Assembly (NCBI GenBank): GCA_015061945.1
Contig: SUVP01000003.1
Location: 62,001 to 126,000 of the forward strand
Source: Opitutales bacterium
Lineage (GTDB): Bacteria; Verrucomicrobiota; Verrucomicrobiia; Opitutales; Intestinicryptomonadaceae
Reading direction: 5' to 3'
Length of the DNA stretch: 64,000 nucleotides
A program made the translations under genes and the position numbers. The notes below the pieces were generated by a model, which searched no databases, had not been told where the DNA came from, and saw only the letters and a list, made by a program, of their open reading frames with translations. Below, one piece after another: positions 1 through 64,000 of this stretch. Numbering within the stretch: the stretch's first letter is position 1; each line of letters opens with the position of its first letter.

Positions 1-59
1 AAAAAAATTGACTTATTTTATGTAGGAGTTTTTACTTCATTCATATTATATTTTTACCT

Positions 60-131
60 GCCCCTGTAGTTCAACGGATAGAACGAGCGTTTCCTAAACG
101 CCAAATCGTGGTTCGATTCCACGTGGGGGCG
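60..131 (+). tRNA. tRNA-Arg (anticodon CCT)
   Basis: A full cloverleaf folds by eye: acceptor 60-66 with 124-130 (seven pairs, two of them G-U), D stem 69-72/81-84, anticodon stem 86-90/98-102 with loop 91-97 and anticodon CCT at 93-95, T stem 107-111/119-123 with a TTCGATT loop. Position 131 is the discriminator G and CCA is not encoded. The outermost anticodon-stem pair (A86-C102) is mismatched. A TATTAT box at 44-49 could be its -10 element. It reads AGG arginine codons. Confidence 0.95.
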
Positions 132-189
132 AGGGTCTGCTTTTATCCGTTTTTATATTTTATATTAATGATATTTTTTAATTGCGTTT

Positions 190-648
190 ATGCTGTTTAG
201 AGAAATCTTAAATGAAGAATGGAAATCTTCTGATGAATATGGTGGATTCGAGTTTTATTGTCCCGTATGCAAAGAAAATTTTTATAGCGATAGAGATGGT
301 GCTCTAATGCCTTTCCCTTGCGACCATACCATATTTTTATTTCAACACGCCAAAGGTTGTTATGATTGTGATATCGCGGTGTCGTATGGTATTAAACCTA
401 TTGATAAATCTAAAATATGTTCTTGTTGGGATTTTAAATCTCCTGAAATTAAAAATGAATTTTACCAAAGAATAATCGATGTCGGCAATTCTATAAAATT
501 GGAGGATTTCCCCAATGTTATTGACTATTACAAGTGTTTCTTCGAGCGTATTGGCGATTTAGATGTTGATGAAATTATATACAAATATACTGAACATCCT
601 ACGTTTCACAATGGTTGGCATTTTTATGCGTTTGGAATAAAATATTGA
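190..648 (+). CDS. Small Cys-rich protein of unknown function
   Basis: A 152-aa protein I do not recognise. The N-terminal half carries paired cysteines resembling a zinc-binding module: CPVC (residues 24-27), C44/H46, CYDC (57-60) and CSC (77-79). The C-terminal half is rich in acidic and aromatic residues (YY, FF, WHF) with no obvious motif. There is no signal peptide or membrane segment, so it is probably cytoplasmic. It stands alone between the tRNA-Arg and the BMC operon, and no clear Shine-Dalgarno precedes the ATG. Coding is supported by an uninterrupted frame with ordinary amino-acid composition. Function unknown. Confidence 0.6.
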   Translation: MLFREILNEEWKSSDEYGGFEFYCPVCKENFYSDRDGALMPFPCDHTIFLFQHAKGCYDCDIAVSYGIKPIDKSKICSCWDFKSPEIKNEFYQRIIDVGNSIKLEDFPNVIDYYKCFFERIGDLDVDEIIYKYTEHPTFHNGWHFYAFGIKY

Positions 649-708
649 AACTTATTGTAGGTAAATTTTTACCCATTATTTTTACGAAAAAAGGTTCATA
701 AATAGCGA

Positions 709-729
709 TTGTTCCCAAAATGGGAACAA
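709..729. promoter_or_regulatory. Perfect palindrome, probable BMC operator 1
   Basis: Two perfect 9-nt arms, TTGTTCCCA and TGGGAACAA, flank an AAA spacer. The site lies 141 nt upstream of the pduL ATG, in the leader of the microcompartment operon. Twenty of its 21 positions recur at 4084-4104 just upstream of pduP. Repetition at two points of one operon suggests binding by a dimeric repressor. The regulator is not in the window; known PVM BMC loci often carry a DeoR-type gene. Confidence 0.7.
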
Positions 730-870
730 GTTGAAGTTTGTATGTGTTTGCGTGGGTAGGTTTTGTGGAAATGTTGGGAAATTTTGGGATTTTCTTAATT
801 TTTTTCTTGAAAATTTTGTTGCGTCTTATTGAATTATTGTCAAATTTTCTTTCAAGAAAGGAACTCTTTT

Positions 871-1545
871 ATGAATTTATCGAAGGATACGCCCTATGCA
901 AAAATTGAACAGCTCGTGCGTGAGACTGTTTATAGGGAAATGAATTTAGCTGTGCCAACTCCAGCACAAGGTCCAAATCCTTTGCTTGTTAATGTCAGTG
1001 CAAGGCATGTTCACCTTACTCAAGAAGCCGTTGAAGCCTTGTTTGGTAAAGGTTATCAGCTCACTGTCCACAAATGGCTTTATCAAGAAGGTCAGTTTGC
1101 AGCGAAAGAATCTGTCACTTTAATCGGACCGAGAAGTCGCATAATTTCTAACTTGCGTATACTCGGACCATGTCGCCCAGAAAGTCAAGTTGAACTCGCT
1201 TTGACTGATGCTCGTGCGTTAGGTTTTGATGTTCCACTTCGCAATAGTGGCGACTTAAAAAATACTCCAGGTTGTATGCTTATGGGGCCTGCTGGTTTCT
1301 ATGAAATGCCATACGGCGTAATTCGTGCAGCTCGACACGTCCACATGAGCCCAGCTGATGCAGAATTTTACAATGTAAAAGATAAAGAATACTTGAAGCT
1401 TCGTGTATATGGCGAAAATTCGATAGTGTTTGAAAATCTCTTGTGCAGAGTTGATCCAGCGTTGCGTTTGGAAGTACATATAGATACTGACGAAGGCAAC
1501 GCTTGCAACCTCAACGAGTATTCGTTGTGCGAGCTTGTAAAATAA
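871..1545 (+). CDS. pduL: PduL-type phosphate acyltransferase of the microcompartment
   Basis: PduL enzymes convert acyl-CoA plus phosphate to acyl phosphate, recycling CoA inside BMCs. The 224-aa protein has the two family repeats, each with the zinc-binding RHVH motif (RHVHLT at residues 45-50, RHVHMS later), and the C-terminal HIDTDEGNAC segment that supplies a further ligand. Residues 11-25 form a predicted amphipathic helix (IEQLVRETVYREMN) like an encapsulation peptide, so the enzyme is probably lumenal. I chose ATG 871 because AAGGA lies 8 nt upstream; the frame is open back to a TTG at 829. It is the first gene of the BMC operon. The substrate is probably lactyl- or propionyl-CoA, inferred from context. 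Confidence 0.92.
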   Translation: MNLSKDTPYAKIEQLVRETVYREMNLAVPTPAQGPNPLLVNVSARHVHLTQEAVEALFGKGYQLTVHKWLYQEGQFAAKESVTLIGPRSRIISNLRILGPCRPESQVELALTDARALGFDVPLRNSGDLKNTPGCMLMGPAGFYEMPYGVIRAARHVHMSPADAEFYNVKDKEYLKLRVYGENSIVFENLLCRVDPALRLEVHIDTDEGNACNLNEYSLCELVK

Positions 1546-1587
1546 ATTTAAATCTAAAAATACAAAATAAACACGAAAGGTAAAAAT

Positions 1588-1857
1588 ATGAGTCAATCAT
1601 TGGGAATGATAGAAACACGAGGCTTCACAGGCTGTGTAGAAGCCATCGATGCAATGGTAAAAGCTGCTGACGTAGAACTCGTAAAGCAAGTTCAAATTGG
1701 TGGCGGTTTTGTAACAGCAATCGTACGTGGCGACGTAGGTAGCGTTAAGGCAGCGGTTGAAGCTGGCAAGCAAGCAGCACAAGCTGTTGGCGAACTCGTC
1801 AGTGCAAACATAATCGCAAGCCCACACCCAACACTTCTCGAAAAGATGGGTCTTTAA
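1588..1857 (+). CDS. BMC-H shell protein 1
   Basis: An 89-aa single BMC-domain protein of the PduA/CcmK class that forms hexameric tiles of the shell facets. It shows the family opening (GMIETRGFTGCVEAIDAMVKAA), the RGDVGSVKAAVEAG strand-helix and the terminal SANIIASPHP. The central pore loop reads QIGGGFV, glycine-rich where PduA has IGSGLV. ATG 1588 follows GAAAGG at a normal distance. Forty-two bases separate it from pduL and 29 from the next shell gene. Confidence 0.96.
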   Translation: MSQSLGMIETRGFTGCVEAIDAMVKAADVELVKQVQIGGGFVTAIVRGDVGSVKAAVEAGKQAAQAVGELVSANIIASPHPTLLEKMGL

Positions 1858-1886
1858 TTAACACCTAAACATAGGAAAATATATTT

Positions 1887-2162
1887 ATGAAAAAAGCATT
1901 AGCAATGGTAGAAACAAAGGGTTTTGTCGCAGCTATGCAAGCAGCTGACGCAGCAGTAAAGGCAGCAGACGTTGAATTGCTCGGTTGGAAGAAAGTCGGT
2001 AGCGGATTGGTTGCTGTATTCTTCACAGGCGACGTTGCATCGGCAAAGGCAGCTCTTGATTCAGCAGTTGAAGCATCAAGCAAAATCGGCGAAGTTACTG
2101 CAGCAGACGTTATCGCACGTCCGCATGATGACCTCTCGAAGCTCGGTTGTTTCTCGTTCTAA
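1887..2162 (+). CDS. BMC-H shell protein 2
   Basis: A 91-aa BMC-domain hexamer protein, a paralogue of its upstream neighbour. It opens ALAMVETKGFVAAMQAADAA and ends in the conserved VIARPHDDLSKLG. Its pore loop KVGSGLV is the closest of the three to PduA, which admits small polar metabolites. An AGGAAAA sequence precedes ATG 1887. It is probably co-translated in quantity with the first BMC-H as a main facet tile. Confidence 0.96.
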   Translation: MKKALAMVETKGFVAAMQAADAAVKAADVELLGWKKVGSGLVAVFFTGDVASAKAALDSAVEASSKIGEVTAADVIARPHDDLSKLGCFSF

Positions 2163-2194
2163 TTGAATAGAATTTAGATTAAGTCGAACTTTCA

Positions 2195-3373
2195 ATGAAG
2201 AAGATTCTGATAGCAAACGTCGGCTCAACGAGCTACAAATATACGGTTTTCGAGATATCCGAAAATGGCGATTGTCGCGAACTTTTCCGCGGTGGTGTCG
2301 AGAGGGTGTCCGATTACGAAACGGCGATTGCACAGTCTCTTTCTGACTTGGAAAGTAGAGGGTTTGGACGCGAAAGTCTTGATGCAGTTGCCTTCAAAAC
2401 CGTTTTGGGCAAAGATGTATCGGGCTTGCGTGATGCAGATGAAGTTGTGCTAAAGGCTCTCGAAGATATGAGCTATGTCGCACCTGCACATAATCCGCCG
2501 TACGCATCGGCGATTCGTGCATTCGGCAAAGTGCTCCCGTCGGCGAGAAAAGTCGTTTTGTTTGAAACATCGTTCTATCAATGGGCTGACAAAGCGTGGA
2601 AGCGTTATGCAGTTCCTCAAAAATGGGACGCTATCGGAATCCGTAGAAATGGATTCCATGGTGCAAGCCACAAATTTTCAGCTGAACGTGTCGCAGAACT
2701 TTGCGGAGAAATTCAGGCATCGGAAAGTGCAAAACTTTTGTATGTCAACAATGGTCGTATGAAGCTCGACAAGCATTTCAGAATGGTGAATTGCCACTTG
2801 GGTGGTTCGTCATCTGTATGCGGTATTCTCGACGGTGCGGCGATTGGTTCGAGTATGGGATTTACTCCTCAGAGCGGACTTCCGCAAAACAACCGTGTTG
2901 GCGACCTCGATTCTATGGCGATTCCATTCGCAATGGCGACATTGGGTATCGGTATAGACGAAGTTATGAAAGACCTTTCAAAAGAAGGCGGTCTTTTGGG
3001 AATCAGTGGCGTTTCAAACGATATGCGTGATATCAAGGCACAAGCAGATGCTGGCAATGCCGACGCTCAGTTGGCTATTGATGTTTTAGTGTATTCTACA
3101 CGCTCATATATCGGTCAATTTATGGCACAAATGGGCGGTTTGGATGCAATCGGGTTCAGCGGTGGAATTGCCGAAAATAATCCGTGGTTAAGAGCAGAAA
3201 TCCTCAAACCTTTCGAGACAATGGGCTTGAAAGTTGACGAATCGAAGAACGAAATTTTGAAGAAGTCGGAAGGTGTATTTTCGACTGATGATTCAACAAT
3301 AAAAGCAGTCGCAGTTGTCGCAAATGAAGAAATTGTCATTGCACGAGAAGTTGCGAGATATTTAGAAAAATAA
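2195..3373 (+). CDS. ackA: Acetate kinase homologue with divergent active site
   Basis: A 392-aa ASKHA-fold acetate/propionate kinase; in PVM BMCs it converts acyl phosphate from PduL plus ADP to acid plus ATP. Recognisable: NVGSTSYKY (8-16), APAHNPP with H99, GFHGASH with H155, CHLGGSSS, SMGFTP, NNRVGDLD and the C-terminal ANEEIVIAR. Two usual catalytic positions differ by eye alignment. The HRVVHGG motif reads FKTVLGK, giving K68 for the substrate-binding Arg, and FDTAFHQ reads FETSFYQ, giving E124 for the catalytic Asp. It has no terminal amphipathic tag, so it may act outside the shell. It sits between shell genes. Family is sure; substrate is uncertain, with lactyl phosphate plausible. 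Confidence 0.88.
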   Translation: MKKILIANVGSTSYKYTVFEISENGDCRELFRGGVERVSDYETAIAQSLSDLESRGFGRESLDAVAFKTVLGKDVSGLRDADEVVLKALEDMSYVAPAHNPPYASAIRAFGKVLPSARKVVLFETSFYQWADKAWKRYAVPQKWDAIGIRRNGFHGASHKFSAERVAELCGEIQASESAKLLYVNNGRMKLDKHFRMVNCHLGGSSSVCGILDGAAIGSSMGFTPQSGLPQNNRVGDLDSMAIPFAMATLGIGIDEVMKDLSKEGGLLGISGVSNDMRDIKAQADAGNADAQLAIDVLVYSTRSYIGQFMAQMGGLDAIGFSGGIAENNPWLRAEILKPFETMGLKVDESKNEILKKSEGVFSTDDSTIKAVAVVANEEIVIAREVARYLEK

Positions 3374-3409
3374 ATTTAAAATCAAAAAAAAATCAAAAAA
3401 GGTAAAATT

Positions 3410-3697
3410 ATGGCAAACGCAATCGGAGTATTGGAAACAAAGGGAATGGTAGCACTCGTTAAGGGTGTTGACGCTATGCTCAAGGCAGCAAGCGTAAGCT
3501 TGGCTGGTCAGTACAAGGACGTAGGTAGTGCATATATGAGTGCATCAGTTGTTGGCGACGTTGCATCTGTTAAGGCAGCAGTAGAAGCTGGTGCAACAGC
3601 AGCAGCAGAAATCGGCACTGTTGTAAGCGTACACGTTATTGCACGTCCACACGACAATACAGCAGCAGTTCTCTCGCCAAAGCCAGCAAAGAAATAA
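3410..3697 (+). CDS. BMC-H shell protein 3
   Basis: A 95-aa BMC-domain hexamer protein (IGVLETKGMVALVKGVDAML; VIARPHDN near the end) with a short Lys/Pro-rich tail SPKPAKK. The pore loop is unusual, KDVGSAYM instead of GSG or GGG, suggesting a different selectivity from the other two hexamers. AAAGG lies 8 nt before ATG 3410. It is separated from the other BMC-H genes by the kinase gene, so it may be expressed at a different level. Confidence 0.95.
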   Translation: MANAIGVLETKGMVALVKGVDAMLKAASVSLAGQYKDVGSAYMSASVVGDVASVKAAVEAGATAAAEIGTVVSVHVIARPHDNTAAVLSPKPAKK

Positions 3698-3723
3698 GCT
3701 AATCGCCAACTGGGATTTTTGCA

Positions 3724-4035
3724 ATGTTTCTTGCAAAGGTAATTGGTAAGGTCGTCGCCACACAAAAAGACGATAAACTCAAGGGAAGCAGATTGCTTAT
3801 TTTGCGTCCTTTGCAGATTGACGGCGAAAAATCCGCACAACTCGTAGCGGGTAAAAATACAGTCGTCGCTGTCGATTCGAGTGGTGCAGGCGTAGGTCAA
3901 GTGGTATTGTTCTGTCAGGGTTCGAGTGCTCGCCAAGCATACGGAATGAAAGAACTGCCAATCGACGCGGCTGTTATCGGTCTGGTTGACAAAGTTGAGG
4001 CTTTCTCAGAAGAAGTTTACAAATCCCAAAAATAG
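3724..4035 (+). CDS. BMC-P (EutN/CcmL-type) vertex protein 1
   Basis: A 103-aa pentamer-forming shell protein that caps vertices. Family features: MFLAKVIGKVVATQKDDKLKG opening, LLILRPL strand, VVAVDSSGAGVGQVVLFCQGSSAR core and AAVIGLVDKVE near the end. It is the first of three BMC-P genes, the number typical of planctomycete/verrucomicrobial loci. It follows BMC-H3 after 26 nt and precedes pduP with a 73-nt gap that contains the second palindrome. Confidence 0.94.
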   Translation: MFLAKVIGKVVATQKDDKLKGSRLLILRPLQIDGEKSAQLVAGKNTVVAVDSSGAGVGQVVLFCQGSSARQAYGMKELPIDAAVIGLVDKVEAFSEEVYKSQK

Positions 4036-4044
4036 TGGACAATT

Positions 4045-4073
4045 TTGCAAATAAGGCGTTTGAAAAATGTAGT
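4045..4073 (+). promoter_or_regulatory. Possible internal promoter before pduP
   Basis: TTGCAA at 4045-4050 and TGTAGT at 4068-4073 are 17 nt apart, each matching the sigma-70 consensus at four of six positions. The start site would be about 4080, immediately ahead of the palindrome at 4084-4104, a usual position for a repressor. Prediction by eye only. Confidence 0.35.
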
Positions 4074-4083
4074 ATTTGCAGGC

Positions 4084-4104
4084 TTGTTCCCAAAATGGAA
4101 ACAA
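4084..4104. promoter_or_regulatory. Near-perfect palindrome, probable BMC operator 2
   Basis: Identical to the palindrome at 709-729 except for one base in the right arm (G to A at 4099). It ends 4 nt before the pduP ATG, so a bound protein would block either an internal promoter or transcript elongation, and the RNA could also affect translation. It is not explained by coding sequence. Confidence 0.65.
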
Positions 4105-4108
4105 AAAT

Positions 4109-5563
4109 ATGAGCTTTAATTTAGATGAAGAATCATTGCGTCAGATAGTTCGCGGTGTAATCCGAGAAATGAATGGCGTTGGTGGGCAAAAGTCGTGCGG
4201 ATGTGCGAACAAAGGTGCACCAGCAATCATTTCATCGAGTTCATCGCAAGGCAAGGGGATATTCACAGACGTAGCGTCGGCAGTAAATGCGGCGTACGAA
4301 GGGTATCGTCAACTTTGCAAAGGTGGAATGGAAGCCCGCAAGAAGATTATCGATATCGTCAAGGCGATGACGGTAGTCAATGCGAAAGAATGGGGCGTAT
4401 TTGAGTATAACGAAACAAAAATCGGTAAGCTCGATCACAAAATTGGCAAGTTGGAAATAGTTAAGCTTGTCCCTGGTGTAGAGTGGATTCGTCCAGATGC
4501 TTACAGTGGCGACCACGGCATTATGCTCGAAGAATATACTCCGTACGGGGTAATTGGGGCAATTACACCAGTAACGCACTCTATCCCAACAATCGCTGGC
4601 AACATTGTAAATATGGTTGCGGCAGGTAATGCGATTGTGTTCAACCCACACCCTGGTGGTGTAAAGAGTGCAGTTAAGGCAGTTAGTGCTTACAACGAAG
4701 AAATCGAAAAGCAACTTGGTATCAAAAATCTCATTTGCTGTATCGCTAACCCGTCTCTTGAATCGTTCGACGCAATTTGTAAGAACGACCTTGTGTCGAT
4801 TATGTGTATTACAGGAGGTCCAGCGGTTGTCAATGCTGCGATGAAATCGGGCAAGAAGTCGATATGTGCAGGTCCTGGAAATCCACCAGTGATTGTTGAC
4901 GATACTGTTGATGTCAACAAGGCGGCTTCTGATATTATTGCAGGTGGTTGTTTTGATAACAATTTGCTTTGTATCGGTGAAAAGGAAATCTTTGTTCTCG
5001 AAAGCGTAGCTGATAAATTTATGCGTGCACTCGATTCACAAGGTGCGGTGAAAATCGGTGGTTCAACGCTCGACAGACTCACAGACGCAGTGTTCTCTAA
5101 GAAAGATGGACACTATGCACTCAAGAGAGACTTGGTCGGTAAAGATCCATACGTTTTGGGCGAATCGGCTGGTATATCGGTATCGCAAAGTTCACCAATG
5201 CTCTATGCGGAGGTTGACGCAAATCATCCATTTGTAATCGAAGAACAAATGATGCCAATGATTCCAGTTGTCGTAGTAAAGAGTTTTGAAGAAGCACTCG
5301 CTGGGGCAGTTCGTGCAGAACATGGCTACAAGCACAGTGCGATTATCCACTCGATGAATGTCGGCAGAATGACAGAAATGGCTCGTGCATTGAACACGAC
5401 ACTTTTTGTCAAAAACGGACCTTCAACTTGCGGGCTCGGACTCGGAGGCGAAGGTTACCTTTCGTACTCAATCGCAACAGCGACAGGCGAAGGTATTTCT
5501 AACCCGAAAACCTTTACACGTCGCAGACGTTGCGTAATGGTTGATAACCTTAATATATTCTAA
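4109..5563 (+). CDS. pduP: CoA-acylating aldehyde dehydrogenase (PduP type)
   Basis: A 484-aa ALDH-superfamily enzyme that oxidises an aldehyde to acyl-CoA with NAD+ and CoA. Catalytic Cys288 lies in FDNNLLCIGEKE. ITPVTHSIPT (152-161), FNPHPG and PGNPPV are typical of PduP/EutE. Residues 8-22 (LRQIVRGVIREMN) form an amphipathic encapsulation-peptide helix, followed by a Gly/Ser/Cys linker. An upstream in-frame ATG at 4076 would read through the operator palindrome, so ATG 4109 is preferred; it restores the tag to the extreme N terminus. In PVM BMCs this enzyme handles L-lactaldehyde made by the aldolase. Confidence 0.93.
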   Translation: MSFNLDEESLRQIVRGVIREMNGVGGQKSCGCANKGAPAIISSSSSQGKGIFTDVASAVNAAYEGYRQLCKGGMEARKKIIDIVKAMTVVNAKEWGVFEYNETKIGKLDHKIGKLEIVKLVPGVEWIRPDAYSGDHGIMLEEYTPYGVIGAITPVTHSIPTIAGNIVNMVAAGNAIVFNPHPGGVKSAVKAVSAYNEEIEKQLGIKNLICCIANPSLESFDAICKNDLVSIMCITGGPAVVNAAMKSGKKSICAGPGNPPVIVDDTVDVNKAASDIIAGGCFDNNLLCIGEKEIFVLESVADKFMRALDSQGAVKIGGSTLDRLTDAVFSKKDGHYALKRDLVGKDPYVLGESAGISVSQSSPMLYAEVDANHPFVIEEQMMPMIPVVVVKSFEEALAGAVRAEHGYKHSAIIHSMNVGRMTEMARALNTTLFVKNGPSTCGLGLGGEGYLSYSIATATGEGISNPKTFTRRRRCVMVDNLNIF

Positions 5564-5569
5564 TAAACA

Positions 5570-5594
5570 GCACGTCCGAGCGTATCGGGCGTGC
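5570..5594 (+). other. Intercistronic stem-loop between pduP and BMC-P2
   Basis: A 10-bp stem (GCACGTCCGA with TCGGGCGTGC, one G-U pair) closes a 5-nt loop. It is followed by GAAAAAAG, not a T-run, so it is not a simple terminator. It begins 7 nt after the pduP stop and ends 12 nt before the next ATG. It could set mRNA stability between the enzyme and vertex-protein genes. Confidence 0.6.
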
Positions 5595-5606
5595 GAAAAA
5601 AGCAAA

Positions 5607-5864
5607 ATGCAGACGGCAAAAATAGTAGGAAACCTTGTTATGAGTTGTGCTCACCCGAGTGCATCTGGCAATGCGTTTTTCCTTTGCCAACCGATTGACG
5701 AAAACGGCAATGAGGTCGGGGAAATTGTTGTGGCAATATCTCCATTTGGCGGTGGACTTGGCTCGAAAGTGCTAATCTCGACCGACGGAAGTGCGACACG
5801 CGAATATGTGCACGACCCCAAAAGCCCACTTCGCAACTCGATAATCTGCGTCATAGACGACTAA
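5607..5864 (+). CDS. BMC-P (EutN/CcmL-type) vertex protein 2
   Basis: An 85-aa pentameric vertex protein, close to the usual family length. It opens MQTAKIVGNLVMSCAHPSASG, has the FFLCQPID strand, and ends RNSIICVIDD. The core GGGLGSKVLISTDGSATREY matches the family's G-x-G-x3-L and (G/S)S-(A/S)-R region. The frame is open further upstream but those codons cover the intercistronic hairpin, so ATG 5607 is preferred. One base separates its stop from the next ATG. Confidence 0.92.
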   Translation: MQTAKIVGNLVMSCAHPSASGNAFFLCQPIDENGNEVGEIVVAISPFGGGLGSKVLISTDGSATREYVHDPKSPLRNSIICVIDD

Positions 5865-5865
5865 T

Positions 5866-6165
5866 ATGAAAATCGGCAGAGTCATAGGCAGAGTAGTTCT
5901 CTCGAAGAAAGATGAAAATCTCCCTCACGGTTTTCTGTTGGTTGTTTCGCCTTTGGATAAAGGGCAAATCGCAGGCGAGGACAAATCGCAAATATCAAAA
6001 AAACTTTCAAACATAGTGTTGTTCGACCAACTCGGAGCACGTCAGGGCGACCTTGTCTCATACGTCGAAGGTGCTGAGGCGACTGCTCCGTTCGATTCCC
6101 CAACAGCTATCGACGCCTATTGCGTGGGAATCGTTGACACTTTCAAATACGACAAATCAATTTAA
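5866..6165 (+). CDS. BMC-P (EutN/CcmL-type) vertex protein 3
   Basis: A 99-aa pentameric vertex protein (MKIGRVIGRVVLSKKDENLPHG; LLVVSPLD; LFDQLGARQGDLVSYVEG; DAYCVGIVD). Sequence is clearly different from the other two BMC-P proteins, so vertices may be mixed or specialised. Start and preceding stop are separated by a single base, implying coupled translation. Confidence 0.93.
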   Translation: MKIGRVIGRVVLSKKDENLPHGFLLVVSPLDKGQIAGEDKSQISKKLSNIVLFDQLGARQGDLVSYVEGAEATAPFDSPTAIDAYCVGIVDTFKYDKSI

Positions 6166-6183
6166 TAACAATATAAGATAACT

Positions 6184-7245
6184 ATGAAAAGGGTATATAC
6201 TGCAAAAGATATAGAAGAACTCAAACGCAACGGCGGAACACTCCCAGCCGACGCAATTCTCACTCCGCAGGCAAAAGAAGCGTTGGCTTCTGGCTCGGCA
6301 ATATCGTTCGCTCCAAAGGGCGTATCGACATCGTCAGCACCCAAGGAATACAAAGTTCCAGAAAAGGAATACAAGTGGAAGCAAGGGGCAGACCCAAAGA
6401 CTCCTGAAGAAATCGAAAGATTCTTTCACTCGCCTGAAATCGAAAAACTCAAACGCCTTATTGTCGACTTGGGCAGACGCTCGTATGGCAAGAATTATAA
6501 CGACGGCAACGGCGGAAACTTTAGCGTAAGAGTGGGCGACAATATCGTTCTTTGCACACCTACAATGATTTCAAAAGGCTCGATGAGTGTCGACGATATG
6601 TGCTTTGTCGATATGGAAGGTAATCAACTTGCAGGTAATAGAAAACGCACAAGCGAAGTTCTCGCTCACCTTGCAATTATGAAGCGTCAACCAATGGCAA
6701 AAGCATGTTGCCACGCTCACCCACCGCACGCAACAGCGTTCGCACTCGCTGGAAAAACTCCACCACGTTGCGTAAATCCAGAAACTGAAATCTTCATCGG
6801 TCAAGTTGGCTTGGCAAATTATGGCACACCTGGAACTCTCCATATGGCAAATGCAGTCGGCGAATGTGGCGTAGATCACGACTGCGTATTTATGGTCAAC
6901 CATGGTGTTATGACTTGGGCAAACGATATCGAAACAGCATTCTGGAAAATGGAAAATGTTGAAGCACACTGCTACACTTCGATGCTCGCATACCAAATCG
7001 GCGGACCAAAGAAATTTACAGAAAAAGATGCGTCCGAACTCGTCAAGATTAGAAGTGCAATGGGTATGGTAGACCAACAGCACCTCACAGAATGTAGCCT
7101 TTGCCACTCGTCAGACGAATTCCGTCCCGGAAGCGTTTGCGAAGCTAAAGCTCCAGAAAAACGCGATGGTGCTGGTTTCGATTGCGACGCAGAAAAAATC
7201 GTGTCGAAAATTACTCAGATGATAATTTCTGAAATGAAGAAATAA
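6184..7245 (+). CDS. Class II aldolase (fuculose/rhamnulose-phosphate aldolase family), microcompartment type
   Basis: Class II aldolase/adducin-family enzyme, expected to split L-fuculose- or L-rhamnulose-1-phosphate into DHAP and L-lactaldehyde. The catalytic domain spans about residues 80-285: GNGGNFSVRV, metal-binding CCHAHPPHATAF, later NHGVM. At 353 aa it is longer than free FucA (about 215 aa). The N-terminal extension reads GTLPADAILTPQAKEAL, resembling the N terminus of EutT (LPADARLTPSAREL). The C-terminal 19 residues (DAEKIVSKITQMIISEMKK) look like an encapsulation peptide. It precedes the dehydrogenase by 1 nt. Sugar isomerase and kinase genes are not in the window. Confidence 0.87.
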   Translation: MKRVYTAKDIEELKRNGGTLPADAILTPQAKEALASGSAISFAPKGVSTSSAPKEYKVPEKEYKWKQGADPKTPEEIERFFHSPEIEKLKRLIVDLGRRSYGKNYNDGNGGNFSVRVGDNIVLCTPTMISKGSMSVDDMCFVDMEGNQLAGNRKRTSEVLAHLAIMKRQPMAKACCHAHPPHATAFALAGKTPPRCVNPETEIFIGQVGLANYGTPGTLHMANAVGECGVDHDCVFMVNHGVMTWANDIETAFWKMENVEAHCYTSMLAYQIGGPKKFTEKDASELVKIRSAMGMVDQQHLTECSLCHSSDEFRPGSVCEAKAPEKRDGAGFDCDAEKIVSKITQMIISEMKK

Positions 7246-7246
7246 T

Positions 7247-8170
7247 ATGAAAGTATCAATCATAGGCGGAGGTGGTCGAGTAGGTTCGTGTGCAGCGTTT
7301 GCACTCGAATGTATGGGGCTTGTTTCCGAAATGCAAATTATCGACGCTAATGTCGAAGCTGCAGAAGGTGAAGCGCTCGACCTTTTGCACGGGGCAACAG
7401 TTTTGGGCGGTCAACGTATCAACACAGGTTGCTACAAGCGTGCGGCTGATTCAGATATTTTTATAATTACAGCAGGTTTGCGTCGCAAGCCAGACGAAAG
7501 CCGTCTCGACCTTATCAACCGCAATGTATCGCTTTTCCGTCAGATTTTGGCGTCGATAAAAGAAGGCGGTTATAAGAAAGATGCTTTTGTTTTTGTGGTA
7601 TCAAACCCTGTTGATATCTTGACATATATCGCATCGCAAGAACTCGACTTACCTCGTGAACGTGTGATTGGTTTGGGTACGATGCTCGATACATCTCGTT
7701 TCCGTGCACTCATCGCAAAAGAATTGAAAGTGCCAGCAACACAAGTTAGTGCGACAATTCTTGGTGAACACGGCGATTCAATGTTCCCTGTATGGAGCTC
7801 GGCTACAATCGATGGCTTGCCAATGAAAGGTTTTGACGGTTTTGATTTCAACTTCCAAAATCGCATCTTTGAACGTACACGTCAAAGTGGTGCTGAGGTT
7901 ATCAAACGTAAGGGCGGTGCAGGCTATGCAGTCGGTGCGTCGATTGCTCGTGTGGTAAAAGCAATTCTTTTGGATTCAAGAGAAGTTTTGCCTATCTCGA
8001 CAATCCAAACAGGTGCATACGGCTTGCGTGATGTTGCAATCAGCGTGCCTACAATGATTGGTGCAAACGGAGTTTTGAAACATATCGAACTTGAACTGTG
8101 GCCAAAAGAACAGCAAGCGTTGATGAACTCGGCGATGTCGCTAAAACAGACAATCGCAAAAGTTATGTAA
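7247..8170 (+). CDS. Lactate/malate dehydrogenase family NAD-dependent enzyme
   Basis: A 307-aa LDH/MDH-type 2-hydroxyacid dehydrogenase: GGGGRVGS nucleotide loop (7-14), substrate loop TAGLRRKPDESRLDL (75-89), DTSRF with D148/R151 and catalytic H175 in GEHGDS. The specificity position equivalent to residue 102 is Arg80, the malate-dehydrogenase choice (LDHs have Gln). Homologous genes occur in PVM BMC loci, where a role in NAD+ recycling or lactate metabolism has been proposed. No encapsulation tag is evident at either end. It is the last gene of the operon, followed by a terminator. Confidence 0.88.
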   Translation: MKVSIIGGGGRVGSCAAFALECMGLVSEMQIIDANVEAAEGEALDLLHGATVLGGQRINTGCYKRAADSDIFIITAGLRRKPDESRLDLINRNVSLFRQILASIKEGGYKKDAFVFVVSNPVDILTYIASQELDLPRERVIGLGTMLDTSRFRALIAKELKVPATQVSATILGEHGDSMFPVWSSATIDGLPMKGFDGFDFNFQNRIFERTRQSGAEVIKRKGGAGYAVGASIARVVKAILLDSREVLPISTIQTGAYGLRDVAISVPTMIGANGVLKHIELELWPKEQQALMNSAMSLKQTIAKVM

Positions 8171-8185
8171 AATTTTGCAAAAACA

Positions 8186-8219
8186 AAAATGGTCGGGCAT
8201 TAAAGCTCGACCATTTTTT
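8186..8219 (+). terminator. Bidirectional intrinsic terminator after the BMC operon
   Basis: TGGTCGGGC (8190-8198) pairs with GCTCGACCA (8205-8213), one G-U, then six T. An A-rich 5' flank lets it serve the converging GH127 gene too. Confidence 0.9.
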
Positions 8220-8238
8220 GTGCCTAAATTGAGTTGTT

Positions 8239-10458
8239 TTATTTTTCAGCAATCCACATATATTGACCTGTCGCACCACGATTACCTCTGATGTAATAGG
8301 GGATTGCTTTAATTTGTTTCTCGTTGCTCGATTTATCGAGTGCAGTAGTTGTTATTGTGTAGATTCCACCAAGCGTGTTTTTCTCAAATTGAACATCTAA
8401 CTTTGCGTCCTTGGGGATTGCTCCGGAAAAATCTTTTTGGGAATCTACAAAATGAGGGTTATCTACCAACTCAACAGTATAGATTATCGGACCATACGCT
8501 AATGCTACTTTCCCTTTGTTAAATGGCACTTTTGGAGCATGAATTTTGCGAGCAGTTAATTCTATTTCAAAGTCGATAATATCGTTTGATTTTACGTCGA
8601 TAACAGCATAACCTTTGTCTGTTGTGTAATCATATTTTTTATTATTTACTAATATTTTTGGTCTTTTGCAATTTGTCCAACTCGGAATTCTAATTTTCAA
8701 CTTTGTGCTTTTGGATATCTTTATTTGTACTTTTCCATTCCAAGGCATATTTGCCGATTGTACGATTTCAACACCATTGGCGAACTTTGCAGAGCTGGAT
8801 ATAAACTGATTTATATAAACTTCGCTATCGTTGTACGAATATATGTATTTTTGAAGTTGCGAGTAGAATTTTAAAAGCATCGGTGGGCAACACGCACAAA
8901 CATGCCAATCCCAGCGATTATGATTTTTTATGTTGATAGGATTTTTGTAGAAGAATTTATTTCCGTCAGGATTGATACAACCGAGAATACTGTTGTACAT
9001 TTCAAGTTCCATAACATCGGCATAATCGCTTTCGCCGTGTGCAGATATCAAATAGTGGCAGGCAAATCCGTATGCGACCGACGCACACGTTTCGCAGTAG
9101 CCATCGTTTGGAAGAATATAATCGCGTGCGTACGATTCAGTTCCGCCTATTGCACCAACGGAGCCATTTACATACATTTGCTTTTTGTAAATGTTTTGCC
9201 AAATTTTATCGGCAGTGGAAATGTAGGTGTTGTTGTCAAATTCCAATCCAGCCGCAACCATAGCAGTGTAAAATAGGTTTGCCCTTACGGCGTGTCCTTC
9301 ACCTCTTTCTTGATCGAAGTAATATTTGTGGTCTTGGGCATATTCGCCATAATTTGTGTTATGTTCACGTCTGTCATAGTTGCCACGATTTTCAATCCAG
9401 AATTTGACCAAATCGGCATAGCGTTCTGGCTTAATGTTGAGAGGATATTGAGTGTCAAAATTATTGAGAGTTTTTACAAGCTCTGGATTATTTTTTAAAT
9501 ATTGATAGAGGCAAAGCAAAGTTTCTTCAGCTAATTCGTGCGATGGTACCATATTGATTTTTGGTGTCCCGTCGGCTTTATTTCCATAGCCATAGTTTGC
9601 AACAATGAATTCTGCAAAACGGCAAGCGACATAAAGCAACTTCGGCTTTTTTGTCGCCTTGTAATAATTTAACCCAGCTTCGACCATAGTTCCAAAATTA
9701 TAAGCGTCGTGCAAGAAGAGAGCGTTTTTATTTGCGTCGAAAAACTTGTTCGGTTCTTTTATCATCACATGAGTTGATAAATAACCTGTTGGCGATGTCT
9801 TCGAAGCCTTGAAGACTGTGTCGATGTACGAGTCTATCAATTTTTCAAGATCATCATTTTTGTTTGTTAAAAGGAAATTTCCAGATGCACTGATTACCTC
9901 AAAAAATAAACCATCAAGCCACGGATTATTTTCAGCTTTGGGTTTACCATTGATAATTCCTTGAAAGTGTCGGATTGACCCTTGCTCCTCGAATTTTTTG
10001 AAAGAGTATGGTATTGTTGTTTTAAAAAATGTTGACAAGTATTTATTCCAGAAAACATCGTCGATTTTTACATCGGTAATTTCGGGATATTGCAATTTTA
10101 GAACAGGTTTTTTTGCGACTTCAAAAGTGATTGTGTACTTATCCGAATTTGAAATGTCGATTGTTGCGATACCATTGAGAGAATCGGCTTGCGTGATTTT
10201 TAAAATCTCGGAATTTTTTGAAGTTTTAAAATTAGCTTTGACTGTCGGAATTTTCTTTGAACCGAAGGGAAGTACACGTTTGTAGTTTTTTTGCGAACAA
10301 CTAAATTCTCGGATTTCTACGTCATCAACATATATTGAAATATTGTGTGCTTTGCAATCTATGCAAGGCTTTGTGTGATTCTGAGTTTGGTTGTGTTGGG
10401 CGAATGTTGAAATCGAACAATATGCCGACAAAATTAAAATTGCGTATAATTTTTCCAT
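8239..10458 (-). CDS. Secreted GH127/DUF1680-type beta-L-arabinofuranosidase
   Basis: A 739-aa protein with signal peptide (MEKLYAILILSAYCSISTFAQ), so exported. The catalytic (alpha/alpha) barrel holds the zinc-thiolate signature of GH127: E456 and C458 in GYCETC, and C523/C524 in HVCACCPP, equivalent to Glu338, Cys340, Cys417 and Cys418 of Bifidobacterium HypBA1. Other family marks are LHDAYNFGTMVEAG, RGEGHAVRA and HELAEETLL. Residues 25-115 form an extra N-terminal region with cysteines. Only 4 nt separate it from the upstream GH51 gene, so the two arabinosidases form an operon. GH146 is the nearest alternative call. Confidence 0.85.
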   Translation of the reverse strand: MEKLYAILILSAYCSISTFAQHNQTQNHTKPCIDCKAHNISIYVDDVEIREFSCSQKNYKRVLPFGSKKIPTVKANFKTSKNSEILKITQADSLNGIATIDISNSDKYTITFEVAKKPVLKLQYPEITDVKIDDVFWNKYLSTFFKTTIPYSFKKFEEQGSIRHFQGIINGKPKAENNPWLDGLFFEVISASGNFLLTNKNDDLEKLIDSYIDTVFKASKTSPTGYLSTHVMIKEPNKFFDANKNALFLHDAYNFGTMVEAGLNYYKATKKPKLLYVACRFAEFIVANYGYGNKADGTPKINMVPSHELAEETLLCLYQYLKNNPELVKTLNNFDTQYPLNIKPERYADLVKFWIENRGNYDRREHNTNYGEYAQDHKYYFDQERGEGHAVRANLFYTAMVAAGLEFDNNTYISTADKIWQNIYKKQMYVNGSVGAIGGTESYARDYILPNDGYCETCASVAYGFACHYLISAHGESDYADVMELEMYNSILGCINPDGNKFFYKNPINIKNHNRWDWHVCACCPPMLLKFYSQLQKYIYSYNDSEVYINQFISSSAKFANGVEIVQSANMPWNGKVQIKISKSTKLKIRIPSWTNCKRPKILVNNKKYDYTTDKGYAVIDVKSNDIIDFEIELTARKIHAPKVPFNKGKVALAYGPIIYTVELVDNPHFVDSQKDFSGAIPKDAKLDVQFEKNTLGGIYTITTTALDKSSNEKQIKAIPYYIRGNRGATGQYMWIAEK

Positions 10459-10462
10459 ATTT

Positions 10463-13009
10463 TTATTTTTTTAATCTGATTATTGTAAAGGAGTATGGTG
10501 CGATTTTTTCAGTGAACTTTCCACTTAGTTTTAATTGTGTTTGAATTGGTGTAGCATCTAATTGGGATAACTCACCTGCGAGGGTTGTTTTTGTCGCATT
10601 GCGTATGGTTGATATTGTAGGTATATCAACATTTAACTCAACTTCTCTCGGAAGTATATTTACGATTTTTACAATAGTGTCGCCAGTTTCGGTATCCTCA
10701 ATTATTGTAGCTTTTAGGCGTTCTGTTATACCGATATGGTCAGTGTTTAAATTTAATGATGAGTTTATAAGAGTATTACCAGTATTATTTCCAAACATCT
10801 TTTGAACGTGGTAGTCTGTTGTTAAATAAACATTGGCGTTATCAAAATAAATCATATTTGGATTCCATTGGCAGAAGCCTTTTCTGCCAAATAATGGAGC
10901 AAAGGATGCCATAATTACTTGGTCTGAATTACGTTCAATATTTAAAAGATGGATTGCAGTGTGTAAGGCAACTTCGATATCGCTTTTTCTCTGCTTGTTG
11001 TGGGTGGCATACTCGCCTACAAAAACTTTTGGTGCGTTGCGTGAATATGAGTCGTAAACATATTGATGGGTTATGAAGAAATCTTTATCCATATAATAAT
11101 GTTCGTCAACAATTGGAGTTTTCAGACGCTTTGATAAATCCCAACCAGCGTGGTAGTCTGTGTTTGCAAAGCCAGGACCGCTATTGCCAATAACAATTAT
11201 TTTTGGATATTTTTTATTTATCGCTTTTTGGATAATTTCATAGCGGATGCAATATTCTTTATTGATTTCATCTTCGTTGCCAACTGCAAGATATTTTAGA
11301 TTGAATGGTTTTGGGTGTCCGTTTTCTGCTCTGACTTTTCCCCACTTCGTAGTTTGTGGGTCGCCATTTGCGAATTCTATTAAATCTAAAATATCTTGAA
11401 TGTAATTTGGCAATTCTTGCAAATCCAGAACTTCCATTTTTCCACGATATTGGCATGATATTCCCGCAGGAACGACAGGAATAGGTTCTGCACCAAAATC
11501 CTCGCACATCTGGAAAAATTCAAGGTATCCAAGACCTCGCGTTTGGTGATATTCCCATAAATTTGGGCGCGGAATGCGTTCTTCAAGTTTTCCGATAGAT
11601 TCTTTCCATTTGTATGCGTCATTCAAACTTCTGCCATGAACAAGGCAACCGCCGGGGAAACGAACAAAGTTTGGTTTTAAGTTTGCTACGGCTTCAGCCA
11701 AATCTTTTCTCAATCCATTTTTACGATTTTTATATGTTGCACTCGGGAAAAGCGAGACCATATCAATGGCAATTTGAGAATTTTTTTGCGGAATTATTTG
11801 GAGCTGTGCATTGTTACACGAAATAGTGGAAATCAACTTATATTCGCATCTTTGCCATTTATTACTTAAGTTTTTTATGTTTGTTTCGCTTGCAATTATT
11901 CCGTTTTTATCGACAAGTCTAATTTTTAATGATGTGTCGGTATTATCTAATTTTTTTACGAAAATCGATAAATTGTAGGTTGCATTTTTTTCAATTTTAA
12001 TTCCACCCCAGCCATTGTTTAAAATCATTGAATTGTCTTTATAAGATTGTAAAATAGCATAGTTTTTATTATTCTTATGTATGGGATTTTGTGATTTTAT
12101 ATTAAAATCTATTTTACCTTTTTTGTCCCAAGCGGTTGTGGGATTCCAATTTTTTCTGTCCCATTTTGAATATTCAAAGTCGCGGTTTTGGATTAGTTCT
12201 GCATATAATCCGCCATCGGCAGAGTAATTGACATCTTCATAGAATACTCCAATAAGATTTTTATTTATTTTTTTTGTCGATTTAACATCGGCTTTAAGTG
12301 TAGCTCTTAGTTTCTTGTTGCCGAGAAATTTTTCGATGTTTTGTGGCGACATTGATGTAATCAATTTACATCTCTTATTAAATGTAATTTTTTCTTTGAG
12401 TTTTGCGATTGTATTTTTGTCTATCGAAACGTGTATGCCGATTCTGTTTGTTCCACAAATATTTTGCGATTTGTAAACATCGGGGTAGAGTCTTGTATGT
12501 GTTTTTATGGGCTTGCTGTAGTTGAAGAAGTCGAATGTTGAAATTTTGTATGCCTCCTTTTGATTTTTAAAATAGATATCGTATTTATTCTCATCATTCT
12601 TTTTTACGGCGGGATAGTCAAAAGATATTCCGTTGGGCAGATTCACGTTATTTTGCAATTTCCATACAATTAAGTCTTCCGATATTTGATGTGCAAATTT
12701 ATTTGGAGCTCCTTCAAATGACCAAATACAATGCCAAAGGTTGTCGTTAGTTTTGAACAAATACGCATGTTGCATCGAACGTGTTTCGCCAAAACGTTTT
12801 GTACTTTTATGTGAAAATGGCGTGTTTTCGAGAAAGGCAAAAGTGCCGTCATTTTGTTTAAATGCAATTTGCAGACACTTCTCTTGTTGATTTACAAACA
12901 CAAATGCTTGTCTGCTTTTTTCTATGGTTTTTTCAGAACTTCGGTATGCTATTGTGAGCGATGGTAAACACCACAGAACCCCCAAAAATATGTAAGTTAA
13001 ACGTTTCAT
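10463..13009 (-). CDS. Secreted GH51 alpha-L-arabinofuranosidase with extra N-terminal domain
   Basis: An 848-aa protein starting with a signal peptide (MKRLTYIFLGVLWCLPSLTIA). Residues 245-848 are GH51: NLIGVFYEDVNYSADGG, VRFPGGCLVHG, acid/base E579 in AVGNEDE, nucleophile E666 in VGEYATH, then the C-terminal beta domain. Residues 245-430 include an inserted carbohydrate-binding-like region. The first about 210 mature residues resemble a degenerate GH43-type propeller fragment (ISEDLIVWKL, YPAVKKNDENKYDIYFKN), which may bind arabinan. It is the promoter-proximal gene of the GH51-GH127 pair. A consensus -35 lies only 31 nt before the ATG. Confidence 0.86.
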   Translation of the reverse strand: MKRLTYIFLGVLWCLPSLTIAYRSSEKTIEKSRQAFVFVNQQEKCLQIAFKQNDGTFAFLENTPFSHKSTKRFGETRSMQHAYLFKTNDNLWHCIWSFEGAPNKFAHQISEDLIVWKLQNNVNLPNGISFDYPAVKKNDENKYDIYFKNQKEAYKISTFDFFNYSKPIKTHTRLYPDVYKSQNICGTNRIGIHVSIDKNTIAKLKEKITFNKRCKLITSMSPQNIEKFLGNKKLRATLKADVKSTKKINKNLIGVFYEDVNYSADGGLYAELIQNRDFEYSKWDRKNWNPTTAWDKKGKIDFNIKSQNPIHKNNKNYAILQSYKDNSMILNNGWGGIKIEKNATYNLSIFVKKLDNTDTSLKIRLVDKNGIIASETNIKNLSNKWQRCEYKLISTISCNNAQLQIIPQKNSQIAIDMVSLFPSATYKNRKNGLRKDLAEAVANLKPNFVRFPGGCLVHGRSLNDAYKWKESIGKLEERIPRPNLWEYHQTRGLGYLEFFQMCEDFGAEPIPVVPAGISCQYRGKMEVLDLQELPNYIQDILDLIEFANGDPQTTKWGKVRAENGHPKPFNLKYLAVGNEDEINKEYCIRYEIIQKAINKKYPKIIVIGNSGPGFANTDYHAGWDLSKRLKTPIVDEHYYMDKDFFITHQYVYDSYSRNAPKVFVGEYATHNKQRKSDIEVALHTAIHLLNIERNSDQVIMASFAPLFGRKGFCQWNPNMIYFDNANVYLTTDYHVQKMFGNNTGNTLINSSLNLNTDHIGITERLKATIIEDTETGDTIVKIVNILPREVELNVDIPTISTIRNATKTTLAGELSQLDATPIQTQLKLSGKFTEKIAPYSFTIIRLKK

Positions 13010-13016
13010 TAACTTT

Positions 13017-13046
13017 TAAATAAAAATCAAAAAAAAGTAATGTCAA
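13017..13046 (-). promoter_or_regulatory. Probable promoter of the GH51-GH127 operon
   Basis: On the minus strand TTGACA (13046-13041) is followed after 18 nt by TATTTA (13022-13017). The inferred start site is at or 1-3 nt before the GH51 ATG at 13009. The -35 box lies in the T-rich tract of the terminator of the upstream gene. Confidence 0.5.
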
Positions 13047-13076
13047 ATAAAAAACCAGCCATATTTGACTGGTTTT
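13043..13076 (-). terminator. Terminator of the GH123 gene
   Basis: On the minus strand an 8-bp stem AAAACCAG/CTGGTTTT (13076-13069 with 13058-13051) encloses a 10-nt loop and runs into TTTTTTATTT. Confidence 0.75.
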
Positions 13077-13103
13077 GTCGGACGATATAAAGTTATGATT
13101 TGT

Positions 13104-16100
13104 TTATTTAGAGAGGCGTTCGATGTGTTCAGCGACTTTGTCTCTCAAAATTTGTATGACATCCGGATTAGGCAAGAATTCTGCCGATTTACGTCCGCCA
13201 GCGTTTGGATAAACAGCGAGCGATTTTATTTCGTCGAGAAGCTTGAGTGCGTCGGCATCATTGTGTTTCTTTGCAAGCTTTTCGAGCAGAATGTAGTATT
13301 CGTAATCTTCTTGTCCATCTCTGATTGATTCGAGGCGGATAGATGTGTAGAGTTCTTTCTTGCCGATATATTCGGCGTTGTAGATAAAGTATCCATCGCC
13401 ATTTGGATAGCGATTGCGTCGAACATTTGTTGGGTCTGAATCGCTGATTCTATCTTTATGGACAGCCCACTTGAACGGATTTTGCGTGTTCCACAAAACT
13501 CCCCAATATTCATATGCGGCAAATCCGCCAGCATAGCAATAGAGAGACATTATACGTTCTTGTGCGTTGTATGGGGTATCGATACAATAGTTGCCGTCGG
13601 TTGTGAAGATTTTAATCTTATTTTTTTGCTTATTGAGTTCTTCAATTTCCTTTGGCGTATTTGCTGCCGAAATATTCAAGCCCCAAGCGTCGATACCATT
13701 CTTGAGTGTTTCTGTGTAGCCCCAACTACTCGAGTATATCTTAATTTCTGGAGCAACTTCACGAACGATATCGCAGTAGCGGTTGAGCATATTTGCAATC
13801 GGTTTACGCCAGTAATATGGTTCATCGGAGATGAAGAATATGAAGCGATTTTGCCACCCTTTTTTTACGATGTGATCGTAAATTGGCTTCACACGTTCTT
13901 GAATAATTTTAACGTATTCAGGCGAAATCTTCGACAAATCTTTGCCATGGTATGGCCATTCTCCTTCGACAGGCGATACTACTTTAAAATCTTTTGATAC
14001 CAAAGAGTAGAGTGGACGTGCCCAGTTGAGCATAGGAATTGGCAACGGCAAATACAAAAGTTTAACTTTTTGTTTGTCGAGAGCGAGTTCGCAGAATTTG
14101 TCGAAATCTTTGAAATCAAAATCAAATTGCCCCTTTGGTTTTGGTATAAATGGGCGATATGGAGTATCTATTGTAATACGTTTCGTGCTGACGTAATTTT
14201 GAATGTATGTGCGATCGTAGAAACGCTTTGTCATTCCCGGTTCAAGTGTAATTTTACGCCAACGTCCAAACGATGCGGTTTCTTGATACGAGAACATCGC
14301 AGTGAGGTTCGAGTATGTCGGGATTGTGAAATTGCGAACTTCAACTTGATATGGAATTGACGCTACAACTTGGTCGCCTTTTTTCAATTCGACAACGCCA
14401 TTGTAAATGCCTGCCTTTGTGTTTTCGTCTGCCTTGAACGACAGCTGGATTGATTCTGTCTTATTCTTTTTGATTGTAATAGATTTTGTAGGAATCAATG
14501 GGTCAGGGTAGAACTCAAGTCTTGAAGCAGGTGGAATACAGCGTTCGTAGAACTTCAGATGTGTGAACATATCGTAGCTACTCATATTATCGACTGCAAC
14601 AAGCCCAACTTTGCCCAATTCTTGAATCTTTAGCGACACTGATGAATCATCTTTGTGTGTTGGTGCTGGTGCAGAAATTTGCAACTCGCCGAGATTTTTA
14701 TTTGAGCGAATTGCAAGTTGTAAGTTTTCGTATTCATTTTTTGCGAGCGAAATTTTTGCGTCGCTTGCCTTTCTTGGCGAAGCAAAGAATGGGAAAACTT
14801 TTACTATTGAATTGACCTGCCAAATGCGTGTGCGTTCGTCTTTGACATAATCGTCTGCAGTTGAATATGTGAACTTGTATGCGTCGTTCGACTCGCAGAG
14901 GAATGCGTTATCGAACAAGAAATCTTTTGGGGTTTTACTCAAAATAATGAAAGATAAATCGGCTTCTCTATATGGATTTTTAGCTGTTACCGCTTGAACT
15001 TCCCATTCCCCATTGCTGATGAGTGTTGCTTCTCTAACGACAATATTTCTTGTGCCTTTTTCCGCCAATTTCAGAACGGGTGCCTGTGTTTGTGAGACAT
15101 TCCCAAGGTTCTTACCCAAAATCATTCCGATGTATGTTGTGTTCGGCTTTGCTTGGAGTGTCTGTTCAATCCCTGGAAAATTCCCGTATTCCTTATCGAG
15201 CTTAAAGTGCAATGCTTTTTTGCCAAAGGTTTGGTCGTCGACAATAGATGTTATTTTTTTGCCGATGCCACGATATTTCCAGTATGACAAGTCTTCTTCA
15301 AAATTGCCGTTTTGCAAAAGGTTATTGCTGTTTGCAAAAATCTCTGCGACATCTTGGGGATTTATGACATTTCTGACTTCTGCAACTTGGTCGCTCGGGA
15401 TATAGCTTGCTTGTTTTGCACCAGTTGTCTTGATGTTTTGGTTGCGTCTGTCAGACTTCATATAGATGTTATATTGTGTTTCACTCATAGGGTCGATTTT
15501 ATCGACGCTGAATATGAGTCTGTCGCCGAAAACACCGCATTTTACTGGCTTGCCGTCCTTAAATACTTTGAAGTCTGAAGTTGGGAAGTTGCCTTGTGCG
15601 ACTCTTTTTATCGGTATTGTTCCCAAGACTTTTTCTTTTGGTTCTTGTGTCAAATTGAAGAATGATGCAGTTATGCGAACATCGTATTTTGAACGCGATA
15701 CTTCCCACTTGCGTGTTGCTTTATCGACAGTAAGTTTGAGTTCTTCAACTGGCATAATTTGATATGAGAACTCTGTGCTGGGGACTATTTCTTTAACTTT
15801 GATATCGTCAAAATAAGTGTCGGCATCGGTAAAGCTCATCGTTTTAACCAATAGACGAGTGTAGCCTTGTGGTACTTTAAATTTCTTCGAAATCTTCACC
15901 CAATCGCCATTACTGTTGATTCCACGAGGTGATATCACGATTGGCTTTTTCGGGTTTTCGAGTTTGCCGCCGAGCTTAAAAAATTTGTTTTCTGTATCGT
16001 AGTTCAACGACAGATAATAGCCGACTGCTTTCTTTGAATTTTCTTTCAAATTCTCGACTTTTACCCAACCTTCAAATAAATATTCTGCACCTTCGTTAAG

Positions 16101-16673
16101 TTGCATCTCACGGCGAAACGCTACCCAGTTGTTCATCCCTTTTGTGTGTGCAGATATCTTTCCAGAGTGTGCGTGTTTGTTTGAAAGCGAGAGCTGATTT
16201 GCTTGAGGTAGATCTAAATTTTGCCAACGGCGGAGGGTTTCACTTGCAGGTTGTTCAAAGTCTTCAATTATTGAACCGAGTGTGTAGAAATCGGGAACTT
16301 CGTTTGCTTTTTTGTTATCGAAATAGATGTAAATCGACGCAGTTTCTTTTGCTTCGCAGAAGAATGGAATTGTAAGCACAGCATCTTTCTCAACAACTTT
16401 TCCGTATGGTGCAATAGAGAACAATAACTCTCTATTTTTTTGCGATACAACGCGGAGTGAATCCACTTTCTGCCCAACTATACCGAGCTTTTCGGCTGAC
16501 AAAAATAAGACTCGCTCTTCGAGAAATTTGTCGGTGTTATTTGTTATTTTGACCTCAACGCGTTTTTTTGCTGGCTCGCCTCTATCCATATAAAGTGGAT
16601 AATGCCACGTCATTTGGGCGGAAAGCCAAGTTGTAGTCAAAAGTGAAAATAAAATAAATGTAATCCTCTTCAT
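13104..16673 (-). CDS. Large secreted multidomain GH123/DUF4091-type glycosidase
   Basis: 1189 aa from ATG 16673; the start is fixed by the signal peptide MKRITFILFSLLTTTWLSAQ. The C-terminal third carries a DUF4091 (GH123-type) catalytic region: FIFFISDEPYYW with a D-E pair, then EYWGVLWNT, GDGYFIYN and SIRLESIRDGQEDYEYY. GH123 enzymes are beta-N-acetylgalactosaminidases using substrate-assisted catalysis, but many DUF4091 proteins are uncharacterised, so substrate is open. The N-terminal two thirds hold about two carbohydrate-binding-like beta-sandwiches (ILEDFEQPASETLRRWQNLDLP; LLQNGNFEEDLSYWKYRG) and an Ig-like domain. It has its own promoter and terminator. Confidence 0.8.
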   Translation of the reverse strand: MKRITFILFSLLTTTWLSAQMTWHYPLYMDRGEPAKKRVEVKITNNTDKFLEERVLFLSAEKLGIVGQKVDSLRVVSQKNRELLFSIAPYGKVVEKDAVLTIPFFCEAKETASIYIYFDNKKANEVPDFYTLGSIIEDFEQPASETLRRWQNLDLPQANQLSLSNKHAHSGKISAHTKGMNNWVAFRREMQLNEGAEYLFEGWVKVENLKENSKKAVGYYLSLNYDTENKFFKLGGKLENPKKPIVISPRGINSNGDWVKISKKFKVPQGYTRLLVKTMSFTDADTYFDDIKVKEIVPSTEFSYQIMPVEELKLTVDKATRKWEVSRSKYDVRITASFFNLTQEPKEKVLGTIPIKRVAQGNFPTSDFKVFKDGKPVKCGVFGDRLIFSVDKIDPMSETQYNIYMKSDRRNQNIKTTGAKQASYIPSDQVAEVRNVINPQDVAEIFANSNNLLQNGNFEEDLSYWKYRGIGKKITSIVDDQTFGKKALHFKLDKEYGNFPGIEQTLQAKPNTTYIGMILGKNLGNVSQTQAPVLKLAEKGTRNIVVREATLISNGEWEVQAVTAKNPYREADLSFIILSKTPKDFLFDNAFLCESNDAYKFTYSTADDYVKDERTRIWQVNSIVKVFPFFASPRKASDAKISLAKNEYENLQLAIRSNKNLGELQISAPAPTHKDDSSVSLKIQELGKVGLVAVDNMSSYDMFTHLKFYERCIPPASRLEFYPDPLIPTKSITIKKNKTESIQLSFKADENTKAGIYNGVVELKKGDQVVASIPYQVEVRNFTIPTYSNLTAMFSYQETASFGRWRKITLEPGMTKRFYDRTYIQNYVSTKRITIDTPYRPFIPKPKGQFDFDFKDFDKFCELALDKQKVKLLYLPLPIPMLNWARPLYSLVSKDFKVVSPVEGEWPYHGKDLSKISPEYVKIIQERVKPIYDHIVKKGWQNRFIFFISDEPYYWRKPIANMLNRYCDIVREVAPEIKIYSSSWGYTETLKNGIDAWGLNISAANTPKEIEELNKQKNKIKIFTTDGNYCIDTPYNAQERIMSLYCYAGGFAAYEYWGVLWNTQNPFKWAVHKDRISDSDPTNVRRNRYPNGDGYFIYNAEYIGKKELYTSIRLESIRDGQEDYEYYILLEKLAKKHNDADALKLLDEIKSLAVYPNAGGRKSAEFLPNPDVIQILRDKVAEHIERLSK

Positions 16674-16681
16674 AAATATTC

Positions 16682-16709
16682 TGTATAATGTCATTTGAAG
16701 AGTAGTCAA
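16682..16709 (-). promoter_or_regulatory. Probable promoter of the GH123 gene
   Basis: On the minus strand TTGACT (16709-16704) and TATACA (16687-16682) are spaced by 16 nt. The start site predicted about 7 nt downstream, near 16675, is only about 2 nt ahead of the ATG at 16673. Confidence 0.6.
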
Positions 16710-16723
16710 GTTTTCTTATGATA

Positions 16724-16750
16724 CAAAAAAAGTCGGGGAAACCCCGACTT
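16724..16750 (-). terminator. Terminator of the GT2 glycosyltransferase gene
   Basis: Perfect 9-bp stem AAGTCGGGG/CCCCGACTT around a 3-nt loop (16730-16750), followed on the minus strand by seven T. Confidence 0.9.
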
Positions 16751-16758
16751 AAATCTGA

Positions 16759-17814
16759 TTAGCTTTTTTTCTTAATTATAAAATGAGGTCTATGTTTTGT
16801 CTCGAGATATATTTTAGATATGTACTGTCCTAAAATCCCAATGCAGAAAAGTTGGATTCCCGATAAGAAGAAAATTATACATATCATAGAAGTCCATCCG
16901 TACGCAGAGTTGTGGAAGATTAGTTGGCGAATCGATAAGAATACAATAGCCAATGCAGAGAATGCACAAAATATAATTCCCAAAAATGAAACCAATATAA
17001 GCGGAACTGATGAGAACGATGTCAGTGCGTCTATCGAATATATCGCGAGTTGCCAAAGTGTCCATTTTGTCTGACCTGCAGGGCGTTCGATGTTATCGTA
17101 CTCAATCCATTTTGTCTTGTACCCGACCCATTCATAAATACCTTTTGTGAATCGGTTGTACTCGCAAAGCTCGAGAACTGCATTGAGCATCTCGCGAGTC
17201 ATTAGGCGATAATCTCTCGCCCCTTCGACAAATTTCAAAGGCGAAAGTTTATTCAAAACATCGTAAAAAACTTTTGCAAAAAATGTACGCACTGGTGGTT
17301 CGCCATCGCGTGTGCGTCGGCGTGCTGAAGCAGAGTCGAAACCTTCGTTTAGAATTGCGTTGAACATTTCTGGAAGAAGCGACGGCGGATCTTGCAAATC
17401 GGCATCCATAATTGTGATGTAGTCGCCCTTTGCAGACTTCAACCCAGCGTACATTGCCGATTCTTTGCCGAAGTTTCTTGTAAAAGATATGTATTGCACT
17501 TGCGGATTTTTTTCGGCGAGCTTTTGGATTTCAGCAAGCGTTGTATCCGTTGAGCCGTCGTCTACAAAAATGATTTCGTAGTTTGGGTTTCCCATTGTAG
17601 CGATGGTTTTTTCAAACTCTGCATAGAACGAGGCAATCATTTCTGTCTCGTTTTTGCATGGCACAATAACGCTTAAAAGTCCGTCAAAAAGTGGAGATTT
17701 TTGTTCAGGTAATTCCATTTGTTTTTCAAATTCTTCTTCCTTTATAGATTTTTTTATATATTTTGCAAACAATTTTAAAGGTATTGATTTAGCGGTTTTT
17801 TCAAGCGTTTCCAA
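16759..17814 (-). CDS. GT2 glycosyltransferase, polyprenyl-phosphate (DPM1/GtrB) type
   Basis: A 351-aa enzyme expected to move a sugar from a nucleotide donor to undecaprenyl phosphate at the inner membrane. GT-A motifs: LSVIVPCKNE (about 47-56), IIFVDDGSTD, ARNFGKE-like TRNFGKES, and IMDADLQDPP with the metal-binding DxD. Two C-terminal hydrophobic segments (LILVSFLGIIFCAFSALAIVFL and MICIIFFLSGIQLFCIGILGQYI) anchor it. The longest frame starts at TTG 17814; the first in-frame ATG is at 17718, which would remove a Lys-rich N-terminal extension of 32 residues. A strong terminator follows. Its product is unknown, possibly surface glycan modification. Confidence 0.86.
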   Translation of the reverse strand: METLEKTAKSIPLKLFAKYIKKSIKEEEFEKQMELPEQKSPLFDGLLSVIVPCKNETEMIASFYAEFEKTIATMGNPNYEIIFVDDGSTDTTLAEIQKLAEKNPQVQYISFTRNFGKESAMYAGLKSAKGDYITIMDADLQDPPSLLPEMFNAILNEGFDSASARRRTRDGEPPVRTFFAKVFYDVLNKLSPLKFVEGARDYRLMTREMLNAVLELCEYNRFTKGIYEWVGYKTKWIEYDNIERPAGQTKWTLWQLAIYSIDALTSFSSVPLILVSFLGIIFCAFSALAIVFLSIRQLIFHNSAYGWTSMICIIFFLSGIQLFCIGILGQYISKIYLETKHRPHFIIKKKS

Positions 17815-17859
17815 AGTTATTTTGTGTTATTTTCTATTTTTATATATTGTAAAGACGCT

Positions 17860-20016
17860 ATGGAAACGCAAAAAAAAGAAATGATAAATAAAATTAGAAT
17901 ATCCGCAGATATAAGTAGTAATGATAATCCGTCAAACTACGATTATGGCGGTATGGTAAAAATAAAAAGTGGCGACGATGTCGTTTTTGAGTTCTTGTTG
18001 CTCAATAATAGCGGGCTTATCGATACTTCGCAAATTCGTGCATTGACGCTCGAAGTGTTAGATATCGGCTGTTTGAACGCACCCGAACCACGCTCGGTGA
18101 AATTGCTTGCGTCTAAAACATTGTTGGCAGATGAAATTGTCGCATTGGAAAGTGTTGACGATTTCAAAACAGGCAAATGCAATGTGTCGTTCGCATTTTC
18201 GGCACAAGAGACCAACTGGGGTAACGGACATAAATGGATTGTGCTGTCAGGCTATTCTGTCGACAACTCAAAAACAACATTCACACAAGGCTGGATTGAA
18301 ACATTTGCAAAATATTCAGCCGAAGACCAAATTTTGCCCGATGTGCAATCGCCATTTATTCGCAAAGATTATGCTGACGCTCTCTATTTGAATATGGAAG
18401 CAAACCTTGCAGATGTGGAAGATGTTGCCGATGCTCGCAGAAATTTAAGTGTGTATTCTTATGAGGAAGTTCGCGACCTTTTGGCTCAGTCGGAATCTAA
18501 CGTTATTGATGCTATCGATTATAAAATTGATGCTGGCATAGCTCAAGATGTACAGAAAAATTCAACTGATATTGCCACGCATTCTGCTAACATTGCCTCG
18601 CTTGCTGTGGCTAAAGCTAATCGTGGTGAGTTTTGGTTTTATGGGGGAACGCTCACTTGTGCGAATAAGTTTCAGCTTAACGCTTTCTCTTGTGTATGGA
18701 CTGCAACGCTGAATGTTTCGGATTTGCCAACTACAAACAACAACACTTGGGTCTATACTTGTCAACATAAGGCAAATAGCACTGGTTTCCACGTTGGCGT
18801 TCATCAACCAACAGAGAATAAACCAGCGTATATGTGGCTTCAATTTTATTATTATGACTCAAGTAATACTTGCCATTACATAAGTCAAAACTTTGTTGCC
18901 GATTGCTATGACGGCAAGCCACATACTTATGCTGTTATCTTTAATGGTAGTTTGATAAAGTTTTTAGTTGATAATGAACTAAAGTTGAGTGCTACATTAG
19001 ATTATGATTTTGTTCCACGAGATTGTTCGTATCCATTAACTATTGGAGCAATCACGCACAAAATTTCTCGCATTAAATATTTCAACTTTGATATGTCTGC
19101 CGAGGACGCTCCGTATACAATCGATGATTATATCAGTGGTAAAGATGAATCGCCTTTGTTAAATCAATCGAATCCAACACAGGATTGGCACTTAATGCCA
19201 ACAGGTTTTTCTCATGATGCTTCAACGGGTAAAATTACTATGACAAATACGTCAACAGTTAATTCATATCCGTTTGCATTGGGAACGTTGTTGCAAGGTG
19301 TGTCATATAAAATAAAGGTCAATGGTTCTATTTTGAATGCTTCAGGAACGCAAGCAATGAGATTGTATTTGCCGACTGATAGCTACACAATGACTCGAAC
19401 AAATATTGCAACAGGCGAAACTACAACTACTGAATATGCTCAAAATGTGGCTTATTTATTTGTTTCAGACGGAAACGAATGGAATGTTGAAATAACGTTT
19501 GTTTGCAATGCAAATTCTACCAATAGCAATACATATTTAAGAGCTGATGCAGTGGATACATCTCGTGAAAACTATTTCTATTTTTCAGCCGAAAATATCG
19601 GTGCGTTGCTTTCGCTCGATGATATTAAAAGTGGTGTGCAGATTCTCGATAAATCGGGGAATCGCAACAATGCAAATATTTCGGGAACGGTCTATGCGTC
19701 GAAAGAAAATAACCCTGCTCGATGTATGGACTCGGCTTCGTTCTCGTGGGCGGGAACGATGACAACTCAAAAATTCGCAAATAGCGATGTCGCAATCCCC
19801 GCAAATTCAAAGGTTGTCGCATACGCAAAGGCGAGTGTGGGTATGTCGGCTTCGTTCACTTGCGGTAGCAATTCTGCCGTGTCAAAAGAGTTGTCGGCAA
19901 ATACTCTTACCGAAATTGGCTCGTTCTTCAACGCTTCGCAAGGTGCGTTTAAAGTTACTCCAAGCTCGGCTACAACTGGAAAAATGGAAGTATATCTAAC
20001 AATAGAAAAATTCTAA
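17860..20016 (+). CDS. Phage tail-fibre-like protein
   Basis: 718 aa. The segment ANLADVEDVADARRNLSVYS resembles the NLADV-x-TARxNLG repeats of phage tail fibres and is followed by a coiled-coil-like VQKNSTDIATHSANIASLA. Residues of about 250-430 look like a concanavalin-type (LamG) beta-sandwich (GGTLTCANKFQLNAFSCVWTA; HTYAVIFNGSLIKFLVDNE), and the C terminus is a Ser/Ala-rich beta region. There is no signal peptide. The middle part uses more GCT/TCT codons than the GCA/TCG-rich ends, suggesting a mosaic origin. The start is uncertain (ATG 17860 or 17881). No other phage structural genes are nearby. Function as a receptor-binding or adhesion protein is inference. Confidence 0.65.
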   Translation: METQKKEMINKIRISADISSNDNPSNYDYGGMVKIKSGDDVVFEFLLLNNSGLIDTSQIRALTLEVLDIGCLNAPEPRSVKLLASKTLLADEIVALESVDDFKTGKCNVSFAFSAQETNWGNGHKWIVLSGYSVDNSKTTFTQGWIETFAKYSAEDQILPDVQSPFIRKDYADALYLNMEANLADVEDVADARRNLSVYSYEEVRDLLAQSESNVIDAIDYKIDAGIAQDVQKNSTDIATHSANIASLAVAKANRGEFWFYGGTLTCANKFQLNAFSCVWTATLNVSDLPTTNNNTWVYTCQHKANSTGFHVGVHQPTENKPAYMWLQFYYYDSSNTCHYISQNFVADCYDGKPHTYAVIFNGSLIKFLVDNELKLSATLDYDFVPRDCSYPLTIGAITHKISRIKYFNFDMSAEDAPYTIDDYISGKDESPLLNQSNPTQDWHLMPTGFSHDASTGKITMTNTSTVNSYPFALGTLLQGVSYKIKVNGSILNASGTQAMRLYLPTDSYTMTRTNIATGETTTTEYAQNVAYLFVSDGNEWNVEITFVCNANSTNSNTYLRADAVDTSRENYFYFSAENIGALLSLDDIKSGVQILDKSGNRNNANISGTVYASKENNPARCMDSASFSWAGTMTTQKFANSDVAIPANSKVVAYAKASVGMSASFTCGSNSAVSKELSANTLTEIGSFFNASQGAFKVTPSSATTGKMEVYLTIEKF

Positions 20017-20018
20017 TT

Positions 20019-20270
20019 ATGGAAAATCAAACAATGGAAAATCAAACAATGGAAAATCTCGGACTTATTAAAATTGGCGAGGGCGTGTTCTGCCGTGTTA
20101 ATAACGTAGTTGTCGATTGCGATATTGTCGACGCAAATGGTAATCTGCTCGAAAAAGACGGCGTGAAACAAGCTCCTCACTCGCATATCGAATTAACTGG
20201 CTCTGACCTCGTGGGACTCGATTTGCCTGTGCAGGTTGTCGCTAACAAGGTCTATGGTTTGGAGGGGTAG
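20019..20270 (+). CDS. Small protein paired with the tail-fibre-like gene
   Basis: An 83-aa protein of unknown family starting 2 nt after the preceding stop, so almost certainly co-translated with it. The N terminus is a tandem 15-nt DNA repeat giving MENQT-MENQT-MEN, which provides three in-frame ATGs (20019, 20034, 20049), so the true start is ambiguous. The rest (LGLIKIGEGVFCRVNNVVVDCDIVDANGN) looks like a small beta-rich domain. Position suggests a fibre assembly or tail-associated factor, by inference only. Confidence 0.6.
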   Translation: MENQTMENQTMENLGLIKIGEGVFCRVNNVVVDCDIVDANGNLLEKDGVKQAPHSHIELTGSDLVGLDLPVQVVANKVYGLEG

Positions 20271-20299
20271 GATAACTTAACTTCAATAGTAAAAATAAA

Positions 20300-20323
20300 A
20301 GGGGCGATAACGCCCCTTCTTTT
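20300..20323. terminator. Bidirectional terminator between converging genes
   Basis: AGGGGCG/CGCCCCT stem (20300-20306 with 20311-20317), loop ATAA, flanked by TCTTTT on one side and AAAATAAAA on the other. It serves both the tail-fibre pair and the flavoprotein gene. Confidence 0.85.
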
Positions 20324-20942
20324 ATTGTATGTTGTGAAAATTTGTTCGGATTATTTCTTCTTCAGGTGGTCGGGTTTCAGTTGTGTTTTTTAGCGACTTC
20401 AACAAATACGCCATATTGTCGGCGAGTGTTCGCATAGTTTGCATACCTTCTAAATCTCGCTTTACATCGTCTGGAGTAAATCCGTGAGTTGAGTTCCAGT
20501 ATTGCGATGATACGACAGGCATTCTACTAATTGTAAAATATTTGTTGAGTCTATCGTAGGTTGCACTTGCACCACCGCGTCGGCAATTTACAACGCATGC
20601 ACCGGGTTTGTATTTAAGATATTTTCCGCATGCGAAGAAGAGTCTGTCGAGAATTGCACACAGCGAGCCATTCGGACCAGCGTAGTAAACGGGCGATCCG
20701 ATAACAAGTGCGTCGCATTCTTTTACACGTTGTTCGAGTGCAGTGTAGAGTTCGTCTTTAAATACGCAACCATCGCCATTTTTACACGAGCCACACGCAA
20801 TACATCCGCGTACAGGATTCATCCCGATATGATAAATTTCAGAATCAATCCCATTTTTATTGAGCTGATTCGCAACTTCAGAAAGAGCAGTGAACACACA
20901 ACCTTCCTTGTGAGGACTTCCATTTATAAGCAGTACTTTCAT
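20322..20942 (-). CDS. NADPH-dependent FMN reductase / iron-sulfur flavoprotein family
   Basis: A 206-aa flavodoxin-fold protein. It begins MKVLLINGSPHKEG with the FMN-phosphate loop, has the compact cysteine motif CIACGSCKNGDGC (C-x2-C-x2-C-x5-C) that binds a 4Fe-4S cluster in Isf-type flavoproteins, and the SPVYYAGPNGSLCAILDR segment over the flavin. The frame extends 17 codons upstream but ATG 20942 gives the family-typical start. Probably a cytoplasmic redox enzyme; substrate unknown. Confidence 0.82.
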   Translation of the reverse strand: MKVLLINGSPHKEGCVFTALSEVANQLNKNGIDSEIYHIGMNPVRGCIACGSCKNGDGCVFKDELYTALEQRVKECDALVIGSPVYYAGPNGSLCAILDRLFFACGKYLKYKPGACVVNCRRGGASATYDRLNKYFTISRMPVVSSQYWNSTHGFTPDDVKRDLEGMQTMRTLADNMAYLLKSLKNTTETRPPEEEIIRTNFHNIQ

Positions 20943-21053
20943 AATCTCGACAAGATAATATTTCTTTATTATTGGGTAAATCTTTTTTTTCAAAAATTTA
21001 GCAGTTGATTTTCTTGCGAACTATGTTTGCATTTTGGTGTCAGATTATTTGTT

Positions 21054-21896
21054 GTGGAAAATTTTAACGATAACAAAAAAAATTCATTCGGGTGGCTCGA
21101 GATTGTCGCATGGATTTGTGCGATTATCGCGTTTGCTCCGGCTTGTGTTTGGCTCTATGGAGCTCTTGCACAAAGTGGTCAATTACGCGATGCTATCGTT
21201 ATCCTGATTTCCGCACTCGCAGTGTTGTCGGTTGAGTACAAGATTCGTCCGCACAAACCGAAGTTTTCAAGATTATCGGCACAATGGTTGTTTTTTGGAT
21301 ATATTGCAATTTTTTTAGCAAAGTATCTCGATATTTGGGGTGTGTTTCTCGCACTTGCGGGATTCTCATCGGCATTGATAGCAATCGGAGTTGCGTGCTT
21401 TGACAAACGCAGATATGTTTACGCAGGCGGGGCTTCGTTTTACGCATTCACAGTGTTATCGTTCTTTACGCACGCATTCGATTTACCTTTGCGAGTACTC
21501 GCAGGGAAGTTGTCGGCGTATATTCTTTCGTTCTTTAATAAGTCGGTTGCATTGCTTGCGTATGGTGGAGAGTCGGCACAGATTGCGTTGAAAGTCGACG
21601 GAAAATCTTACCTTGTGGCAACCGAATGTAACGGATTCGGTATAATACTTGGTTGTATCGTACTGTCGGTTATCGCAGTATTTTTCAGAAAAAATATCGG
21701 ATATTTTAAGCGTATCTCGATTATTGCGATATCTGCAATGTTTGCGTATCTAATGAATTCACTTCGCATAGTGGCGATTATCTCGCTCGCTCCAATTGTG
21801 GGGTCGAGCAATTATCATATTATGCACGAAACTATGGGATACACGTTTTTCGCAATCTCGCTGATTTCTGTTTGGCAACTCGCTCGAAAAATCTAA
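21054..21896 (+). CDS. Exosortase/archaeosortase-family transpeptidase
   Basis: A polytopic membrane protein of about 280 aa with roughly seven hydrophobic segments. The three conserved exosortase residues are visible near the C terminus: Cys in ATECNGFGIILG, Arg in MNSLRIVAI and His in HETMGYTFF. Exosortases cleave and probably reattach proteins carrying a C-terminal PEP-CTERM sorting signal; one such protein lies at 51266-52201. I chose GTG 21054 (MENFNDNKKNSFGWLE); the frame is open to TTG 21027 and neither has a good ribosome-binding site. The gene stands alone. Confidence 0.82.
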   Translation: MENFNDNKKNSFGWLEIVAWICAIIAFAPACVWLYGALAQSGQLRDAIVILISALAVLSVEYKIRPHKPKFSRLSAQWLFFGYIAIFLAKYLDIWGVFLALAGFSSALIAIGVACFDKRRYVYAGGASFYAFTVLSFFTHAFDLPLRVLAGKLSAYILSFFNKSVALLAYGGESAQIALKVDGKSYLVATECNGFGIILGCIVLSVIAVFFRKNIGYFKRISIIAISAMFAYLMNSLRIVAIISLAPIVGSSNYHIMHETMGYTFFAISLISVWQLARKI

Positions 21897-22071
21897 TCTG
21901 ATTTTTGTATATTTTGTACAAATTTGTAGCTTTTTGATGAAAAGTCCAAAAAAAATGTAAGATTTGCAAAAAAAAGGTTGAAGCAAATTATTATGTAAGT
22001 AAAAAAGGGAGTGATTTTTTATGGGGAAATCGACCTTAATAATTTCCAAAAAAATATAGGAGACATAAATA

Positions 22072-23862
22072 ATGATAGATCCAAAAACAGTACAAAATAA
22101 AGCACTCGTTGCATGGGTAGAAAAATGGGCAGCACACACAACTCCCGATAGCGTCTACTGGTGCGATGGTTCGCAAGAAGAAGCAAACGAACTTTACAAT
22201 CAAATGATTGCAAAGGGAGCATGTATTAAGCTTAACCAAGAAAAACGTCCTGGTTGCTATTACTTCCGCTCAGATCCACGCGACGTAGCTCGTGTTGAAG
22301 CACGCACATTTATCTGCTCGAAGACAAAACAAGAAGCAGGTCCTACAAATAACTGGATGGATCCAGTTGAAATGAAGGAAAAGCTCAACGGTTTGTTCAA
22401 GGGTTGTATGAAGGGTCGTACAATGTACGTTATCCCATTCAGCATGGGTCCTATCGGTGGACCAATCTCGCAAATTGGTGTTGAAATCACAGACTCGCCA
22501 TACGTTGTAGTAAGTATGCGTATTATGGCTCGTGTATCGCCAAAGGTTCTCGACGTTCTCGGTGCAGACGGTCGCTTTATCCCTTGCGTACACTCAGTTG
22601 GCTTGCCAATCAACTCGCCTGAAGACGACGTAATTTGGCCTTGCAACCCAGACAACACATACATCACACACTTCCCAGAAACACGTGAAATCATCAGTAT
22701 CGGTTCAGGATACGGTGGCAATGCGTTGCTCGGTAAGAAGTGCTTCTCGCTCCGTATCGCATCGGCAATGGGTCGCGACGAAGGCTGGATGGCAGAACAC
22801 ATGCTCATTCTCGGCGTACAAGATCCAAAGGGCAGAAAGAGCTATGTCACAGGTGCATTCCCATCAGCTTGCGGTAAAACAAACTTTGCAATGCTCATCG
22901 CTCCAAAGGAACTCCAAGACAAAGGTTGGAAAATCACTTGCGTTGGCGACGATATCGCATGGATTAAACCAGGTCCAGACGGAAAACTCTATGCTATTAA
23001 CCCAGAAAATGGTTTCTTCGGCGTAGCTCCTGGTACAAGTATGAAGACAAACCCAAATGCTCTTCTCTCATGTGCAAAGAACACAATCTTCACAAACGTT
23101 GCACTCACAGACGATGGCGACGTATGGTGGGAAGGTATGACAAAAGAACCACCAGCACACCTCATCGACTGGTTGGGTAATGATTGGACACCAGATTGCG
23201 GTAGAGTTGCTGCTCACCCGAACAGCCGTTTCGCAGCTCCAATCGAAAACTGCCCATGCCTCGACGAAAACGCTGAAAAGCTCGAAGGTGTACCAGTATC
23301 TGCAATCGTTATCGGTGGTCGTCGTCCAAAGGGTATTCCGTTGGTTTACGAATCATTCAACTGGACACATGGCGTATACCTCGGTGCAATGATGGGTTCA
23401 GAACGTACAGCAGCAGCAGAAGGTAAACAAGGGGAACTCCGTTCAGACCCAATGGCTATGCTCCCATTTGCTGGCTACAATATGGCTGACTACCTCGGAC
23501 ACCTCGTCAAGATGGGTAAAGGTCTCTCGCAAACACCACGTTTCTACCACGTTAACTGGTTCCGTCGCGACGAAAATGGCGACTTTATGTGGCCAGGTTT
23601 CGGTGCAAACGCACGTGTGTTGGCATGGATTGTTAACCGTCAGTATGGCGATGCAAAGGCAAAGGAAACAGCAATCGGCTTTGTTCCAGAATACGATGAT
23701 CTCGACTGGGACGGAATGGAATACTCAAAGGAAACATTCGCTGAATTGATGACATACGATGCTGAAACAGTAGCAGCACAGCCACTCAAAGAAGAATTGT
23801 TTGAACAGCTCCCACACTCACTCAAGGTTGAGCGTGAAGCATTGCTCGAACGCCTTTCATAA
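22072..23862 (+). CDS. pckG: Phosphoenolpyruvate carboxykinase (GTP)
   Basis: 596-aa GTP-type PEPCK, which interconverts oxaloacetate plus GTP and PEP plus CO2 plus GDP at the C4/glycolysis node. Motifs: [41 protein letters not shown], the kinase loop [12 protein letters not shown] with the reactive cysteine, and [21 protein letters not shown] sits about 10 nt before ATG 22072, one of the best ribosome sites in the window, consistent with high expression. It is a single-gene unit with a terminator directly downstream. Confidence 0.97.
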
Positions 23863-23877
23863 TCGGCTGATGCAAAT

Positions 23878-23910
23878 AAAACGCGGGGCAAAAAAGCTCC
23901 GCGTTTTTTA
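23878..23910 (+). terminator. Terminator of pckG
   Basis: ACGCGGGGC (23881-23889) pairs with GCTCCGCGT (23896-23904), one G-U, with an A-rich 5' flank and six T. Confidence 0.9.
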
Positions 23911-23923
23911 TTTAATAAAATGC

Positions 23924-23952
23924 TTGACAATCTTTTAATATATAAAAAAAAT
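23924..23952 (+). promoter_or_regulatory. Promoter of the trp leader and trpB
   Basis: Consensus TTGACA at 23924-23929, 17-nt spacer, weak -10 AAAAAT at 23947-23952. The start site near 23959 would leave about 14 nt before the leader ATG. It lies just after the pckG terminator. Confidence 0.55.
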
Positions 23953-23972
23953 CCGAATATAAAATTTATTAA

Positions 23973-24008
23973 ATGAAAAATTGGTGGCACAGTATTAAGG
24001 TCGCATAG
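23973..24008 (+). CDS. trpL: trp leader peptide with tandem Trp codons
   Basis: An 11-codon ORF reading MKNWWHSIKVA, stop TAG at 24006-24008, too short for normal ORF calls. Two consecutive TGG codons (23982-23987) act as a tryptophan sensor. The 3' end of the ORF overlaps the 5' arm of the antiterminator stem at 23997-24004, so ribosome position decides which downstream stem forms. No Shine-Dalgarno is seen. The gene following is trpB. The identification rests on the sequence logic; expression is not shown. Confidence 0.82.
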   Translation: MKNWWHSIKVA

Positions 24009-24061
24009 AGTTTAAAAATGGTTTAAACTTGTGGCGGCCTTTTGTCTGGGTCGCTTTTTTT
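23997..24061 (+). promoter_or_regulatory. Transcription attenuator controlling trpB
   Basis: Two exclusive folds share the arm GCGGCC (24034-24039). Antiterminator: AAGGTCGC (23997-24004) with GCGGCCTT (24034-24041), 8 bp, enclosing a second 8-bp hairpin AGTTTAAA/TTTAAACT (24009-24016, 24022-24029) with symmetric 4-nt linkers. Terminator: GCGGCCT with GGGTCGC-type arm (24034-24040 with 24048-24054) followed by seven T (24055-24061). GGTCGC occurs in both competing arms. Ribosomes stalled at the Trp codons should favour the antiterminator; ribosomes reaching the stop cover its 5' arm and allow termination. Confidence 0.82.
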
Positions 24062-24095
24062 ATGACCTGATAAAAACCACAAACAATTTTAAAAA

Positions 24096-25292
24096 ATGAA
24101 TACATCGGAAAATAAAAAAGGAAAATTTGGCATCTTCGGTGGACAATATGTCTCCGAAACATTGATGGGTGCGTTGAACGAACTCGAATGCGAGTTTGAA
24201 AAAGCGATGAAAGATAAGTCGTTCCTCGAAGAATACACATATCTTTTACGTGATTATGTTGGGCGTCCATCACCACTTTATTACGCAGAACGCTTAACTA
24301 AATTTTGCGGAGGTGCAAAAATTTTCTTGAAGCGTGAAGATCTGAATCATACAGGTGCACATAAAGTAAATAATACGATAGGACAGGCGTTGCTCGCTCG
24401 CAGAATGGGAAAGAAGCGGTTGATTGCCGAAACTGGTGCAGGTATGCACGGCGTGGCGACAGCGACAGTAGCGGCACTTTTCGGTATGCAGTGCGATGTG
24501 TTTATGGGCGCAGAAGACGCACGTCGCCAAGCACAAAACGTTGCGAGAATGAAAATGTTGGGTGCAAATCTTGTCGCAGTCGAAGCTGACAGAGGTGTTG
24601 CAACTCTCAAAGAAGCGATGAACGAAGCCTTACGCAACTGGGTGGCAACTGTGGAAAATACATTTTATGTAATCGGTACAGCAGCCGGTCCACACCCATA
24701 TCCGACAATGGTGAAAGAATTTCAATCGATAATCGGTCGTGAAGCAAAACGTCAGATTATCGAAAAAATCGGCAAGTTGCCAACGCAACTTGTGGCATGT
24801 ATCGGTGGTGGAAGTAATGCGATTGGCTTGTTCGCTGATTTTCTCGATGAGAAAGATGTTGCGATTTATGCGGCAGAAGCGGCGGGCGAGGGTATCGAAA
24901 CTGGTCGCCATGCGGCGAGCTTGAACGCTGGTACAATCGGCGTTTTGCATGGTGAAAAAACATATCTTTTGCAAGACGAGTTTGGGCAAATACAAAACAC
25001 ACACTCGGTATCGGCTGGGCTCGACTACCCTGGAATTGGTCCGGAACACGCTTACTTGCACGAAACTGGCAGAGCAAAATATATCCCGATTACAGACGCT
25101 CAAGCAGTCGACGCATTCCAAAAACTTTGCAGACTTGAAGGGATTATTCCAGCACTTGAGTCGTCGCACGCGATTGCACTTGCGATGAAAAATGCGAGCG
25201 AGCTTTCGTCGGACGATTCTATTATCGTGTCGCTTTCAGGCAGAGGCGATAAAGATATGGATTCGGTTGTCGAGTATCTGTCAAAGAAATAA
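24096..25292 (+). CDS. trpB: Tryptophan synthase beta chain
   Basis: 398-aa PLP enzyme that condenses indole with serine. Family marks: [35 protein letters not shown] with the PLP lysine, [33 protein letters not shown] and the phosphate-binding GGGSNAIG. It is a TrpB1-type, full-length sequence. No trpA is adjacent, so the alpha chain must be encoded elsewhere. There is no good ribosome-binding site before ATG 24096. Expression is predicted to be controlled by the attenuator just upstream. Confidence 0.97.
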
Positions 25293-25312
25293 ATCGGAAA
25301 TAAATTTTATCC

Positions 25313-25349
25313 AAAAACACTGTGATTTATTTGTCGCAGTGTTTTTTTA
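25313..25349. terminator. Bidirectional terminator after trpB
   Basis: AAAACACTGTGA (25314-25325) pairs with TCGCAGTGTTTT (25334-25345), one G-U, followed by T-runs on both strands. The converging hydrolase gene ends inside it. Confidence 0.85.
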
Positions 25350-26309
25350 TTTTTTGCACAAGTGCTTTTCGAGAAAATGGTATCCTTGCTCAAGCACGTC
25401 AAATGGCGGACGATGTCCCTTTGCGTGATTGATAAAAAGTAGTCGGTCAGGAAATTTTGAGTAAGATTTTGAGCGATTTAGAATTTTCAAACTGTCGTTG
25501 TTATCATATTTTCCAGCTAAAAAAACGAAAGGTTTTGCATTTGCGATATCGAGTAATTGCGTATGGTTTAGTCCGTCAGCCTTGATTTTTTCGAGCTTTT
25601 CGCCCCAGTACCAAATATCGTGCCAATTAGATTGTTTCCATTCTATGCCGAAATCGCTTGCGAGAATTACTTTTATGCGAGTGTCAATACAGCCGACGTA
25701 AAAGGCGATTTTCCCGCCGAGCGAGTGTCCCGCAATGCCGATATTTTCGGCATCCACACGGTTGTCAGCTTGTAGAATATCTATGATAAGTTGCGTATCG
25801 AAAACGAGCTTACCCATACCCGACCACTGCGGATAATCTTTCATTAGCGAACGCCCAGCGTCATTCCACCTCGAGAAATCTTTGCGATGCTTGTTTGATT
25901 TTATGTAAGTTAGGTGATAAGTTTCGGCGGTTGCGACAATAAATCCACGTTCGGCGAGATGTCGCATAATTGCGATATTTGGGGAATCTGCTTGCTTGAG
26001 GGAATCGGGGAAGAATCCGAGCATTTGTTCAGGATTGTAATAAGGCACGACCACCGCAGGCGTGCGTTTTTTTAAGTTTTTGGGGAAGGCGATGTAAAGA
26101 GTCTGAAACGTTCCGATACCATTTGCTTGTCGATAAACCTCAATATCGAGCGTTTTAAATTCATAACGTTTTAGTAGCGTCAACGATTTTTCAAAAACAT
26201 AAGATTTTGGTGCCTCAAGAAGCGATAGCCAATTGTTCTTTATTGCCGATTCTGTTGCAAACGCAACAGAGGAAAATATGAAAATTGTTATGCAATAAAG
26301 AAGTCTCAT
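25347..26309 (-). CDS. Exported alpha/beta hydrolase
   Basis: A 320-aa alpha/beta-hydrolase-fold protein with an N-terminal signal peptide (MRLLYCITIFIFSSVAFA). The nucleophile elbow is GHSLGG, the acid is probably in GKYDNND and the histidine in AKGHRPP. The layout resembles the dienelactone-hydrolase/acetyl-xylan-esterase side of the family: PAVVVPYYNP strand, RGFIVATAETY and a cap region rich in Trp (WKQSNWHDIWYWGEK). Substrate unknown; a carbohydrate or lipid esterase is plausible given the secreted glycosidases in the window. Confidence 0.75.
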   Translation of the reverse strand: MRLLYCITIFIFSSVAFATESAIKNNWLSLLEAPKSYVFEKSLTLLKRYEFKTLDIEVYRQANGIGTFQTLYIAFPKNLKKRTPAVVVPYYNPEQMLGFFPDSLKQADSPNIAIMRHLAERGFIVATAETYHLTYIKSNKHRKDFSRWNDAGRSLMKDYPQWSGMGKLVFDTQLIIDILQADNRVDAENIGIAGHSLGGKIAFYVGCIDTRIKVILASDFGIEWKQSNWHDIWYWGEKLEKIKADGLNHTQLLDIANAKPFVFLAGKYDNNDSLKILNRSKSYSKFPDRLLFINHAKGHRPPFDVLEQGYHFLEKHLCKK

Positions 26310-26433
26310 AACTGGCGATTTTATATTTTTGCAGATTTATGCAAGTTTTATTTTTTTTGTAAAATTACTTGGGAGATATCAGTTTTATTTTGATTTTTTT
26401 AGAGAGGTTGTTTATATTTTCAGCAATATTTTA

Positions 26434-27819
26434 ATGAAGATTTTTTTGTCAAGTTTAGGTTGGTTGTTTGCCAAATGCCCAGAGTGCGTTGTCAATCTCT
26501 TGTGTTGGACGGTCGGGGCAATTATTTATTATTTCCCGTTCGGACGCATATCTTTGGCTCATGCTAATATCGCACGCACGCTCGTTGATGTCCCGTTGGC
26601 AGAACGTAAGAAAATTGCGTTTGAGTCGGCTCGCCGTATGGTCGAAATGGCGTTGTTCGTCTTGGCAAGCCCCCATATGTCGACCGAAAATTTGCGTCAA
26701 CGTGTGGAAGTGTCGGAAAACCTTATGAAAGAGCTTGCCGACCTCTCGGAAAATCCACGTCCAACAGTGCTAATGATTCCTCACTTTGCGATGATGGAAA
26801 CTATCACGATGTTTCCAATTCTCGTCGATAAAAAACTTCCTCGTACAGGCGTATTTTATCGCCCCTTCGACATTCAAGGTATGGAAGATTGGGTGAGGTC
26901 GAGCCGTCAGCGTTTTGGTATCGACTTGCTCTCTCGTAAAAAAGGACTATTTCAAGCCGTCTCGTATTTACGTGACAATGGTTGCATTGCCGTCCTGTTC
27001 GACCAAAAAGTATACTCGGGTATGCGTTCGTTTTTGCTCGATAGAATTTGTATGACATCTGAACTTGCGGGGATTCTTGTCGAAAATTCAAACGCCAGTG
27101 CTGGTGCATTTTGGGCGACTCGCACAGGCTTTTGGCGTTCGCGTATAGATTGTAAACGCTTTACGGGGAAAACGATTGAAGAGATAACTTTTGAAGGGAA
27201 TCAGTGGCTTTCCGAAAAATTGCGAACCGACAAAATTGCCCAATGCGATTGGCTTTGGTTGCATCGTAGATGGCAACATATTGACGGCTTGAATAATTTG
27301 TTGTGCCTAAAAGAAAGAAAAAATATTTTGCAATTTTCTCTCGAAAAAATGGGCTTAACTGAATTTCCACGCACATTCAGAATTTACATAACTATGCCCG
27401 ACGCAAATAGCGATATTCTCGCACTTCTCCCGCTTATCAAGTTGATGAGGCAATCTCGTCCAGACGCAAATGTGTCGCTATTAGTTCAGAAAAAATATGT
27501 GCAAATTTTGCGTGAGGCAAATGTGGCTGATAACATTGTTGAATTGCCAAATCGTGAAGACGGAGCATTTGTACGCATATCGGCGTACAAGCGTTTGCGT
27601 GGTGGTTATCCTGAAGTTCATTTTAATTTTTGCGACTCATTTTTGGACGACATTTGCTCTCGAGTTTTGAGAGCCGATTTCTCGCTCGCAATTCAAACTT
27701 CGAGAAAACGTCTTTTTATGAAAGATGTTTACAATGCGTCGCAATCGACTAAAAATATTGCAGATGTTTACGAGGCATTCTTGCGTAAATACGGGCTTAA
27801 AGGGGAAGTGGAAAAGTAG
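26434..27819 (+). CDS. LpxL/HtrB-type acyltransferase fused to a half GT9 domain
   Basis: 461 aa. Residues 1-300 follow the lipid A late acyltransferase family: hydrophobic N terminus, H117-FAMM-E122 (HxxxxE catalytic motif), [26 protein letters not shown] and HRRW. Residues about 316-430 ([28 protein letters not shown]) resemble the N-terminal Rossmann half of GT9 heptosyltransferases, but the nucleotide-sugar half is absent. The frame is open to 26329; ATG 26434 starts the family-typical [16 protein letters not shown]. Likely membrane-bound and acting in outer-membrane lipid synthesis. What the C-terminal half does is unknown. Confidence 0.78.
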
Positions 27820-27854
27820 AATTTTTACAACAGCAACAATCAATAGGAACAAAT

Positions 27855-29039
27855 ATGAGTACAATAGGCACACCGTTTAAATCCAATTCAACAAAGGCTA
27901 TGCTCTTGGGCAGTGGCGAGCTTGGGAAAGAAGTCGTCATTGAATTGAAACGCTTGGGAGTCGAAGTTATCGCAGTGGACAAGTATGCTAACGCACCTGC
28001 AATGCAAGTTGCCGACCGCTCGTATGTGATTTCTATGCTCGATGCCGATGCACTCGAAAAAATTATTCTCGAAGAAAAGCCCGATTATATCGTTCCTGAA
28101 GTCGAGGCTATCGCAACCCAAAAACTCGTAGAGCTTGAGGAAAAAGGTTTCAATGTGGTTCCGACTGCAAAGGCTGTGAATTTTACAATGAACCGTGAGG
28201 GGATTAGAACGCTCGCTGCAGAGACGCTCGGTATGAAGACATCTCCGTATGCGTTTGCGGCGAACAAACAAGAGTTCCTTGAGGCGATTGAAAAAATCGG
28301 AATGCCGTGCGTTGTAAAACCTGTAATGAGTTCGTCTGGACACGGGCAAAGTGTAGTTAAAACAGCGAACGATATTGATTATGCGTGGGATTATTCGCAA
28401 TCGGGCGGACGTGCGGGAAGTGGCAAAGTGATTGTTGAAGGCTTTGTCGATTTTGATTACGAAATTACATTGCTGACTGTTCGCCATAGTGGTGGAACAT
28501 CGTTCTGTGCTCCTATCGGACATAAACAAGTTGACGGAGATTATCGCACGAGTTGGCAACCACATCCGATGTCGCCAAAAGCACAAGCGTCGGCAGAAGA
28601 GTATGCGAAGAAGATAACTGATGCACTCGGAGGATATGGTATTTTTGGTGTCGAAATGTTTATCAAAGGCGACGAAGTTTTGTTCAGCGAAGTTTCGCCA
28701 CGTCCACACGATACTGGTATGGTAACAATGATATCGCAAAATCTTTCGGAGTTCGCTCTCCACGCCCGTGCGATACTCGGCATACCGATTGTCAATATTC
28801 GTCAGTATGCTCCGTCGGCGAGCCGTGCGATTGTCGTTGAGGGCGATTCTGATGAGATTGAATATTCAAATATCGAAAAAGTGTTGTCTCGTGCCGATAC
28901 AGATATGCGTATTTTTGGTAAACCCGAAGTGCGTGGACATCGCCGTATGGCAGTTATGTTGGCTCGTTCCGACTCGATTGAAAACGCCTTGGCGACAACA
29001 GAAGATATGCAGAACGATTTTGTAGTTAAGACAAAATAA
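27855..29039 (+). CDS. purT: Formate-dependent phosphoribosylglycinamide formyltransferase
   Basis: 394-aa ATP-grasp enzyme that makes formyl-GAR from GAR, formate and ATP in purine synthesis. Diagnostic segments: [38 protein letters not shown]-type opening, [15 protein letters not shown] (glycine-rich ATP loop), [17 protein letters not shown] and [17 protein letters not shown]. Length matches the family. AGGAA lies 8 nt before ATG 27855. Thirty-five bases separate it from the acyltransferase gene, so they may be co-transcribed. A bidirectional terminator follows. Confidence 0.97.
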
Positions 29040-29053
29040 TCTTTTATCAGTCG

Positions 29054-29085
29054 AAAAAAAGAAGCCACTTTTGGCTTCTTTTTTT
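29054..29085. terminator. Bidirectional terminator between purT and ftsZ
   Basis: A 14-bp perfect stem, AAAAAAAGAAGCCA with its complement (29054-29067, 29072-29085) around loop CTTT. It ends both purT and the dcw cluster. Confidence 0.93.
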
Positions 29086-29091
29086 GTCGGA

Positions 29092-30420
29092 TTATAAATT
29101 GATTTTTATACCTTTTCGCAAGTATGTAGGGATGTCTAAGTCGACACCATTTCTGATATTTGGCGGAGTATCGAGGAAGAATCCACGTTGCTCCGATAAT
29201 TCCACAAATTTAAATTCCGTTTGATTGTCGTCGGGCTTAACCTCTGGTTGCTTTTTCTTTCTGCGACCCAGCCCAAAGAAAGATTTTTTCTCCGGTTCAA
29301 CTGGAACAGGTGGAACAGAAACATCTGTCTGTTGCGGAGGTGGTGCAACATCGATTACTTGCTTTGTGTCTGCTGGCTGTTCAGGTTCTGCAGTTTTATT
29401 TACAGATTCTTCTTCGTTAGAAAAAGATGTTGGAGCTGATTCGATTTCGTTTTCTGATTCAAATTTGTCTTCGATTACTTCGGCTTGTTGGTGTTCTATA
29501 TCATTGCACAAGCCCATTGCACAAACTTCAATTTCTGTGTCGAGCGATTCATCTGTGATTGCACCGAACGCCATTTTTGCGGGCGACCCAAATTTTTGCG
29601 AAGCCAGCTCGAGAAGTCTTTGCATTTTGTTCATTTCAAACGAAGGCGAACAACGCAAGTTTAACAACATTGTTTTTGCCGAAAAATCTTTTGGTAAAAG
29701 TGGCGATTGTTGCAATTCTTCGATAGCGTCATCAACTGCATTTTCGGCATATCCACGACCAAACGATGCGTACGAGATTTTTTGTTTTGCTTGATTGTCG
29801 TCAAATAATTTTATGAACGTAGGGAAGTCTACATTGACAATTCCATTTGAAGACAACAAGCGTGCGAGCGACTGCACCATATTCACAATGTGAAGATTTG
29901 CCTTTGCGTATGCGTCGATTATCGGGAGGTTTTGCTTTGCCAAAATTACATCGTTTGGCAATGTGAACGACGCACGTGTGAATCGTGAAAGTGCGAGTTT
30001 TGCTTTTGTTGCGAGTTTTGTTTTTTCGATTCCTTCGATTGCGAGGGCAGAAACTGTAAAGCTGACAACTTCGCAATTAGAATTTTCTGTTGCGACTTTT
30101 GCGAGCATTGGTGCAATGATACTACCAGTGCCTCCGCCCAGCCCCGCTACAAGCACGACGAGTCGCGAACCATTCAAGAGTGCTTCTAACTCCGACGCTT
30201 TTTCAGATGCACCACTCTGTGCGATAGCAGTATCGCCACCAGCACCTTCGCCATTTTCAATCAAGCAAATTTGATTTTCAATTTGACATTTTTCGAGTGC
30301 TGATGCGTCGGTATCAATAGCCACGAACGATGCTTCGGGCAAGAGTGGTTTGATATCATTTAGTATCGCAATTCCCGCTCCGCCTATGCCGATTATTTTG
30401 ATGTCTGAAATTGCTATCAT
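29092..30420 (-). CDS. ftsZ: Divergent cell-division GTPase FtsZ
   Basis: 442-aa tubulin homologue that forms the Z ring. The GTP-binding region has GIGGAG (11-16) and the signature GLGGGTGS (93-100). The T7 loop reads NVDFPT (196-201): the first acid is kept (D198), but the second, needed for GTP hydrolysis in typical FtsZ (NVDFAD), is Thr201. After residue about 330 comes a long acidic/Pro-rich linker with a basic patch (GRRKKKQ), ending in a recognisable C-terminal peptide DLDIPTYLRKG for FtsA/ZipA binding. The frame is open upstream, but ATG 30420, 1 nt after the ftsA stop, fits the family. Last gene of the cluster. Confidence 0.92.
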   Translation of the reverse strand: MIAISDIKIIGIGGAGIAILNDIKPLLPEASFVAIDTDASALEKCQIENQICLIENGEGAGGDTAIAQSGASEKASELEALLNGSRLVVLVAGLGGGTGSIIAPMLAKVATENSNCEVVSFTVSALAIEGIEKTKLATKAKLALSRFTRASFTLPNDVILAKQNLPIIDAYAKANLHIVNMVQSLARLLSSNGIVNVDFPTFIKLFDDNQAKQKISYASFGRGYAENAVDDAIEELQQSPLLPKDFSAKTMLLNLRCSPSFEMNKMQRLLELASQKFGSPAKMAFGAITDESLDTEIEVCAMGLCNDIEHQQAEVIEDKFESENEIESAPTSFSNEEESVNKTAEPEQPADTKQVIDVAPPPQQTDVSVPPVPVEPEKKSFFGLGRRKKKQPEVKPDDNQTEFKFVELSEQRGFFLDTPPNIRNGVDLDIPTYLRKGIKINL

Positions 30421-30421
30421 A

Positions 30422-31612
30422 TTAGAAATTGAAAATGTTTGAGAACCAACTTGTTTTTTTGTGAGAATTTTTTTCTTCTTCCATTCTCGCATACTCGAGT
30501 AATCCGAGTGCTGTGGAGTACTCCTGATAGCGTACTCCCGGTTGAAGTGCACTGCAGAATTTTCCTTTTGAGCAAGGCACTTCAAGTATAGCTTCGGCGA
30601 GTTCGCAAATGCCGTCGAGGTTTGATGTTCCGCCAGTCAAGATAACTTCTTTAAGCTCGCATTCTTCTGGAATATATTTTTCGCAATCTTCACGCAAGAG
30701 CGTGAAAAGTTCTTCGAGTCTTGCCCGTATAACTTGATTTATTGCTTCTAACGAAATTTTTTTATCGCCAATTTGTTTGTCGCCTTGATTCCAGAATTTT
30801 TGCGATTTTTCATCTTCTGTTATTATCGCTTTCCCGAGTTGAATTTTTATACGTTCGGCATTTTTGCGATGTAAATGGAGACCGAGCGAAAGGTCGTTTG
30901 TGATATGGTCTCCGCCAACTGGAATTACGCCTGCGAACACAGGTTTGCCGTGTGCAAAGTATGCAAAGTCGCTCGTGCCACATCCGATATCAACAACAAG
31001 CACACCGTCTTCTTTTTGTTGCTTGTTTGCAACAGTGTAGCCCGACGCAATGCCCGAAAATACGAGATATTCAACCTCGAGACCAAAACTTTGTACGACA
31101 TGTAGTGCGTCCATAATTTTGTCGCTATCGCCATGCAGAAGCCAATATTCAACATCTATATGTTCGGCACGTTTGCCGATAGGGTCGGCACAATATTTGC
31201 CGTCGAGATAATATCCGCTACAAATTTTTTGGATAAACGTGCGACCTTCTGGAAGTGATTTCCCCCTTGCGTCTTCGATTGCACGTTGCAAGTCTTCTTT
31301 TTTTACGAGACCATCGGCACTTGATACGTTTGCAGAGCCTGTATTTCTAAAACCTTTTATGTGAGTGCCACTGATTCCCAAGCAGACAGATTCAATTGAT
31401 GTCGAGCTCGATTTTTCAGCCATAACGATTGCCGCTTGAGCTTGTGTTGCTGCTTTTACGACATCGCAAATATCTGCTTTCTTTACGCCAGTAGTTGTGG
31501 CTTGTCCACTCCCAACGATATTGAGCATTTTGTTATCAATGATTTCACCGAGAAAAACCTGCATTTTCCCAGTTCCAATTTCGAGTGCCGCTATTGTTTT
31601 ACTTTTGCTCAT
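30422..31612 (-). CDS. ftsA: Cell-division protein FtsA
   Basis: 396-aa actin-like protein tethering FtsZ to the membrane. ATPase motifs: ALEIGTGKMQVFLGE (phosphate 1), VVDIGCGTSDFAYF (phosphate 2) and VILTGGTSNLDGI (adenosine). The C terminus KKTSWFSNIFNF is an amphipathic membrane-targeting helix as in E. coli FtsA. It overlaps ftsQ by 4 nt (ATGA) and is followed by ftsZ after 1 nt, the usual order. Confidence 0.95.
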   Translation of the reverse strand: MSKSKTIAALEIGTGKMQVFLGEIIDNKMLNIVGSGQATTTGVKKADICDVVKAATQAQAAIVMAEKSSSTSIESVCLGISGTHIKGFRNTGSANVSSADGLVKKEDLQRAIEDARGKSLPEGRTFIQKICSGYYLDGKYCADPIGKRAEHIDVEYWLLHGDSDKIMDALHVVQSFGLEVEYLVFSGIASGYTVANKQQKEDGVLVVDIGCGTSDFAYFAHGKPVFAGVIPVGGDHITNDLSLGLHLHRKNAERIKIQLGKAIITEDEKSQKFWNQGDKQIGDKKISLEAINQVIRARLEELFTLLREDCEKYIPEECELKEVILTGGTSNLDGICELAEAILEVPCSKGKFCSALQPGVRYQEYSTALGLLEYARMEEEKNSHKKTSWFSNIFNF

Positions 31613-32496
31613 TTTGTTTGTGGTTTGGCAATTTTCACGATTGACGAATCTTCGTAAGTGAGGTCGATTTTCTCAACGTTGTCAATCGGGTTATCTTTCA
31701 TATATTTCAAGATGTACTCAAGCCTATCGATTTGACGCGTATATTGATTTGTTTTGAAAATATATTTCATACCACTTTTCGTGCTGACTGTGATAATCGG
31801 CAAAGTAATACTATCTATTTGCGAAACGTCGATTGAAAGCCACGAGTCGAACTCTTCGGGCAGACGGATTTTCACAGCGTTTACAAATTCAACGAGTTTA
31901 TGTATACTTTTGTATCTCGCTGGGACATTGCCGTCGAAAACAATTTTTATACCTTCTATATATTTGAGCGTATCAATCTCATCTTCATCGATTGAAATCG
32001 GTGAAAAGAAAGATCCTTCGCTCGACAAAAGATAGATGCGATTCTGGTAATCAACTTTCAGCAAAACTTTTGCGAATGGCTTGTGTTCAGAAATTGTGAT
32101 CCTCAAAATATCGGGATAAATTCTCTCTACTCGAGATGTCTTGATTTGCGAGAGCATTTCGAGCATTTGTTTTACTTCAAAAATATTGATGTCGGCAAGT
32201 TTTGTTCCACTTTTGATTTTCAAATAATCGTTCAGCCATGCACCTGATATTTTGCCGTCGGTTTTAAGTTCTATTCTACTGATTGGTTTGCTATCGCCTG
32301 CAAAAATGTCATCGAAATAAATGTTTTGGTAGGCATAGTAGGCGAGGTATCCTAATCCGCAAACAATTGCTACAAGTGCGATTCTTTTTGTCCACGTCCA
32401 TATAGAACGGAAACGTGCACGCCACGACAATGGCTTGGGCTTTCCTGTTAAGTCTCGCCAATCGCTTGATGTAGGTTTTGTTTTTTTCTTCGCCAT
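31609..32496 (-). CDS. ftsQ: Cell-division protein FtsQ/DivIB
   Basis: 295 aa. A basic cytoplasmic N terminus (MAKKKTKPTSSDWRD) precedes one transmembrane segment (RIALVAIVCGLGYLAYYAYQ, about 38-57), then a POTRA-like region (ISRIELKTDGKISGAWLNDYLKIKSG) and a beta domain. It belongs to the divisome bridging early and late proteins with FtsL/FtsB. Sequence conservation is low, so the call leans on topology and position between ddl and ftsA. It shares its start base with the ddl stop (TAATG). Confidence 0.88.
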   Translation of the reverse strand: MAKKKTKPTSSDWRDLTGKPKPLSWRARFRSIWTWTKRIALVAIVCGLGYLAYYAYQNIYFDDIFAGDSKPISRIELKTDGKISGAWLNDYLKIKSGTKLADINIFEVKQMLEMLSQIKTSRVERIYPDILRITISEHKPFAKVLLKVDYQNRIYLLSSEGSFFSPISIDEDEIDTLKYIEGIKIVFDGNVPARYKSIHKLVEFVNAVKIRLPEEFDSWLSIDVSQIDSITLPIITVSTKSGMKYIFKTNQYTRQIDRLEYILKYMKDNPIDNVEKIDLTYEDSSIVKIAKPQTK

Positions 32497-33413
32497 TATT
32501 TAGAGTGTCGTGCAATCGCACCTTCGAGCAGTTTTTCGCACAAGGATTTGAAATCGTATCCGACACAACTTGCACTTTTAGGGAGTAAGCTTGTTGGGGT
32601 CATTCCTGGGAGAGTGTTAATTTCGAGGATAACAAACTTCAAATTTTCTTCGTCGGTCATAATGAAATCGACACGAGAGAAGTCTCGGCAACCACAAACT
32701 TTGAATGCTTTTTCGGCAGATGTACGCATTGCGTCTTCTGCTTGTTTTGAAATCTTTGCAGGGAATTCATATTTTGTAGAACCGGCAGTGTACTTGCGTT
32801 TGAAATCGTAAACTCCGCCTTCTGGCATAATTTCTACAATACCACACGCTTTCCCATAAATCACGCCGATTGAAAATTCTCGACCTTTACAAAATTCTTC
32901 AGCCATCCACTCGCCATCTTCGATTTGCGACAAGCCACCTTCGGCATCTTGAATTGTGCGTGCGACAATCAGCCCGACGCTACTTCCTTTGTCGGCTGGC
33001 TTAATGATTGAGCCGTTCGGGAAAAGTTCAAAAAGTGTTTGTGCCGACGGCTTATTTTTTGCGTTAAATTCAAGCGAGCGTGGTACTGGTAACGATGCAA
33101 ATTTCAAAAGCGATTTTGTTGCGGGCTTAATCATACATGCTCTGCTTGCGAGCGAATCGCAACCAGCGTATGAGAACCCAGCTTCATCGAGTTCAGCTTG
33201 CAAAGTGCCGTCTTCGCCGTAATCGCCGTGCATTGCGGGGTATATGATTGTATCTTGCGGATTGAGATTTTCTGGAAGTTTGTTTTCGTCGAGTCTGATT
33301 AGTTGAGCATCGAACGAGTCTTTTAGTGCGTCAAAAACATTTTGTCCGCTTACGATTGACACGTCGCGTTCGGGCGAAATACCTCCGCATAAAACTGCTA
33401 CTTTTGGTTTCAT
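32496..33413 (-). CDS. ddl: D-alanine--D-alanine ligase
   Basis: 305-aa ATP-grasp ligase making D-Ala-D-Ala for the peptidoglycan stem. Motifs: VAVLCGGISPERDVSI, YPAMHGDYGEDGTLQAEL, IIKPADKGSSVGLIV, EFSIGVI and the C-terminal ILEINTLPGMTPTSLLPKSA. Length is normal. It overlaps murC by 4 nt. No murB lies between murC and ddl, unlike in many dcw clusters. Confidence 0.96.
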   Translation of the reverse strand: MKPKVAVLCGGISPERDVSIVSGQNVFDALKDSFDAQLIRLDENKLPENLNPQDTIIYPAMHGDYGEDGTLQAELDEAGFSYAGCDSLASRACMIKPATKSLLKFASLPVPRSLEFNAKNKPSAQTLFELFPNGSIIKPADKGSSVGLIVARTIQDAEGGLSQIEDGEWMAEEFCKGREFSIGVIYGKACGIVEIMPEGGVYDFKRKYTAGSTKYEFPAKISKQAEDAMRTSAEKAFKVCGCRDFSRVDFIMTDEENLKFVILEINTLPGMTPTSLLPKSASCVGYDFKSLCEKLLEGAIARHSK

Positions 33414-34648
33414 TTTAGTGTACTAAAAAATTCTTTTGCTGGAAAATAAAAATCACCAGCACCAACGATTGCTACGTTGATTTTCTGCGTGTTTTTATCA
33501 TTTAACTTGTCTGTTATAATTTTGAAGAAATCTTCAGGTTTCGCAAGCATAATACGCATAGATTTTGCGGAAATTACATCACTTTCTCCGAGTGGATCGA
33601 ATGGCTCGCTTGCTGGATAAACGGGCAGAAGTAAAACGTGAGAATTTGATGTTGCGTGAGAATCGAGAATCTTTGCAAAGTCGTCTGCAAATTTGCGAGT
33701 TCGCGTGTAGCGATGCGGTTGAAAAAGTATTATTTTTTCGCCGTCAAATTTTTCAGAAAACCAATTTAAGAACGACATCACTTCGTTTGGATGATGTGCA
33801 TAATCGGCTATTGCTCGCAATTTTGGAGTATCGCAAATTATTTCTTGGCGACGCATTAGTCCACGAAAATCATCGAAAACGTTGTTATTTAATTTTTCTC
33901 CAAACGTTTCTTCGTATGCGACTTTCGCCATGGCACGATTTATCTGCATAAAATCACCTTCGGCTTTTACTGCTCGTGATGGCGTTTTGGAGCGTTGTGC
34001 GATGCGTGCAAGTATCGCATCGTTTTCTGGGTATATCACAATTTTTTTCGTTCGAGCAAAGAGCCGTTCAAACATTTCTTCGAGCTTTTGCGTGTCGGCA
34101 TATGTGTCGGTATGGTCGAGGTCAGCGTTGAGTGCAACGCAAACTTCGGGCGAAAAATTTTCGATAGTACCGTCGCTTTCGTCTATTTCAGAAATGAGTG
34201 GTTTGCCGTCTTGACAATATTTGTGCATCGGGAAATTTGACGGAATTGCACCAACTAAATATCCGCTATCTTTTTTGTTTTTTATTATGCAATGTGCCAA
34301 AAGTGCACTGACTGTACTTTTGCCGTGGCTACCGACTATTGCAGTCAATTTGCGAGTCGCACAAATTTTGCTCCAGCATTCACCACGTCGAGATATATTA
34401 TTGCAACCTGTTTCTTTTTCGATTTCACCGATGCGTCGTTTCAGTGCTGTGCTGATTATTATTTTTCTGTCGGTTTCGATTTTATGTAATGGGCTAAATA
34501 CGATTCCGCAATTTTCGAGCTTTGTTTTTAGTTGAATATTTGGGCAATCGTCAAAGCCTTGCACATCTGCTCCACCGTCTTTTAAAAAGGAAGCCAAAGG
34601 TGCCATACCCATTCCGCAGACACCTAACATATAATATTTTTCCGACAT
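33410..34648 (-). CDS. murC: UDP-N-acetylmuramate--L-alanine ligase
   Basis: 412-aa Mur ligase adding the first stem residue. Shown by GVCGMGMAPLASFLKDGGADVQGFD (Rossmann domain), IVGSHGKSTVSALLAH (ATP loop; the family more often has GTHGKTT), SEIDESDGT, ALNADLDHTD and ADYAHHPNEV plus FQPHRYTRT, the last two diagnostic of MurC. It is somewhat shorter than the usual 450-480 aa. Its start overlaps the murG stop by one base. Confidence 0.93.
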   Translation of the reverse strand: MSEKYYMLGVCGMGMAPLASFLKDGGADVQGFDDCPNIQLKTKLENCGIVFSPLHKIETDRKIIISTALKRRIGEIEKETGCNNISRRGECWSKICATRKLTAIVGSHGKSTVSALLAHCIIKNKKDSGYLVGAIPSNFPMHKYCQDGKPLISEIDESDGTIENFSPEVCVALNADLDHTDTYADTQKLEEMFERLFARTKKIVIYPENDAILARIAQRSKTPSRAVKAEGDFMQINRAMAKVAYEETFGEKLNNNVFDDFRGLMRRQEIICDTPKLRAIADYAHHPNEVMSFLNWFSEKFDGEKIILFQPHRYTRTRKFADDFAKILDSHATSNSHVLLLPVYPASEPFDPLGESDVISAKSMRIMLAKPEDFFKIITDKLNDKNTQKINVAIVGAGDFYFPAKEFFSTLK

Positions 34649-35745
34649 TATTCTATTTCTCCGCTCGCAATTGCAGAAAGGTCGGCAACTATTCTCGATG
34701 TATCGTTTTGGTCGTCAACACGACTAAGATTTTTTATCATTCTCGTTCTCAAATTTGTATTTGAAAACAATTCTTTTACTTCATCGAAAAGTGTAGATAA
34801 TTTAGTTTGTTCAACAACGACACAAGCACCTTGTCTTTCAAAACATTTTGCATTTTCAAGTTGATGGTTATCGGCTGCGTAAGGGTAGGGGATTAGTGCC
34901 GACGGAATTCTGCAACGTGCCAATTCGGCGATTGTACCAGCTCCAGCTCTCGCTACTATCACTTGCGAAGCCGACATTGCCGATGCCATATTATCGCAAA
35001 ATTCGAGGAATTTTATTTTGCGAATTTTTCCGTCGGGCGACATTTTTTCTCTGTCCTGATATTTACCTTTTCCTTGTCCGCAAACGCAGAGAACGTCGAT
35101 ATTTTGTTCTGCTAATTTTTCAAAATTATCATTCGCCCAATCATTGAGAACTAACGCACCCTGACTCCCTCCGAGGACGACTAAAAGATTTGCCGATTCA
35201 TCAAAACCAAAAAATTCCTTCGATTCTTTTTCGGGCAATTTTTTGATTTCACTTCTTATCGGATAGCCCGAGTACTTAACTTGCCCTGATTTTCTGCGTG
35301 GGATTTTTACGCCAAATGGAACGTAGATTCGCTTGGCAAAACGTCCGAGTAGACGAGTCGCCTTGCCGGCTTTTCGGTTTGCTTCGTGCAATACAATCGG
35401 GATTCCAAGCCATATCGATGCGAGCGAAAATCCGAGCGAATTAAATCCACCAAAGCTTATCACAACATCTACTTTTTCTTTTTTGAGAGTTTTTATTCCA
35501 AACGCAATAGAGCGTCGCAACTCTGCCAAAAATCTCAAAAATTTAATTGGATTTTTCGACAGTGCCATCCCTGGAGCTTTGATAACATTCAAATCTGTAT
35601 ACTTGCCGATAAGGCGTGAGTCCACATCTTTACGGCTGATTACAAAACTTGCTTTGTGTCCGGCTTCAATAAGAGATTGTCCGACTGCTAACCCTGGTGC
35701 AAGGTGTCCACCAGTTCCTCCGCATAAAATGATAAAATTACTCAT
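34648..35745 (-). CDS. murG: UDP-GlcNAc--lipid I GlcNAc transferase MurG
   Basis: 365-aa GT28 enzyme completing lipid II on the inner membrane face. The N-terminal glycine-rich GGTGGHLAPGLAVGQ, FGGFNSLGFSLA with HEANRKAGKATRLL, the second glycine loop VVLGGSQGALVLN and the acceptor-domain segment VIVARAGAGTIAELARCRIPSALIPYPYAADNHQ are all family marks. It overlaps ftsW by 4 nt and murC by 1. Confidence 0.96.
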   Translation of the reverse strand: MSNFIILCGGTGGHLAPGLAVGQSLIEAGHKASFVISRKDVDSRLIGKYTDLNVIKAPGMALSKNPIKFLRFLAELRRSIAFGIKTLKKEKVDVVISFGGFNSLGFSLASIWLGIPIVLHEANRKAGKATRLLGRFAKRIYVPFGVKIPRRKSGQVKYSGYPIRSEIKKLPEKESKEFFGFDESANLLVVLGGSQGALVLNDWANDNFEKLAEQNIDVLCVCGQGKGKYQDREKMSPDGKIRKIKFLEFCDNMASAMSASQVIVARAGAGTIAELARCRIPSALIPYPYAADNHQLENAKCFERQGACVVVEQTKLSTLFDEVKELFSNTNLRTRMIKNLSRVDDQNDTSRIVADLSAIASGEIE

Positions 35746-36860
35746 AATTCACCTGCTTTTATTTTCTTTGGGGTATTCCATGAGCGGATGCAATTTACAA
35801 TTAACCCAGTGAATGCAAACATCATCACAAGGTTTGATCCGCCGTAGCTTATAAATGGGAGTGATATACCTTTTGTTGGCATCAAGCCAGTAACAACGCA
35901 CATATTTGACAACGCTTGAACTACAATCATAAGTAGTGCGCCTATCGCAACAGAAAATTCATAGAGGTTTGGTGCTTTTTTCAAATTCCAAATTCCGACC
36001 AAAAGGATAATCATAAAAAGTAGGGCGACTAACATTGTGCAAATCATCCCCATTTCTTCGCCGACGATTGCAAATACAAAGTCGGTATGTGCTTCGGGCA
36101 AAAAAGAAAGTTGTTGTCTGCCTTGACCGATTCCAACGCCAGTAATTTGTCCGGAGCCGAATGCGAGAATACCTTGATAAAGCTGATATGAACCTTCTGT
36201 TTTTGTCCCTTCGATATCGAGAAAACTCAATACACGTTTGAGTCGGACAGGGTCGTTATATACCATTATGCAGAAGCCGATAAGGGCAGGTGTTGCCAAT
36301 GCTAATATCTGATAAATCTTTGCTCCGGCTAAGAAAATTAGCGACATCCCGATTGCTCCGATTACCGCAGTCGTACCAAAGTCTGGCTCTAAAATAATCG
36401 GCACACAAAATACTCCGACGATTGCAAGTGGTTTTATCAAACCATCGATGAATGAGCTCATCTTGCGTTGATTGTCGTACAGATAACTCGAAAGCAAAAT
36501 TACAAATGAGAATTTTGCGATATCACTTGGTTGTATTGCAAAAACTTTAAGATTTATCCAGCGGTGCGAACCGTTTACTTCTGGAAAGAAAAACACCAAG
36601 CACAATAAAATAAGAGATATAATTGCGAATGGAATAGATATAGATTTCAGAAATTTTAAGTCGATAAAACTTGTAAAAAGCCCAGCGAAAATTGCGATAA
36701 CTAACCACATCGCTTGTTTGCGGACAATTCCGTACGGGTCTGTCGCACCGGCTCCTGCACTCGTTAAGATGAGTAGACCGAGTGCAGTCAACACCAAAAC
36801 GGGTAGTACGATTGCTACCCATGCACTAATTACAGGCGATTTACTTTTTTTTAAATCCAT
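35742..36860 (-). CDS. ftsW: Lipid II polymerase / division protein FtsW
   Basis: 372-aa SEDS-family polytopic membrane protein with about ten transmembrane helices, the septal glycosyltransferase partner of FtsI. Diagnostic: SSYLYDNQRKM, IILEPDFGTTAVIGAIGMSLIFLAGAK, LAFGSGQITGVGIGQGRQQLSFLPEAHTDFVFAIVGEE-type loop and the C-terminal GISLPFISYGGSNLVMMF. It begins 15 nt after the LysM gene and overlaps murG. Confidence 0.96.
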   Translation of the reverse strand: MDLKKSKSPVISAWVAIVLPVLVLTALGLLILTSAGAGATDPYGIVRKQAMWLVIAIFAGLFTSFIDLKFLKSISIPFAIISLILLCLVFFFPEVNGSHRWINLKVFAIQPSDIAKFSFVILLSSYLYDNQRKMSSFIDGLIKPLAIVGVFCVPIILEPDFGTTAVIGAIGMSLIFLAGAKIYQILALATPALIGFCIMVYNDPVRLKRVLSFLDIEGTKTEGSYQLYQGILAFGSGQITGVGIGQGRQQLSFLPEAHTDFVFAIVGEEMGMICTMLVALLFMIILLVGIWNLKKAPNLYEFSVAIGALLMIVVQALSNMCVVTGLMPTKGISLPFISYGGSNLVMMFAFTGLIVNCIRSWNTPKKIKAGEL

Positions 36861-36875
36861 TCCCCCGCTCCCGAA

Positions 36876-38051
36876 TTAGAGTTCAATTACGGGAGGGTTT
36901 GTGTTTTGTACAGGAGCAACAGGCGAAACTGTTTGTACAGGTTCAGCTGTTGTTGTAGTTGGTGCAGAAGTTGGTGTTGGTTCTGGTGTAACTACAACTG
37001 GAGGAGTACTTGGTTTTTGAGGCTCTTGTGTAGTTGGTTTTTCAACAACAACTGGTTTTGGCTCAACAGGTGCTGGCTTTGCTGTTTCTTGCTTTACTGC
37101 TTTTCTTGAAACGATTGTAAGCTTTTGACCTATTCTCAATTTGCGAGCATCTTTTATGGAATTCTTTTCCATAATTGCCTTGACTGATGTCCCATATTTA
37201 AGAGCGATTGCACCGAGTGTTTCACCACTTTTTACAACGTGCAAAACTTCACCTTCTGCGAGTTTTACTTCGGGTTTTGCTTCAGCTGTTGCTGTTGCAG
37301 TTGTGCTTGTTGCGTTCTTTGAAACATTCAACTTTTGACCAATTCTGATATTGTGATTTTTAAGATTATTGATTGCCATCAACTGCTTCACCGACATCTT
37401 GTATTTGCGAGCAATCTTTCCGAGATAATCGCCTTTCTTGACGATATAAGTTGTCAACTCTTCTGTCTCAACATTTGTCGATTCTGTTTTTGGTGCAGTT
37501 GGAACAGCTGGTACAACTTCAGCAGTTGGTTCTGGTGCAGGCAATGCTATTTCTTGACCAACGCGAATTACGCTTGAGCGATCCATTCCGTTAATTTCAA
37601 GAATCTTGTTGAGTGATACTTTGTTTTTCTTTGCAATCTTTGCGAGTGAATCGCCTTTTTGCACTTTATATGTAATCAAATTAGCGTCTGTTGTTTTTGG
37701 TTTTACAACAGGTGGTTCGCTTGGCTTTACAACTTCAGTTGTTTCAGTTTTCTTGTCGTCCGAAACAATTTCTTCTTGTTTACCGCCACCCATTTGCCAC
37801 TGTGGGCGAGTCGGAGGAACGCGAAGTGCAGAACTTCCTTCTGGAGGTAGCACTTCTTTTTTTGCTTCTTCTTTTTTAGCTTCCTCTATCTGAGCTTTTT
37901 CTTCGTTAGAAGGAACTATTTCTTCTACCGTCGATTTTGCTGACGTAGGCTTTGTTTCTGGTTCGGAACTGCATCCTGCTTGGAAGAGAAGCACGCCGAT
38001 AACCAATGCGTGAAATGCGATTATTGTACTGATTGCAACTGATTTTTTCAT
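36876..38051 (-). CDS. Membrane-anchored triple-LysM protein inside the dcw cluster
   Basis: 391 aa. An N-terminal hydrophobic segment ends in QAGC at residue 27, a lipobox-like site with an unusual -3 residue, so lipoprotein anchoring is plausible but unproven. Three LysM peptidoglycan-binding repeats follow at about 126-170, 200-244 and 269-314 (each YxVxxGDxLxxIAxK...IRxGQxL), joined by Pro/Thr/Ala-rich linkers; the tail is low-complexity Pro/Thr. There is no catalytic domain. Placement between murD and ftsW suggests a role at the growing wall or septum. I know no characterised equivalent. Confidence 0.88.
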   Translation of the reverse strand: MKKSVAISTIIAFHALVIGVLLFQAGCSSEPETKPTSAKSTVEEIVPSNEEKAQIEEAKKEEAKKEVLPPEGSSALRVPPTRPQWQMGGGKQEEIVSDDKKTETTEVVKPSEPPVVKPKTTDANLITYKVQKGDSLAKIAKKNKVSLNKILEINGMDRSSVIRVGQEIALPAPEPTAEVVPAVPTAPKTESTNVETEELTTYIVKKGDYLGKIARKYKMSVKQLMAINNLKNHNIRIGQKLNVSKNATSTTATATAEAKPEVKLAEGEVLHVVKSGETLGAIALKYGTSVKAIMEKNSIKDARKLRIGQKLTIVSRKAVKQETAKPAPVEPKPVVVEKPTTQEPQKPSTPPVVVTPEPTPTSAPTTTTAEPVQTVSPVAPVQNTNPPVIEL

Positions 38052-38085
38052 ATTAGAATACCTCTTATTTTTATATTTATTTTTA

Positions 38086-39384
38086 CTATTTTTTTAAATT
38101 CTTCAAACACAAAACTTCATTTTTGAAAGATTTTCCACGTTCCGAGTAGCTCGAGAACATTCCGAAGCTCGAAAACGCTGGGCTGAACAGTACTGCCGAC
38201 CCTTTTTTTGACATAGACATCGCTTTTTCGACTGCGTCTTTCATAGAATCGCAAACGCAAACTCCGTCAGATAATTTGCCGTCGAGCATACATTTTAATT
38301 TTTCTGCAGTTTGACCTATTAAGATAGCACTCTTTGCCGATTGACATATTGCGTCGACAAGCTCTGTTAAATCACAATTTTTATCTTTCCCGCCACCAAT
38401 CCAAATTAGATGATTCTCATCTTTTAATTCTTGCAATGCACCGATTGTAGCGTGTGCATTTGTCGCTTTTGAATCGTTGTAGAAGCGAACCTGATTTACT
38501 TCTATCGGCGTTGAAAATCTGAATGCGGGCAAATCGAATGTTTTTGCACTTTCTTCAAACTTATCTTTTGTAATTCCAAATTCTTTGCCGACTTCAATCG
38601 CCATATTGAAATTACGCGATTGTATTGAATTATCGAATGGCGTCGGTGCAGGGACTGGATTATTTTCATCCAAAACTATTACATTTTCAGAAATTGTAAT
38701 ATTTTGTGATTTTGCAAAATCTTGTACTGAACTGCCGATAAATACTTTGTCTTTTGTAGCTTTTAATAAATTGTTTTTAGCTTGGAAATACTCTTGCATA
38801 TCCTTGTGCCAATCGAGATGGTCTGGAGCAAAGTTTGTCCAAAGAAGTATATCGGGCTTTAAAAATTTTAGATTAGAAGTTTGGAAACTGCTCAATTCAT
38901 AAACTGCAATTTTGTTTTTATCGCTTCCAAATTCTGCACAATATTGACTTAATGGAAAGCCGATGTTGCCTGTGGATATTGCATCGAACCCACATTCATT
39001 GAGAACTTTAGTTATAAATTTTGTGAGTGTAGTTTTTCCGTTTGTCCCAGTGATTGCGATAATTTTTCCTCTCCACGCAAGTGCGGAAAAATCGGCTTCG
39101 CAGACGGCGCTTGCTCCGTTTTCTTCGGCGAGAGTTATCCATTTGTGGTCTGGACGGAATGCGGGAGAATATACAACTAATGCGTGATTTTTCGCAGTGT
39201 GTTCGTCAAACGGTTGCAATAATTCTCCTGCAATTTCTCCAGTTTTTTTAGAGTTAGCTTCGGCGTAAAAAACCGACTCAATTCCAAGTGAATCGAGCAG
39301 TTTTTTGGTTGCAGTACCACTTGCACCTGTTCCAAAAATTGCAACAGGTTTATCGGCACAAAGCTCTCTGATTTTTTCTATCAT
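38086..39384 (-). CDS. murD: UDP-N-acetylmuramoylalanine--D-glutamate ligase
   Basis: 432-aa Mur ligase adding D-Glu. Marks: VAIFGTGASGTATKKLLDSLG opening, AITGTNGKTTLTKFI (ATP loop), STGNIGFPLSQY, ELSSFQ, TNFAPDHLDWH, FRFSTPIEVNQVRFYNDSKATNAHAT and WIGGGKDK. These NDSKATN and GGKDK segments separate MurD from other Mur ligases. Its start base overlaps the mraY stop; 34 nt separate it from the LysM gene. Confidence 0.95.
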   Translation of the reverse strand: MIEKIRELCADKPVAIFGTGASGTATKKLLDSLGIESVFYAEANSKKTGEIAGELLQPFDEHTAKNHALVVYSPAFRPDHKWITLAEENGASAVCEADFSALAWRGKIIAITGTNGKTTLTKFITKVLNECGFDAISTGNIGFPLSQYCAEFGSDKNKIAVYELSSFQTSNLKFLKPDILLWTNFAPDHLDWHKDMQEYFQAKNNLLKATKDKVFIGSSVQDFAKSQNITISENVIVLDENNPVPAPTPFDNSIQSRNFNMAIEVGKEFGITKDKFEESAKTFDLPAFRFSTPIEVNQVRFYNDSKATNAHATIGALQELKDENHLIWIGGGKDKNCDLTELVDAICQSAKSAILIGQTAEKLKCMLDGKLSDGVCVCDSMKDAVEKAMSMSKKGSAVLFSPAFSSFGMFSSYSERGKSFKNEVLCLKNLKK

Positions 39385-40484
39385 TATCTTATCTTGAGTG
39401 TAGCAAGCCCTGCCAACGCAAATATCAACGAGAGAATCCAGAATCTAATTACGACACGTGTTTCTTTCCATCCCTTTAATTCAAAGTGATGGTGGATTGG
39501 CGACATTCTGAAAATTCTTTTCTTTGTGAGTTTATACGAGCCCACTTGCATAATCACCGACATTGCTTCCATCACAAAAATTCCACCGACAAGCACAAGG
39601 GTAATTGGTTGTTGTACCATAAATGCGATTACACCGATGAGTCCGCCGAGTGCGAGCGATCCGGTATCGCCCATAAATACGTCTGCTGGATGAGCGTTGT
39701 ACCAAAGGAACGATAGTGCCGCTCCCAACAATGCACAACATACGACAGTTAATTCTCCCGAAGCAGGGATGTATCTGATAAAAAGATATTCAGCTGTAAT
39801 CATATTGCCCGCAACATACGAGAATACTGCGTATGCGAGTGCGACCGATACTGTACATCCAATAGCGAGTCCATCCACACCATCAGTCAAATTGAGGGCA
39901 TTGCTCGAACCGCCAATCACAAAGAAAATGAATATTGCACCAAACCAAAATGGCATACTTTCGATAAGCGGATATTTCAAGAATGGAATCCAAAGTTCAC
40001 GCATCAATGTGCCGTATTCTTTTGAAAAATACAAAAGAGCGAGTGTGATTATCGATACTGAAATTTGTACTGATAATTTGATTTTACCCGATACTCCTTT
40101 GCTATTCTTTTTGACGATTTTTGTGTAGTCGTCAGCAAAGCCGAGTGCTGTTAGGGCAGAGTATACAAAGAGTGCTACAAACACCAAAAGATTTAGGCGT
40201 GCGAACAAAAGCGAACTTATCATTACCGACGCAAATATAATAATACCGCCCATTGTAGGAGTCCCTTTTTTGCTGTCGTGCAAATCGGCAAGTGCGCCAA
40301 CTTCTTCTTTTGTTCTGAAACTTTGCCCAAATTTTATTCTATGTAAAACTCTTATTATGTATGGAGCAATGATAATTCCAAGTATGAATGAAAATGCCAT
40401 TGCACTCGCACATCTGAATGACAGATAGCGAAACAAACGCAATGGACCAAACCAATCTTCTAAATTTGCAAGTTCAAATAACAT
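39384..40484 (-). CDS. mraY: Phospho-MurNAc-pentapeptide translocase
   Basis: 366-aa membrane enzyme with about ten helices that makes lipid I from UDP-MurNAc-pentapeptide and undecaprenyl phosphate. Conserved segments: KKGTPTMGGIIIF, LGFADDYTKI (catalytic Asp pair), NALNLTDGVDGLA, FLWYNAHPADVFMGDTGSLALGG and RIFRMSPIHHHFELKGW. Start and the murF stop share one base (TAATG). Confidence 0.97.
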   Translation of the reverse strand: MLFELANLEDWFGPLRLFRYLSFRCASAMAFSFILGIIIAPYIIRVLHRIKFGQSFRTKEEVGALADLHDSKKGTPTMGGIIIFASVMISSLLFARLNLLVFVALFVYSALTALGFADDYTKIVKKNSKGVSGKIKLSVQISVSIITLALLYFSKEYGTLMRELWIPFLKYPLIESMPFWFGAIFIFFVIGGSSNALNLTDGVDGLAIGCTVSVALAYAVFSYVAGNMITAEYLFIRYIPASGELTVVCCALLGAALSFLWYNAHPADVFMGDTGSLALGGLIGVIAFMVQQPITLVLVGGIFVMEAMSVIMQVGSYKLTKKRIFRMSPIHHHFELKGWKETRVVIRFWILSLIFALAGLATLKIR

Positions 40485-42091
40485 TAAATTTTCTCTCTTT
40501 CGTCTTCGTCGTCTTCTTCTTCAAAATTTTCATCATCGAAGTCATCCTCATAATCTTCGTCGAAATCTTCGTCATCTTCGGTGTCGTCGAAATCTTCGGA
40601 GTCAGAAGTGTCTTCAATGTCTTCTTCTATTGTTTGTTCTTCGATAGAATCGTCATCCGATTCCACTTGTTCATCATCTTCTTGTTCTGGTTGTGCGGGT
40701 GAATTTAATTTTTCCAGAACAGCACTTGGGAGCGATTTTTCAAGCTCGCAAACTCGGCTACCTTTGACGAAAATGAATCCATCAAGCTGGGCAACTTTTT
40801 CAGATGCTTCTTCGGATGTTTTGTAGACAAAAATATTATTTTCGTTCCAACCATTTTCGAGTAGTCCAGTTTTGTAAACTTCGGCAAAAGCTCCGACGAG
40901 AACTGCGATATCGTTTTCGCGTGGTTGAATATGCGAGCCTACATCTTTGTGATGTGGGTGTGATGCGAGCCCTAATTCTGCCATTGTTCCCAAAACGTAT
41001 GCACGCTTTTCTGCATTTTCAGAAATTTTTGTGAAAAGTGCAAGAGCGTCTCTCATCGAAGTCGGCGAGGCATTGTAGCAGTCGATATAATATTTTGCCG
41101 ACTCCATTTCTACAATACTTCCACGCATTGGCAATGGTGCAAACGTTTCGAGAATCGACGCAATACGTTCTTCTTTTGCACCCAACATCAATGCACCTGC
41201 AATCGCCAAAAGGGCGTTTTCAATCATTCCAGTTGTCATTCGTGGAATTTCAAAATAGAATTCGTCGCCACCTTCGACACACATATCGATTGAAATCGTA
41301 TTTGCGTCGACATCGCCGAGTGCGTATCTAAACACGAGGTCGGCTTTGTATTCAGGAGCGTCTGATGATGCGACAATCGCCTTGCGACAAGTTAATTCAT
41401 CAAATGCTTTCCAGCTGAGAAGATTGTGGTGAATTAAGCACCAACCACCTTCGGCAACACACGAAGCAAGAACTGATTTTTCTTTCGCAACATTTCCAAT
41501 TTGCTCAAATCTTTCGAGGTGAGCAAGCCCGACATTTGTGATTATTGCGATATCGGGTTCAATCATTTCTGCAAGCTCACGCATTTGGTTTGGAGCACCC
41601 ACGCCAGCCTCGACGATTGCGAGCTGATTTTGTCGCAAATCCATTCTTGTCAGCGTGAGGGGAACGCCGAGTTCGTTGTTGAAATTTTTTTCAGTGATGA
41701 GTGGGTTTTTCCATTCAGTCAATTTTGCGAGCATTTCCTTTGTGGAGGTTTTGCCACACGAACCTGTTATTCCGACAACGGGACTATCGAAACGTAATCT
41801 ATGCAGTTTTGCAACTATCTGAAACGCTTTGACAGAATCTTTCACAACAAGCACTGGAACTTCTACATCAAGCTCTCGTTCGGCGATGATTGCAGTTGCA
41901 CCATTTGCGACAGCGTCGCTTGCAAAATCGTGTCCGTCTCGCGTTGCTTTAATTGCGATAAATGCAAAATCTTTTTCGACATTTCTGCTATCGATTGTGA
42001 AGCCTCGTATTTCTGGTCGTTTTTCTGGATTGAGATTTTTCCATTCTCCGCCAGTCCAGTTTTGTAAATCGTCTATTTTAAAAAATGGCAT
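40484..42091 (-). CDS. murF: UDP-MurNAc-tripeptide--D-Ala-D-Ala ligase with acidic tail
   Basis: 535-aa Mur ligase completing the pentapeptide. Residues 1-460 are ordinary MurF: FTIDSRNVEKDFAFIAIKATRDGHDF, GITGSCGKTSTKEML, FNNELGVPLTLTRM, EAGVGAPNQM, INYN-type YIDCYNASPTSM and VLGTMAELG. Residues about 466-535 are an appended tail made almost only of Asp and Glu with a few Ser/Tyr/Phe (for example DEDFDEDYEDDFDDENFEEE). The tail is in frame up to the mraY start, so it is real coding sequence rather than read-through into another gene. Confidence 0.94.
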   Translation of the reverse strand: MPFFKIDDLQNWTGGEWKNLNPEKRPEIRGFTIDSRNVEKDFAFIAIKATRDGHDFASDAVANGATAIIAERELDVEVPVLVVKDSVKAFQIVAKLHRLRFDSPVVGITGSCGKTSTKEMLAKLTEWKNPLITEKNFNNELGVPLTLTRMDLRQNQLAIVEAGVGAPNQMRELAEMIEPDIAIITNVGLAHLERFEQIGNVAKEKSVLASCVAEGGWCLIHHNLLSWKAFDELTCRKAIVASSDAPEYKADLVFRYALGDVDANTISIDMCVEGGDEFYFEIPRMTTGMIENALLAIAGALMLGAKEERIASILETFAPLPMRGSIVEMESAKYYIDCYNASPTSMRDALALFTKISENAEKRAYVLGTMAELGLASHPHHKDVGSHIQPRENDIAVLVGAFAEVYKTGLLENGWNENNIFVYKTSEEASEKVAQLDGFIFVKGSRVCELEKSLPSAVLEKLNSPAQPEQEDDEQVESDDDSIEEQTIEEDIEDTSDSEDFDDTEDDEDFDEDYEDDFDDENFEEEDDEDEREKI

Positions 42092-42106
42092 AATTTTTCT
42101 TTTGTT

Positions 42107-43684
42107 TTATAGGAGACCTTTGAGGGTTAAAAGTTCTTCGGCTACTCGCTTATCGTCGAATGGGATAATTGTGTCGCCAAGCTCTTGGAAAGTTTCATGA
42201 CCTTTGCCTGCAATGAGAATACAATCGCCGTCAGAAGCGGCATCTATTGCGAGGTTTATCGCTCTGCGTCTATCTTCGATGAATGCAATTCTTGATGAAT
42301 CAACAACGCCAGCTTTCATATCTTCAAAGATTGTCGAGATTTCTTCGCCACGAGGATTGTCCGATGTTGCCCATGCAATGTCGGCATATTCTTGGACAAC
42401 TTTTGTCATAATCGGACGCTTTGTTCTATCACGTTTCCCACCGCAACCAAAGACAACAAGCAACTTGCCTTTTACAACTTTACGCAACATCGAAAGACCA
42501 TTTTTTAGAGCATCGTCTGTGTGAGCGTAATCGATGAAAATATCGAATTTTGCAGGGCTTTGGACTTTTTGCATTCTTCCAGGGATACCTCTGAATTTTC
42601 CGAGAATTTCCACAGCCCGCAAAATATTGCGACCCGACGCATATATCATCGCAAGCGACGCAAGAGCATTTGAAATATTGTAATGACCTGGCATATTGAT
42701 TTTCACTTGCGTTTCGCCTTCTGGATAGACGAGTGTAAAAGTTGAGTTTTGCGGACGCATCACAATATTTTTTGCACTGATTGTTGCGTCTTGGGCATCT
42801 ATACCAAACGAGACAAGCTTTGTTTCGGGCAAAAGTCTTTCGGCAATTTTACGTCCGTAATTGTCATCAAAATTTATAACGGCACATTTGGGAGCTTTGC
42901 CGAGTGCACCAGTGAACATCGACGATTTTACTTCAAAGTATGAATCCATCGTCTTGTGATAATCGAGGTGATCTTGTGTGAGATTCAAGAAACACGCACA
43001 ATCTACTGCGATAGACTTAACACGTTTTTGTTCGATTGCGTGCGAGCTCATTTCGATTGCAGTTGCCTTGCATCCGGCATATCGCATTTGATTGAACATT
43101 GCGTGGAGTTCTAAAGCTTCGGGAGTAGTACGGCTTGCGGGCAGACAGCGTCCGCCTAAATCGTAATGAATTGTTCCAATCAAGCCACACTTTACATCGA
43201 GTTTATTGAGCATTTCTTGGAGCATCCACGAGACACTTGTCTTGCCGTTTGTGCCTGTAATACCGAAGACTTCAAGGAGTCCGTCATCGTTGCCATAAAA
43301 ACTTTTTGCACCTTTTGCCGATGCTTCAGCGATGTTCTCTACTTGAATCCATGTAGCTGGAAAAAATTTTGGAGATGGCTTTTCGGATACGACAACAACA
43401 GCACCACGGTGTGCAGCTTCTTCGACAAAATCGTTGCCATCGCAGTGGAGTCCTTTAACGGCGAAGAACGCAGTGTTGGGAGCGACACGTCGACTGTCTG
43501 CTATGAGCATTTTTACTTCGACATTTTTGTCTCCAGTAATTTTTATTGCACCGACTGCTTTTGCGAGGTCGTTTGCTGTGTAAGGTGCAATACCACCATC
43601 TTGTTGTGCGAATGAAAGAGCACCAAACCTACTCTTTGCTCCGCACAAGGCTATCAAACTATTTAAATTGGAAAATCCTATCAT
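42107..43684 (-). CDS. murE: UDP-MurNAc-tripeptide synthetase (mDAP-adding)
   Basis: 525-aa Mur ligase adding the third stem residue. Marks: DSRRVAPNTAFFAVKGLHCDGNDF, GITGTNGKTSVSWML, TTPEALELHAMF, EMSSHAIEQKR, LTQDHLDYH and DYAHTDDALKNGL. The specificity motif DNPR occurs in WATSDNPRGEE, the signature for meso-diaminopimelate, implying mDAP-type peptidoglycan. It starts 3 nt after the ftsI stop. Confidence 0.96.
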   Translation of the reverse strand: MIGFSNLNSLIALCGAKSRFGALSFAQQDGGIAPYTANDLAKAVGAIKITGDKNVEVKMLIADSRRVAPNTAFFAVKGLHCDGNDFVEEAAHRGAVVVVSEKPSPKFFPATWIQVENIAEASAKGAKSFYGNDDGLLEVFGITGTNGKTSVSWMLQEMLNKLDVKCGLIGTIHYDLGGRCLPASRTTPEALELHAMFNQMRYAGCKATAIEMSSHAIEQKRVKSIAVDCACFLNLTQDHLDYHKTMDSYFEVKSSMFTGALGKAPKCAVINFDDNYGRKIAERLLPETKLVSFGIDAQDATISAKNIVMRPQNSTFTLVYPEGETQVKINMPGHYNISNALASLAMIYASGRNILRAVEILGKFRGIPGRMQKVQSPAKFDIFIDYAHTDDALKNGLSMLRKVVKGKLLVVFGCGGKRDRTKRPIMTKVVQEYADIAWATSDNPRGEEISTIFEDMKAGVVDSSRIAFIEDRRRAINLAIDAASDGDCILIAGKGHETFQELGDTIIPFDDKRVAEELLTLKGLL

Positions 43685-43687
43685 AAC

Positions 43688-45694
43688 TTATCTCCATGCG
43701 ACTTTCTTTTCGTAATTCTCATCGGTTTGAATACCGAGATAACTTGCCGCTTCTTTTGCTACATTTCTGAATGACGGAGCTGCTACAACACCCCCGTAGG
43801 CGATTCCACGCATCTTTGCAGAATCAACAACCACTGTGATAACTAATCGTGGACGTTGGGCAGGGAAGAACCCCGAGAATGATGCAACGTGGTCTCGGCT
43901 ACTATATACTCCGTTGATGATTTTTTGTGTAGTTCCCGTCTTTCCTGCGACTTTAAATCCTTCGAGAGCTGCTCTTCGAGCTGTACCAGTTTTGCTGACA
44001 ACTTCGGTTAGCATTTCGCTCATCAAATATGCAATTTTTGGCGAGATTACACGACGCACCGCACGAGGTGGATAGCTGACAATAGTCTGTGAATTGTTGT
44101 CGAAAACTTTTTTGACAAGTTGCGGTTGCATATAAATTCCTTGATTGGCTATGACACTCATTGCACAGTGAACTTGTAGTGGTGTTGCTGCAACTGCGTG
44201 TCCCATCGGCAGACGTGTAATTGTCAAACCGTCCCAATCTTTTACTTTATGTAGCGTTCCCGCAATTTCTCCTGAAAGCCCGATATTTGTCTTTTCTCCG
44301 AAGCCATAGAGATGTGCGTAGTTGTAAAGTTTTCTTTCTCCGAGTAAAATCCCAAGTTGTGCCGAGCCTTTATTTGAACTCTTTTTTGTAATGTCGCGTA
44401 CCGAAAGTTTACCCATTTTATGTGCTTCTTTAGGCAGACGCAAAGTTTTTCCACGATATGTAATTGTTGGTGAGTCGCAATCGAACACGTCGTCTGGACC
44501 AACAAGCGATTCATTCAATGCGGCAGAAATTGAGACGATTTTAAAAGTTGAGCCAGGTTCGTATTGGTCGCAAATTGCTCGGTTTCTCAAATTGTCGGGA
44601 TCATATTTATTGTAGTTATTTGGATCGTAATTTGGGTAGCTTGCCATTGCCAAAATATACCCACTACTCGGATCGCTGACTATTATGGTAGCACTTTTGG
44701 GATTATATTTCTTTACGATTTCTTGAACTTCTCTTTGTGCGATTTCTTGAATGATAGAGTCGATAGTCGTTTCGATATTCATACCATCTTCAGCTGGAAC
44801 TTCACGAGAACGGAAGTGTTCAAGCTCTCTGCGTTTGCCGTCTCGTTCAGTTTCAATCCAGCCGTCTTGCCCACTCAAATAGTAGTTGAATTGCTTTTCA
44901 ATTCCTTGTTCGGCATTGAATTCTTTGTTGACAAAACCGACAACGTGCGATGCCAACTTGCCCGAAGGATACACACGGATATATTTGCGTTCGCCACGGA
45001 AACCTTTTATCTTTAAAGCTCTAATTTGTTCGTACGTTGCGTCGTCAAGGTTTTCCATAACTTTCTTCCAACGTGGTGAAAACGACACAAAGTTTTTCTC
45101 GATTTCCGACTTCTCGATTTTTATGATTTTCGAGATTTCCGAAAATGCCTTTGGCTTTAGCTTTACTTGTTCAGCCCTGCTTTTTACGACAATGTTATTA
45201 TTTGGCTTTGTAGCACATTTGCGAATGAGTTCGTCGAAAGTCATATCGAGATTTATACCGATAACTCTCAAGCGACGTTGTTGTGCTTTCGTCAGACGCG
45301 ACTTTATTTCCGCAATGCGAACAGCATCGCTATATGGCGAGCAAATTTTCAACAAATCTTGATATGGCATTTTTAGAATATCCGCGAGCTTGTGGAGCTT
45401 GACGACCCCCTTTTCGTCAAACTCCACTCGCTCTGGATCGACTCCAAGCGTTATTACAGGACGGCTTGTTGCCAATAGATTATGCTTGGAATCTACTATA
45501 TTCCCACGTTTTGCGGGTACACATTCACGGAGCTTTCTCGCTTTATCTGTTGCCGCAATACTCTGTTCGCTTCGTACGACATGCAGATAATATAGGCGAG
45601 CAAAAATTGCACAAAATACAGCACAAAGTAAGATTGTTAATGTTGCTAATCTTCCCTTATATATAAATATAGCTGTTTTTGTTTTTTTACGCAT
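43688..45694 (-). CDS. ftsI: Septal penicillin-binding protein FtsI/PBP3
   Basis: 668-aa class B PBP that crosslinks septal peptidoglycan. One N-terminal membrane anchor (about 16-37), then RGNIVDSKHNLLA at the head of the pedestal domain, and a transpeptidase domain with S382-T-F-K385, S439-S-N441 and K584-T-G. The region between about residues 110 and 210 is longer than in E. coli FtsI. No PASTA domain follows. It overlaps ftsL by one base and starts with a Lys/Arg-rich stretch. Confidence 0.95.
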   Translation of the reverse strand: MRKKTKTAIFIYKGRLATLTILLCAVFCAIFARLYYLHVVRSEQSIAATDKARKLRECVPAKRGNIVDSKHNLLATSRPVITLGVDPERVEFDEKGVVKLHKLADILKMPYQDLLKICSPYSDAVRIAEIKSRLTKAQQRRLRVIGINLDMTFDELIRKCATKPNNNIVVKSRAEQVKLKPKAFSEISKIIKIEKSEIEKNFVSFSPRWKKVMENLDDATYEQIRALKIKGFRGERKYIRVYPSGKLASHVVGFVNKEFNAEQGIEKQFNYYLSGQDGWIETERDGKRRELEHFRSREVPAEDGMNIETTIDSIIQEIAQREVQEIVKKYNPKSATIIVSDPSSGYILAMASYPNYDPNNYNKYDPDNLRNRAICDQYEPGSTFKIVSISAALNESLVGPDDVFDCDSPTITYRGKTLRLPKEAHKMGKLSVRDITKKSSNKGSAQLGILLGERKLYNYAHLYGFGEKTNIGLSGEIAGTLHKVKDWDGLTITRLPMGHAVAATPLQVHCAMSVIANQGIYMQPQLVKKVFDNNSQTIVSYPPRAVRRVISPKIAYLMSEMLTEVVSKTGTARRAALEGFKVAGKTGTTQKIINGVYSSRDHVASFSGFFPAQRPRLVITVVVDSAKMRGIAYGGVVAAPSFRNVAKEAASYLGIQTDENYEKKVAWR

Positions 45695-46062
45695 TATTGT
45701 CTAACTGCACCTTTCTTTGTTGGAGCTTTGAATGAAACAAATCCTTTGTTGCGTTTTGAAAAATCGATTCTACCGCCGTCGTAATTTTCATATCCCCATA
45801 CGACTGCTGTTATTACTGGACGTATCAAACGTGTGCTTGCACGACGTGTTAAAAGTGCAGGATTTTTTTGTTCAGCAATCTTTACTGCAAGCTCTGCATT
45901 GTCTCGTTCGAGTTGATTAATTTGTTTCTCGATTAGCACTATGCGACGCCCAATTTCTCGGCTTTCTTGGCGTTCAGCAGATATTGCAAAAAAACCAGTA
46001 CCGACAACTATCAGCAAAAGTAAAAGTGGTGTTATAAGAAGTATGTTTTCTTTTCTTTTCAT
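45694..46062 (-). CDS. ftsL: FtsL-like septum-formation protein
   Basis: A 122-aa bitopic protein: short basic N terminus, one transmembrane helix (about 7-27), then a coiled coil (IGRRIVLIEKQINQLERDNAELAVKIAEQ). FtsL sequences are poorly conserved, so the call rests on this topology and on the position between rsmH and ftsI, where ftsL always lies in dcw clusters. The Lys-rich C-terminal tail is longer than usual. Confidence 0.82.
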   Translation of the reverse strand: MKRKENILLITPLLLLLIVVGTGFFAISAERQESREIGRRIVLIEKQINQLERDNAELAVKIAEQKNPALLTRRASTRLIRPVITAVVWGYENYDGGRIDFSKRNKGFVSFKAPTKKGAVRQ

Positions 46063-46065
46063 AAA

Positions 46066-47010
46066 TTAGTCTTTCTTTATGGCACGAAGTTTTGCACTTC
46101 TACTGCGTGGGTTTACCGATATTTCTTCTTCTGTTGGAATTATTGGTTTGCGTGTGAGAAGTTCGGCAAGCTTTGTTCTGTCTTGCACAAAAGAGGTGTC
46201 GAAACGGTCTTCTGGACGTCCCGCCATCTTCTTGAAAAATCTTTTCGCAATGCGATCTTCGAGCGAATGAAAACTGATTGTTGCGAGGATTCCACCACTC
46301 TTGAGTGCATCGAATGCTTTTGGCAATGCACGTTCAATCTCGCCAAGCTCATCGTTGATTTTTATTCTGATAGCTTGGAATGTACGAGTAGCAGGGTGAA
46401 TTCTTTCGTGCGACGGAATTGCGTCGGCAATCTCTTTTGCTAAATCTGATGTTGTCGATATGCGACCTGCTTCACGTGCCGACAATATCGCACGAGCTAC
46501 TTTTTTTGCTCGTGGTTCTTCGCCATACTCACGCAAAACTTGTACAAGTTCATACTCGCTGACAGAATTTATGTAATCGAGGGCAGTTGCACCTTCACGA
46601 GTGTTCATACGCATATCGAGCGGACCTTCTCGCATAAACGAAAACCCACGTTCTGCTTCGTCTAACTGAAAGGAGGATACGCCGAAATCAAAGAGAATCC
46701 CAGCGTATCCACCAATCTGTAGTCTGTCCAAATCGGAGAAATTTAATGGATAAAATTCAAATCTGTCTTTGTATTGAGCCTTTACTTCTTCAGCTCTTGC
46801 AACTGCTGAAGGGTCTCTATCTATTGCAACTACTTTGCAGTTTGCCGATTCAAGTATTGCTCGGGTATGTCCGCCACCACCGAAAGTGCAATCTAAATAT
46901 GTTTCGTTGTCTTGGGGCGATAAAATTTTGACAGCCTCGCAAAGCAACACAGAGATATGTCCGTGCTGTTGCGTCTCATTCGAGATTGTGCTGTCATTTG
47001 AAAATTGCAT
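46066..47010 (-). CDS. rsmH: 16S rRNA (cytosine-1402-N4)-methyltransferase
   Basis: 314-aa SAM-dependent methyltransferase of the MraW family acting on 16S rRNA. Motifs: HISVLLCEAVKIL, YLDCTFGGGGHTRAIL (SAM site), DRDPSAVARA, FDFGVSSFQLDEAERGFSF, GPLDMRMN, TFQAIRIKINDEL and TISFHSLEDRIAKRFFK. It follows mraZ after 95 nt with no visible terminator. Confidence 0.97.
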   Translation of the reverse strand: MQFSNDSTISNETQQHGHISVLLCEAVKILSPQDNETYLDCTFGGGGHTRAILESANCKVVAIDRDPSAVARAEEVKAQYKDRFEFYPLNFSDLDRLQIGGYAGILFDFGVSSFQLDEAERGFSFMREGPLDMRMNTREGATALDYINSVSEYELVQVLREYGEEPRAKKVARAILSAREAGRISTTSDLAKEIADAIPSHERIHPATRTFQAIRIKINDELGEIERALPKAFDALKSGGILATISFHSLEDRIAKRFFKKMAGRPEDRFDTSFVQDRTKLAELLTRKPIIPTEEEISVNPRSRSAKLRAIKKD

Positions 47011-47105
47011 TTGTAGTATCTATTTCCTTGTAAGAGAAAGATTCTTTTGCGGTCTGCATTGAGAGTGCAGTGTTATGTAAGATTGCATTCATTAGAAAAA
47101 TTGAG

Positions 47106-47573
47106 TTATATTCCGAACTCCTCGATGAGGGCGGTGTCGTCCTCAAGCGTTGATTGCGCGAGCCATTCTTCGCGGAGTTGCGGATTCCAGATTTCAAAAT
47201 CGAGCTCATTACCAGCAATGCAGACTTCTTTTGTTATATTTGCCCACTTTAGAAGCGACTCACTGAGCATAATTCTGCCTTGTTTATCGCAACCAAAGGT
47301 TTGTGCGTTTTGCAAAAACTTTGCCAACGCTCTGCGTTTGTTGGGGTTTGCTATCGAGATTTTTGAAATTTTTTCGCGGAGCAATGCCGTCTTTTCAGGT
47401 GGCATCACAATTATCGCTTTATAACTGGTAGCTTGGATTGCCAAATAAGTGTTTTCATTATCATCTCCGTCAAAACGCCATTTTGATGGCAAAGCAACAC
47501 GGCGTTTATCGTCGAGTACTTTGCTGTATTCGCCGATAAATTGGGCTATTGCTGGTTTTACTTCGTCTGACAT
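47106..47573 (-). CDS. mraZ: Transcriptional regulator MraZ
   Basis: 155-aa protein of the two-SpoVT/AbrB-fold family that represses its own dcw promoter. First repeat: GEYSKVLDDKRRVALPSKWR; second: FGCDKQGRIMLSESLLKWANI, each with the D-x-(K/Q)-x-R-x-x-(L/M)-x pattern. The Asp/Glu-rich C terminus is typical. It is first in the dcw cluster, and four 10-nt-spaced repeats matching MraZ-box logic lie 17 nt upstream of the ATG. Confidence 0.95.
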   Translation of the reverse strand: MSDEVKPAIAQFIGEYSKVLDDKRRVALPSKWRFDGDDNENTYLAIQATSYKAIIVMPPEKTALLREKISKISIANPNKRRALAKFLQNAQTFGCDKQGRIMLSESLLKWANITKEVCIAGNELDFEIWNPQLREEWLAQSTLEDDTALIEEFGI

Positions 47574-47590
47574 TACTTACTTATTGTTTT

Positions 47591-47630
47591 CCACTTTTCA
47601 CCACTTTCCCCCATTTCCCACCACAAGTCA
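47591..47630 (-). promoter_or_regulatory. MraZ operator: four direct repeats with 10-nt period
   Basis: On the minus strand four successive 10-nt blocks end in GTGG, ATGG, GTGG and GTGG, giving AAAGTGGTGA-like repeats with exact 10-nt spacing. This resembles the MraZ boxes of other bacteria (three or four short G-rich repeats one helical turn apart). A TTGACT -35-like box (47630-47625) overlaps the first block, so binding would occlude the promoter. Confidence 0.75.
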
Positions 47631-47778
47631 AGTATTTTTTCGGAAATTTTAAAAAAATTTTTAGTGCTTAATTTGTTTATTCAACCGTTAGTTATGTTTT
47701 TTTATTTAAACTTTTTTAGATTCTTTATTTTTGGGGCATTTTGGTGGCGTTTTCTTAAGTAAGGTCCTTCAAATGTTG

Positions 47779-47807
47779 TTGACACTTTCTTTGCACAGTT
47801 TCATAAA
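47779..47807 (+). promoter_or_regulatory. Promoter of the porin gene
   Basis: Consensus TTGACA at 47779-47784, 17-nt spacer, CATAAA at 47802-47807 (four of six). The start site near 47814 leaves only about 6 nt before the ATG at 47820. Confidence 0.65.
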
Positions 47808-47819
47808 GAAAGCTTATTT

Positions 47820-49151
47820 ATGGATATAAAAAGAGTTATATTTTTATTTTTTGTAGTCGCGTTATTTTCGCTCAAAAGTTTTTCAGAAAATTATGACGAC
47901 TCTCTATTGCTCGATACACTTGTTGAAAAGGGGATTATTACAGAGCAAGAGGCGATAGAAATTAAGAAAAGCAATGCAGAACAAGCTGTATGTTTGCCAG
48001 CTGTAACAAAAAGTTTTAAAGCTGTCTTTATTTTGCAGACACGATTTACCCACACACACCAACATACATCGCCGTTAGGTGTTAGTTTTTCAGACACAAA
48101 CAGATTTTATATTCGCCGATTTATTCCTGCATTTTTTGCCGATATCACAGAAAATTCAAAAGTGATGATATCTATGTTTTTTCCCAGTGGCAACCCACTC
48201 AATACGTTTGATTACGAAATTGATATTGATCACGAAATTTTTAAAGGAAAGCTTTTGATGGGCTATTGGATGGTCAATTATGCGACTGAAGAATACGATA
48301 GTTGCACGCAATTATTTACGCCCGACCGCTCATTTTTGTGTCTATATTTTGGTAGTTATGGCGATGGTGGTTTTGATGCTGGTAAGAAGACTGCATATTC
48401 AACTCAGCTTGGTTTTGCAGGTTATCACACAGGTGTTTATTGGTATGGCGAGCATCCAAAAAATCCAGAATTAAAATATTCATTAGCACTTGTAAACTCG
48501 CAACCTGGTTTTCATTTTTCTTCACGAGATAACGGAATCGGCACTTGGTTGACATTAGAATATGAAACAAAAAATCGTCCGTATAATTTGCGTTCGGGTA
48601 TAACATTTGGATATTCAAGCCATCTAACAGCTGCTATTGACGACGCCAATGCGTTGCCGTCGAACATCGTTGAAAATGGCGACGCTTACGGCTTTAATCC
48701 GTTCTTACGTTTTAATTACGACAGATTTACTTTCCACGCAGAATTGATGTACACACGCCTCGAGTACGGCAGAACTCGCAGTAGTAATATTCCACTTTAC
48801 ACAAATAAATCGGAAGCAGCATCGCCTTGGGGCTTTTATGTTATGACAGCTTACAAGCTCTTTAAATTGGGCGATTGGGGGGAAATCGAGCCAGTATTTA
48901 AATTCTCATATTTGGATACAGACGGACGTGGTGTGAGACTATCAGATGTTGTGCATAGTATGAAAAATAACGGTCTTTATGACAAAGTTTATGCTTACTA
49001 TGGCGGTATAAATTGGTATGTGCGTGGTCGCTATTTGAAGTACACAGTAGGCTTTGAATATTACGATATTTTCGGCGATCCATACACTGGATCATCGGCG
49101 AGAAATGGTGCGACAAATCAAATTATCGCACAGATGCAAATCTTGTTCTAA
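47820..49151 (+). CDS. Outer-membrane porin (phosphate-selective-porin-like)
   Basis: 443 aa with a signal peptide (IKRVIFLFFVVALFSLKSFS), a short coiled segment (LLDTLVEKGIITEQEAIEIKK) typical of OprP/O-like porins, then alternating amphipathic strands rich in Tyr/Phe/Trp (GYWMVNYATEEYD, WYVRGRYLKYTVGFEYYDIF) and a C-terminal Phe (MQILF), the usual outer-membrane insertion signal. Substrate is not readable. It converges with the lipocalin gene and the two stops overlap by 3 nt. Confidence 0.8.
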   Translation: MDIKRVIFLFFVVALFSLKSFSENYDDSLLLDTLVEKGIITEQEAIEIKKSNAEQAVCLPAVTKSFKAVFILQTRFTHTHQHTSPLGVSFSDTNRFYIRRFIPAFFADITENSKVMISMFFPSGNPLNTFDYEIDIDHEIFKGKLLMGYWMVNYATEEYDSCTQLFTPDRSFLCLYFGSYGDGGFDAGKKTAYSTQLGFAGYHTGVYWYGEHPKNPELKYSLALVNSQPGFHFSSRDNGIGTWLTLEYETKNRPYNLRSGITFGYSSHLTAAIDDANALPSNIVENGDAYGFNPFLRFNYDRFTFHAELMYTRLEYGRTRSSNIPLYTNKSEAASPWGFYVMTAYKLFKLGDWGEIEPVFKFSYLDTDGRGVRLSDVVHSMKNNGLYDKVYAYYGGINWYVRGRYLKYTVGFEYYDIFGDPYTGSSARNGATNQIIAQMQILF

Positions 49152-49687
49152 TCTGACAACGCAACTTTTGTAAATTTTGAATTAAATATCAATCTTGATG
49201 TGTCGAATTCTAATTTTTCTGCTGTTGCGATAATCCGATTTATCGTATCTTCAGGCAAGGTTGGAGTTCGTGAAAGAATCCACAGATAATCTTTTCCACT
49301 GCCAGCTACGAGTGCCCATTGATAATTTGGATCGAGTGCGAGAATTAGGTAGTCGGCATAAAATGGGCGGAAGAAACTTATCCGTAATTTTGACGGGTCG
49401 TTTGGGTCGGGAGCGTATCCTTTGGCTGTGGCTTTTGTGCGATTGCCATATTTGTCTGTCGCCGAATTTGTGATAGAAACTGTGCCGTCGTCGAGGAGAA
49501 CGTAATCGGCTTGAGAGTCGAATTTTCCACGCTGGAATGAAGTCTCGAAACGAGCAATTTCATACCATTTGCCCATATATCGTTTTAGGTTTACGTTCTT
49601 TGCCGTAGGCGTATTATTTACGCTTGAGCACGCATTTAATGTTATGAGGGTAAGTGTTGCCAATATGGTTTTTATTATATTGCTCAT
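49148..49687 (-). CDS. Bacterial lipocalin (Blc-type) lipoprotein
   Basis: 179 aa. Lipoprotein signal with LITLNAC as lipobox, then the lipocalin signature VNLKRYMGKWYEIARFE, the central strands (QADYVLLDDGTVSITNSATD) and the C-terminal YLWILSRTP of bacterial lipocalins. It probably sits in the outer membrane and binds lipids. AAGGAA precedes ATG 49687. The gene overlaps its upstream neighbour by 74 nt. Confidence 0.9.
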   Translation of the reverse strand: MSNIIKTILATLTLITLNACSSVNNTPTAKNVNLKRYMGKWYEIARFETSFQRGKFDSQADYVLLDDGTVSITNSATDKYGNRTKATAKGYAPDPNDPSKLRISFFRPFYADYLILALDPNYQWALVAGSGKDYLWILSRTPTLPEDTINRIIATAEKLEFDTSRLIFNSKFTKVALSD

Positions 49688-50579
49688 TTGTATTCCTTTT
49701 TTTTGCGAACGAAAAAATATTTTTGTCTTCAAAGATAAAGCCCGAATCCAAGAGTTTTCTTGGGTTAGCACGCACATCTGCGAAAATCATTTCATCGGAA
49801 ATTTTACCGAGAAGCACTCGCAAAATCCATTTTGGGATTCCAACTGAAATAGAATATTTTGTAATTGCACGAAGTGCATCGGCAAAATCGTTGTAAGTGC
49901 AAGGTTCGGGAGATGTAAAATTTACTGCCCCTGAAAGTGATTCATTAGAGATTGCAAATTCTATCGCATTACATAAATCGGAAATCGAAATCCACGACAT
50001 CGCACACGAGCCATCGCCGAAAATTAGGCGTATCCCAGCGTGCGTGAAATTTTTTACCAACTTAAAGAAACCACCATTTTCATCGAGTACTACACCGAAT
50101 CGCATATTGACAACTCGTGTGTGCGGAGTTTTTGCAGAGCGTGAAGCACACTCCCAATGTTTGCAAACTTCGGCGAGAAATCCATTGCCAATGGGCGAGC
50201 TTTCGTCGACTTCATCGCCGTTTTGATTCCCATAATAACCGATTGCCGACGCACACAAAAAAACTTTCGGAGGCTTTGCAGATAGCGATATTGCCCGACT
50301 TATAGCGTCTGCTGAATTTATCCGACTCTTTATGATTTTTTGTTTTTTTTGTTTTGTCCAGCGTGTAAAAATATTTTCACCTGCCAAAGAAATTATTGCG
50401 TCGAATCCAGATATGCTGTGTGGATTTACATAAGCGTTTTCAATATCCCAAAAGACTTGTCCACGTCGATGTTCTCGAGAAAGTTTTACAACTTTCCATC
50501 CTTTACTTTTGAAGTGTTTAACAAGAGCTTTACCTACAAAACCACTCGCACCTCCGATTAGTATTTTTTTTGTATTCAT
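49614..50579 (-). CDS. NAD-dependent epimerase/SDR, YfcH/TIGR01777 family
   Basis: 321-aa atypical short-chain dehydrogenase: GGASGFVGKALVKHFKSKGWKV (NAD site), ISLAGENIFTRWTKQKKQ (family-specific), SASAIGYYG, HTRVVNMRFGVVLDENGG and GDGSCAMSWISISDL. Function of the family is poorly known. The last about 25 residues (NTNEQYNKNHIGNTYPHNIK) extend past the conserved domain and overlap the lipocalin start, so the tail may come from loss of an earlier stop. Confidence 0.88.
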   Translation of the reverse strand: MNTKKILIGGASGFVGKALVKHFKSKGWKVVKLSREHRRGQVFWDIENAYVNPHSISGFDAIISLAGENIFTRWTKQKKQKIIKSRINSADAISRAISLSAKPPKVFLCASAIGYYGNQNGDEVDESSPIGNGFLAEVCKHWECASRSAKTPHTRVVNMRFGVVLDENGGFFKLVKNFTHAGIRLIFGDGSCAMSWISISDLCNAIEFAISNESLSGAVNFTSPEPCTYNDFADALRAITKYSISVGIPKWILRVLLGKISDEMIFADVRANPRKLLDSGFIFEDKNIFSFAKKRNTNEQYNKNHIGNTYPHNIKCVLKRK

Positions 50580-50624
50580 AATTTTTTTGTGGAGTGTTGA
50601 TGTGTGGTATTGTCGATTTTTATT

Positions 50625-51125
50625 TTATGAGATTGCCTTTAAAACCGCATTATAATCGGGTTCTTCGGCTATTTCTTTGTTTAATTGAGTATATAAAATT
50701 TTTCCGTCTTCAGATATGACAATTATCGCGCGTGCAAAAAGTCCACGCAAGGCTCCGTCTGTAATAATTACTCCGTAATCGGTGCCGAATCTTGATTCAG
50801 GTCGACAATCTGAAAGTGCTATAACATTTGAAATTCCTTCGACAGAACAGAATCTTTTTTGAGCAAAAGGTAAATCTTTTGAAATACACAATACGGTTGT
50901 GTCTTTTAGGTTTGATGCAATTCCGTTAAACTTTCTCACCGCCATCGCACATACGGATGTGTCGAGACTTGGGAATATGTTTAAAATCAGACGTGTGCCT
51001 TGGAAATCTTCGAGCGAGATGTCAAATAAATCTGCATTTACAAGCGTGAAGTTTGGGGCAATATCGTTTATGCAGGGCAGTTCTCCAAATGTGTTAGTCT
51101 CGATATTTTTGAATTTTGTTTTCAT
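50625..51125 (-). CDS. tpx: Thiol peroxidase (Tpx peroxiredoxin)
   Basis: 166-aa atypical 2-Cys peroxiredoxin reducing hydroperoxides with thioredoxin. Peroxidatic Cys in PSLDTSVCAMAVRKFN, resolving Cys in LPFAQKRFCSVEGI, and the C-terminal half IALSDCRPESRFGTDYGVII. The frame is open 30 codons upstream, but MKTKFKNIETNTFGELP matches the family start. No Shine-Dalgarno is visible. Confidence 0.94.
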   Translation of the reverse strand: MKTKFKNIETNTFGELPCINDIAPNFTLVNADLFDISLEDFQGTRLILNIFPSLDTSVCAMAVRKFNGIASNLKDTTVLCISKDLPFAQKRFCSVEGISNVIALSDCRPESRFGTDYGVIITDGALRGLFARAIIVISEDGKILYTQLNKEIAEEPDYNAVLKAIS

Positions 51126-51213
51126 AGAAATAAAATTGATTTCTACAAAATAATTCGGAAATAAATTTCCAATCATTAACAAAAAATATCGGAATAGTGA
51201 AAACGTGTTGCAC

Positions 51214-51247
51214 AAAAAAATGCGTCAAAAAATTTTGACGCATTTTG
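51214..51247 (-). terminator. Terminator of the PEP-CTERM gene
   Basis: A 14-bp perfect stem (51217-51230 with 51233-51246; core ATGCGTCAAAA) with a 2-nt centre, followed by seven T on the minus strand. The very small centre means the inner A-T pairs would open. Confidence 0.85.
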
Positions 51248-51265
51248 GGGAGTTATAAAATTGTA

Positions 51266-52201
51266 TTATTTTCTTTTTCTGTAAATCGAAACAGCCAATG
51301 CCAATGCTCCGAAAATTACAGCAAATTCTGCTGGTTCTGGAACTGCTGGTGCTACTGCAGAAAGGTAGTAATAACCTTCTACAACTTGGTCGCTCCAGAA
51401 AAGGTCTTTCAACAAATTACCATCAGAACCTTTTATGTTGAGAGTCTGTGTTGATTCACCCTTTTTAATTACAATCATTCCATCTTGGTATTCTGAAGCA
51501 ATTATATCTTTATTAAAGAGCAGGGCACCATTTTCGAGCGAATTCAAGAATTTTATATTTGAAGAATTACCTGATGAAATTTGAAGAATCGATTCAATAT
51601 ACAAATTAGCATTATTTGTGATATTGAGTTGAAGTGTAGCTCCTGATCTTAAGTCTATTTTCAGTGCTTGGTCAGCTGACATATTGATTGTCATCGTTGT
51701 AACGAGTGTCACAGCGAAAAGCTTATTTATATCACTTTCTCTGATTGCATAGTCTTTATCGAGTGTGAGAGATACTGCATGATTTTGTGATGTAACTCTT
51801 CCCGTGTAAATATATCCGCCAGCATTTTCTTCAATCGAGATATTCAATGGACCTTTAAAAGAATTTAAGGCAGTATGTACTGTAAATGAACCTGTACTGC
51901 CATTCAACAAGTTTATATTAGCAGAAGAGCCCGGTTCTGCTATAATCGAATAACGCGATGATGTTCCCATCGCACTATTTTTAATAGTAGAAATGGAAGT
52001 AGCATCTGTGAAATTTATCGTTCCACCGAGAGTGATTGTATTAAATGTATTGCTTCCACCATTTGTGGTTACGAGTTCAGTTGCAGAACCTGTTCCGGAA
52101 ATTAGGGTTCCGTCCGAGAATCCATTATCTGAAAGTGTGAACGATGCATTTGCAACGCCAGCGACAAAGAATGGCAATAGAATTGATGCTATTTTTTTCA
52201 T
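51266..52201 (-). CDS. PEP-CTERM sorting-signal protein
   Basis: 311-aa secreted protein. N-terminal signal peptide MKKIASILLPFFVAGVANA; a Ser/Thr/Asn-rich body of repeated short beta strands; and a C-terminal PEP-CTERM signal: VPEP at about 287-290, hydrophobic helix AVIFGALALAVSIY, then RKRK. Such proteins are processed by exosortase (candidate at 21054-21896) and usually become surface or matrix components. Single-gene unit with its own promoter and terminator. Precise role unknown. Confidence 0.9.
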   Translation of the reverse strand: MKKIASILLPFFVAGVANASFTLSDNGFSDGTLISGTGSATELVTTNGGSNTFNTITLGGTINFTDATSISTIKNSAMGTSSRYSIIAEPGSSANINLLNGSTGSFTVHTALNSFKGPLNISIEENAGGYIYTGRVTSQNHAVSLTLDKDYAIRESDINKLFAVTLVTTMTINMSADQALKIDLRSGATLQLNITNNANLYIESILQISSGNSSNIKFLNSLENGALLFNKDIIASEYQDGMIVIKKGESTQTLNIKGSDGNLLKDLFWSDQVVEGYYYLSAVAPAVPEPAEFAVIFGALALAVSIYRKRK

Positions 52202-52246
52202 AGTATGTTAAATACTTTTTGGGGTTTTATATAAATATCTTAAATA

Positions 52247-52274
52247 CTAATAAAATAAGGGTGATAAAAGTCAA
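52247..52274 (-). promoter_or_regulatory. Probable promoter of the PEP-CTERM gene
   Basis: Minus strand TTGACT (52274-52269), 16-nt spacer, TATTAG (52252-52247). The -35 context AATACTTGACTT is the same as that upstream of mraZ. The start site would be about 38 nt before the ATG. Confidence 0.5.
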
Positions 52275-52344
52275 GTATTTTTGTATTAAAAAAATCGGAA
52301 AAATATGCTTAATTTTGAGGGAATATTTTTGTTTTTTACGAAAA

Positions 52345-53595
52345 TTATCGGGCGATGGGGATGTCGTTCCAATCGGTCGTGTAGTTGGGCGATGCCATAT
52401 TGCGTTTAGGAAGCCATTTTTTTTCGAGACCTTCCGACAATGGAATCAAAGCACGCTTGCCGAACTTTGCGTTTATTTTGTCGACAGCTTCAAAGAGCTT
52501 ACTATTTGTTGCGGTCTGTTTTGGTGCAAATAAGTCGAGCTGAACAGCTTGATTGCCCAAGCCCCAAAAAACTATTCCCGATTTTTTATAACGTCGACCT
52601 CTTCGGAAAAGTCGGGGTAAATGTGGTTTTACGGAATTGAGCATATCGATAGTGTCGTCAGTTGCGACTGGGAACGATACCGACACTTCATCCATACCGC
52701 CGTCTAATCGATATGGTTTGTACTCTGGATAATATATACTGTAAATGTTTACACCTGAAGCACGTTGACCTTCAGCACGGAGTTTTTCAGCGGCACGGGC
52801 AATAAAATACGATACCGATTGCGTGATGTCGTCGAAATCGACAACTGGTTCGCCATAACATCTCGAATAACTTATGCTTTGCGAGAGTGCGTTAATATCT
52901 TCTTCTTCGTAGCAAGGTATTCCACGCAACTCCATTGCGGTACGCACCATACCAATAGAGAACATATTGTGTAGCTTTTCGTCGCCATAGTTTGCCAGTT
53001 GCCATGCCGTGTAAATCGCATTTTTGCGAAGTTTTTGCGAGAGGTTTCTCCCCACACCCCAGACTTCTTCAACGGGAAGTTTATCGATAACCGACTTGAT
53101 GTCGTCGGGCATAACAAAAACCCCACTTGGCGATTTTTTGCCGATATGATTTGCAATTTTTGCCAAAGTTTTTGTCGGTGCAAAACCGACTCCACAAGGG
53201 ATACCAACCCATTTGAGAATCGTCTTTCGGATTTCTTTCCCAAAACTTTCCCAGTCGGCATTTTTGTCGAGAACAGGGTGGATGTAGGCTTCGTCAATCG
53301 AGTATTGTTCGATATCAGGTGCAAATTCTGCAAGTGTTTGCATAACTCTCCGTGATATATCAGCATACAACTCGTGATTGCCTGAACGCAAGATTAGTCC
53401 GAGTCGGGCGATGTCGGGCTTGAGTTGGAAATAGGGCGTTCCCATCGCTATTCCGAGAGCCTTAAACTCATTTGAACGTGAGACAACACAGCCGTCGTTG
53501 CTCGACATAACGGCAACAGGCTTGCCAACGAGCGTCCTATCAAAGATGCGTTCGCACGAGACAAAAAAGTTGTTGCCGTCTATAAGCCCAATCAT
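52345..53595 (-). CDS. umuC: Y-family DNA polymerase, UmuC type
   Basis: 416-aa translesion polymerase. Palm motifs: IGLIDGNNFFVSCERIF (first catalytic Asp) and IEQYSIDEAY (second acidic pair); GVGFAPTKTLAKIANHIGKK and GVGRNLSQKLRKN are the family fingers/HhH segments. The C-terminal region QRASGVNIYSIYYPEYKP is the little-finger domain. It lies 1 nt downstream of the umuD-like gene, as in umuDC operons. Confidence 0.95.
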   Translation of the reverse strand: MIGLIDGNNFFVSCERIFDRTLVGKPVAVMSSNDGCVVSRSNEFKALGIAMGTPYFQLKPDIARLGLILRSGNHELYADISRRVMQTLAEFAPDIEQYSIDEAYIHPVLDKNADWESFGKEIRKTILKWVGIPCGVGFAPTKTLAKIANHIGKKSPSGVFVMPDDIKSVIDKLPVEEVWGVGRNLSQKLRKNAIYTAWQLANYGDEKLHNMFSIGMVRTAMELRGIPCYEEEDINALSQSISYSRCYGEPVVDFDDITQSVSYFIARAAEKLRAEGQRASGVNIYSIYYPEYKPYRLDGGMDEVSVSFPVATDDTIDMLNSVKPHLPRLFRRGRRYKKSGIVFWGLGNQAVQLDLFAPKQTATNSKLFEAVDKINAKFGKRALIPLSEGLEKKWLPKRNMASPNYTTDWNDIPIAR

Positions 53596-53596
53596 A

Positions 53597-54001
53597 TTAC
53601 TTGCGGAATTGTTTAATTGTCGCAGTTACCACGCCAAAAATTTCTAACTGCATATCGTCTTTAAAACGTATTTCTTTGTACTTTTTGTTTGTTGGCACAA
53701 GTGCGATTCCGTCAGAATCTTTGCGAAAATATTTTACGGTAAATTCGTTTTGGATACACGCTATGACAATATCGTTATCGAGGGGATCGAGTGAGCGATC
53801 AACAACGAGAATATCGCCGGAATCTATACCAGCTTCAAGCATAGAATCGCCCATAGCACGAACGAAAAATGTAGCCGATGGTTTGCGTACAAGCAACTCA
53901 TTTAAATCGAGCGGTTGCGAGCCGTAATTGTCCGCAGGCGAGGGGAAACCAGCCATTACCACGTTTTCCATAAGTGGAGAATTCTGTTTTTGATTTTCCA
54001 T
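53597..54001 (-). CDS. umuD: UmuD-type self-cleaving S24 peptidase
   Basis: 134 aa. Cleavage site A17-G18 in VVMAGFPSPADN, catalytic S53 in GDSMLEAGIDSGD and K90 in NEFTVKYFRK. RecA-stimulated self-cleavage would activate the partner polymerase. It is shortest from ATG 54001; 13 more codons are open upstream. A TATAAT at 54022-54017 on the minus strand is a likely -10, giving a leader of only about 9 nt. I found no recognisable LexA box. Confidence 0.93.
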   Translation of the reverse strand: MENQKQNSPLMENVVMAGFPSPADNYGSQPLDLNELLVRKPSATFFVRAMGDSMLEAGIDSGDILVVDRSLDPLDNDIVIACIQNEFTVKYFRKDSDGIALVPTNKKYKEIRFKDDMQLEIFGVVTATIKQFRK

Positions 54002-54101
54002 ACTTCTAAAGTAAATATTATATGTAAAAAATAAAACCAAATATTTTAGCGAAATAAAAAAATGTTGTAATAGGCAAATGTGGTTGTAGGATTTTTGGCT
54101 T

Positions 54102-54932
54102 ATGAAGAAATATATATCGATTTTATCAACATTAATTTTAGCGGCGGTATCGTTTGGCGATATCGCAGTACACTCGCATAGAGGCGAAAAAAGTCTTGCT
54201 CCAGAAAATACGGTTGAAGCAATAAAACTCGCTTACGACTTGGGTTCGCTTATGATTGAGACCGATGTAAACATCACAAAAGAAGGTCATCTTGTTGTGA
54301 TGCACGGTGAGCGTGAACTCAAGAAATATTGGGGTATAGACAAAAATGTTGAAGATTTGACTCTTGAAGATTTGAAAAACTCAAAGCTCGCTTGCCCCGA
54401 AAAATTCGACCCAAAATACGCAAACGTAAAGATTCCAACTTTCGATGAAATTCTAAAAGTTATCCCCAAAGATAAACGTTTTGAACTCGAAATTAAAAAG
54501 TATGGCAAAGATTTTGCTCGCAAAGCAGTAGAGGCAATTAAGCGTGCTGGCTTGACCGAAAAAAACGTACTCGTAACGTGTTTCGACCCAACAGTAATCA
54601 AAGATTTTAAATCAAAATATCCGCAATTTAAAACGATGTACATTTGCTATATCAAAAAGACAAAAGGCAAATTGAGCAAAACGGCAGAAGACATTATAAT
54701 AACCGCAAAGGACGCTGGTGCAAGCGAAGTAGCTATCGGTGGATATCGCAATATTAATAGAGAATTTATCAAGAAGATTCAAGACGCTGGTTTCCAAGTC
54801 GGCGTATGGCAAGTAGAAAATCTCGACGATTTAGACTTCGCATATCAATTAGGTGCAAATCGTGTATGCAGTAATTATGCTTATCAGTTGCGTGAAGCAT
54901 ACAAACGTATGCAAACATTGAAATTTAAATAA
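54102..54932 (+). CDS. Exported glycerophosphodiester phosphodiesterase
   Basis: 276-aa TIM-barrel GDPD with a signal peptide (MKKYISILSTLILAAVSFG). Catalytic region HSHRGEKSLAPENTVEAIKLAYDLG, then IETDVNITKEGHLVVMHGE with the metal ligands, FELEIKK and the C-terminal GFQVGVWQVENLDDL. It releases glycerol-3-phosphate and an alcohol from deacylated phospholipids, probably in the periplasm. It starts divergently from umuDC. Confidence 0.93.
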   Translation: MKKYISILSTLILAAVSFGDIAVHSHRGEKSLAPENTVEAIKLAYDLGSLMIETDVNITKEGHLVVMHGERELKKYWGIDKNVEDLTLEDLKNSKLACPEKFDPKYANVKIPTFDEILKVIPKDKRFELEIKKYGKDFARKAVEAIKRAGLTEKNVLVTCFDPTVIKDFKSKYPQFKTMYICYIKKTKGKLSKTAEDIIITAKDAGASEVAIGGYRNINREFIKKIQDAGFQVGVWQVENLDDLDFAYQLGANRVCSNYAYQLREAYKRMQTLKFK

Positions 54933-54954
54933 TTCTATTGCAAAATAATCAGCG

Positions 54955-54992
54955 AAAACGTCGATATAATTGTGTATATCGGCGTTTTTTTG
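54955..54992 (+). terminator. Terminator of the GDPD gene
   Basis: AAAACGTCGATATA (54955-54968) pairs with TATATCGGCGTTTT (54975-54988), one G-U, loop ATTGTG, continuing into T's. Confidence 0.85.
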
Positions 54993-55088
54993 TATTTAAA
55001 GATTGCTTTTCTTTGAATATAGTCTAATCGGTTTTTATTAGAAAGTAGTATGTCTAAAAAGTTGAATTCATTTAGATAATCATTAACT

Positions 55089-56747
55089 ATGGATTGGTTG
55101 ACAAATTTGTTTTTTGGGAATTCGGTTGCACAATGTGTTGTCGTGCTTTCGATTGTAATAGCAATCGGAATTTTGTTAGGAAAAATCAAGGTTTGTGGAC
55201 TTTCACTCGGCGTAACTTGGGTGTTGTTTGTGGGTATCGCTTTCGGGCATTTTCAAATGAATGTCGATGCCGATATTTTGCATTTTGTACGCGAGTTTGG
55301 ATTGATTCTTTTTGTCTATTCTATCGGATTACAAGTTGGACCAGGCTTTTTCTCATCATTCAAAAAGGCTGGTATAAAACTGAATGCGATTGCGGTAAGC
55401 TCGATTTTTACGAGTGTTTGCGTGGCTCTACTGCTCGCTTATATTTTTAAAGTCCCGATGCCAACTATGGTCGGGATTATGTCGGGAGCAGTAACAAATA
55501 CCCCTGGTTTAGGTGCGGCTACGCAAACATACATTGATATTACAGGCAAGAGCGATCCGTCTATTTCGCTCGGCTACGCTGTCGCATATCCACTCGGCGT
55601 GATAGGCGTGATTCTTTCGATGATAATCATAAAATCGATATTCAGAATTTCTACAAAAAAGGAACTCGATAAACTCGCAAAATCGGCAGAAGAGCAAGGT
55701 GGAGCTCACCGCATTTCAATTTCAGTTGAAAACCCTTCTATTGCGGGAAAGAAAATTGAAGAAGTTGTAGCGTTGGCAAACCGACATTTTGTAATATCGA
55801 GAGTTTGCCGAAAAAATGGTGTGATAGAAATTGCATCTCCAGAGACAATTTTGAGCGTTGGCGATAAAATTCTTGTCGTGTGCGATACATCGGATATGGA
55901 GTTTATCATTTCGTATCTGGGCGTAAAAATCGATATGGAATGGCAGAAGCTTGATACAGGGCTTGAAGCACGTCGCATTCTTATAACAAACCACCAAGTG
56001 AACGGAAAAAGTCTCGGTAAACTCGGGCTTTTTGGCGGTTTTTCGTTCAATATTACTCGAGTAAATCGTGCAGGTATCGACCTTGTTGCTCACTCCGATT
56101 TACACTTGCAAGTTGGCGATAGAGTAACTGTTGTCGGAGCGTCGAGTGCGATTGCAAATGTCGAAAAGGTGTTGGGTAATTCTATGTTGAAGTTGCGTCA
56201 ACCTAATCTTGTGCCGATATTTCTCGGGATATTTCTTGGTGTCGTGTTGGGTTCTGTACCGATTTTCTTGCCGATGATTCCGCAACCAGTTAAACTCGGT
56301 TTGGCTGGCGGACCTCTCGTTGTGGCAATTCTTTTGAGCCGATTTGGTACTAATTTCAAAATGGTTACATACACGACAGTTAGTGCCAGTTTGATGCTTC
56401 GTGAAATTGGTATAGCCTTATTCCTTGCATGCGTTGGGATTTCTGCTGGTGGCGATTTTGTATCTACAATCGTACAAGGCGGTGGATATAAATGGATTGC
56501 TTACGGCTTTGCTATCACAGTTATTCCAACTTTGCTTGTGGGAATTTTAGCAAGGGCGTTTTTGAAAGTAGATTATTTCAGATTGATAGGTGTTCTCGCT
56601 GGAAGTTCTACTAATCCTCCAGCACTTGCATATTCAAATGCACTCAGTGGGAACGATACTCCAGCGGTTGCATACGCAACTGTTTATCCTCTTTCGATGT
56701 TTATGCGAGTGATATTTGCACAACTTTTGATAATTTTGTTTGTGTAG
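55089..56747 (+). CDS. AspT/YidE/YbjL-type transporter
   Basis: 552-aa membrane protein with the duplicated AspT-fold: N-terminal five or so helices (GLILFVYSIGLQVGPGFFSSFKKAGIKLN), two central cytoplasmic RCK_C/TrkA-C-like domains (about 200-375; RVCRKNGVIEIASPETILSVGDKILVV and VNRAGIDLVAHSDLHLQVGDRVTVV), then the C-terminal helices with LFLACVGISAGGDF and GVLAGSSTNPPALAYSN. Members exchange dicarboxylates or amino acids; the substrate here cannot be read. Single gene, converging with mntP after 4 nt. Confidence 0.88.
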   Translation: MDWLTNLFFGNSVAQCVVVLSIVIAIGILLGKIKVCGLSLGVTWVLFVGIAFGHFQMNVDADILHFVREFGLILFVYSIGLQVGPGFFSSFKKAGIKLNAIAVSSIFTSVCVALLLAYIFKVPMPTMVGIMSGAVTNTPGLGAATQTYIDITGKSDPSISLGYAVAYPLGVIGVILSMIIIKSIFRISTKKELDKLAKSAEEQGGAHRISISVENPSIAGKKIEEVVALANRHFVISRVCRKNGVIEIASPETILSVGDKILVVCDTSDMEFIISYLGVKIDMEWQKLDTGLEARRILITNHQVNGKSLGKLGLFGGFSFNITRVNRAGIDLVAHSDLHLQVGDRVTVVGASSAIANVEKVLGNSMLKLRQPNLVPIFLGIFLGVVLGSVPIFLPMIPQPVKLGLAGGPLVVAILLSRFGTNFKMVTYTTVSASLMLREIGIALFLACVGISAGGDFVSTIVQGGGYKWIAYGFAITVIPTLLVGILARAFLKVDYFRLIGVLAGSSTNPPALAYSNALSGNDTPAVAYATVYPLSMFMRVIFAQLLIILFV

Positions 56748-56751
56748 AAAA

Positions 56752-57318
56752 TTATCCTTCAATTAGAATTTTTATCCCGATTGCTATGAGGATAATTCCG
56801 CCCAAAAAAGTGAATTTGCTATCATGGCAACATCCAATTTTATTGCCGAATTTTACGCCAAATATGCAGAATAAAAAGGTGATAATACCGATGTATATCG
56901 ACGGATAAAAAATCGGGTAATTTAAACATTTGAACGATATCCCGACTGCGAGTGCATCTATACTTGTGGCGATTGAAAGAATCGCGAGTGTTTTTAAGCA
57001 AAGTGGGTTTGCAAAGGTCTGCTTTTGGCATGAGCAATCGCCCCTATTTTTGTAGGCGTCGTAGAGCATTTTCGAGCCGATTACAAGTAAGATGAAAAAG
57101 GCGACCCAATGGTCAAAATTTTTTACAACATCATAGCCTAAAGCACTCAAATTCCAGCCTAAAATAGGCATCACAGCTTGAAATAATCCGAACGAAAACG
57201 CTATCGCAAGTGCATTTTTTGTCGGTATTTTTTCTGCAGATATTCCACATGCGATTGACACCGCAAAGGCGTCCATAGAGAGTGCAACCGCAATAAATGT
57301 CAATTCTGCAAGATTCAT
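56752..57318 (-). CDS. mntP: Manganese efflux pump MntP
   Basis: 188-aa six-helix membrane protein exporting Mn2+. Both half-repeats carry the DxxxxS/G-type motif: ALSMDAFAVSIACG in helix 1 and ATSIDALAVGISF in helix 4. ATG 57318 aligns with the E. coli start (MNITATVLLAFGMSMDAF); an ATG 9 nt upstream is also in frame. The central loop is Cys-rich (GDCSCQKQ). I see no yybP-ykoY Mn riboswitch in the short upstream region. Confidence 0.93.
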   Translation of the reverse strand: MNLAELTFIAVALSMDAFAVSIACGISAEKIPTKNALAIAFSFGLFQAVMPILGWNLSALGYDVVKNFDHWVAFFILLVIGSKMLYDAYKNRGDCSCQKQTFANPLCLKTLAILSIATSIDALAVGISFKCLNYPIFYPSIYIGIITFLFCIFGVKFGNKIGCCHDSKFTFLGGIILIAIGIKILIEG

Positions 57319-57410
57319 ATTTTTCAATAGTGTATTTATTCAAAGCTACAAACAAGAAAATTTTTCAAAAATGGTTGAAAATTTTTAGAAATTTTGCAGT
57401 GATTGTCCTT

Positions 57411-58328
57411 ATGGAAATTTTAGAAATAAACGGAAATAAACTTTATAAATTTAATGTAGGGGCATCGTCGTATTTAATGGATCCATTCCATGGTGCACGT
57501 TTGATAAATTGGAATATTATGATGGCAGACGGAACAATCCGAGATGTCATTTATTGGCCAGAAAATGAACGTATATCTGGTGCAGGTTTGCCGACTGTCT
57601 TGGGCGGGATGTTTATTATGTTCCCATTTTGCGGAAACTCTTTCATCGACGGGAAAGCTGGTTTTTGGAAAACTCCATATGACGAAAAAATCAGAGCAAT
57701 TCCACAACACGGCTTTGCGTTGGCAGGCGATTTTGAAGAAGTATTTTGTTCTGATACCGATATCCGTTTGCGATACATTCCTTCAGAAGAAGCAAAAGAA
57801 GGGTATCCTTTTAAATACGAATTTGAAGTGTTTTACAAATTCAACGAATTGTCTTTTTCGTGCGAATTGATTTTGCATAACGACGATTCTGTGAAAATTC
57901 CATGGGGTGCTGGCGTGCATCCATTTTTTACAATCCCGTGGTCGAGCAATACAACTCGCAAAGATTATCGTATAATTCACGACGCTAAAAAGGGATATTA
58001 TATTCAAAAAGACGGCTCGTTCGTTTCTGCTGATATCTCGAAAAATTGCTTTGATGACGCTGAAATGGTGAATCGTTTGCATGGGTCGCTCAAGACAGGT
58101 GTAATCACATTTGGCAACAAGAGTGGCGAAGAAGATATCACCATAAAAATCAATGGCGGAGGAACTCCAGAAGCTGGTACAACTTTGGTAACTTGGACAA
58201 AATCGGAACAAGAACCATACTATTGTGTCGAGCCGTGGATGTCTATGCCAAACTCGGCATCAAACCCAATCCATTACGTTGCTCCGAATGCGACAAAATC
58301 GTTCAGTGTGGATATTTGTTTGTACTAA
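57411..58328 (+). CDS. Aldose 1-epimerase family protein
   Basis: 305-aa GalM/YeaD-like beta-sandwich enzyme interconverting sugar anomers. Family features: FHGARLINWNIMMADG, IPQHGFALAGDFEEV with the catalytic His, GAGVHPFFTIPW with the second His, and a C-terminal EPWMSMPNS with the catalytic-type Glu. The open frame extends upstream into mntP, but ATG 57411 gives the domain start. It is 3 nt from dtd, so the two probably form one unit. Substrate sugar unknown. Confidence 0.85.
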   Translation: MEILEINGNKLYKFNVGASSYLMDPFHGARLINWNIMMADGTIRDVIYWPENERISGAGLPTVLGGMFIMFPFCGNSFIDGKAGFWKTPYDEKIRAIPQHGFALAGDFEEVFCSDTDIRLRYIPSEEAKEGYPFKYEFEVFYKFNELSFSCELILHNDDSVKIPWGAGVHPFFTIPWSSNTTRKDYRIIHDAKKGYYIQKDGSFVSADISKNCFDDAEMVNRLHGSLKTGVITFGNKSGEEDITIKINGGGTPEAGTTLVTWTKSEQEPYYCVEPWMSMPNSASNPIHYVAPNATKSFSVDICLY

Positions 58329-58331
58329 TCT

Positions 58332-58796
58332 ATGCGTTCGGTTTTTCAAAGGGTAAAAAGTGCATCGGTCGATATTCTCGATGGCGAAAAATATCGCAGT
58401 GGGGAAATCGGCAAAGGTGCAATGATTCTTGTGGCGGTGGAAAATGGCGATACTGAAGACGACGCAAAATGGCTCGCAAATAAAATGGCGGGGATGCGTG
58501 TTTACGAAGACGCCGATGGCAAAATGAATCTCTCGCTAAAAGAGGTCGGGGGCGATGCGTTGGTCGTTAGCCAATTTACGCTTTTCGGCAATATGCGAAA
58601 GGGTATGCGTCCGTCGTTTAATCGTTCAGCTCATCCAGATGTTTCGATTCCTCTTTACGAAAAATTTTTGGAATATCTCGAACTTGAACTTGGGAAAAAA
58701 GTTGAACGAGGTGTCTTTGGAGCGTCGATGGATGTATCGCTTGTTAACGACGGTCCCGTCACAATAATTACCGATTCACGATATCGTGAAATATAA
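58332..58796 (+). CDS. dtd: D-aminoacyl-tRNA deacylase
   Basis: 154-aa homodimeric enzyme that hydrolyses D-aminoacyl-tRNAs. Diagnostic: MRSVFQRVKSASVDI start, VVSQFTLFGNMRKGMRPSF (SQFTLxG) and the C-terminal VNDGPVTIITDS (NxGPVT) that forms the chirality-checking site. Length is normal. A terminator follows directly. Confidence 0.97.
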   Translation: MRSVFQRVKSASVDILDGEKYRSGEIGKGAMILVAVENGDTEDDAKWLANKMAGMRVYEDADGKMNLSLKEVGGDALVVSQFTLFGNMRKGMRPSFNRSAHPDVSIPLYEKFLEYLELELGKKVERGVFGASMDVSLVNDGPVTIITDSRYREI

Positions 58797-58800
58797 CTTT

Positions 58801-58836
58801 AAAAAAATGTCCCGATACTCACGGGACATTTTTTTT
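58801..58836. terminator. Bidirectional terminator between dtd and the SET gene
   Basis: ATGTCCCG (58807-58814) pairs with CGGGACAT (58822-58829), loop ATACTCA, flanked by seven A and seven T. Confidence 0.92.
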
Positions 58837-59332
58837 AATCTTTGCGAAGATGTTTTGGTTTCTTCCACTTCAAAAGTTTTTTCAACTTTAACCTGTCTTC
58901 GACTGCGACGATGTAGCCGACACATTCAGGGAATCCACACTTGCAGGGGTGGTCGAGAAAATGCTCGAGAGCGTAGCCATAGTTGTACAAAAGCTCTTCA
59001 CCTTTTTTTATATCACGTGTTGCATAAATCCAAATTGTGCCGTCTTCATTGACTGCTTCGCAATTTGTGCGACACGCATGGTTGATAAATCGAGCATCGT
59101 TATATTCAAAGTTTCCGTCGATATCATATTTATCGTCGAGCTCAAAAATATACACCGAACCACCGCCAGTTTCTTTGGCTTTTTCTTCGTTTGCCAAACC
59201 ACGTCGGTTAGATTCTTCCTTGTCGATTTTTTCGCCCAAGTACTCTATTATACGCTCGCCAGCTTTGATATCGCAAATGGCAAATACGCCATTGCCATGA
59301 ATTGACGATTTGCGGACTTCGTGCTTTTTCAT
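58835..59332 (-). CDS. SET-domain protein (lysine methyltransferase-like)
   Basis: 165-aa compact SET domain with post-SET: SSIHGNGVFAICDIKAGERIIEYLGE (SET-N), DARFINHACRTNCEAV (SAM and substrate site), TRDIKKGEELLYNYGY (catalytic Tyr) and the zinc-binding post-SET HPCKCGFPECVGYI. This architecture is common in eukaryotic histone methyltransferases and found sporadically in bacteria, including PVC members and chlamydiae. The target is unknown, perhaps a DNA-binding protein. It starts 1 nt after panB in an apparent operon. Confidence 0.9.
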   Translation of the reverse strand: MKKHEVRKSSIHGNGVFAICDIKAGERIIEYLGEKIDKEESNRRGLANEEKAKETGGGSVYIFELDDKYDIDGNFEYNDARFINHACRTNCEAVNEDGTIWIYATRDIKKGEELLYNYGYALEHFLDHPCKCGFPECVGYIVAVEDRLKLKKLLKWKKPKHLRKD

Positions 59333-59333
59333 C

Positions 59334-60110
59334 TTACTTTGCAGGGAATTGTCCGTTGCGAACTTCTGTCACATATTGCGAGTATGCGTCGACAATCTCT
59401 TTGCCAATTTTTGCATACTGCTTCACAAACGATGGCGGATTTTCTGTAAGCCCCAAAATATCGGCACAGACGAGGACTTGTCCGTCGCAACCGCTTCCTG
59501 AACCAATACCAATCGTTGGAACATTTAATAATTTTGTGATTTCCGATGCACAATCGGCGTCGGTCATTTCCATAAGAACAGTAAATACACCAGCTTGTTC
59601 GAGTGCTTTAGCGTCGTCGATAATGCGTTTTTTCTCATCTTCCGACTTGCCGAATTTTCTGTATCCACCGAGCTTCAAGACTTGTTGTGGCTCAAGTCCG
59701 ATATGTCCCATTACTGCAATTCCGGCACGAGTGAGTTTTGCAATTTTATCTGCAATTTCAACACCACCTTCTATTTTAATAGCATCGGCACCGCCTTCTT
59801 GAACGAGGCGTTTGCAAGTGTCGAGCAGCTTATCGAAAGAGTAGTGTGCACATGCGAATGGGAGGTCCGCAAGAATCAACGCATTTGGTTTTGCTCGAGC
59901 CACTGCCGAAGTGTGATGTACCATCATATCGATAGTAACAGGTATGGTTGAATCGTAGCCGAGAACAGTGTTGCCAACTGAGTCGCCAACAAGGATAATA
60001 TCGACATCAGCAGAATCGGCGAGCTTTGCAAACATTGCGTCGTAAGCGGTAATCATTGCGATTTTTTCGACGCCTTTTTTCTTCAAAATTGTTTTAGTAG
60101 TCTTTTTCAT
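59334..60110 (-). CDS. panB: 3-methyl-2-oxobutanoate hydroxymethyltransferase
   Basis: 258-aa TIM-barrel enzyme transferring a hydroxymethyl group from 5,10-methylene-THF to ketoisovalerate, first committed step of pantothenate/CoA synthesis. Marks: MITAYDAMFAKLADSADVDIILVGDSVGNTVLGYDST-type opening, DLPFACAHYS, IEGG, GHIGLEPQQ and IGIGSGSGCDGQVLVCADILGL. Length is normal. No other pantothenate genes are adjacent. Confidence 0.96.
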   Translation of the reverse strand: MKKTTKTILKKKGVEKIAMITAYDAMFAKLADSADVDIILVGDSVGNTVLGYDSTIPVTIDMMVHHTSAVARAKPNALILADLPFACAHYSFDKLLDTCKRLVQEGGADAIKIEGGVEIADKIAKLTRAGIAVMGHIGLEPQQVLKLGGYRKFGKSEDEKKRIIDDAKALEQAGVFTVLMEMTDADCASEITKLLNVPTIGIGSGSGCDGQVLVCADILGLTENPPSFVKQYAKIGKEIVDAYSQYVTEVRNGQFPAK

Positions 60111-60116
60111 ATCAAA

Positions 60117-61328
60117 TTATTTTTCGATAATATGTTTTGAAATTTCTGTTGCAATTATCTTTGCACCTTCTTCATTCGGATGGATTTTATCGGGGAAGAG
60201 TTTGCCTTTTCCATCAAAAACATCATACAGATTTATTGTTTTCAAACCGTGCTTTTTTGCAACATTTTTAACTTTTGGAATAATGATATTTTTGACTCTG
60301 TCGGCGTCGATATCTCTGCTTTTCAAAAATGCTGGCACTGGTATACAAAGGTAAATTGTCGGATTTGTCGGAAGTGCCTTGAACGAGTCAATAAGATTGC
60401 CCATGTCATTTTCAAACTCGTCAATGTGGACAATATTTTTCTCTTTTGAATCGTTTGTGCCAAGCTTGATTACAACTACATGAGGAGCGAAATTTAGGGC
60501 GTTTTTATATTCTTCTGTTTGAATATATGGTCTATCGCCTTTTGAAAGTGTAGTTCTACCGCTCTTACCAAAATTCTGTACATTGTATTTATCGCCGAGA
60601 ATATTGCCAAGGCGAGTTGGGTAACAATTTGCCATTCTCTTTACTAAACGTGAACCATATGTGATAGAATCGCCCACACATGCAACGCGAATAGCAAGAA
60701 TGTGTTTAGATACCTTTTCGGCAATAATCTTTGCACCTTGTGCATTTGGGTGGATTTTATCAGGGAAGAATTCGCCCTTGCCGTCAAAAATTTCATAGAG
60801 ATTTATCAATTCAACTTTCTGAGCTTTTGCGACATTTTTAACTCTTGGAATTATCGCATATTTGACTCTATCGGCATCAATGCTCTTTCCACTCTGAAAT
60901 GCTGGGACAGGTATGCATAAATATATTCTTGGGTTAGTCGGTAGCTTTTTGAATGATTCGATAATCGTAGTTAAATCTTTTTCAAAATCTTTTTTTACAA
61001 AACGAGCGTTTTTTTCTTTTGAATCATTTGTACCGAGTTTAATCACTACAATGTTGGGATTAAATGCGAGGGCATCGGTATATTGCTTTGTTTTTACATA
61101 TGGAATATCTCCTTTGAAAAGTGTTGTTGCACCATTTAAACCGAAGTTTTTAACGTCGTACTTATCGCCGAGAATTTTTCCGAGCTGTGCAGGGTACGAG
61201 TCTTTCTCGCGGTTTTTAATGTATGCTCCGTAGGTGATAGAATCGCCCACGCAGGCGATACGAATTGCTTGTGCGTGTGATGTACATGCGAACAAGAGTA
61301 AAGTCAAAATAGATAGAATTTTTAACAT
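60117..61328 (-). CDS. Exported tandem SGNH/GDSL hydrolase
   Basis: 403 aa with a signal peptide (MLKILSILTLLLFACTSHA). Two near-copies of one SGNH domain, residues 21-211 and 212-403, each with nucleophile CVGDSITYG (S30, S221), KLGTNDSKEKN and FFPDKIHPN or LFPDKIHPN (catalytic Asp/His). Identity between halves is high along the whole length, pointing to a recent in-frame duplication. SGNH enzymes of this kind deacylate carbohydrates or lipids; the substrate is not readable. The gene lies 6 nt upstream of panB. Confidence 0.88.
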   Translation of the reverse strand: MLKILSILTLLLFACTSHAQAIRIACVGDSITYGAYIKNREKDSYPAQLGKILGDKYDVKNFGLNGATTLFKGDIPYVKTKQYTDALAFNPNIVVIKLGTNDSKEKNARFVKKDFEKDLTTIIESFKKLPTNPRIYLCIPVPAFQSGKSIDADRVKYAIIPRVKNVAKAQKVELINLYEIFDGKGEFFPDKIHPNAQGAKIIAEKVSKHILAIRVACVGDSITYGSRLVKRMANCYPTRLGNILGDKYNVQNFGKSGRTTLSKGDRPYIQTEEYKNALNFAPHVVVIKLGTNDSKEKNIVHIDEFENDMGNLIDSFKALPTNPTIYLCIPVPAFLKSRDIDADRVKNIIIPKVKNVAKKHGLKTINLYDVFDGKGKLFPDKIHPNEEGAKIIATEISKHIIEK

Positions 61329-61344
61329 TTTTGTATCTTATAAT

Positions 61345-64000
61345 TTATTGTTTTTTGAAGAAATTTAATTTGTCGAGAGCATTGCCGATTACACGTTTTG
61401 TCGAAGTGAGAACATCGATAAGATTGTTTGATGGCTTGGAAACTGTCCCTTGAATGTAGAAAGTTGGACCTTCGTAAAACTCGCTATTTTCGGTTTTTGT
61501 TTTTGCGTAGCCGATTTGTTCGAGCAACGTTTTTGTCGAACCTTTAGCGTATATGACAACTGGGATATTCATTTTTTGGTCGCCGAAAGATTGAGCGTTA
61601 GGATCGAAGAAAATCTTGCCCGACTTTGAGCTTAAGATTAGCGAGTTTGTTTTTATTTCTACATTGTCTATGTTATAATTGTAGTCTGGCGAATTTCTCG
61701 AAAGTTTAATTTGTGCTGTTTGGAAATCTGTTTTTGAAAATAATGAAATCAACTCTCCTATTCCGTCGAGTTCTTTAACTTTGTTGTTGAGCAAACGTCC
61801 TGTCAATTTGAATACCCCACCGACGATTGATGTACTTCTGCCAGCAATACTATTTTTATCGAGCAGTCTTAAAATGCCCGCACTTTGTGAATTTATGAGA
61901 GCTTCGCCACACAAATATTTAAGGAGGTGGTCAGTGTTGTTCCCAGCACCTTCTACTTTGAGTGTTGCATCGAATATGCCCGAAAGCATTGGGTTTTCCT
62001 TATCGGCAAAGATTTGCGATGCGTCTAATCCTTTTAGACTAAATGAAGAAGTGTCGAATTTATATGGAATATTTCTTGCAGAATCGAATGTGATTTTTGC
62101 AGAGCCGTCCAATTTTGCACTCAAAACATTTCCACTAATATGTTGCAAATTAAGTTCAGTTGATGTCGACGATAGCTTTGTGCTGAAGTCTTCAAGCATT
62201 GTTGAATTTTTTGAAGTCAACTTTTTTATCTGTGCTTCGAGTGCTATATTTTTGCCGATGTCCCAAAAGGCTTTTGTATCTTTTTTTGCAATGGAATCTT
62301 CTTTTTGCAAAACATCGAGAGTCGGTTTTACTATGCGTTGCGATTTTCCTTTCTCACTTTTTAGCGATTCTTGGTCGATGTATGTTGGGTTGGAGAATGC
62401 ACCTGCAAGTGTCATTATATCTTCGAGAACGAGCGACTTTGATGTTAATTTTAATTCTAATTTTTCTACGTTGTCAAAGTTGATTGTTGCATTTGATTCT
62501 CCACGAGTAGATTTGATATCGAGATTAGCAAAGAGTGATTTTAAATCTGATTTTACTTCAGCTTTGAGCGTGTCTATAACATCGCTTGAAGTTCGAGTTA
62601 GCAGTGAATTGATTGCGATATTTGCTTGTGCATTTTTGCCGTCAAACGTTGCCGATATGTCCGCACTACCACGCGAAATGTTAGAAAATTTAAGGAGTGC
62701 TGGCTGATTGAAAATTTGTGGCAACGACGTAGCAATGTTTGCCTGTGCCGAAATTATCGACTTATTAACAAGGTTGTATTCTGCAGTTGCGTTGCCAGTA
62801 CAGAATGAATTTGTACCAGTTCCCAAAATGATTTTTGTCAAATCAACGGATACTTTTTCTGTATTATATTGTGCCTTTGCGTTTGCCGATATTGTGAGGT
62901 TTTGCACTAGATATTTTCCGTCTTTTTTATATGACATCGAATACGTCGAAGCCGATATATCGGCAGAAAAATCTTTTTGATTTTCGCTCGAGACCGAGAT
63001 GGATAGAGCAGTTTTTTCAGCATCGAGTTCAGGTACGAATGGTTTTATCAATGCGAATGGGAAAGACGGTGCGTTGATTGACAAAATTTTGTTTGATGTT
63101 GTGATGATTTTTGCGTCCGACAAATTATATGTTATGGGCGAATCGAGTGTGATATTTGTGGCGTTTTTACCGTCTTTATCGGTAATAGAAGCCTTGAGTT
63201 CTTTTACGAGAATTGAGTTGCTTGCGTACTTTAATTCTGAGTTTAAATTGATACCAAGCCCGAGCGATTCTATCGAAGAAAGCGAGTGTACACGCGATAT
63301 GATTGGGTTCAAATTGCCTTTCCCGATAAACTTAATATCGGCGATGTTTTCAGCGTAATTTATTTGCGATTCTATTGTGAGTTTACTTGTTTGCGAATCG
63401 ACCACATCTATTGAAATTTTCGCATTTGTAGCCTTGCCAACTTGTGCGTTTACATTTGTCAAAATGTTGATGTTTTTGACGAGCGGTTCGCCCGCTTTTG
63501 AGATTGTCGCATTGGTTAATGATATTGGCGAGGTCGTGAAAATCTCGAACATTTCATTTCTCTTGCGAGCCGACATTTTCGTACAAATGTTGTCGGAAGT
63601 AATTTTAAAGTCGGGTGCAAAAGCTTCTACAATTCTTGTCGGGATAGACATCGTTATTGCGAGTTCTGCGTTTTCAAGTTCTCGTGAATTGTTGGCTACA
63701 AAAGGTTTTGCTGAGATGTTTACAATAGGCGTTCCGCTTTCGGATAAGTTTGCATCGAACGATGATACTTCAATTTTCTCGCCAGTTTTTTTTGCATTTA
63801 TTTTTACATCTACTGCACATTCTCCGATTGGTTTAAGGGAAGGTGAAAGCTTTTCGAGAGCCGAAATTTTCGAGTCTCCCACAAAATTTATTGAGACATT
63901 TTGCAAGTCGATTGATGCTTTTACATCTGCGTAAAGTGCCGTTGAAAATGTCGGCAAGGCGATTGTGTTTGGCAAAAATTTTTGAACCAAATTATCGGTT
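61345..64000 (-). CDS. AsmA-like large envelope protein (partial, 5' end outside window)
   Basis: The reading frame is open to the window edge; at least 885 codons are present and the start lies outside. A repetitive beta-strand-rich body (many xSxxLxxxAxIxxx units) ends in a segment typical of AsmA-like C-terminal domains: ALINSQSAGILRLLDKNSIAGRS, GGVFKLTGRLLNN, NYNIDNVEIKTNSLILSSKSGKIFFDP, VVIYAKGSTKTLLEQIG. AsmA/TamB relatives bridge the periplasm and are linked to lipid transport to the outer membrane. The terminal KPSNNLIDVLTSTKRVIGNALDKLNFF may be amphipathic. First gene seen of the SGNH-panB-SET operon. Confidence 0.72.
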   Translation of the reverse strand, partial: TDNLVQKFLPNTIALPTFSTALYADVKASIDLQNVSINFVGDSKISALEKLSPSLKPIGECAVDVKINAKKTGEKIEVSSFDANLSESGTPIVNISAKPFVANNSRELENAELAITMSIPTRIVEAFAPDFKITSDNICTKMSARKRNEMFEIFTTSPISLTNATISKAGEPLVKNINILTNVNAQVGKATNAKISIDVVDSQTSKLTIESQINYAENIADIKFIGKGNLNPIISRVHSLSSIESLGLGINLNSELKYASNSILVKELKASITDKDGKNATNITLDSPITYNLSDAKIITTSNKILSINAPSFPFALIKPFVPELDAEKTALSISVSSENQKDFSADISASTYSMSYKKDGKYLVQNLTISANAKAQYNTEKVSVDLTKIILGTGTNSFCTGNATAEYNLVNKSIISAQANIATSLPQIFNQPALLKFSNISRGSADISATFDGKNAQANIAINSLLTRTSSDVIDTLKAEVKSDLKSLFANLDIKSTRGESNATINFDNVEKLELKLTSKSLVLEDIMTLAGAFSNPTYIDQESLKSEKGKSQRIVKPTLDVLQKEDSIAKKDTKAFWDIGKNIALEAQIKKLTSKNSTMLEDFSTKLSSTSTELNLQHISGNVLSAKLDGSAKITFDSARNIPYKFDTSSFSLKGLDASQIFADKENPMLSGIFDATLKVEGAGNNTDHLLKYLCGEALINSQSAGILRLLDKNSIAGRSTSIVGGVFKLTGRLLNNKVKELDGIGELISLFSKTDFQTAQIKLSRNSPDYNYNIDNVEIKTNSLILSSKSGKIFFDPNAQSFGDQKMNIPVVIYAKGSTKTLLEQIGYAKTKTENSEFYEGPTFYIQGTVSKPSNNLIDVLTSTKRVIGNALDKLNFFKKQ

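Follow-up and report, generated by a model that had tools for sequence, protein, structure and literature searches.

The window, by which we mean the whole 64,000-nt stretch of Opitutales DNA that was analysed, carries ftsZ as the last gene of a dcw cluster, with the following features:

29092..30420, minus strand: ftsZ, the sole FtsZ/tubulin gene returned by searches of the genome (ORF, profile searches, PDB fold match)
29095..29190, minus strand: C-terminal block of FtsZ, QRGFFLDTPPNIRNGVDLDIPTYLRKGIKINL, residues 411-442, a peptide of the FtsA-binding type with an order-wide extension (order alignment)
30422..31612, minus strand: ftsA, directly upstream of ftsZ (profile searches)
31609..32496, minus strand: ftsQ, with a POTRA domain (profile search)
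32496..47573, minus strand: remaining dcw cluster, comprising ddl, a Mur ligase in the murC place, murG, ftsW, a LysM protein, murD, mraY, murF, murE, ftsI, a small ORF in the ftsL place, mraW and mraZ (profile searches)

The cluster follows the order mraZ, mraW, ftsI, murE, murF, mraY, murD, LysM protein, ftsW, murG, Mur ligase (murC place), ddl, ftsQ, ftsA and ftsZ, with a single base between the ftsA stop codon and the ftsZ start. The initial annotation called it complete; it is nearly so, with no murB assigned within the cluster by profile search and a 122-aa ORF in the ftsL place that matches no family. Within the cluster, murD and ftsW are separated by the gene for the LysM-domain protein (36876-38051, minus strand), and a similar LysM gene occupies the same place in the order-mate G024. 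The Mur ligase in the murC place (33410-34648, minus strand) is short, at 412 aa, and matches Mur ligase families weakly; the gene in this place in the order-mate G051 encodes 725 aa. The sole Rfam match in the window is a tRNA gene at 60-131 on the plus strand.

The ftsZ product, read from an ATG start codon, is 442 aa long. It matches the Tubulin/FtsZ GTPase domain PF00091 at 67.5 bits, above the curated cut-off of 33, and the FtsZ C-terminal domain PF12327 at 24.8 bits against a cut-off of 27, with residues 220-301 aligning to nearly the whole of the latter domain and the fold model spanning the same region. The NCBI FtsZ equivalog TIGR00065 scores 146.8 bits, under its cut-off of 295.2. 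Since 281 of 288 genomes in the phylum contain a match to TIGR00065 and only 23 of the 288 reach the cut-off, this threshold is unfit for the phylum as a whole and does not mark a biological defining feature. Sequence matches of the protein in the PDB are FtsZ in every case, and an AlphaFold2 model built from 40 aligned order sequences (mean pLDDT 82.3, core mostly above 90, linker low) has FtsZ structures as its top Foldseek matches in the PDB, with TM-scores up to 0.90 by target length. On the basis of gene place, fold and C-terminal peptide, the protein is FtsZ despite the TIGR00065 shortfall. In the 2.52-Mb genome, which is 97% complete, PF00091 gave one match, ftsZ itself, and searches with the order FtsZ alignment and TIGR00065 otherwise returned only fragments with E values of at least 0.003 over the nucleotide-binding start; no second FtsZ/tubulin gene was found with these three queries, in agreement with the initial view that this is the only ftsZ.

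Alignment to E. coli FtsZ (from NC_000913.3, our reference for residue equivalence) places the following elements within the gene:

29818..29835, minus strand: T7 synergy loop NVDFPT, residues 196-201, in which D198 is E. coli D209 and is kept (alignment)
29818..29820, minus strand: Thr201 codon, in the place of E. coli Asp212 and S. aureus Asp213 (alignment)
30022..30024, minus strand: Lys133, aligned with E. coli Arg142 and S. aureus Arg143, whose role is described in excerpts of PMC8936486 (alignment)
30118..30138, minus strand: tubulin signature GGGTGSI, residues 95-101 (sequence and alignment)
30232..30240, minus strand: T3 loop G61-G62-D63, with an acid at the place of E. coli Asn73 (alignment)
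30301..30303, minus strand: Ser40, aligned with E. coli Gln47 and with S. aureus Gln48, which coordinates potassium according to excerpts of PMC8936486 (alignment)

E. coli N207, D209 and D212 thus correspond to N196, D198 and T201, and the loop departs from the two-acid NxDxxD motif, as first read from the sequence. The signature GGGTGSI was also read correctly and taken as unusual. Its serine is ordinary, because the FtsZ of V. spinosum reads GGGTGSG in the excerpted text of PMC1845146, and only the final Ile in place of Gly is peculiar to the window's genus. In S. aureus FtsZ, six residues have been described as key to the subunit interface, namely D46, Q48, R143, N208, D210 and D213, where D210 swings to position the attacking water and D213 stays in place and shapes its surroundings; the Q48A and R143K mutants each have more stable filaments and a GTPase reduced roughly sixfold, and D210N and D213N abolish assembly (excerpts of PMC8936486). 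The window protein keeps three of the six (D38, N196 and D198) and reads S40, K133 and T201 at the others, so that the initial annotation had the Thr201 change and missed two further active-site changes. All six residues are present in 26 of 28 rows from other phyla. Among rows without a gap at any of the six sites (three gapped rows were dropped), between two and five are kept in 11 genus rows and three in 3 family rows, and exactly five are kept in 24/52 order rows. The signature, the T3 loop, E129 and N156-D157 are retained in the window protein.

The absence of the second T7 acid had been put forward as a trait of this gene, and the alignment instead shows an order-wide loss. We aligned the T7 region of 133 FtsZ rows including the window: 12 from the genus, 4 from the family, 52 from the order, 21 from the rest of the class and 44 from the rest of the phylum. 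One genus row is cut off before the loop; in the 11 that can be read, position 209 is always D and position 212 is T (4), S (4), A (2) or I (1), never an acid. The four family-mates likewise have D at 209, with V (2), S (1) or A (1) at 212. Among the 52 order-mates, position 209 reads D in 47, E in 3 and N in 2, an acid in 50 rows altogether; position 212 is D in 3 and non-acidic in the other 49 (T 26, A 9, S 6, H 5, G 1, Q 1, I 1). The rest of the class shows the mirror image, with the 209 acid lost in 21/21 rows (G 18, T 2, A 1) and position 212 acidic in 21/21 (D 19, E 2); in these rows (L099-L116 and others) Asn207 is often lost alongside Asp209, and an extra Asp at 211 is frequent. In the remaining 44 rows of the phylum, position 209 is D in 37 and another residue in 7, and position 212 is D in 31, E in 3 and another residue in 10, with single-acid loops in scattered families (209-only in 10/44, 212-only in 7/44). 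Both acids are present in all 28 rows from other phyla. Of the 281 phylum genomes with a match, the analysis covered 87 new ones, made up of 27 of the 30 best loci (three were dropped as repeated genomes) and 60 picked manually among the matches listed; families whose FtsZ scores lowest fall outside this sample, so the phylum counts lean towards conserved proteins.

The 80 named loci concur with the pattern in the unnamed rows, some of whose genomes they may duplicate; the clear repeats L168, L169 and L212 were left out. The 212 acid is absent from the named Opitutaceae bacteria, Lacunisphaera, Candidatus Didemnitutus mandela, Candidatus Synoicihabitans palmerolidicus, IMCC26134 (whose FtsZ reads NLDFATL) and Opitutus sp., the 209 acid is absent from the named Chthoniobacterales and Spartobacteria, and both acids are found in one Pedosphaera row and one Verrucomicrobiales row. 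Exceptions within the order are few. D stands at 212 in three of the 52 order rows, of which G041 and G026 have an acid at 209 as well and G043, a fragment on a very long branch, has lost it; the named order row L203 has D at both positions, and both acids are absent from order row G047 and named row L229. On this alignment, the loss of Asp212 is a property of the order and not of the window gene.

Could the missing acid be an artefact, whether a sequencing error, a wrong frame or a substitute for a canonical second FtsZ elsewhere? All-N stretches do occur in the assemblies of some relatives, and claims of absence need corresponding care. Against this, the loss of Asp212 is common to independent genomes and the 97% complete genome holds one FtsZ gene. 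A sequencing error at Thr201 is unlikely because all 11 genus rows that cover the stretch also lack an acid there, and the clade pattern rules out chance as the source of the absence. We regard an artefact as scarcely credible.

In a tree of 103 FtsZ rows built with the T7 columns excluded, Opitutales form one clade of 34 rows (SH-aLRT 99), of which 30 have only the 209 acid, two have both, one has only the 212 acid and one has neither. Fifteen rows from the rest of the class form a clade (support 98) in which all have only the 212 acid, and a third clade of 7 rows, including the Pedosphaera row, has mixed T7 states. These sequences are most simply explained by two old losses, of Asp212 at the root of Opitutales and of Asp209 at the root of the other branch, which makes the Asp212 loss old and order-wide and the loss in related orders its mirror image. 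The number of losses elsewhere is uncertain because inner branches are often weak (41/100 drawn open) and FtsZ evolves very fast in several families. Rows with neither acid number 2/179 against 25 expected under independence, a contrast inflated by kinship. A tree-based paired test of the acid losses was not significant, with a median p of 0.5 for 208 rows and of 1 for 103 rows and too few independent pairs, and a rule that at least one acid must stay is thus not established. On viral contigs, 8 stretches matched a pattern, and a relative is encoded by none of them.

We considered whether another residue could do the work of Asp212, leaving hydrolysis near normal. The initial annotation had raised the possibility of a compensating acid at the interface; a column scan of the alignment for order-specific acids gave no clear candidate, and none of the positions that it returned belongs to the nucleotide or T7 loops. 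D63, E298 or a water held by the threonine could each be imagined in this role. D63 occupies the place of E. coli Asn73, and the counterpart loop of S. aureus helps hold the attacking water (excerpts of PMC8936486). An acid at this T3 position is found in most Verrucomicrobiota rows; however, because it is common across the phylum, including rows with both T7 acids, and also occurs in 9/28 rows from other phyla, it is not specific to the T7 loss and did not arise with it. E298 (E. coli Arg307) is the clearest order-specific acid kept in the window. An acid stands there in 83% of the rows of the order against 0% in other groups, and the residue is E in the window and 8/11 genus rows, but it is not part of the nucleotide or T7 loops. 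Position 212 also varies freely between T, A, S, H, V, G, Q and I, unlike what one specific new chemistry would suggest. Such compensation therefore seems unlikely to us, if conceivable; given the order-specific acids, a change elsewhere in FtsZ that restores activity is possible.

The C-terminal FtsA-binding peptide of the window protein, DLDIPTYLRKGIKI, is conserved across the order alignment and has a mean pairwise identity of 0.68 within the genus, against 0.29-0.37 for core regions, which bears out the initial description of a good C-terminal peptide. With FtsA as the yardstick for evolutionary rate (62/68 rows had both genes, some FtsA parts being incomplete), FtsZ is better conserved than FtsA in family f14, with median identities of 0.77 and 0.60 and a difference ratio of 0.63 over 190 pairs. 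The window's genus shows the reverse, with 0.34 for the FtsZ core and 0.54 for FtsA and a median difference ratio of 1.46 over 55 pairs. This fast drift of the core could reflect partial loss of function, and would fit an FtsZ that is fading, kept mostly as an FtsA-bound scaffold while other machinery takes over division, on the way to the FtsZ-less state of Planctomycetota and Chlamydiota. The reading frame is nevertheless open in 12/12 genus rows as far as the contigs reach, and rough estimates suggest purifying selection on ftsZ (dN 0.30 and dS 2.07 for the genus pair G004/G008, dN 0.064 and dS 2.61 for G014/G016, where dS is saturated and only the direction counts). The window protein also retains the signature, N156-D157 and D198, and FtsZ is reported as essential in the relative V. 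spinosum (excerpts of PMC12283558).

Some relatives go further than the window genome. In family f4 (G021 and G047; loci L044 and L045), the sole FtsZ found has broken T2, T4, T6 and T7 loops, for example SCAGGFAGGFMT where GMGGGTGTGAAP is expected, together with an intact C-terminal peptide, MDVPTYLRRGLRIKT. The named row L229 resembles this protein, which is a candidate pseudo-GTPase. G051, an order-mate with a reduced genome (1.0 Mb, 92% complete), has a cluster at L262:2795-11309 that reads murG, murC, ddl and ftsQ and then continues with a glyceraldehyde-3-phosphate dehydrogenase (GAPDH) gene, with no N in the dcw stretch. Profile searches of this 92% complete genome, from which a contig or an all-N stretch elsewhere may be missing, found neither FtsZ nor FtsA, and penicillin-binding proteins, MurG and MreB are retained. 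Three order-mates of about 0.9 Mb, G024, G042 and G046, matched neither FtsZ nor, genuinely, FtsA, absences limited by contig ends and possible all-N stretches, and have MurG and penicillin-binding proteins. Two genus-mates, G001 and G010, without matches to ftsZ, ftsA, murG, penicillin-binding proteins or MreB, came up as possibly wall-less and were rejected: all-N DNA fills 2/8 and 5/5 of their sampled stretches, respectively, which makes the absences meaningless, and the weak additional hit that other genomes give in the MreB search, DnaK-like by reading, was itself missing from G010. Both the f4 proteins and G051 would be expected if FtsZ were fading; for the window gene we consider this improbable.

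We favour, as reasonably likely, a genuine, vertically inherited and functional Opitutales FtsZ with a single-acid, slow GTPase active site, as the sequences suggest. GTP would still be bound through the retained signature, T3 loop, E129 and N156-D157, and filaments would form and be anchored through FtsA. At the interface between subunits, hydrolysis would depend on D198 alone, the counterpart of the water-placing D210 of S. aureus, and S40 and K133 may slow it further. Slow hydrolysis would in turn give slow filament turnover, and the ring would work less by rapid treadmilling than as a long-lasting scaffold for making the septal wall. A different filament turnover, as first proposed, is hence the most likely consequence, and Opitutales probably divide with slow-turning FtsZ filaments.

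Laboratory mutants of the same acid show what such a protein can do. The initial statement that its loss blocks GTPase activity was too strong: E. coli D212A is reported to retain 7% GTPase (excerpts of PMC8142252), D212G is about tenfold lower in one assay and below 1% in another, forming static rings when targeted to membranes (excerpts of PMC7320174), and D212G is reported as functional in E. coli division (excerpts of PMC4383033). E. coli D212N forms stable filaments (PMC12754632). FtsZ(D212A) together with FtsA gives extra septa that complete, wild-type FtsZ being present as well, and division by a ring with a D212-type protein is, by this analogy, already on record (excerpts of PMC4383033). 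B. subtilis D213A beside the wild type forms thick, slowly changing rings and constriction continues (excerpts of PMC8079713). Two results set limits on the parallel. Because S. aureus D213N abolishes assembly, Thr at 212 could, in principle, likewise disrupt filaments if the interface has not adapted to it (excerpts of PMC8936486), and because reduced treadmilling impairs Z-ring condensation in B. subtilis, a slow ring must differ in other ways (excerpts of PMC8079713). GTPase and treadmilling drop strongly in the mutants; unlike these, the window FtsZ is natural, the only copy and inherited order-wide, and its interface had time to adjust.

The window protein resembles canonical FtsZ from E. 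coli, S. aureus and B. subtilis in its fold, its place after ftsA, the GGGTG motif, the Asp209 and Glu138 equivalents and the C-terminal peptide, and differs in having the Asp212, Gln47 and Arg142 equivalents replaced and in scoring half of the TIGR00065 cut-off. Chthoniobacterales and Spartobacteria likewise have one T7 acid, but they lost Asp209 (to G, T or A), often with Asn207, and kept Asp212. In microtubules, beta-tubulin lacks the catalytic acid Glu254 of alpha-tubulin, which leaves one interface non-hydrolysing, whereas in this single-gene FtsZ the acid would be missing at every interface. Verrucomicrobial FtsZ is described as canonical or divergent in excerpts of PMC1845146 and PMC12283558, and we found no account of T7-acid loss in Verrucomicrobiota in the literature searched, most subscription journals being outside its scope. 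FtsZ itself is well known; what appears to be new is a natural, clade-wide single-acid form and its mirror-image loss in the sister branch.

We speculate that across the class the Z ring no longer relies on fast GTP hydrolysis, with Opitutales shedding Asp212 and the other sampled orders Asp209, and that some Opitutales went on to an FtsA-tethered scaffold with broken loops and to giving up ftsA and ftsZ outright while keeping wall genes. This wider scenario is doubtful as it stands, but if true it would offer naturally occurring stages between a treadmilling FtsZ and division without FtsZ, in the superphylum where Planctomycetota and Chlamydiota lost FtsZ. The two T7 acids are regarded as conserved, and FtsZ dynamics are taken to require both. 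An order with one acid in its sole FtsZ, and sister orders without the other, constitute a natural test of how far the Z ring needs GTP hydrolysis and of the stepwise giving-up of FtsZ, and named Opitutales with complete genomes, such as IMCC26134, make the question testable.
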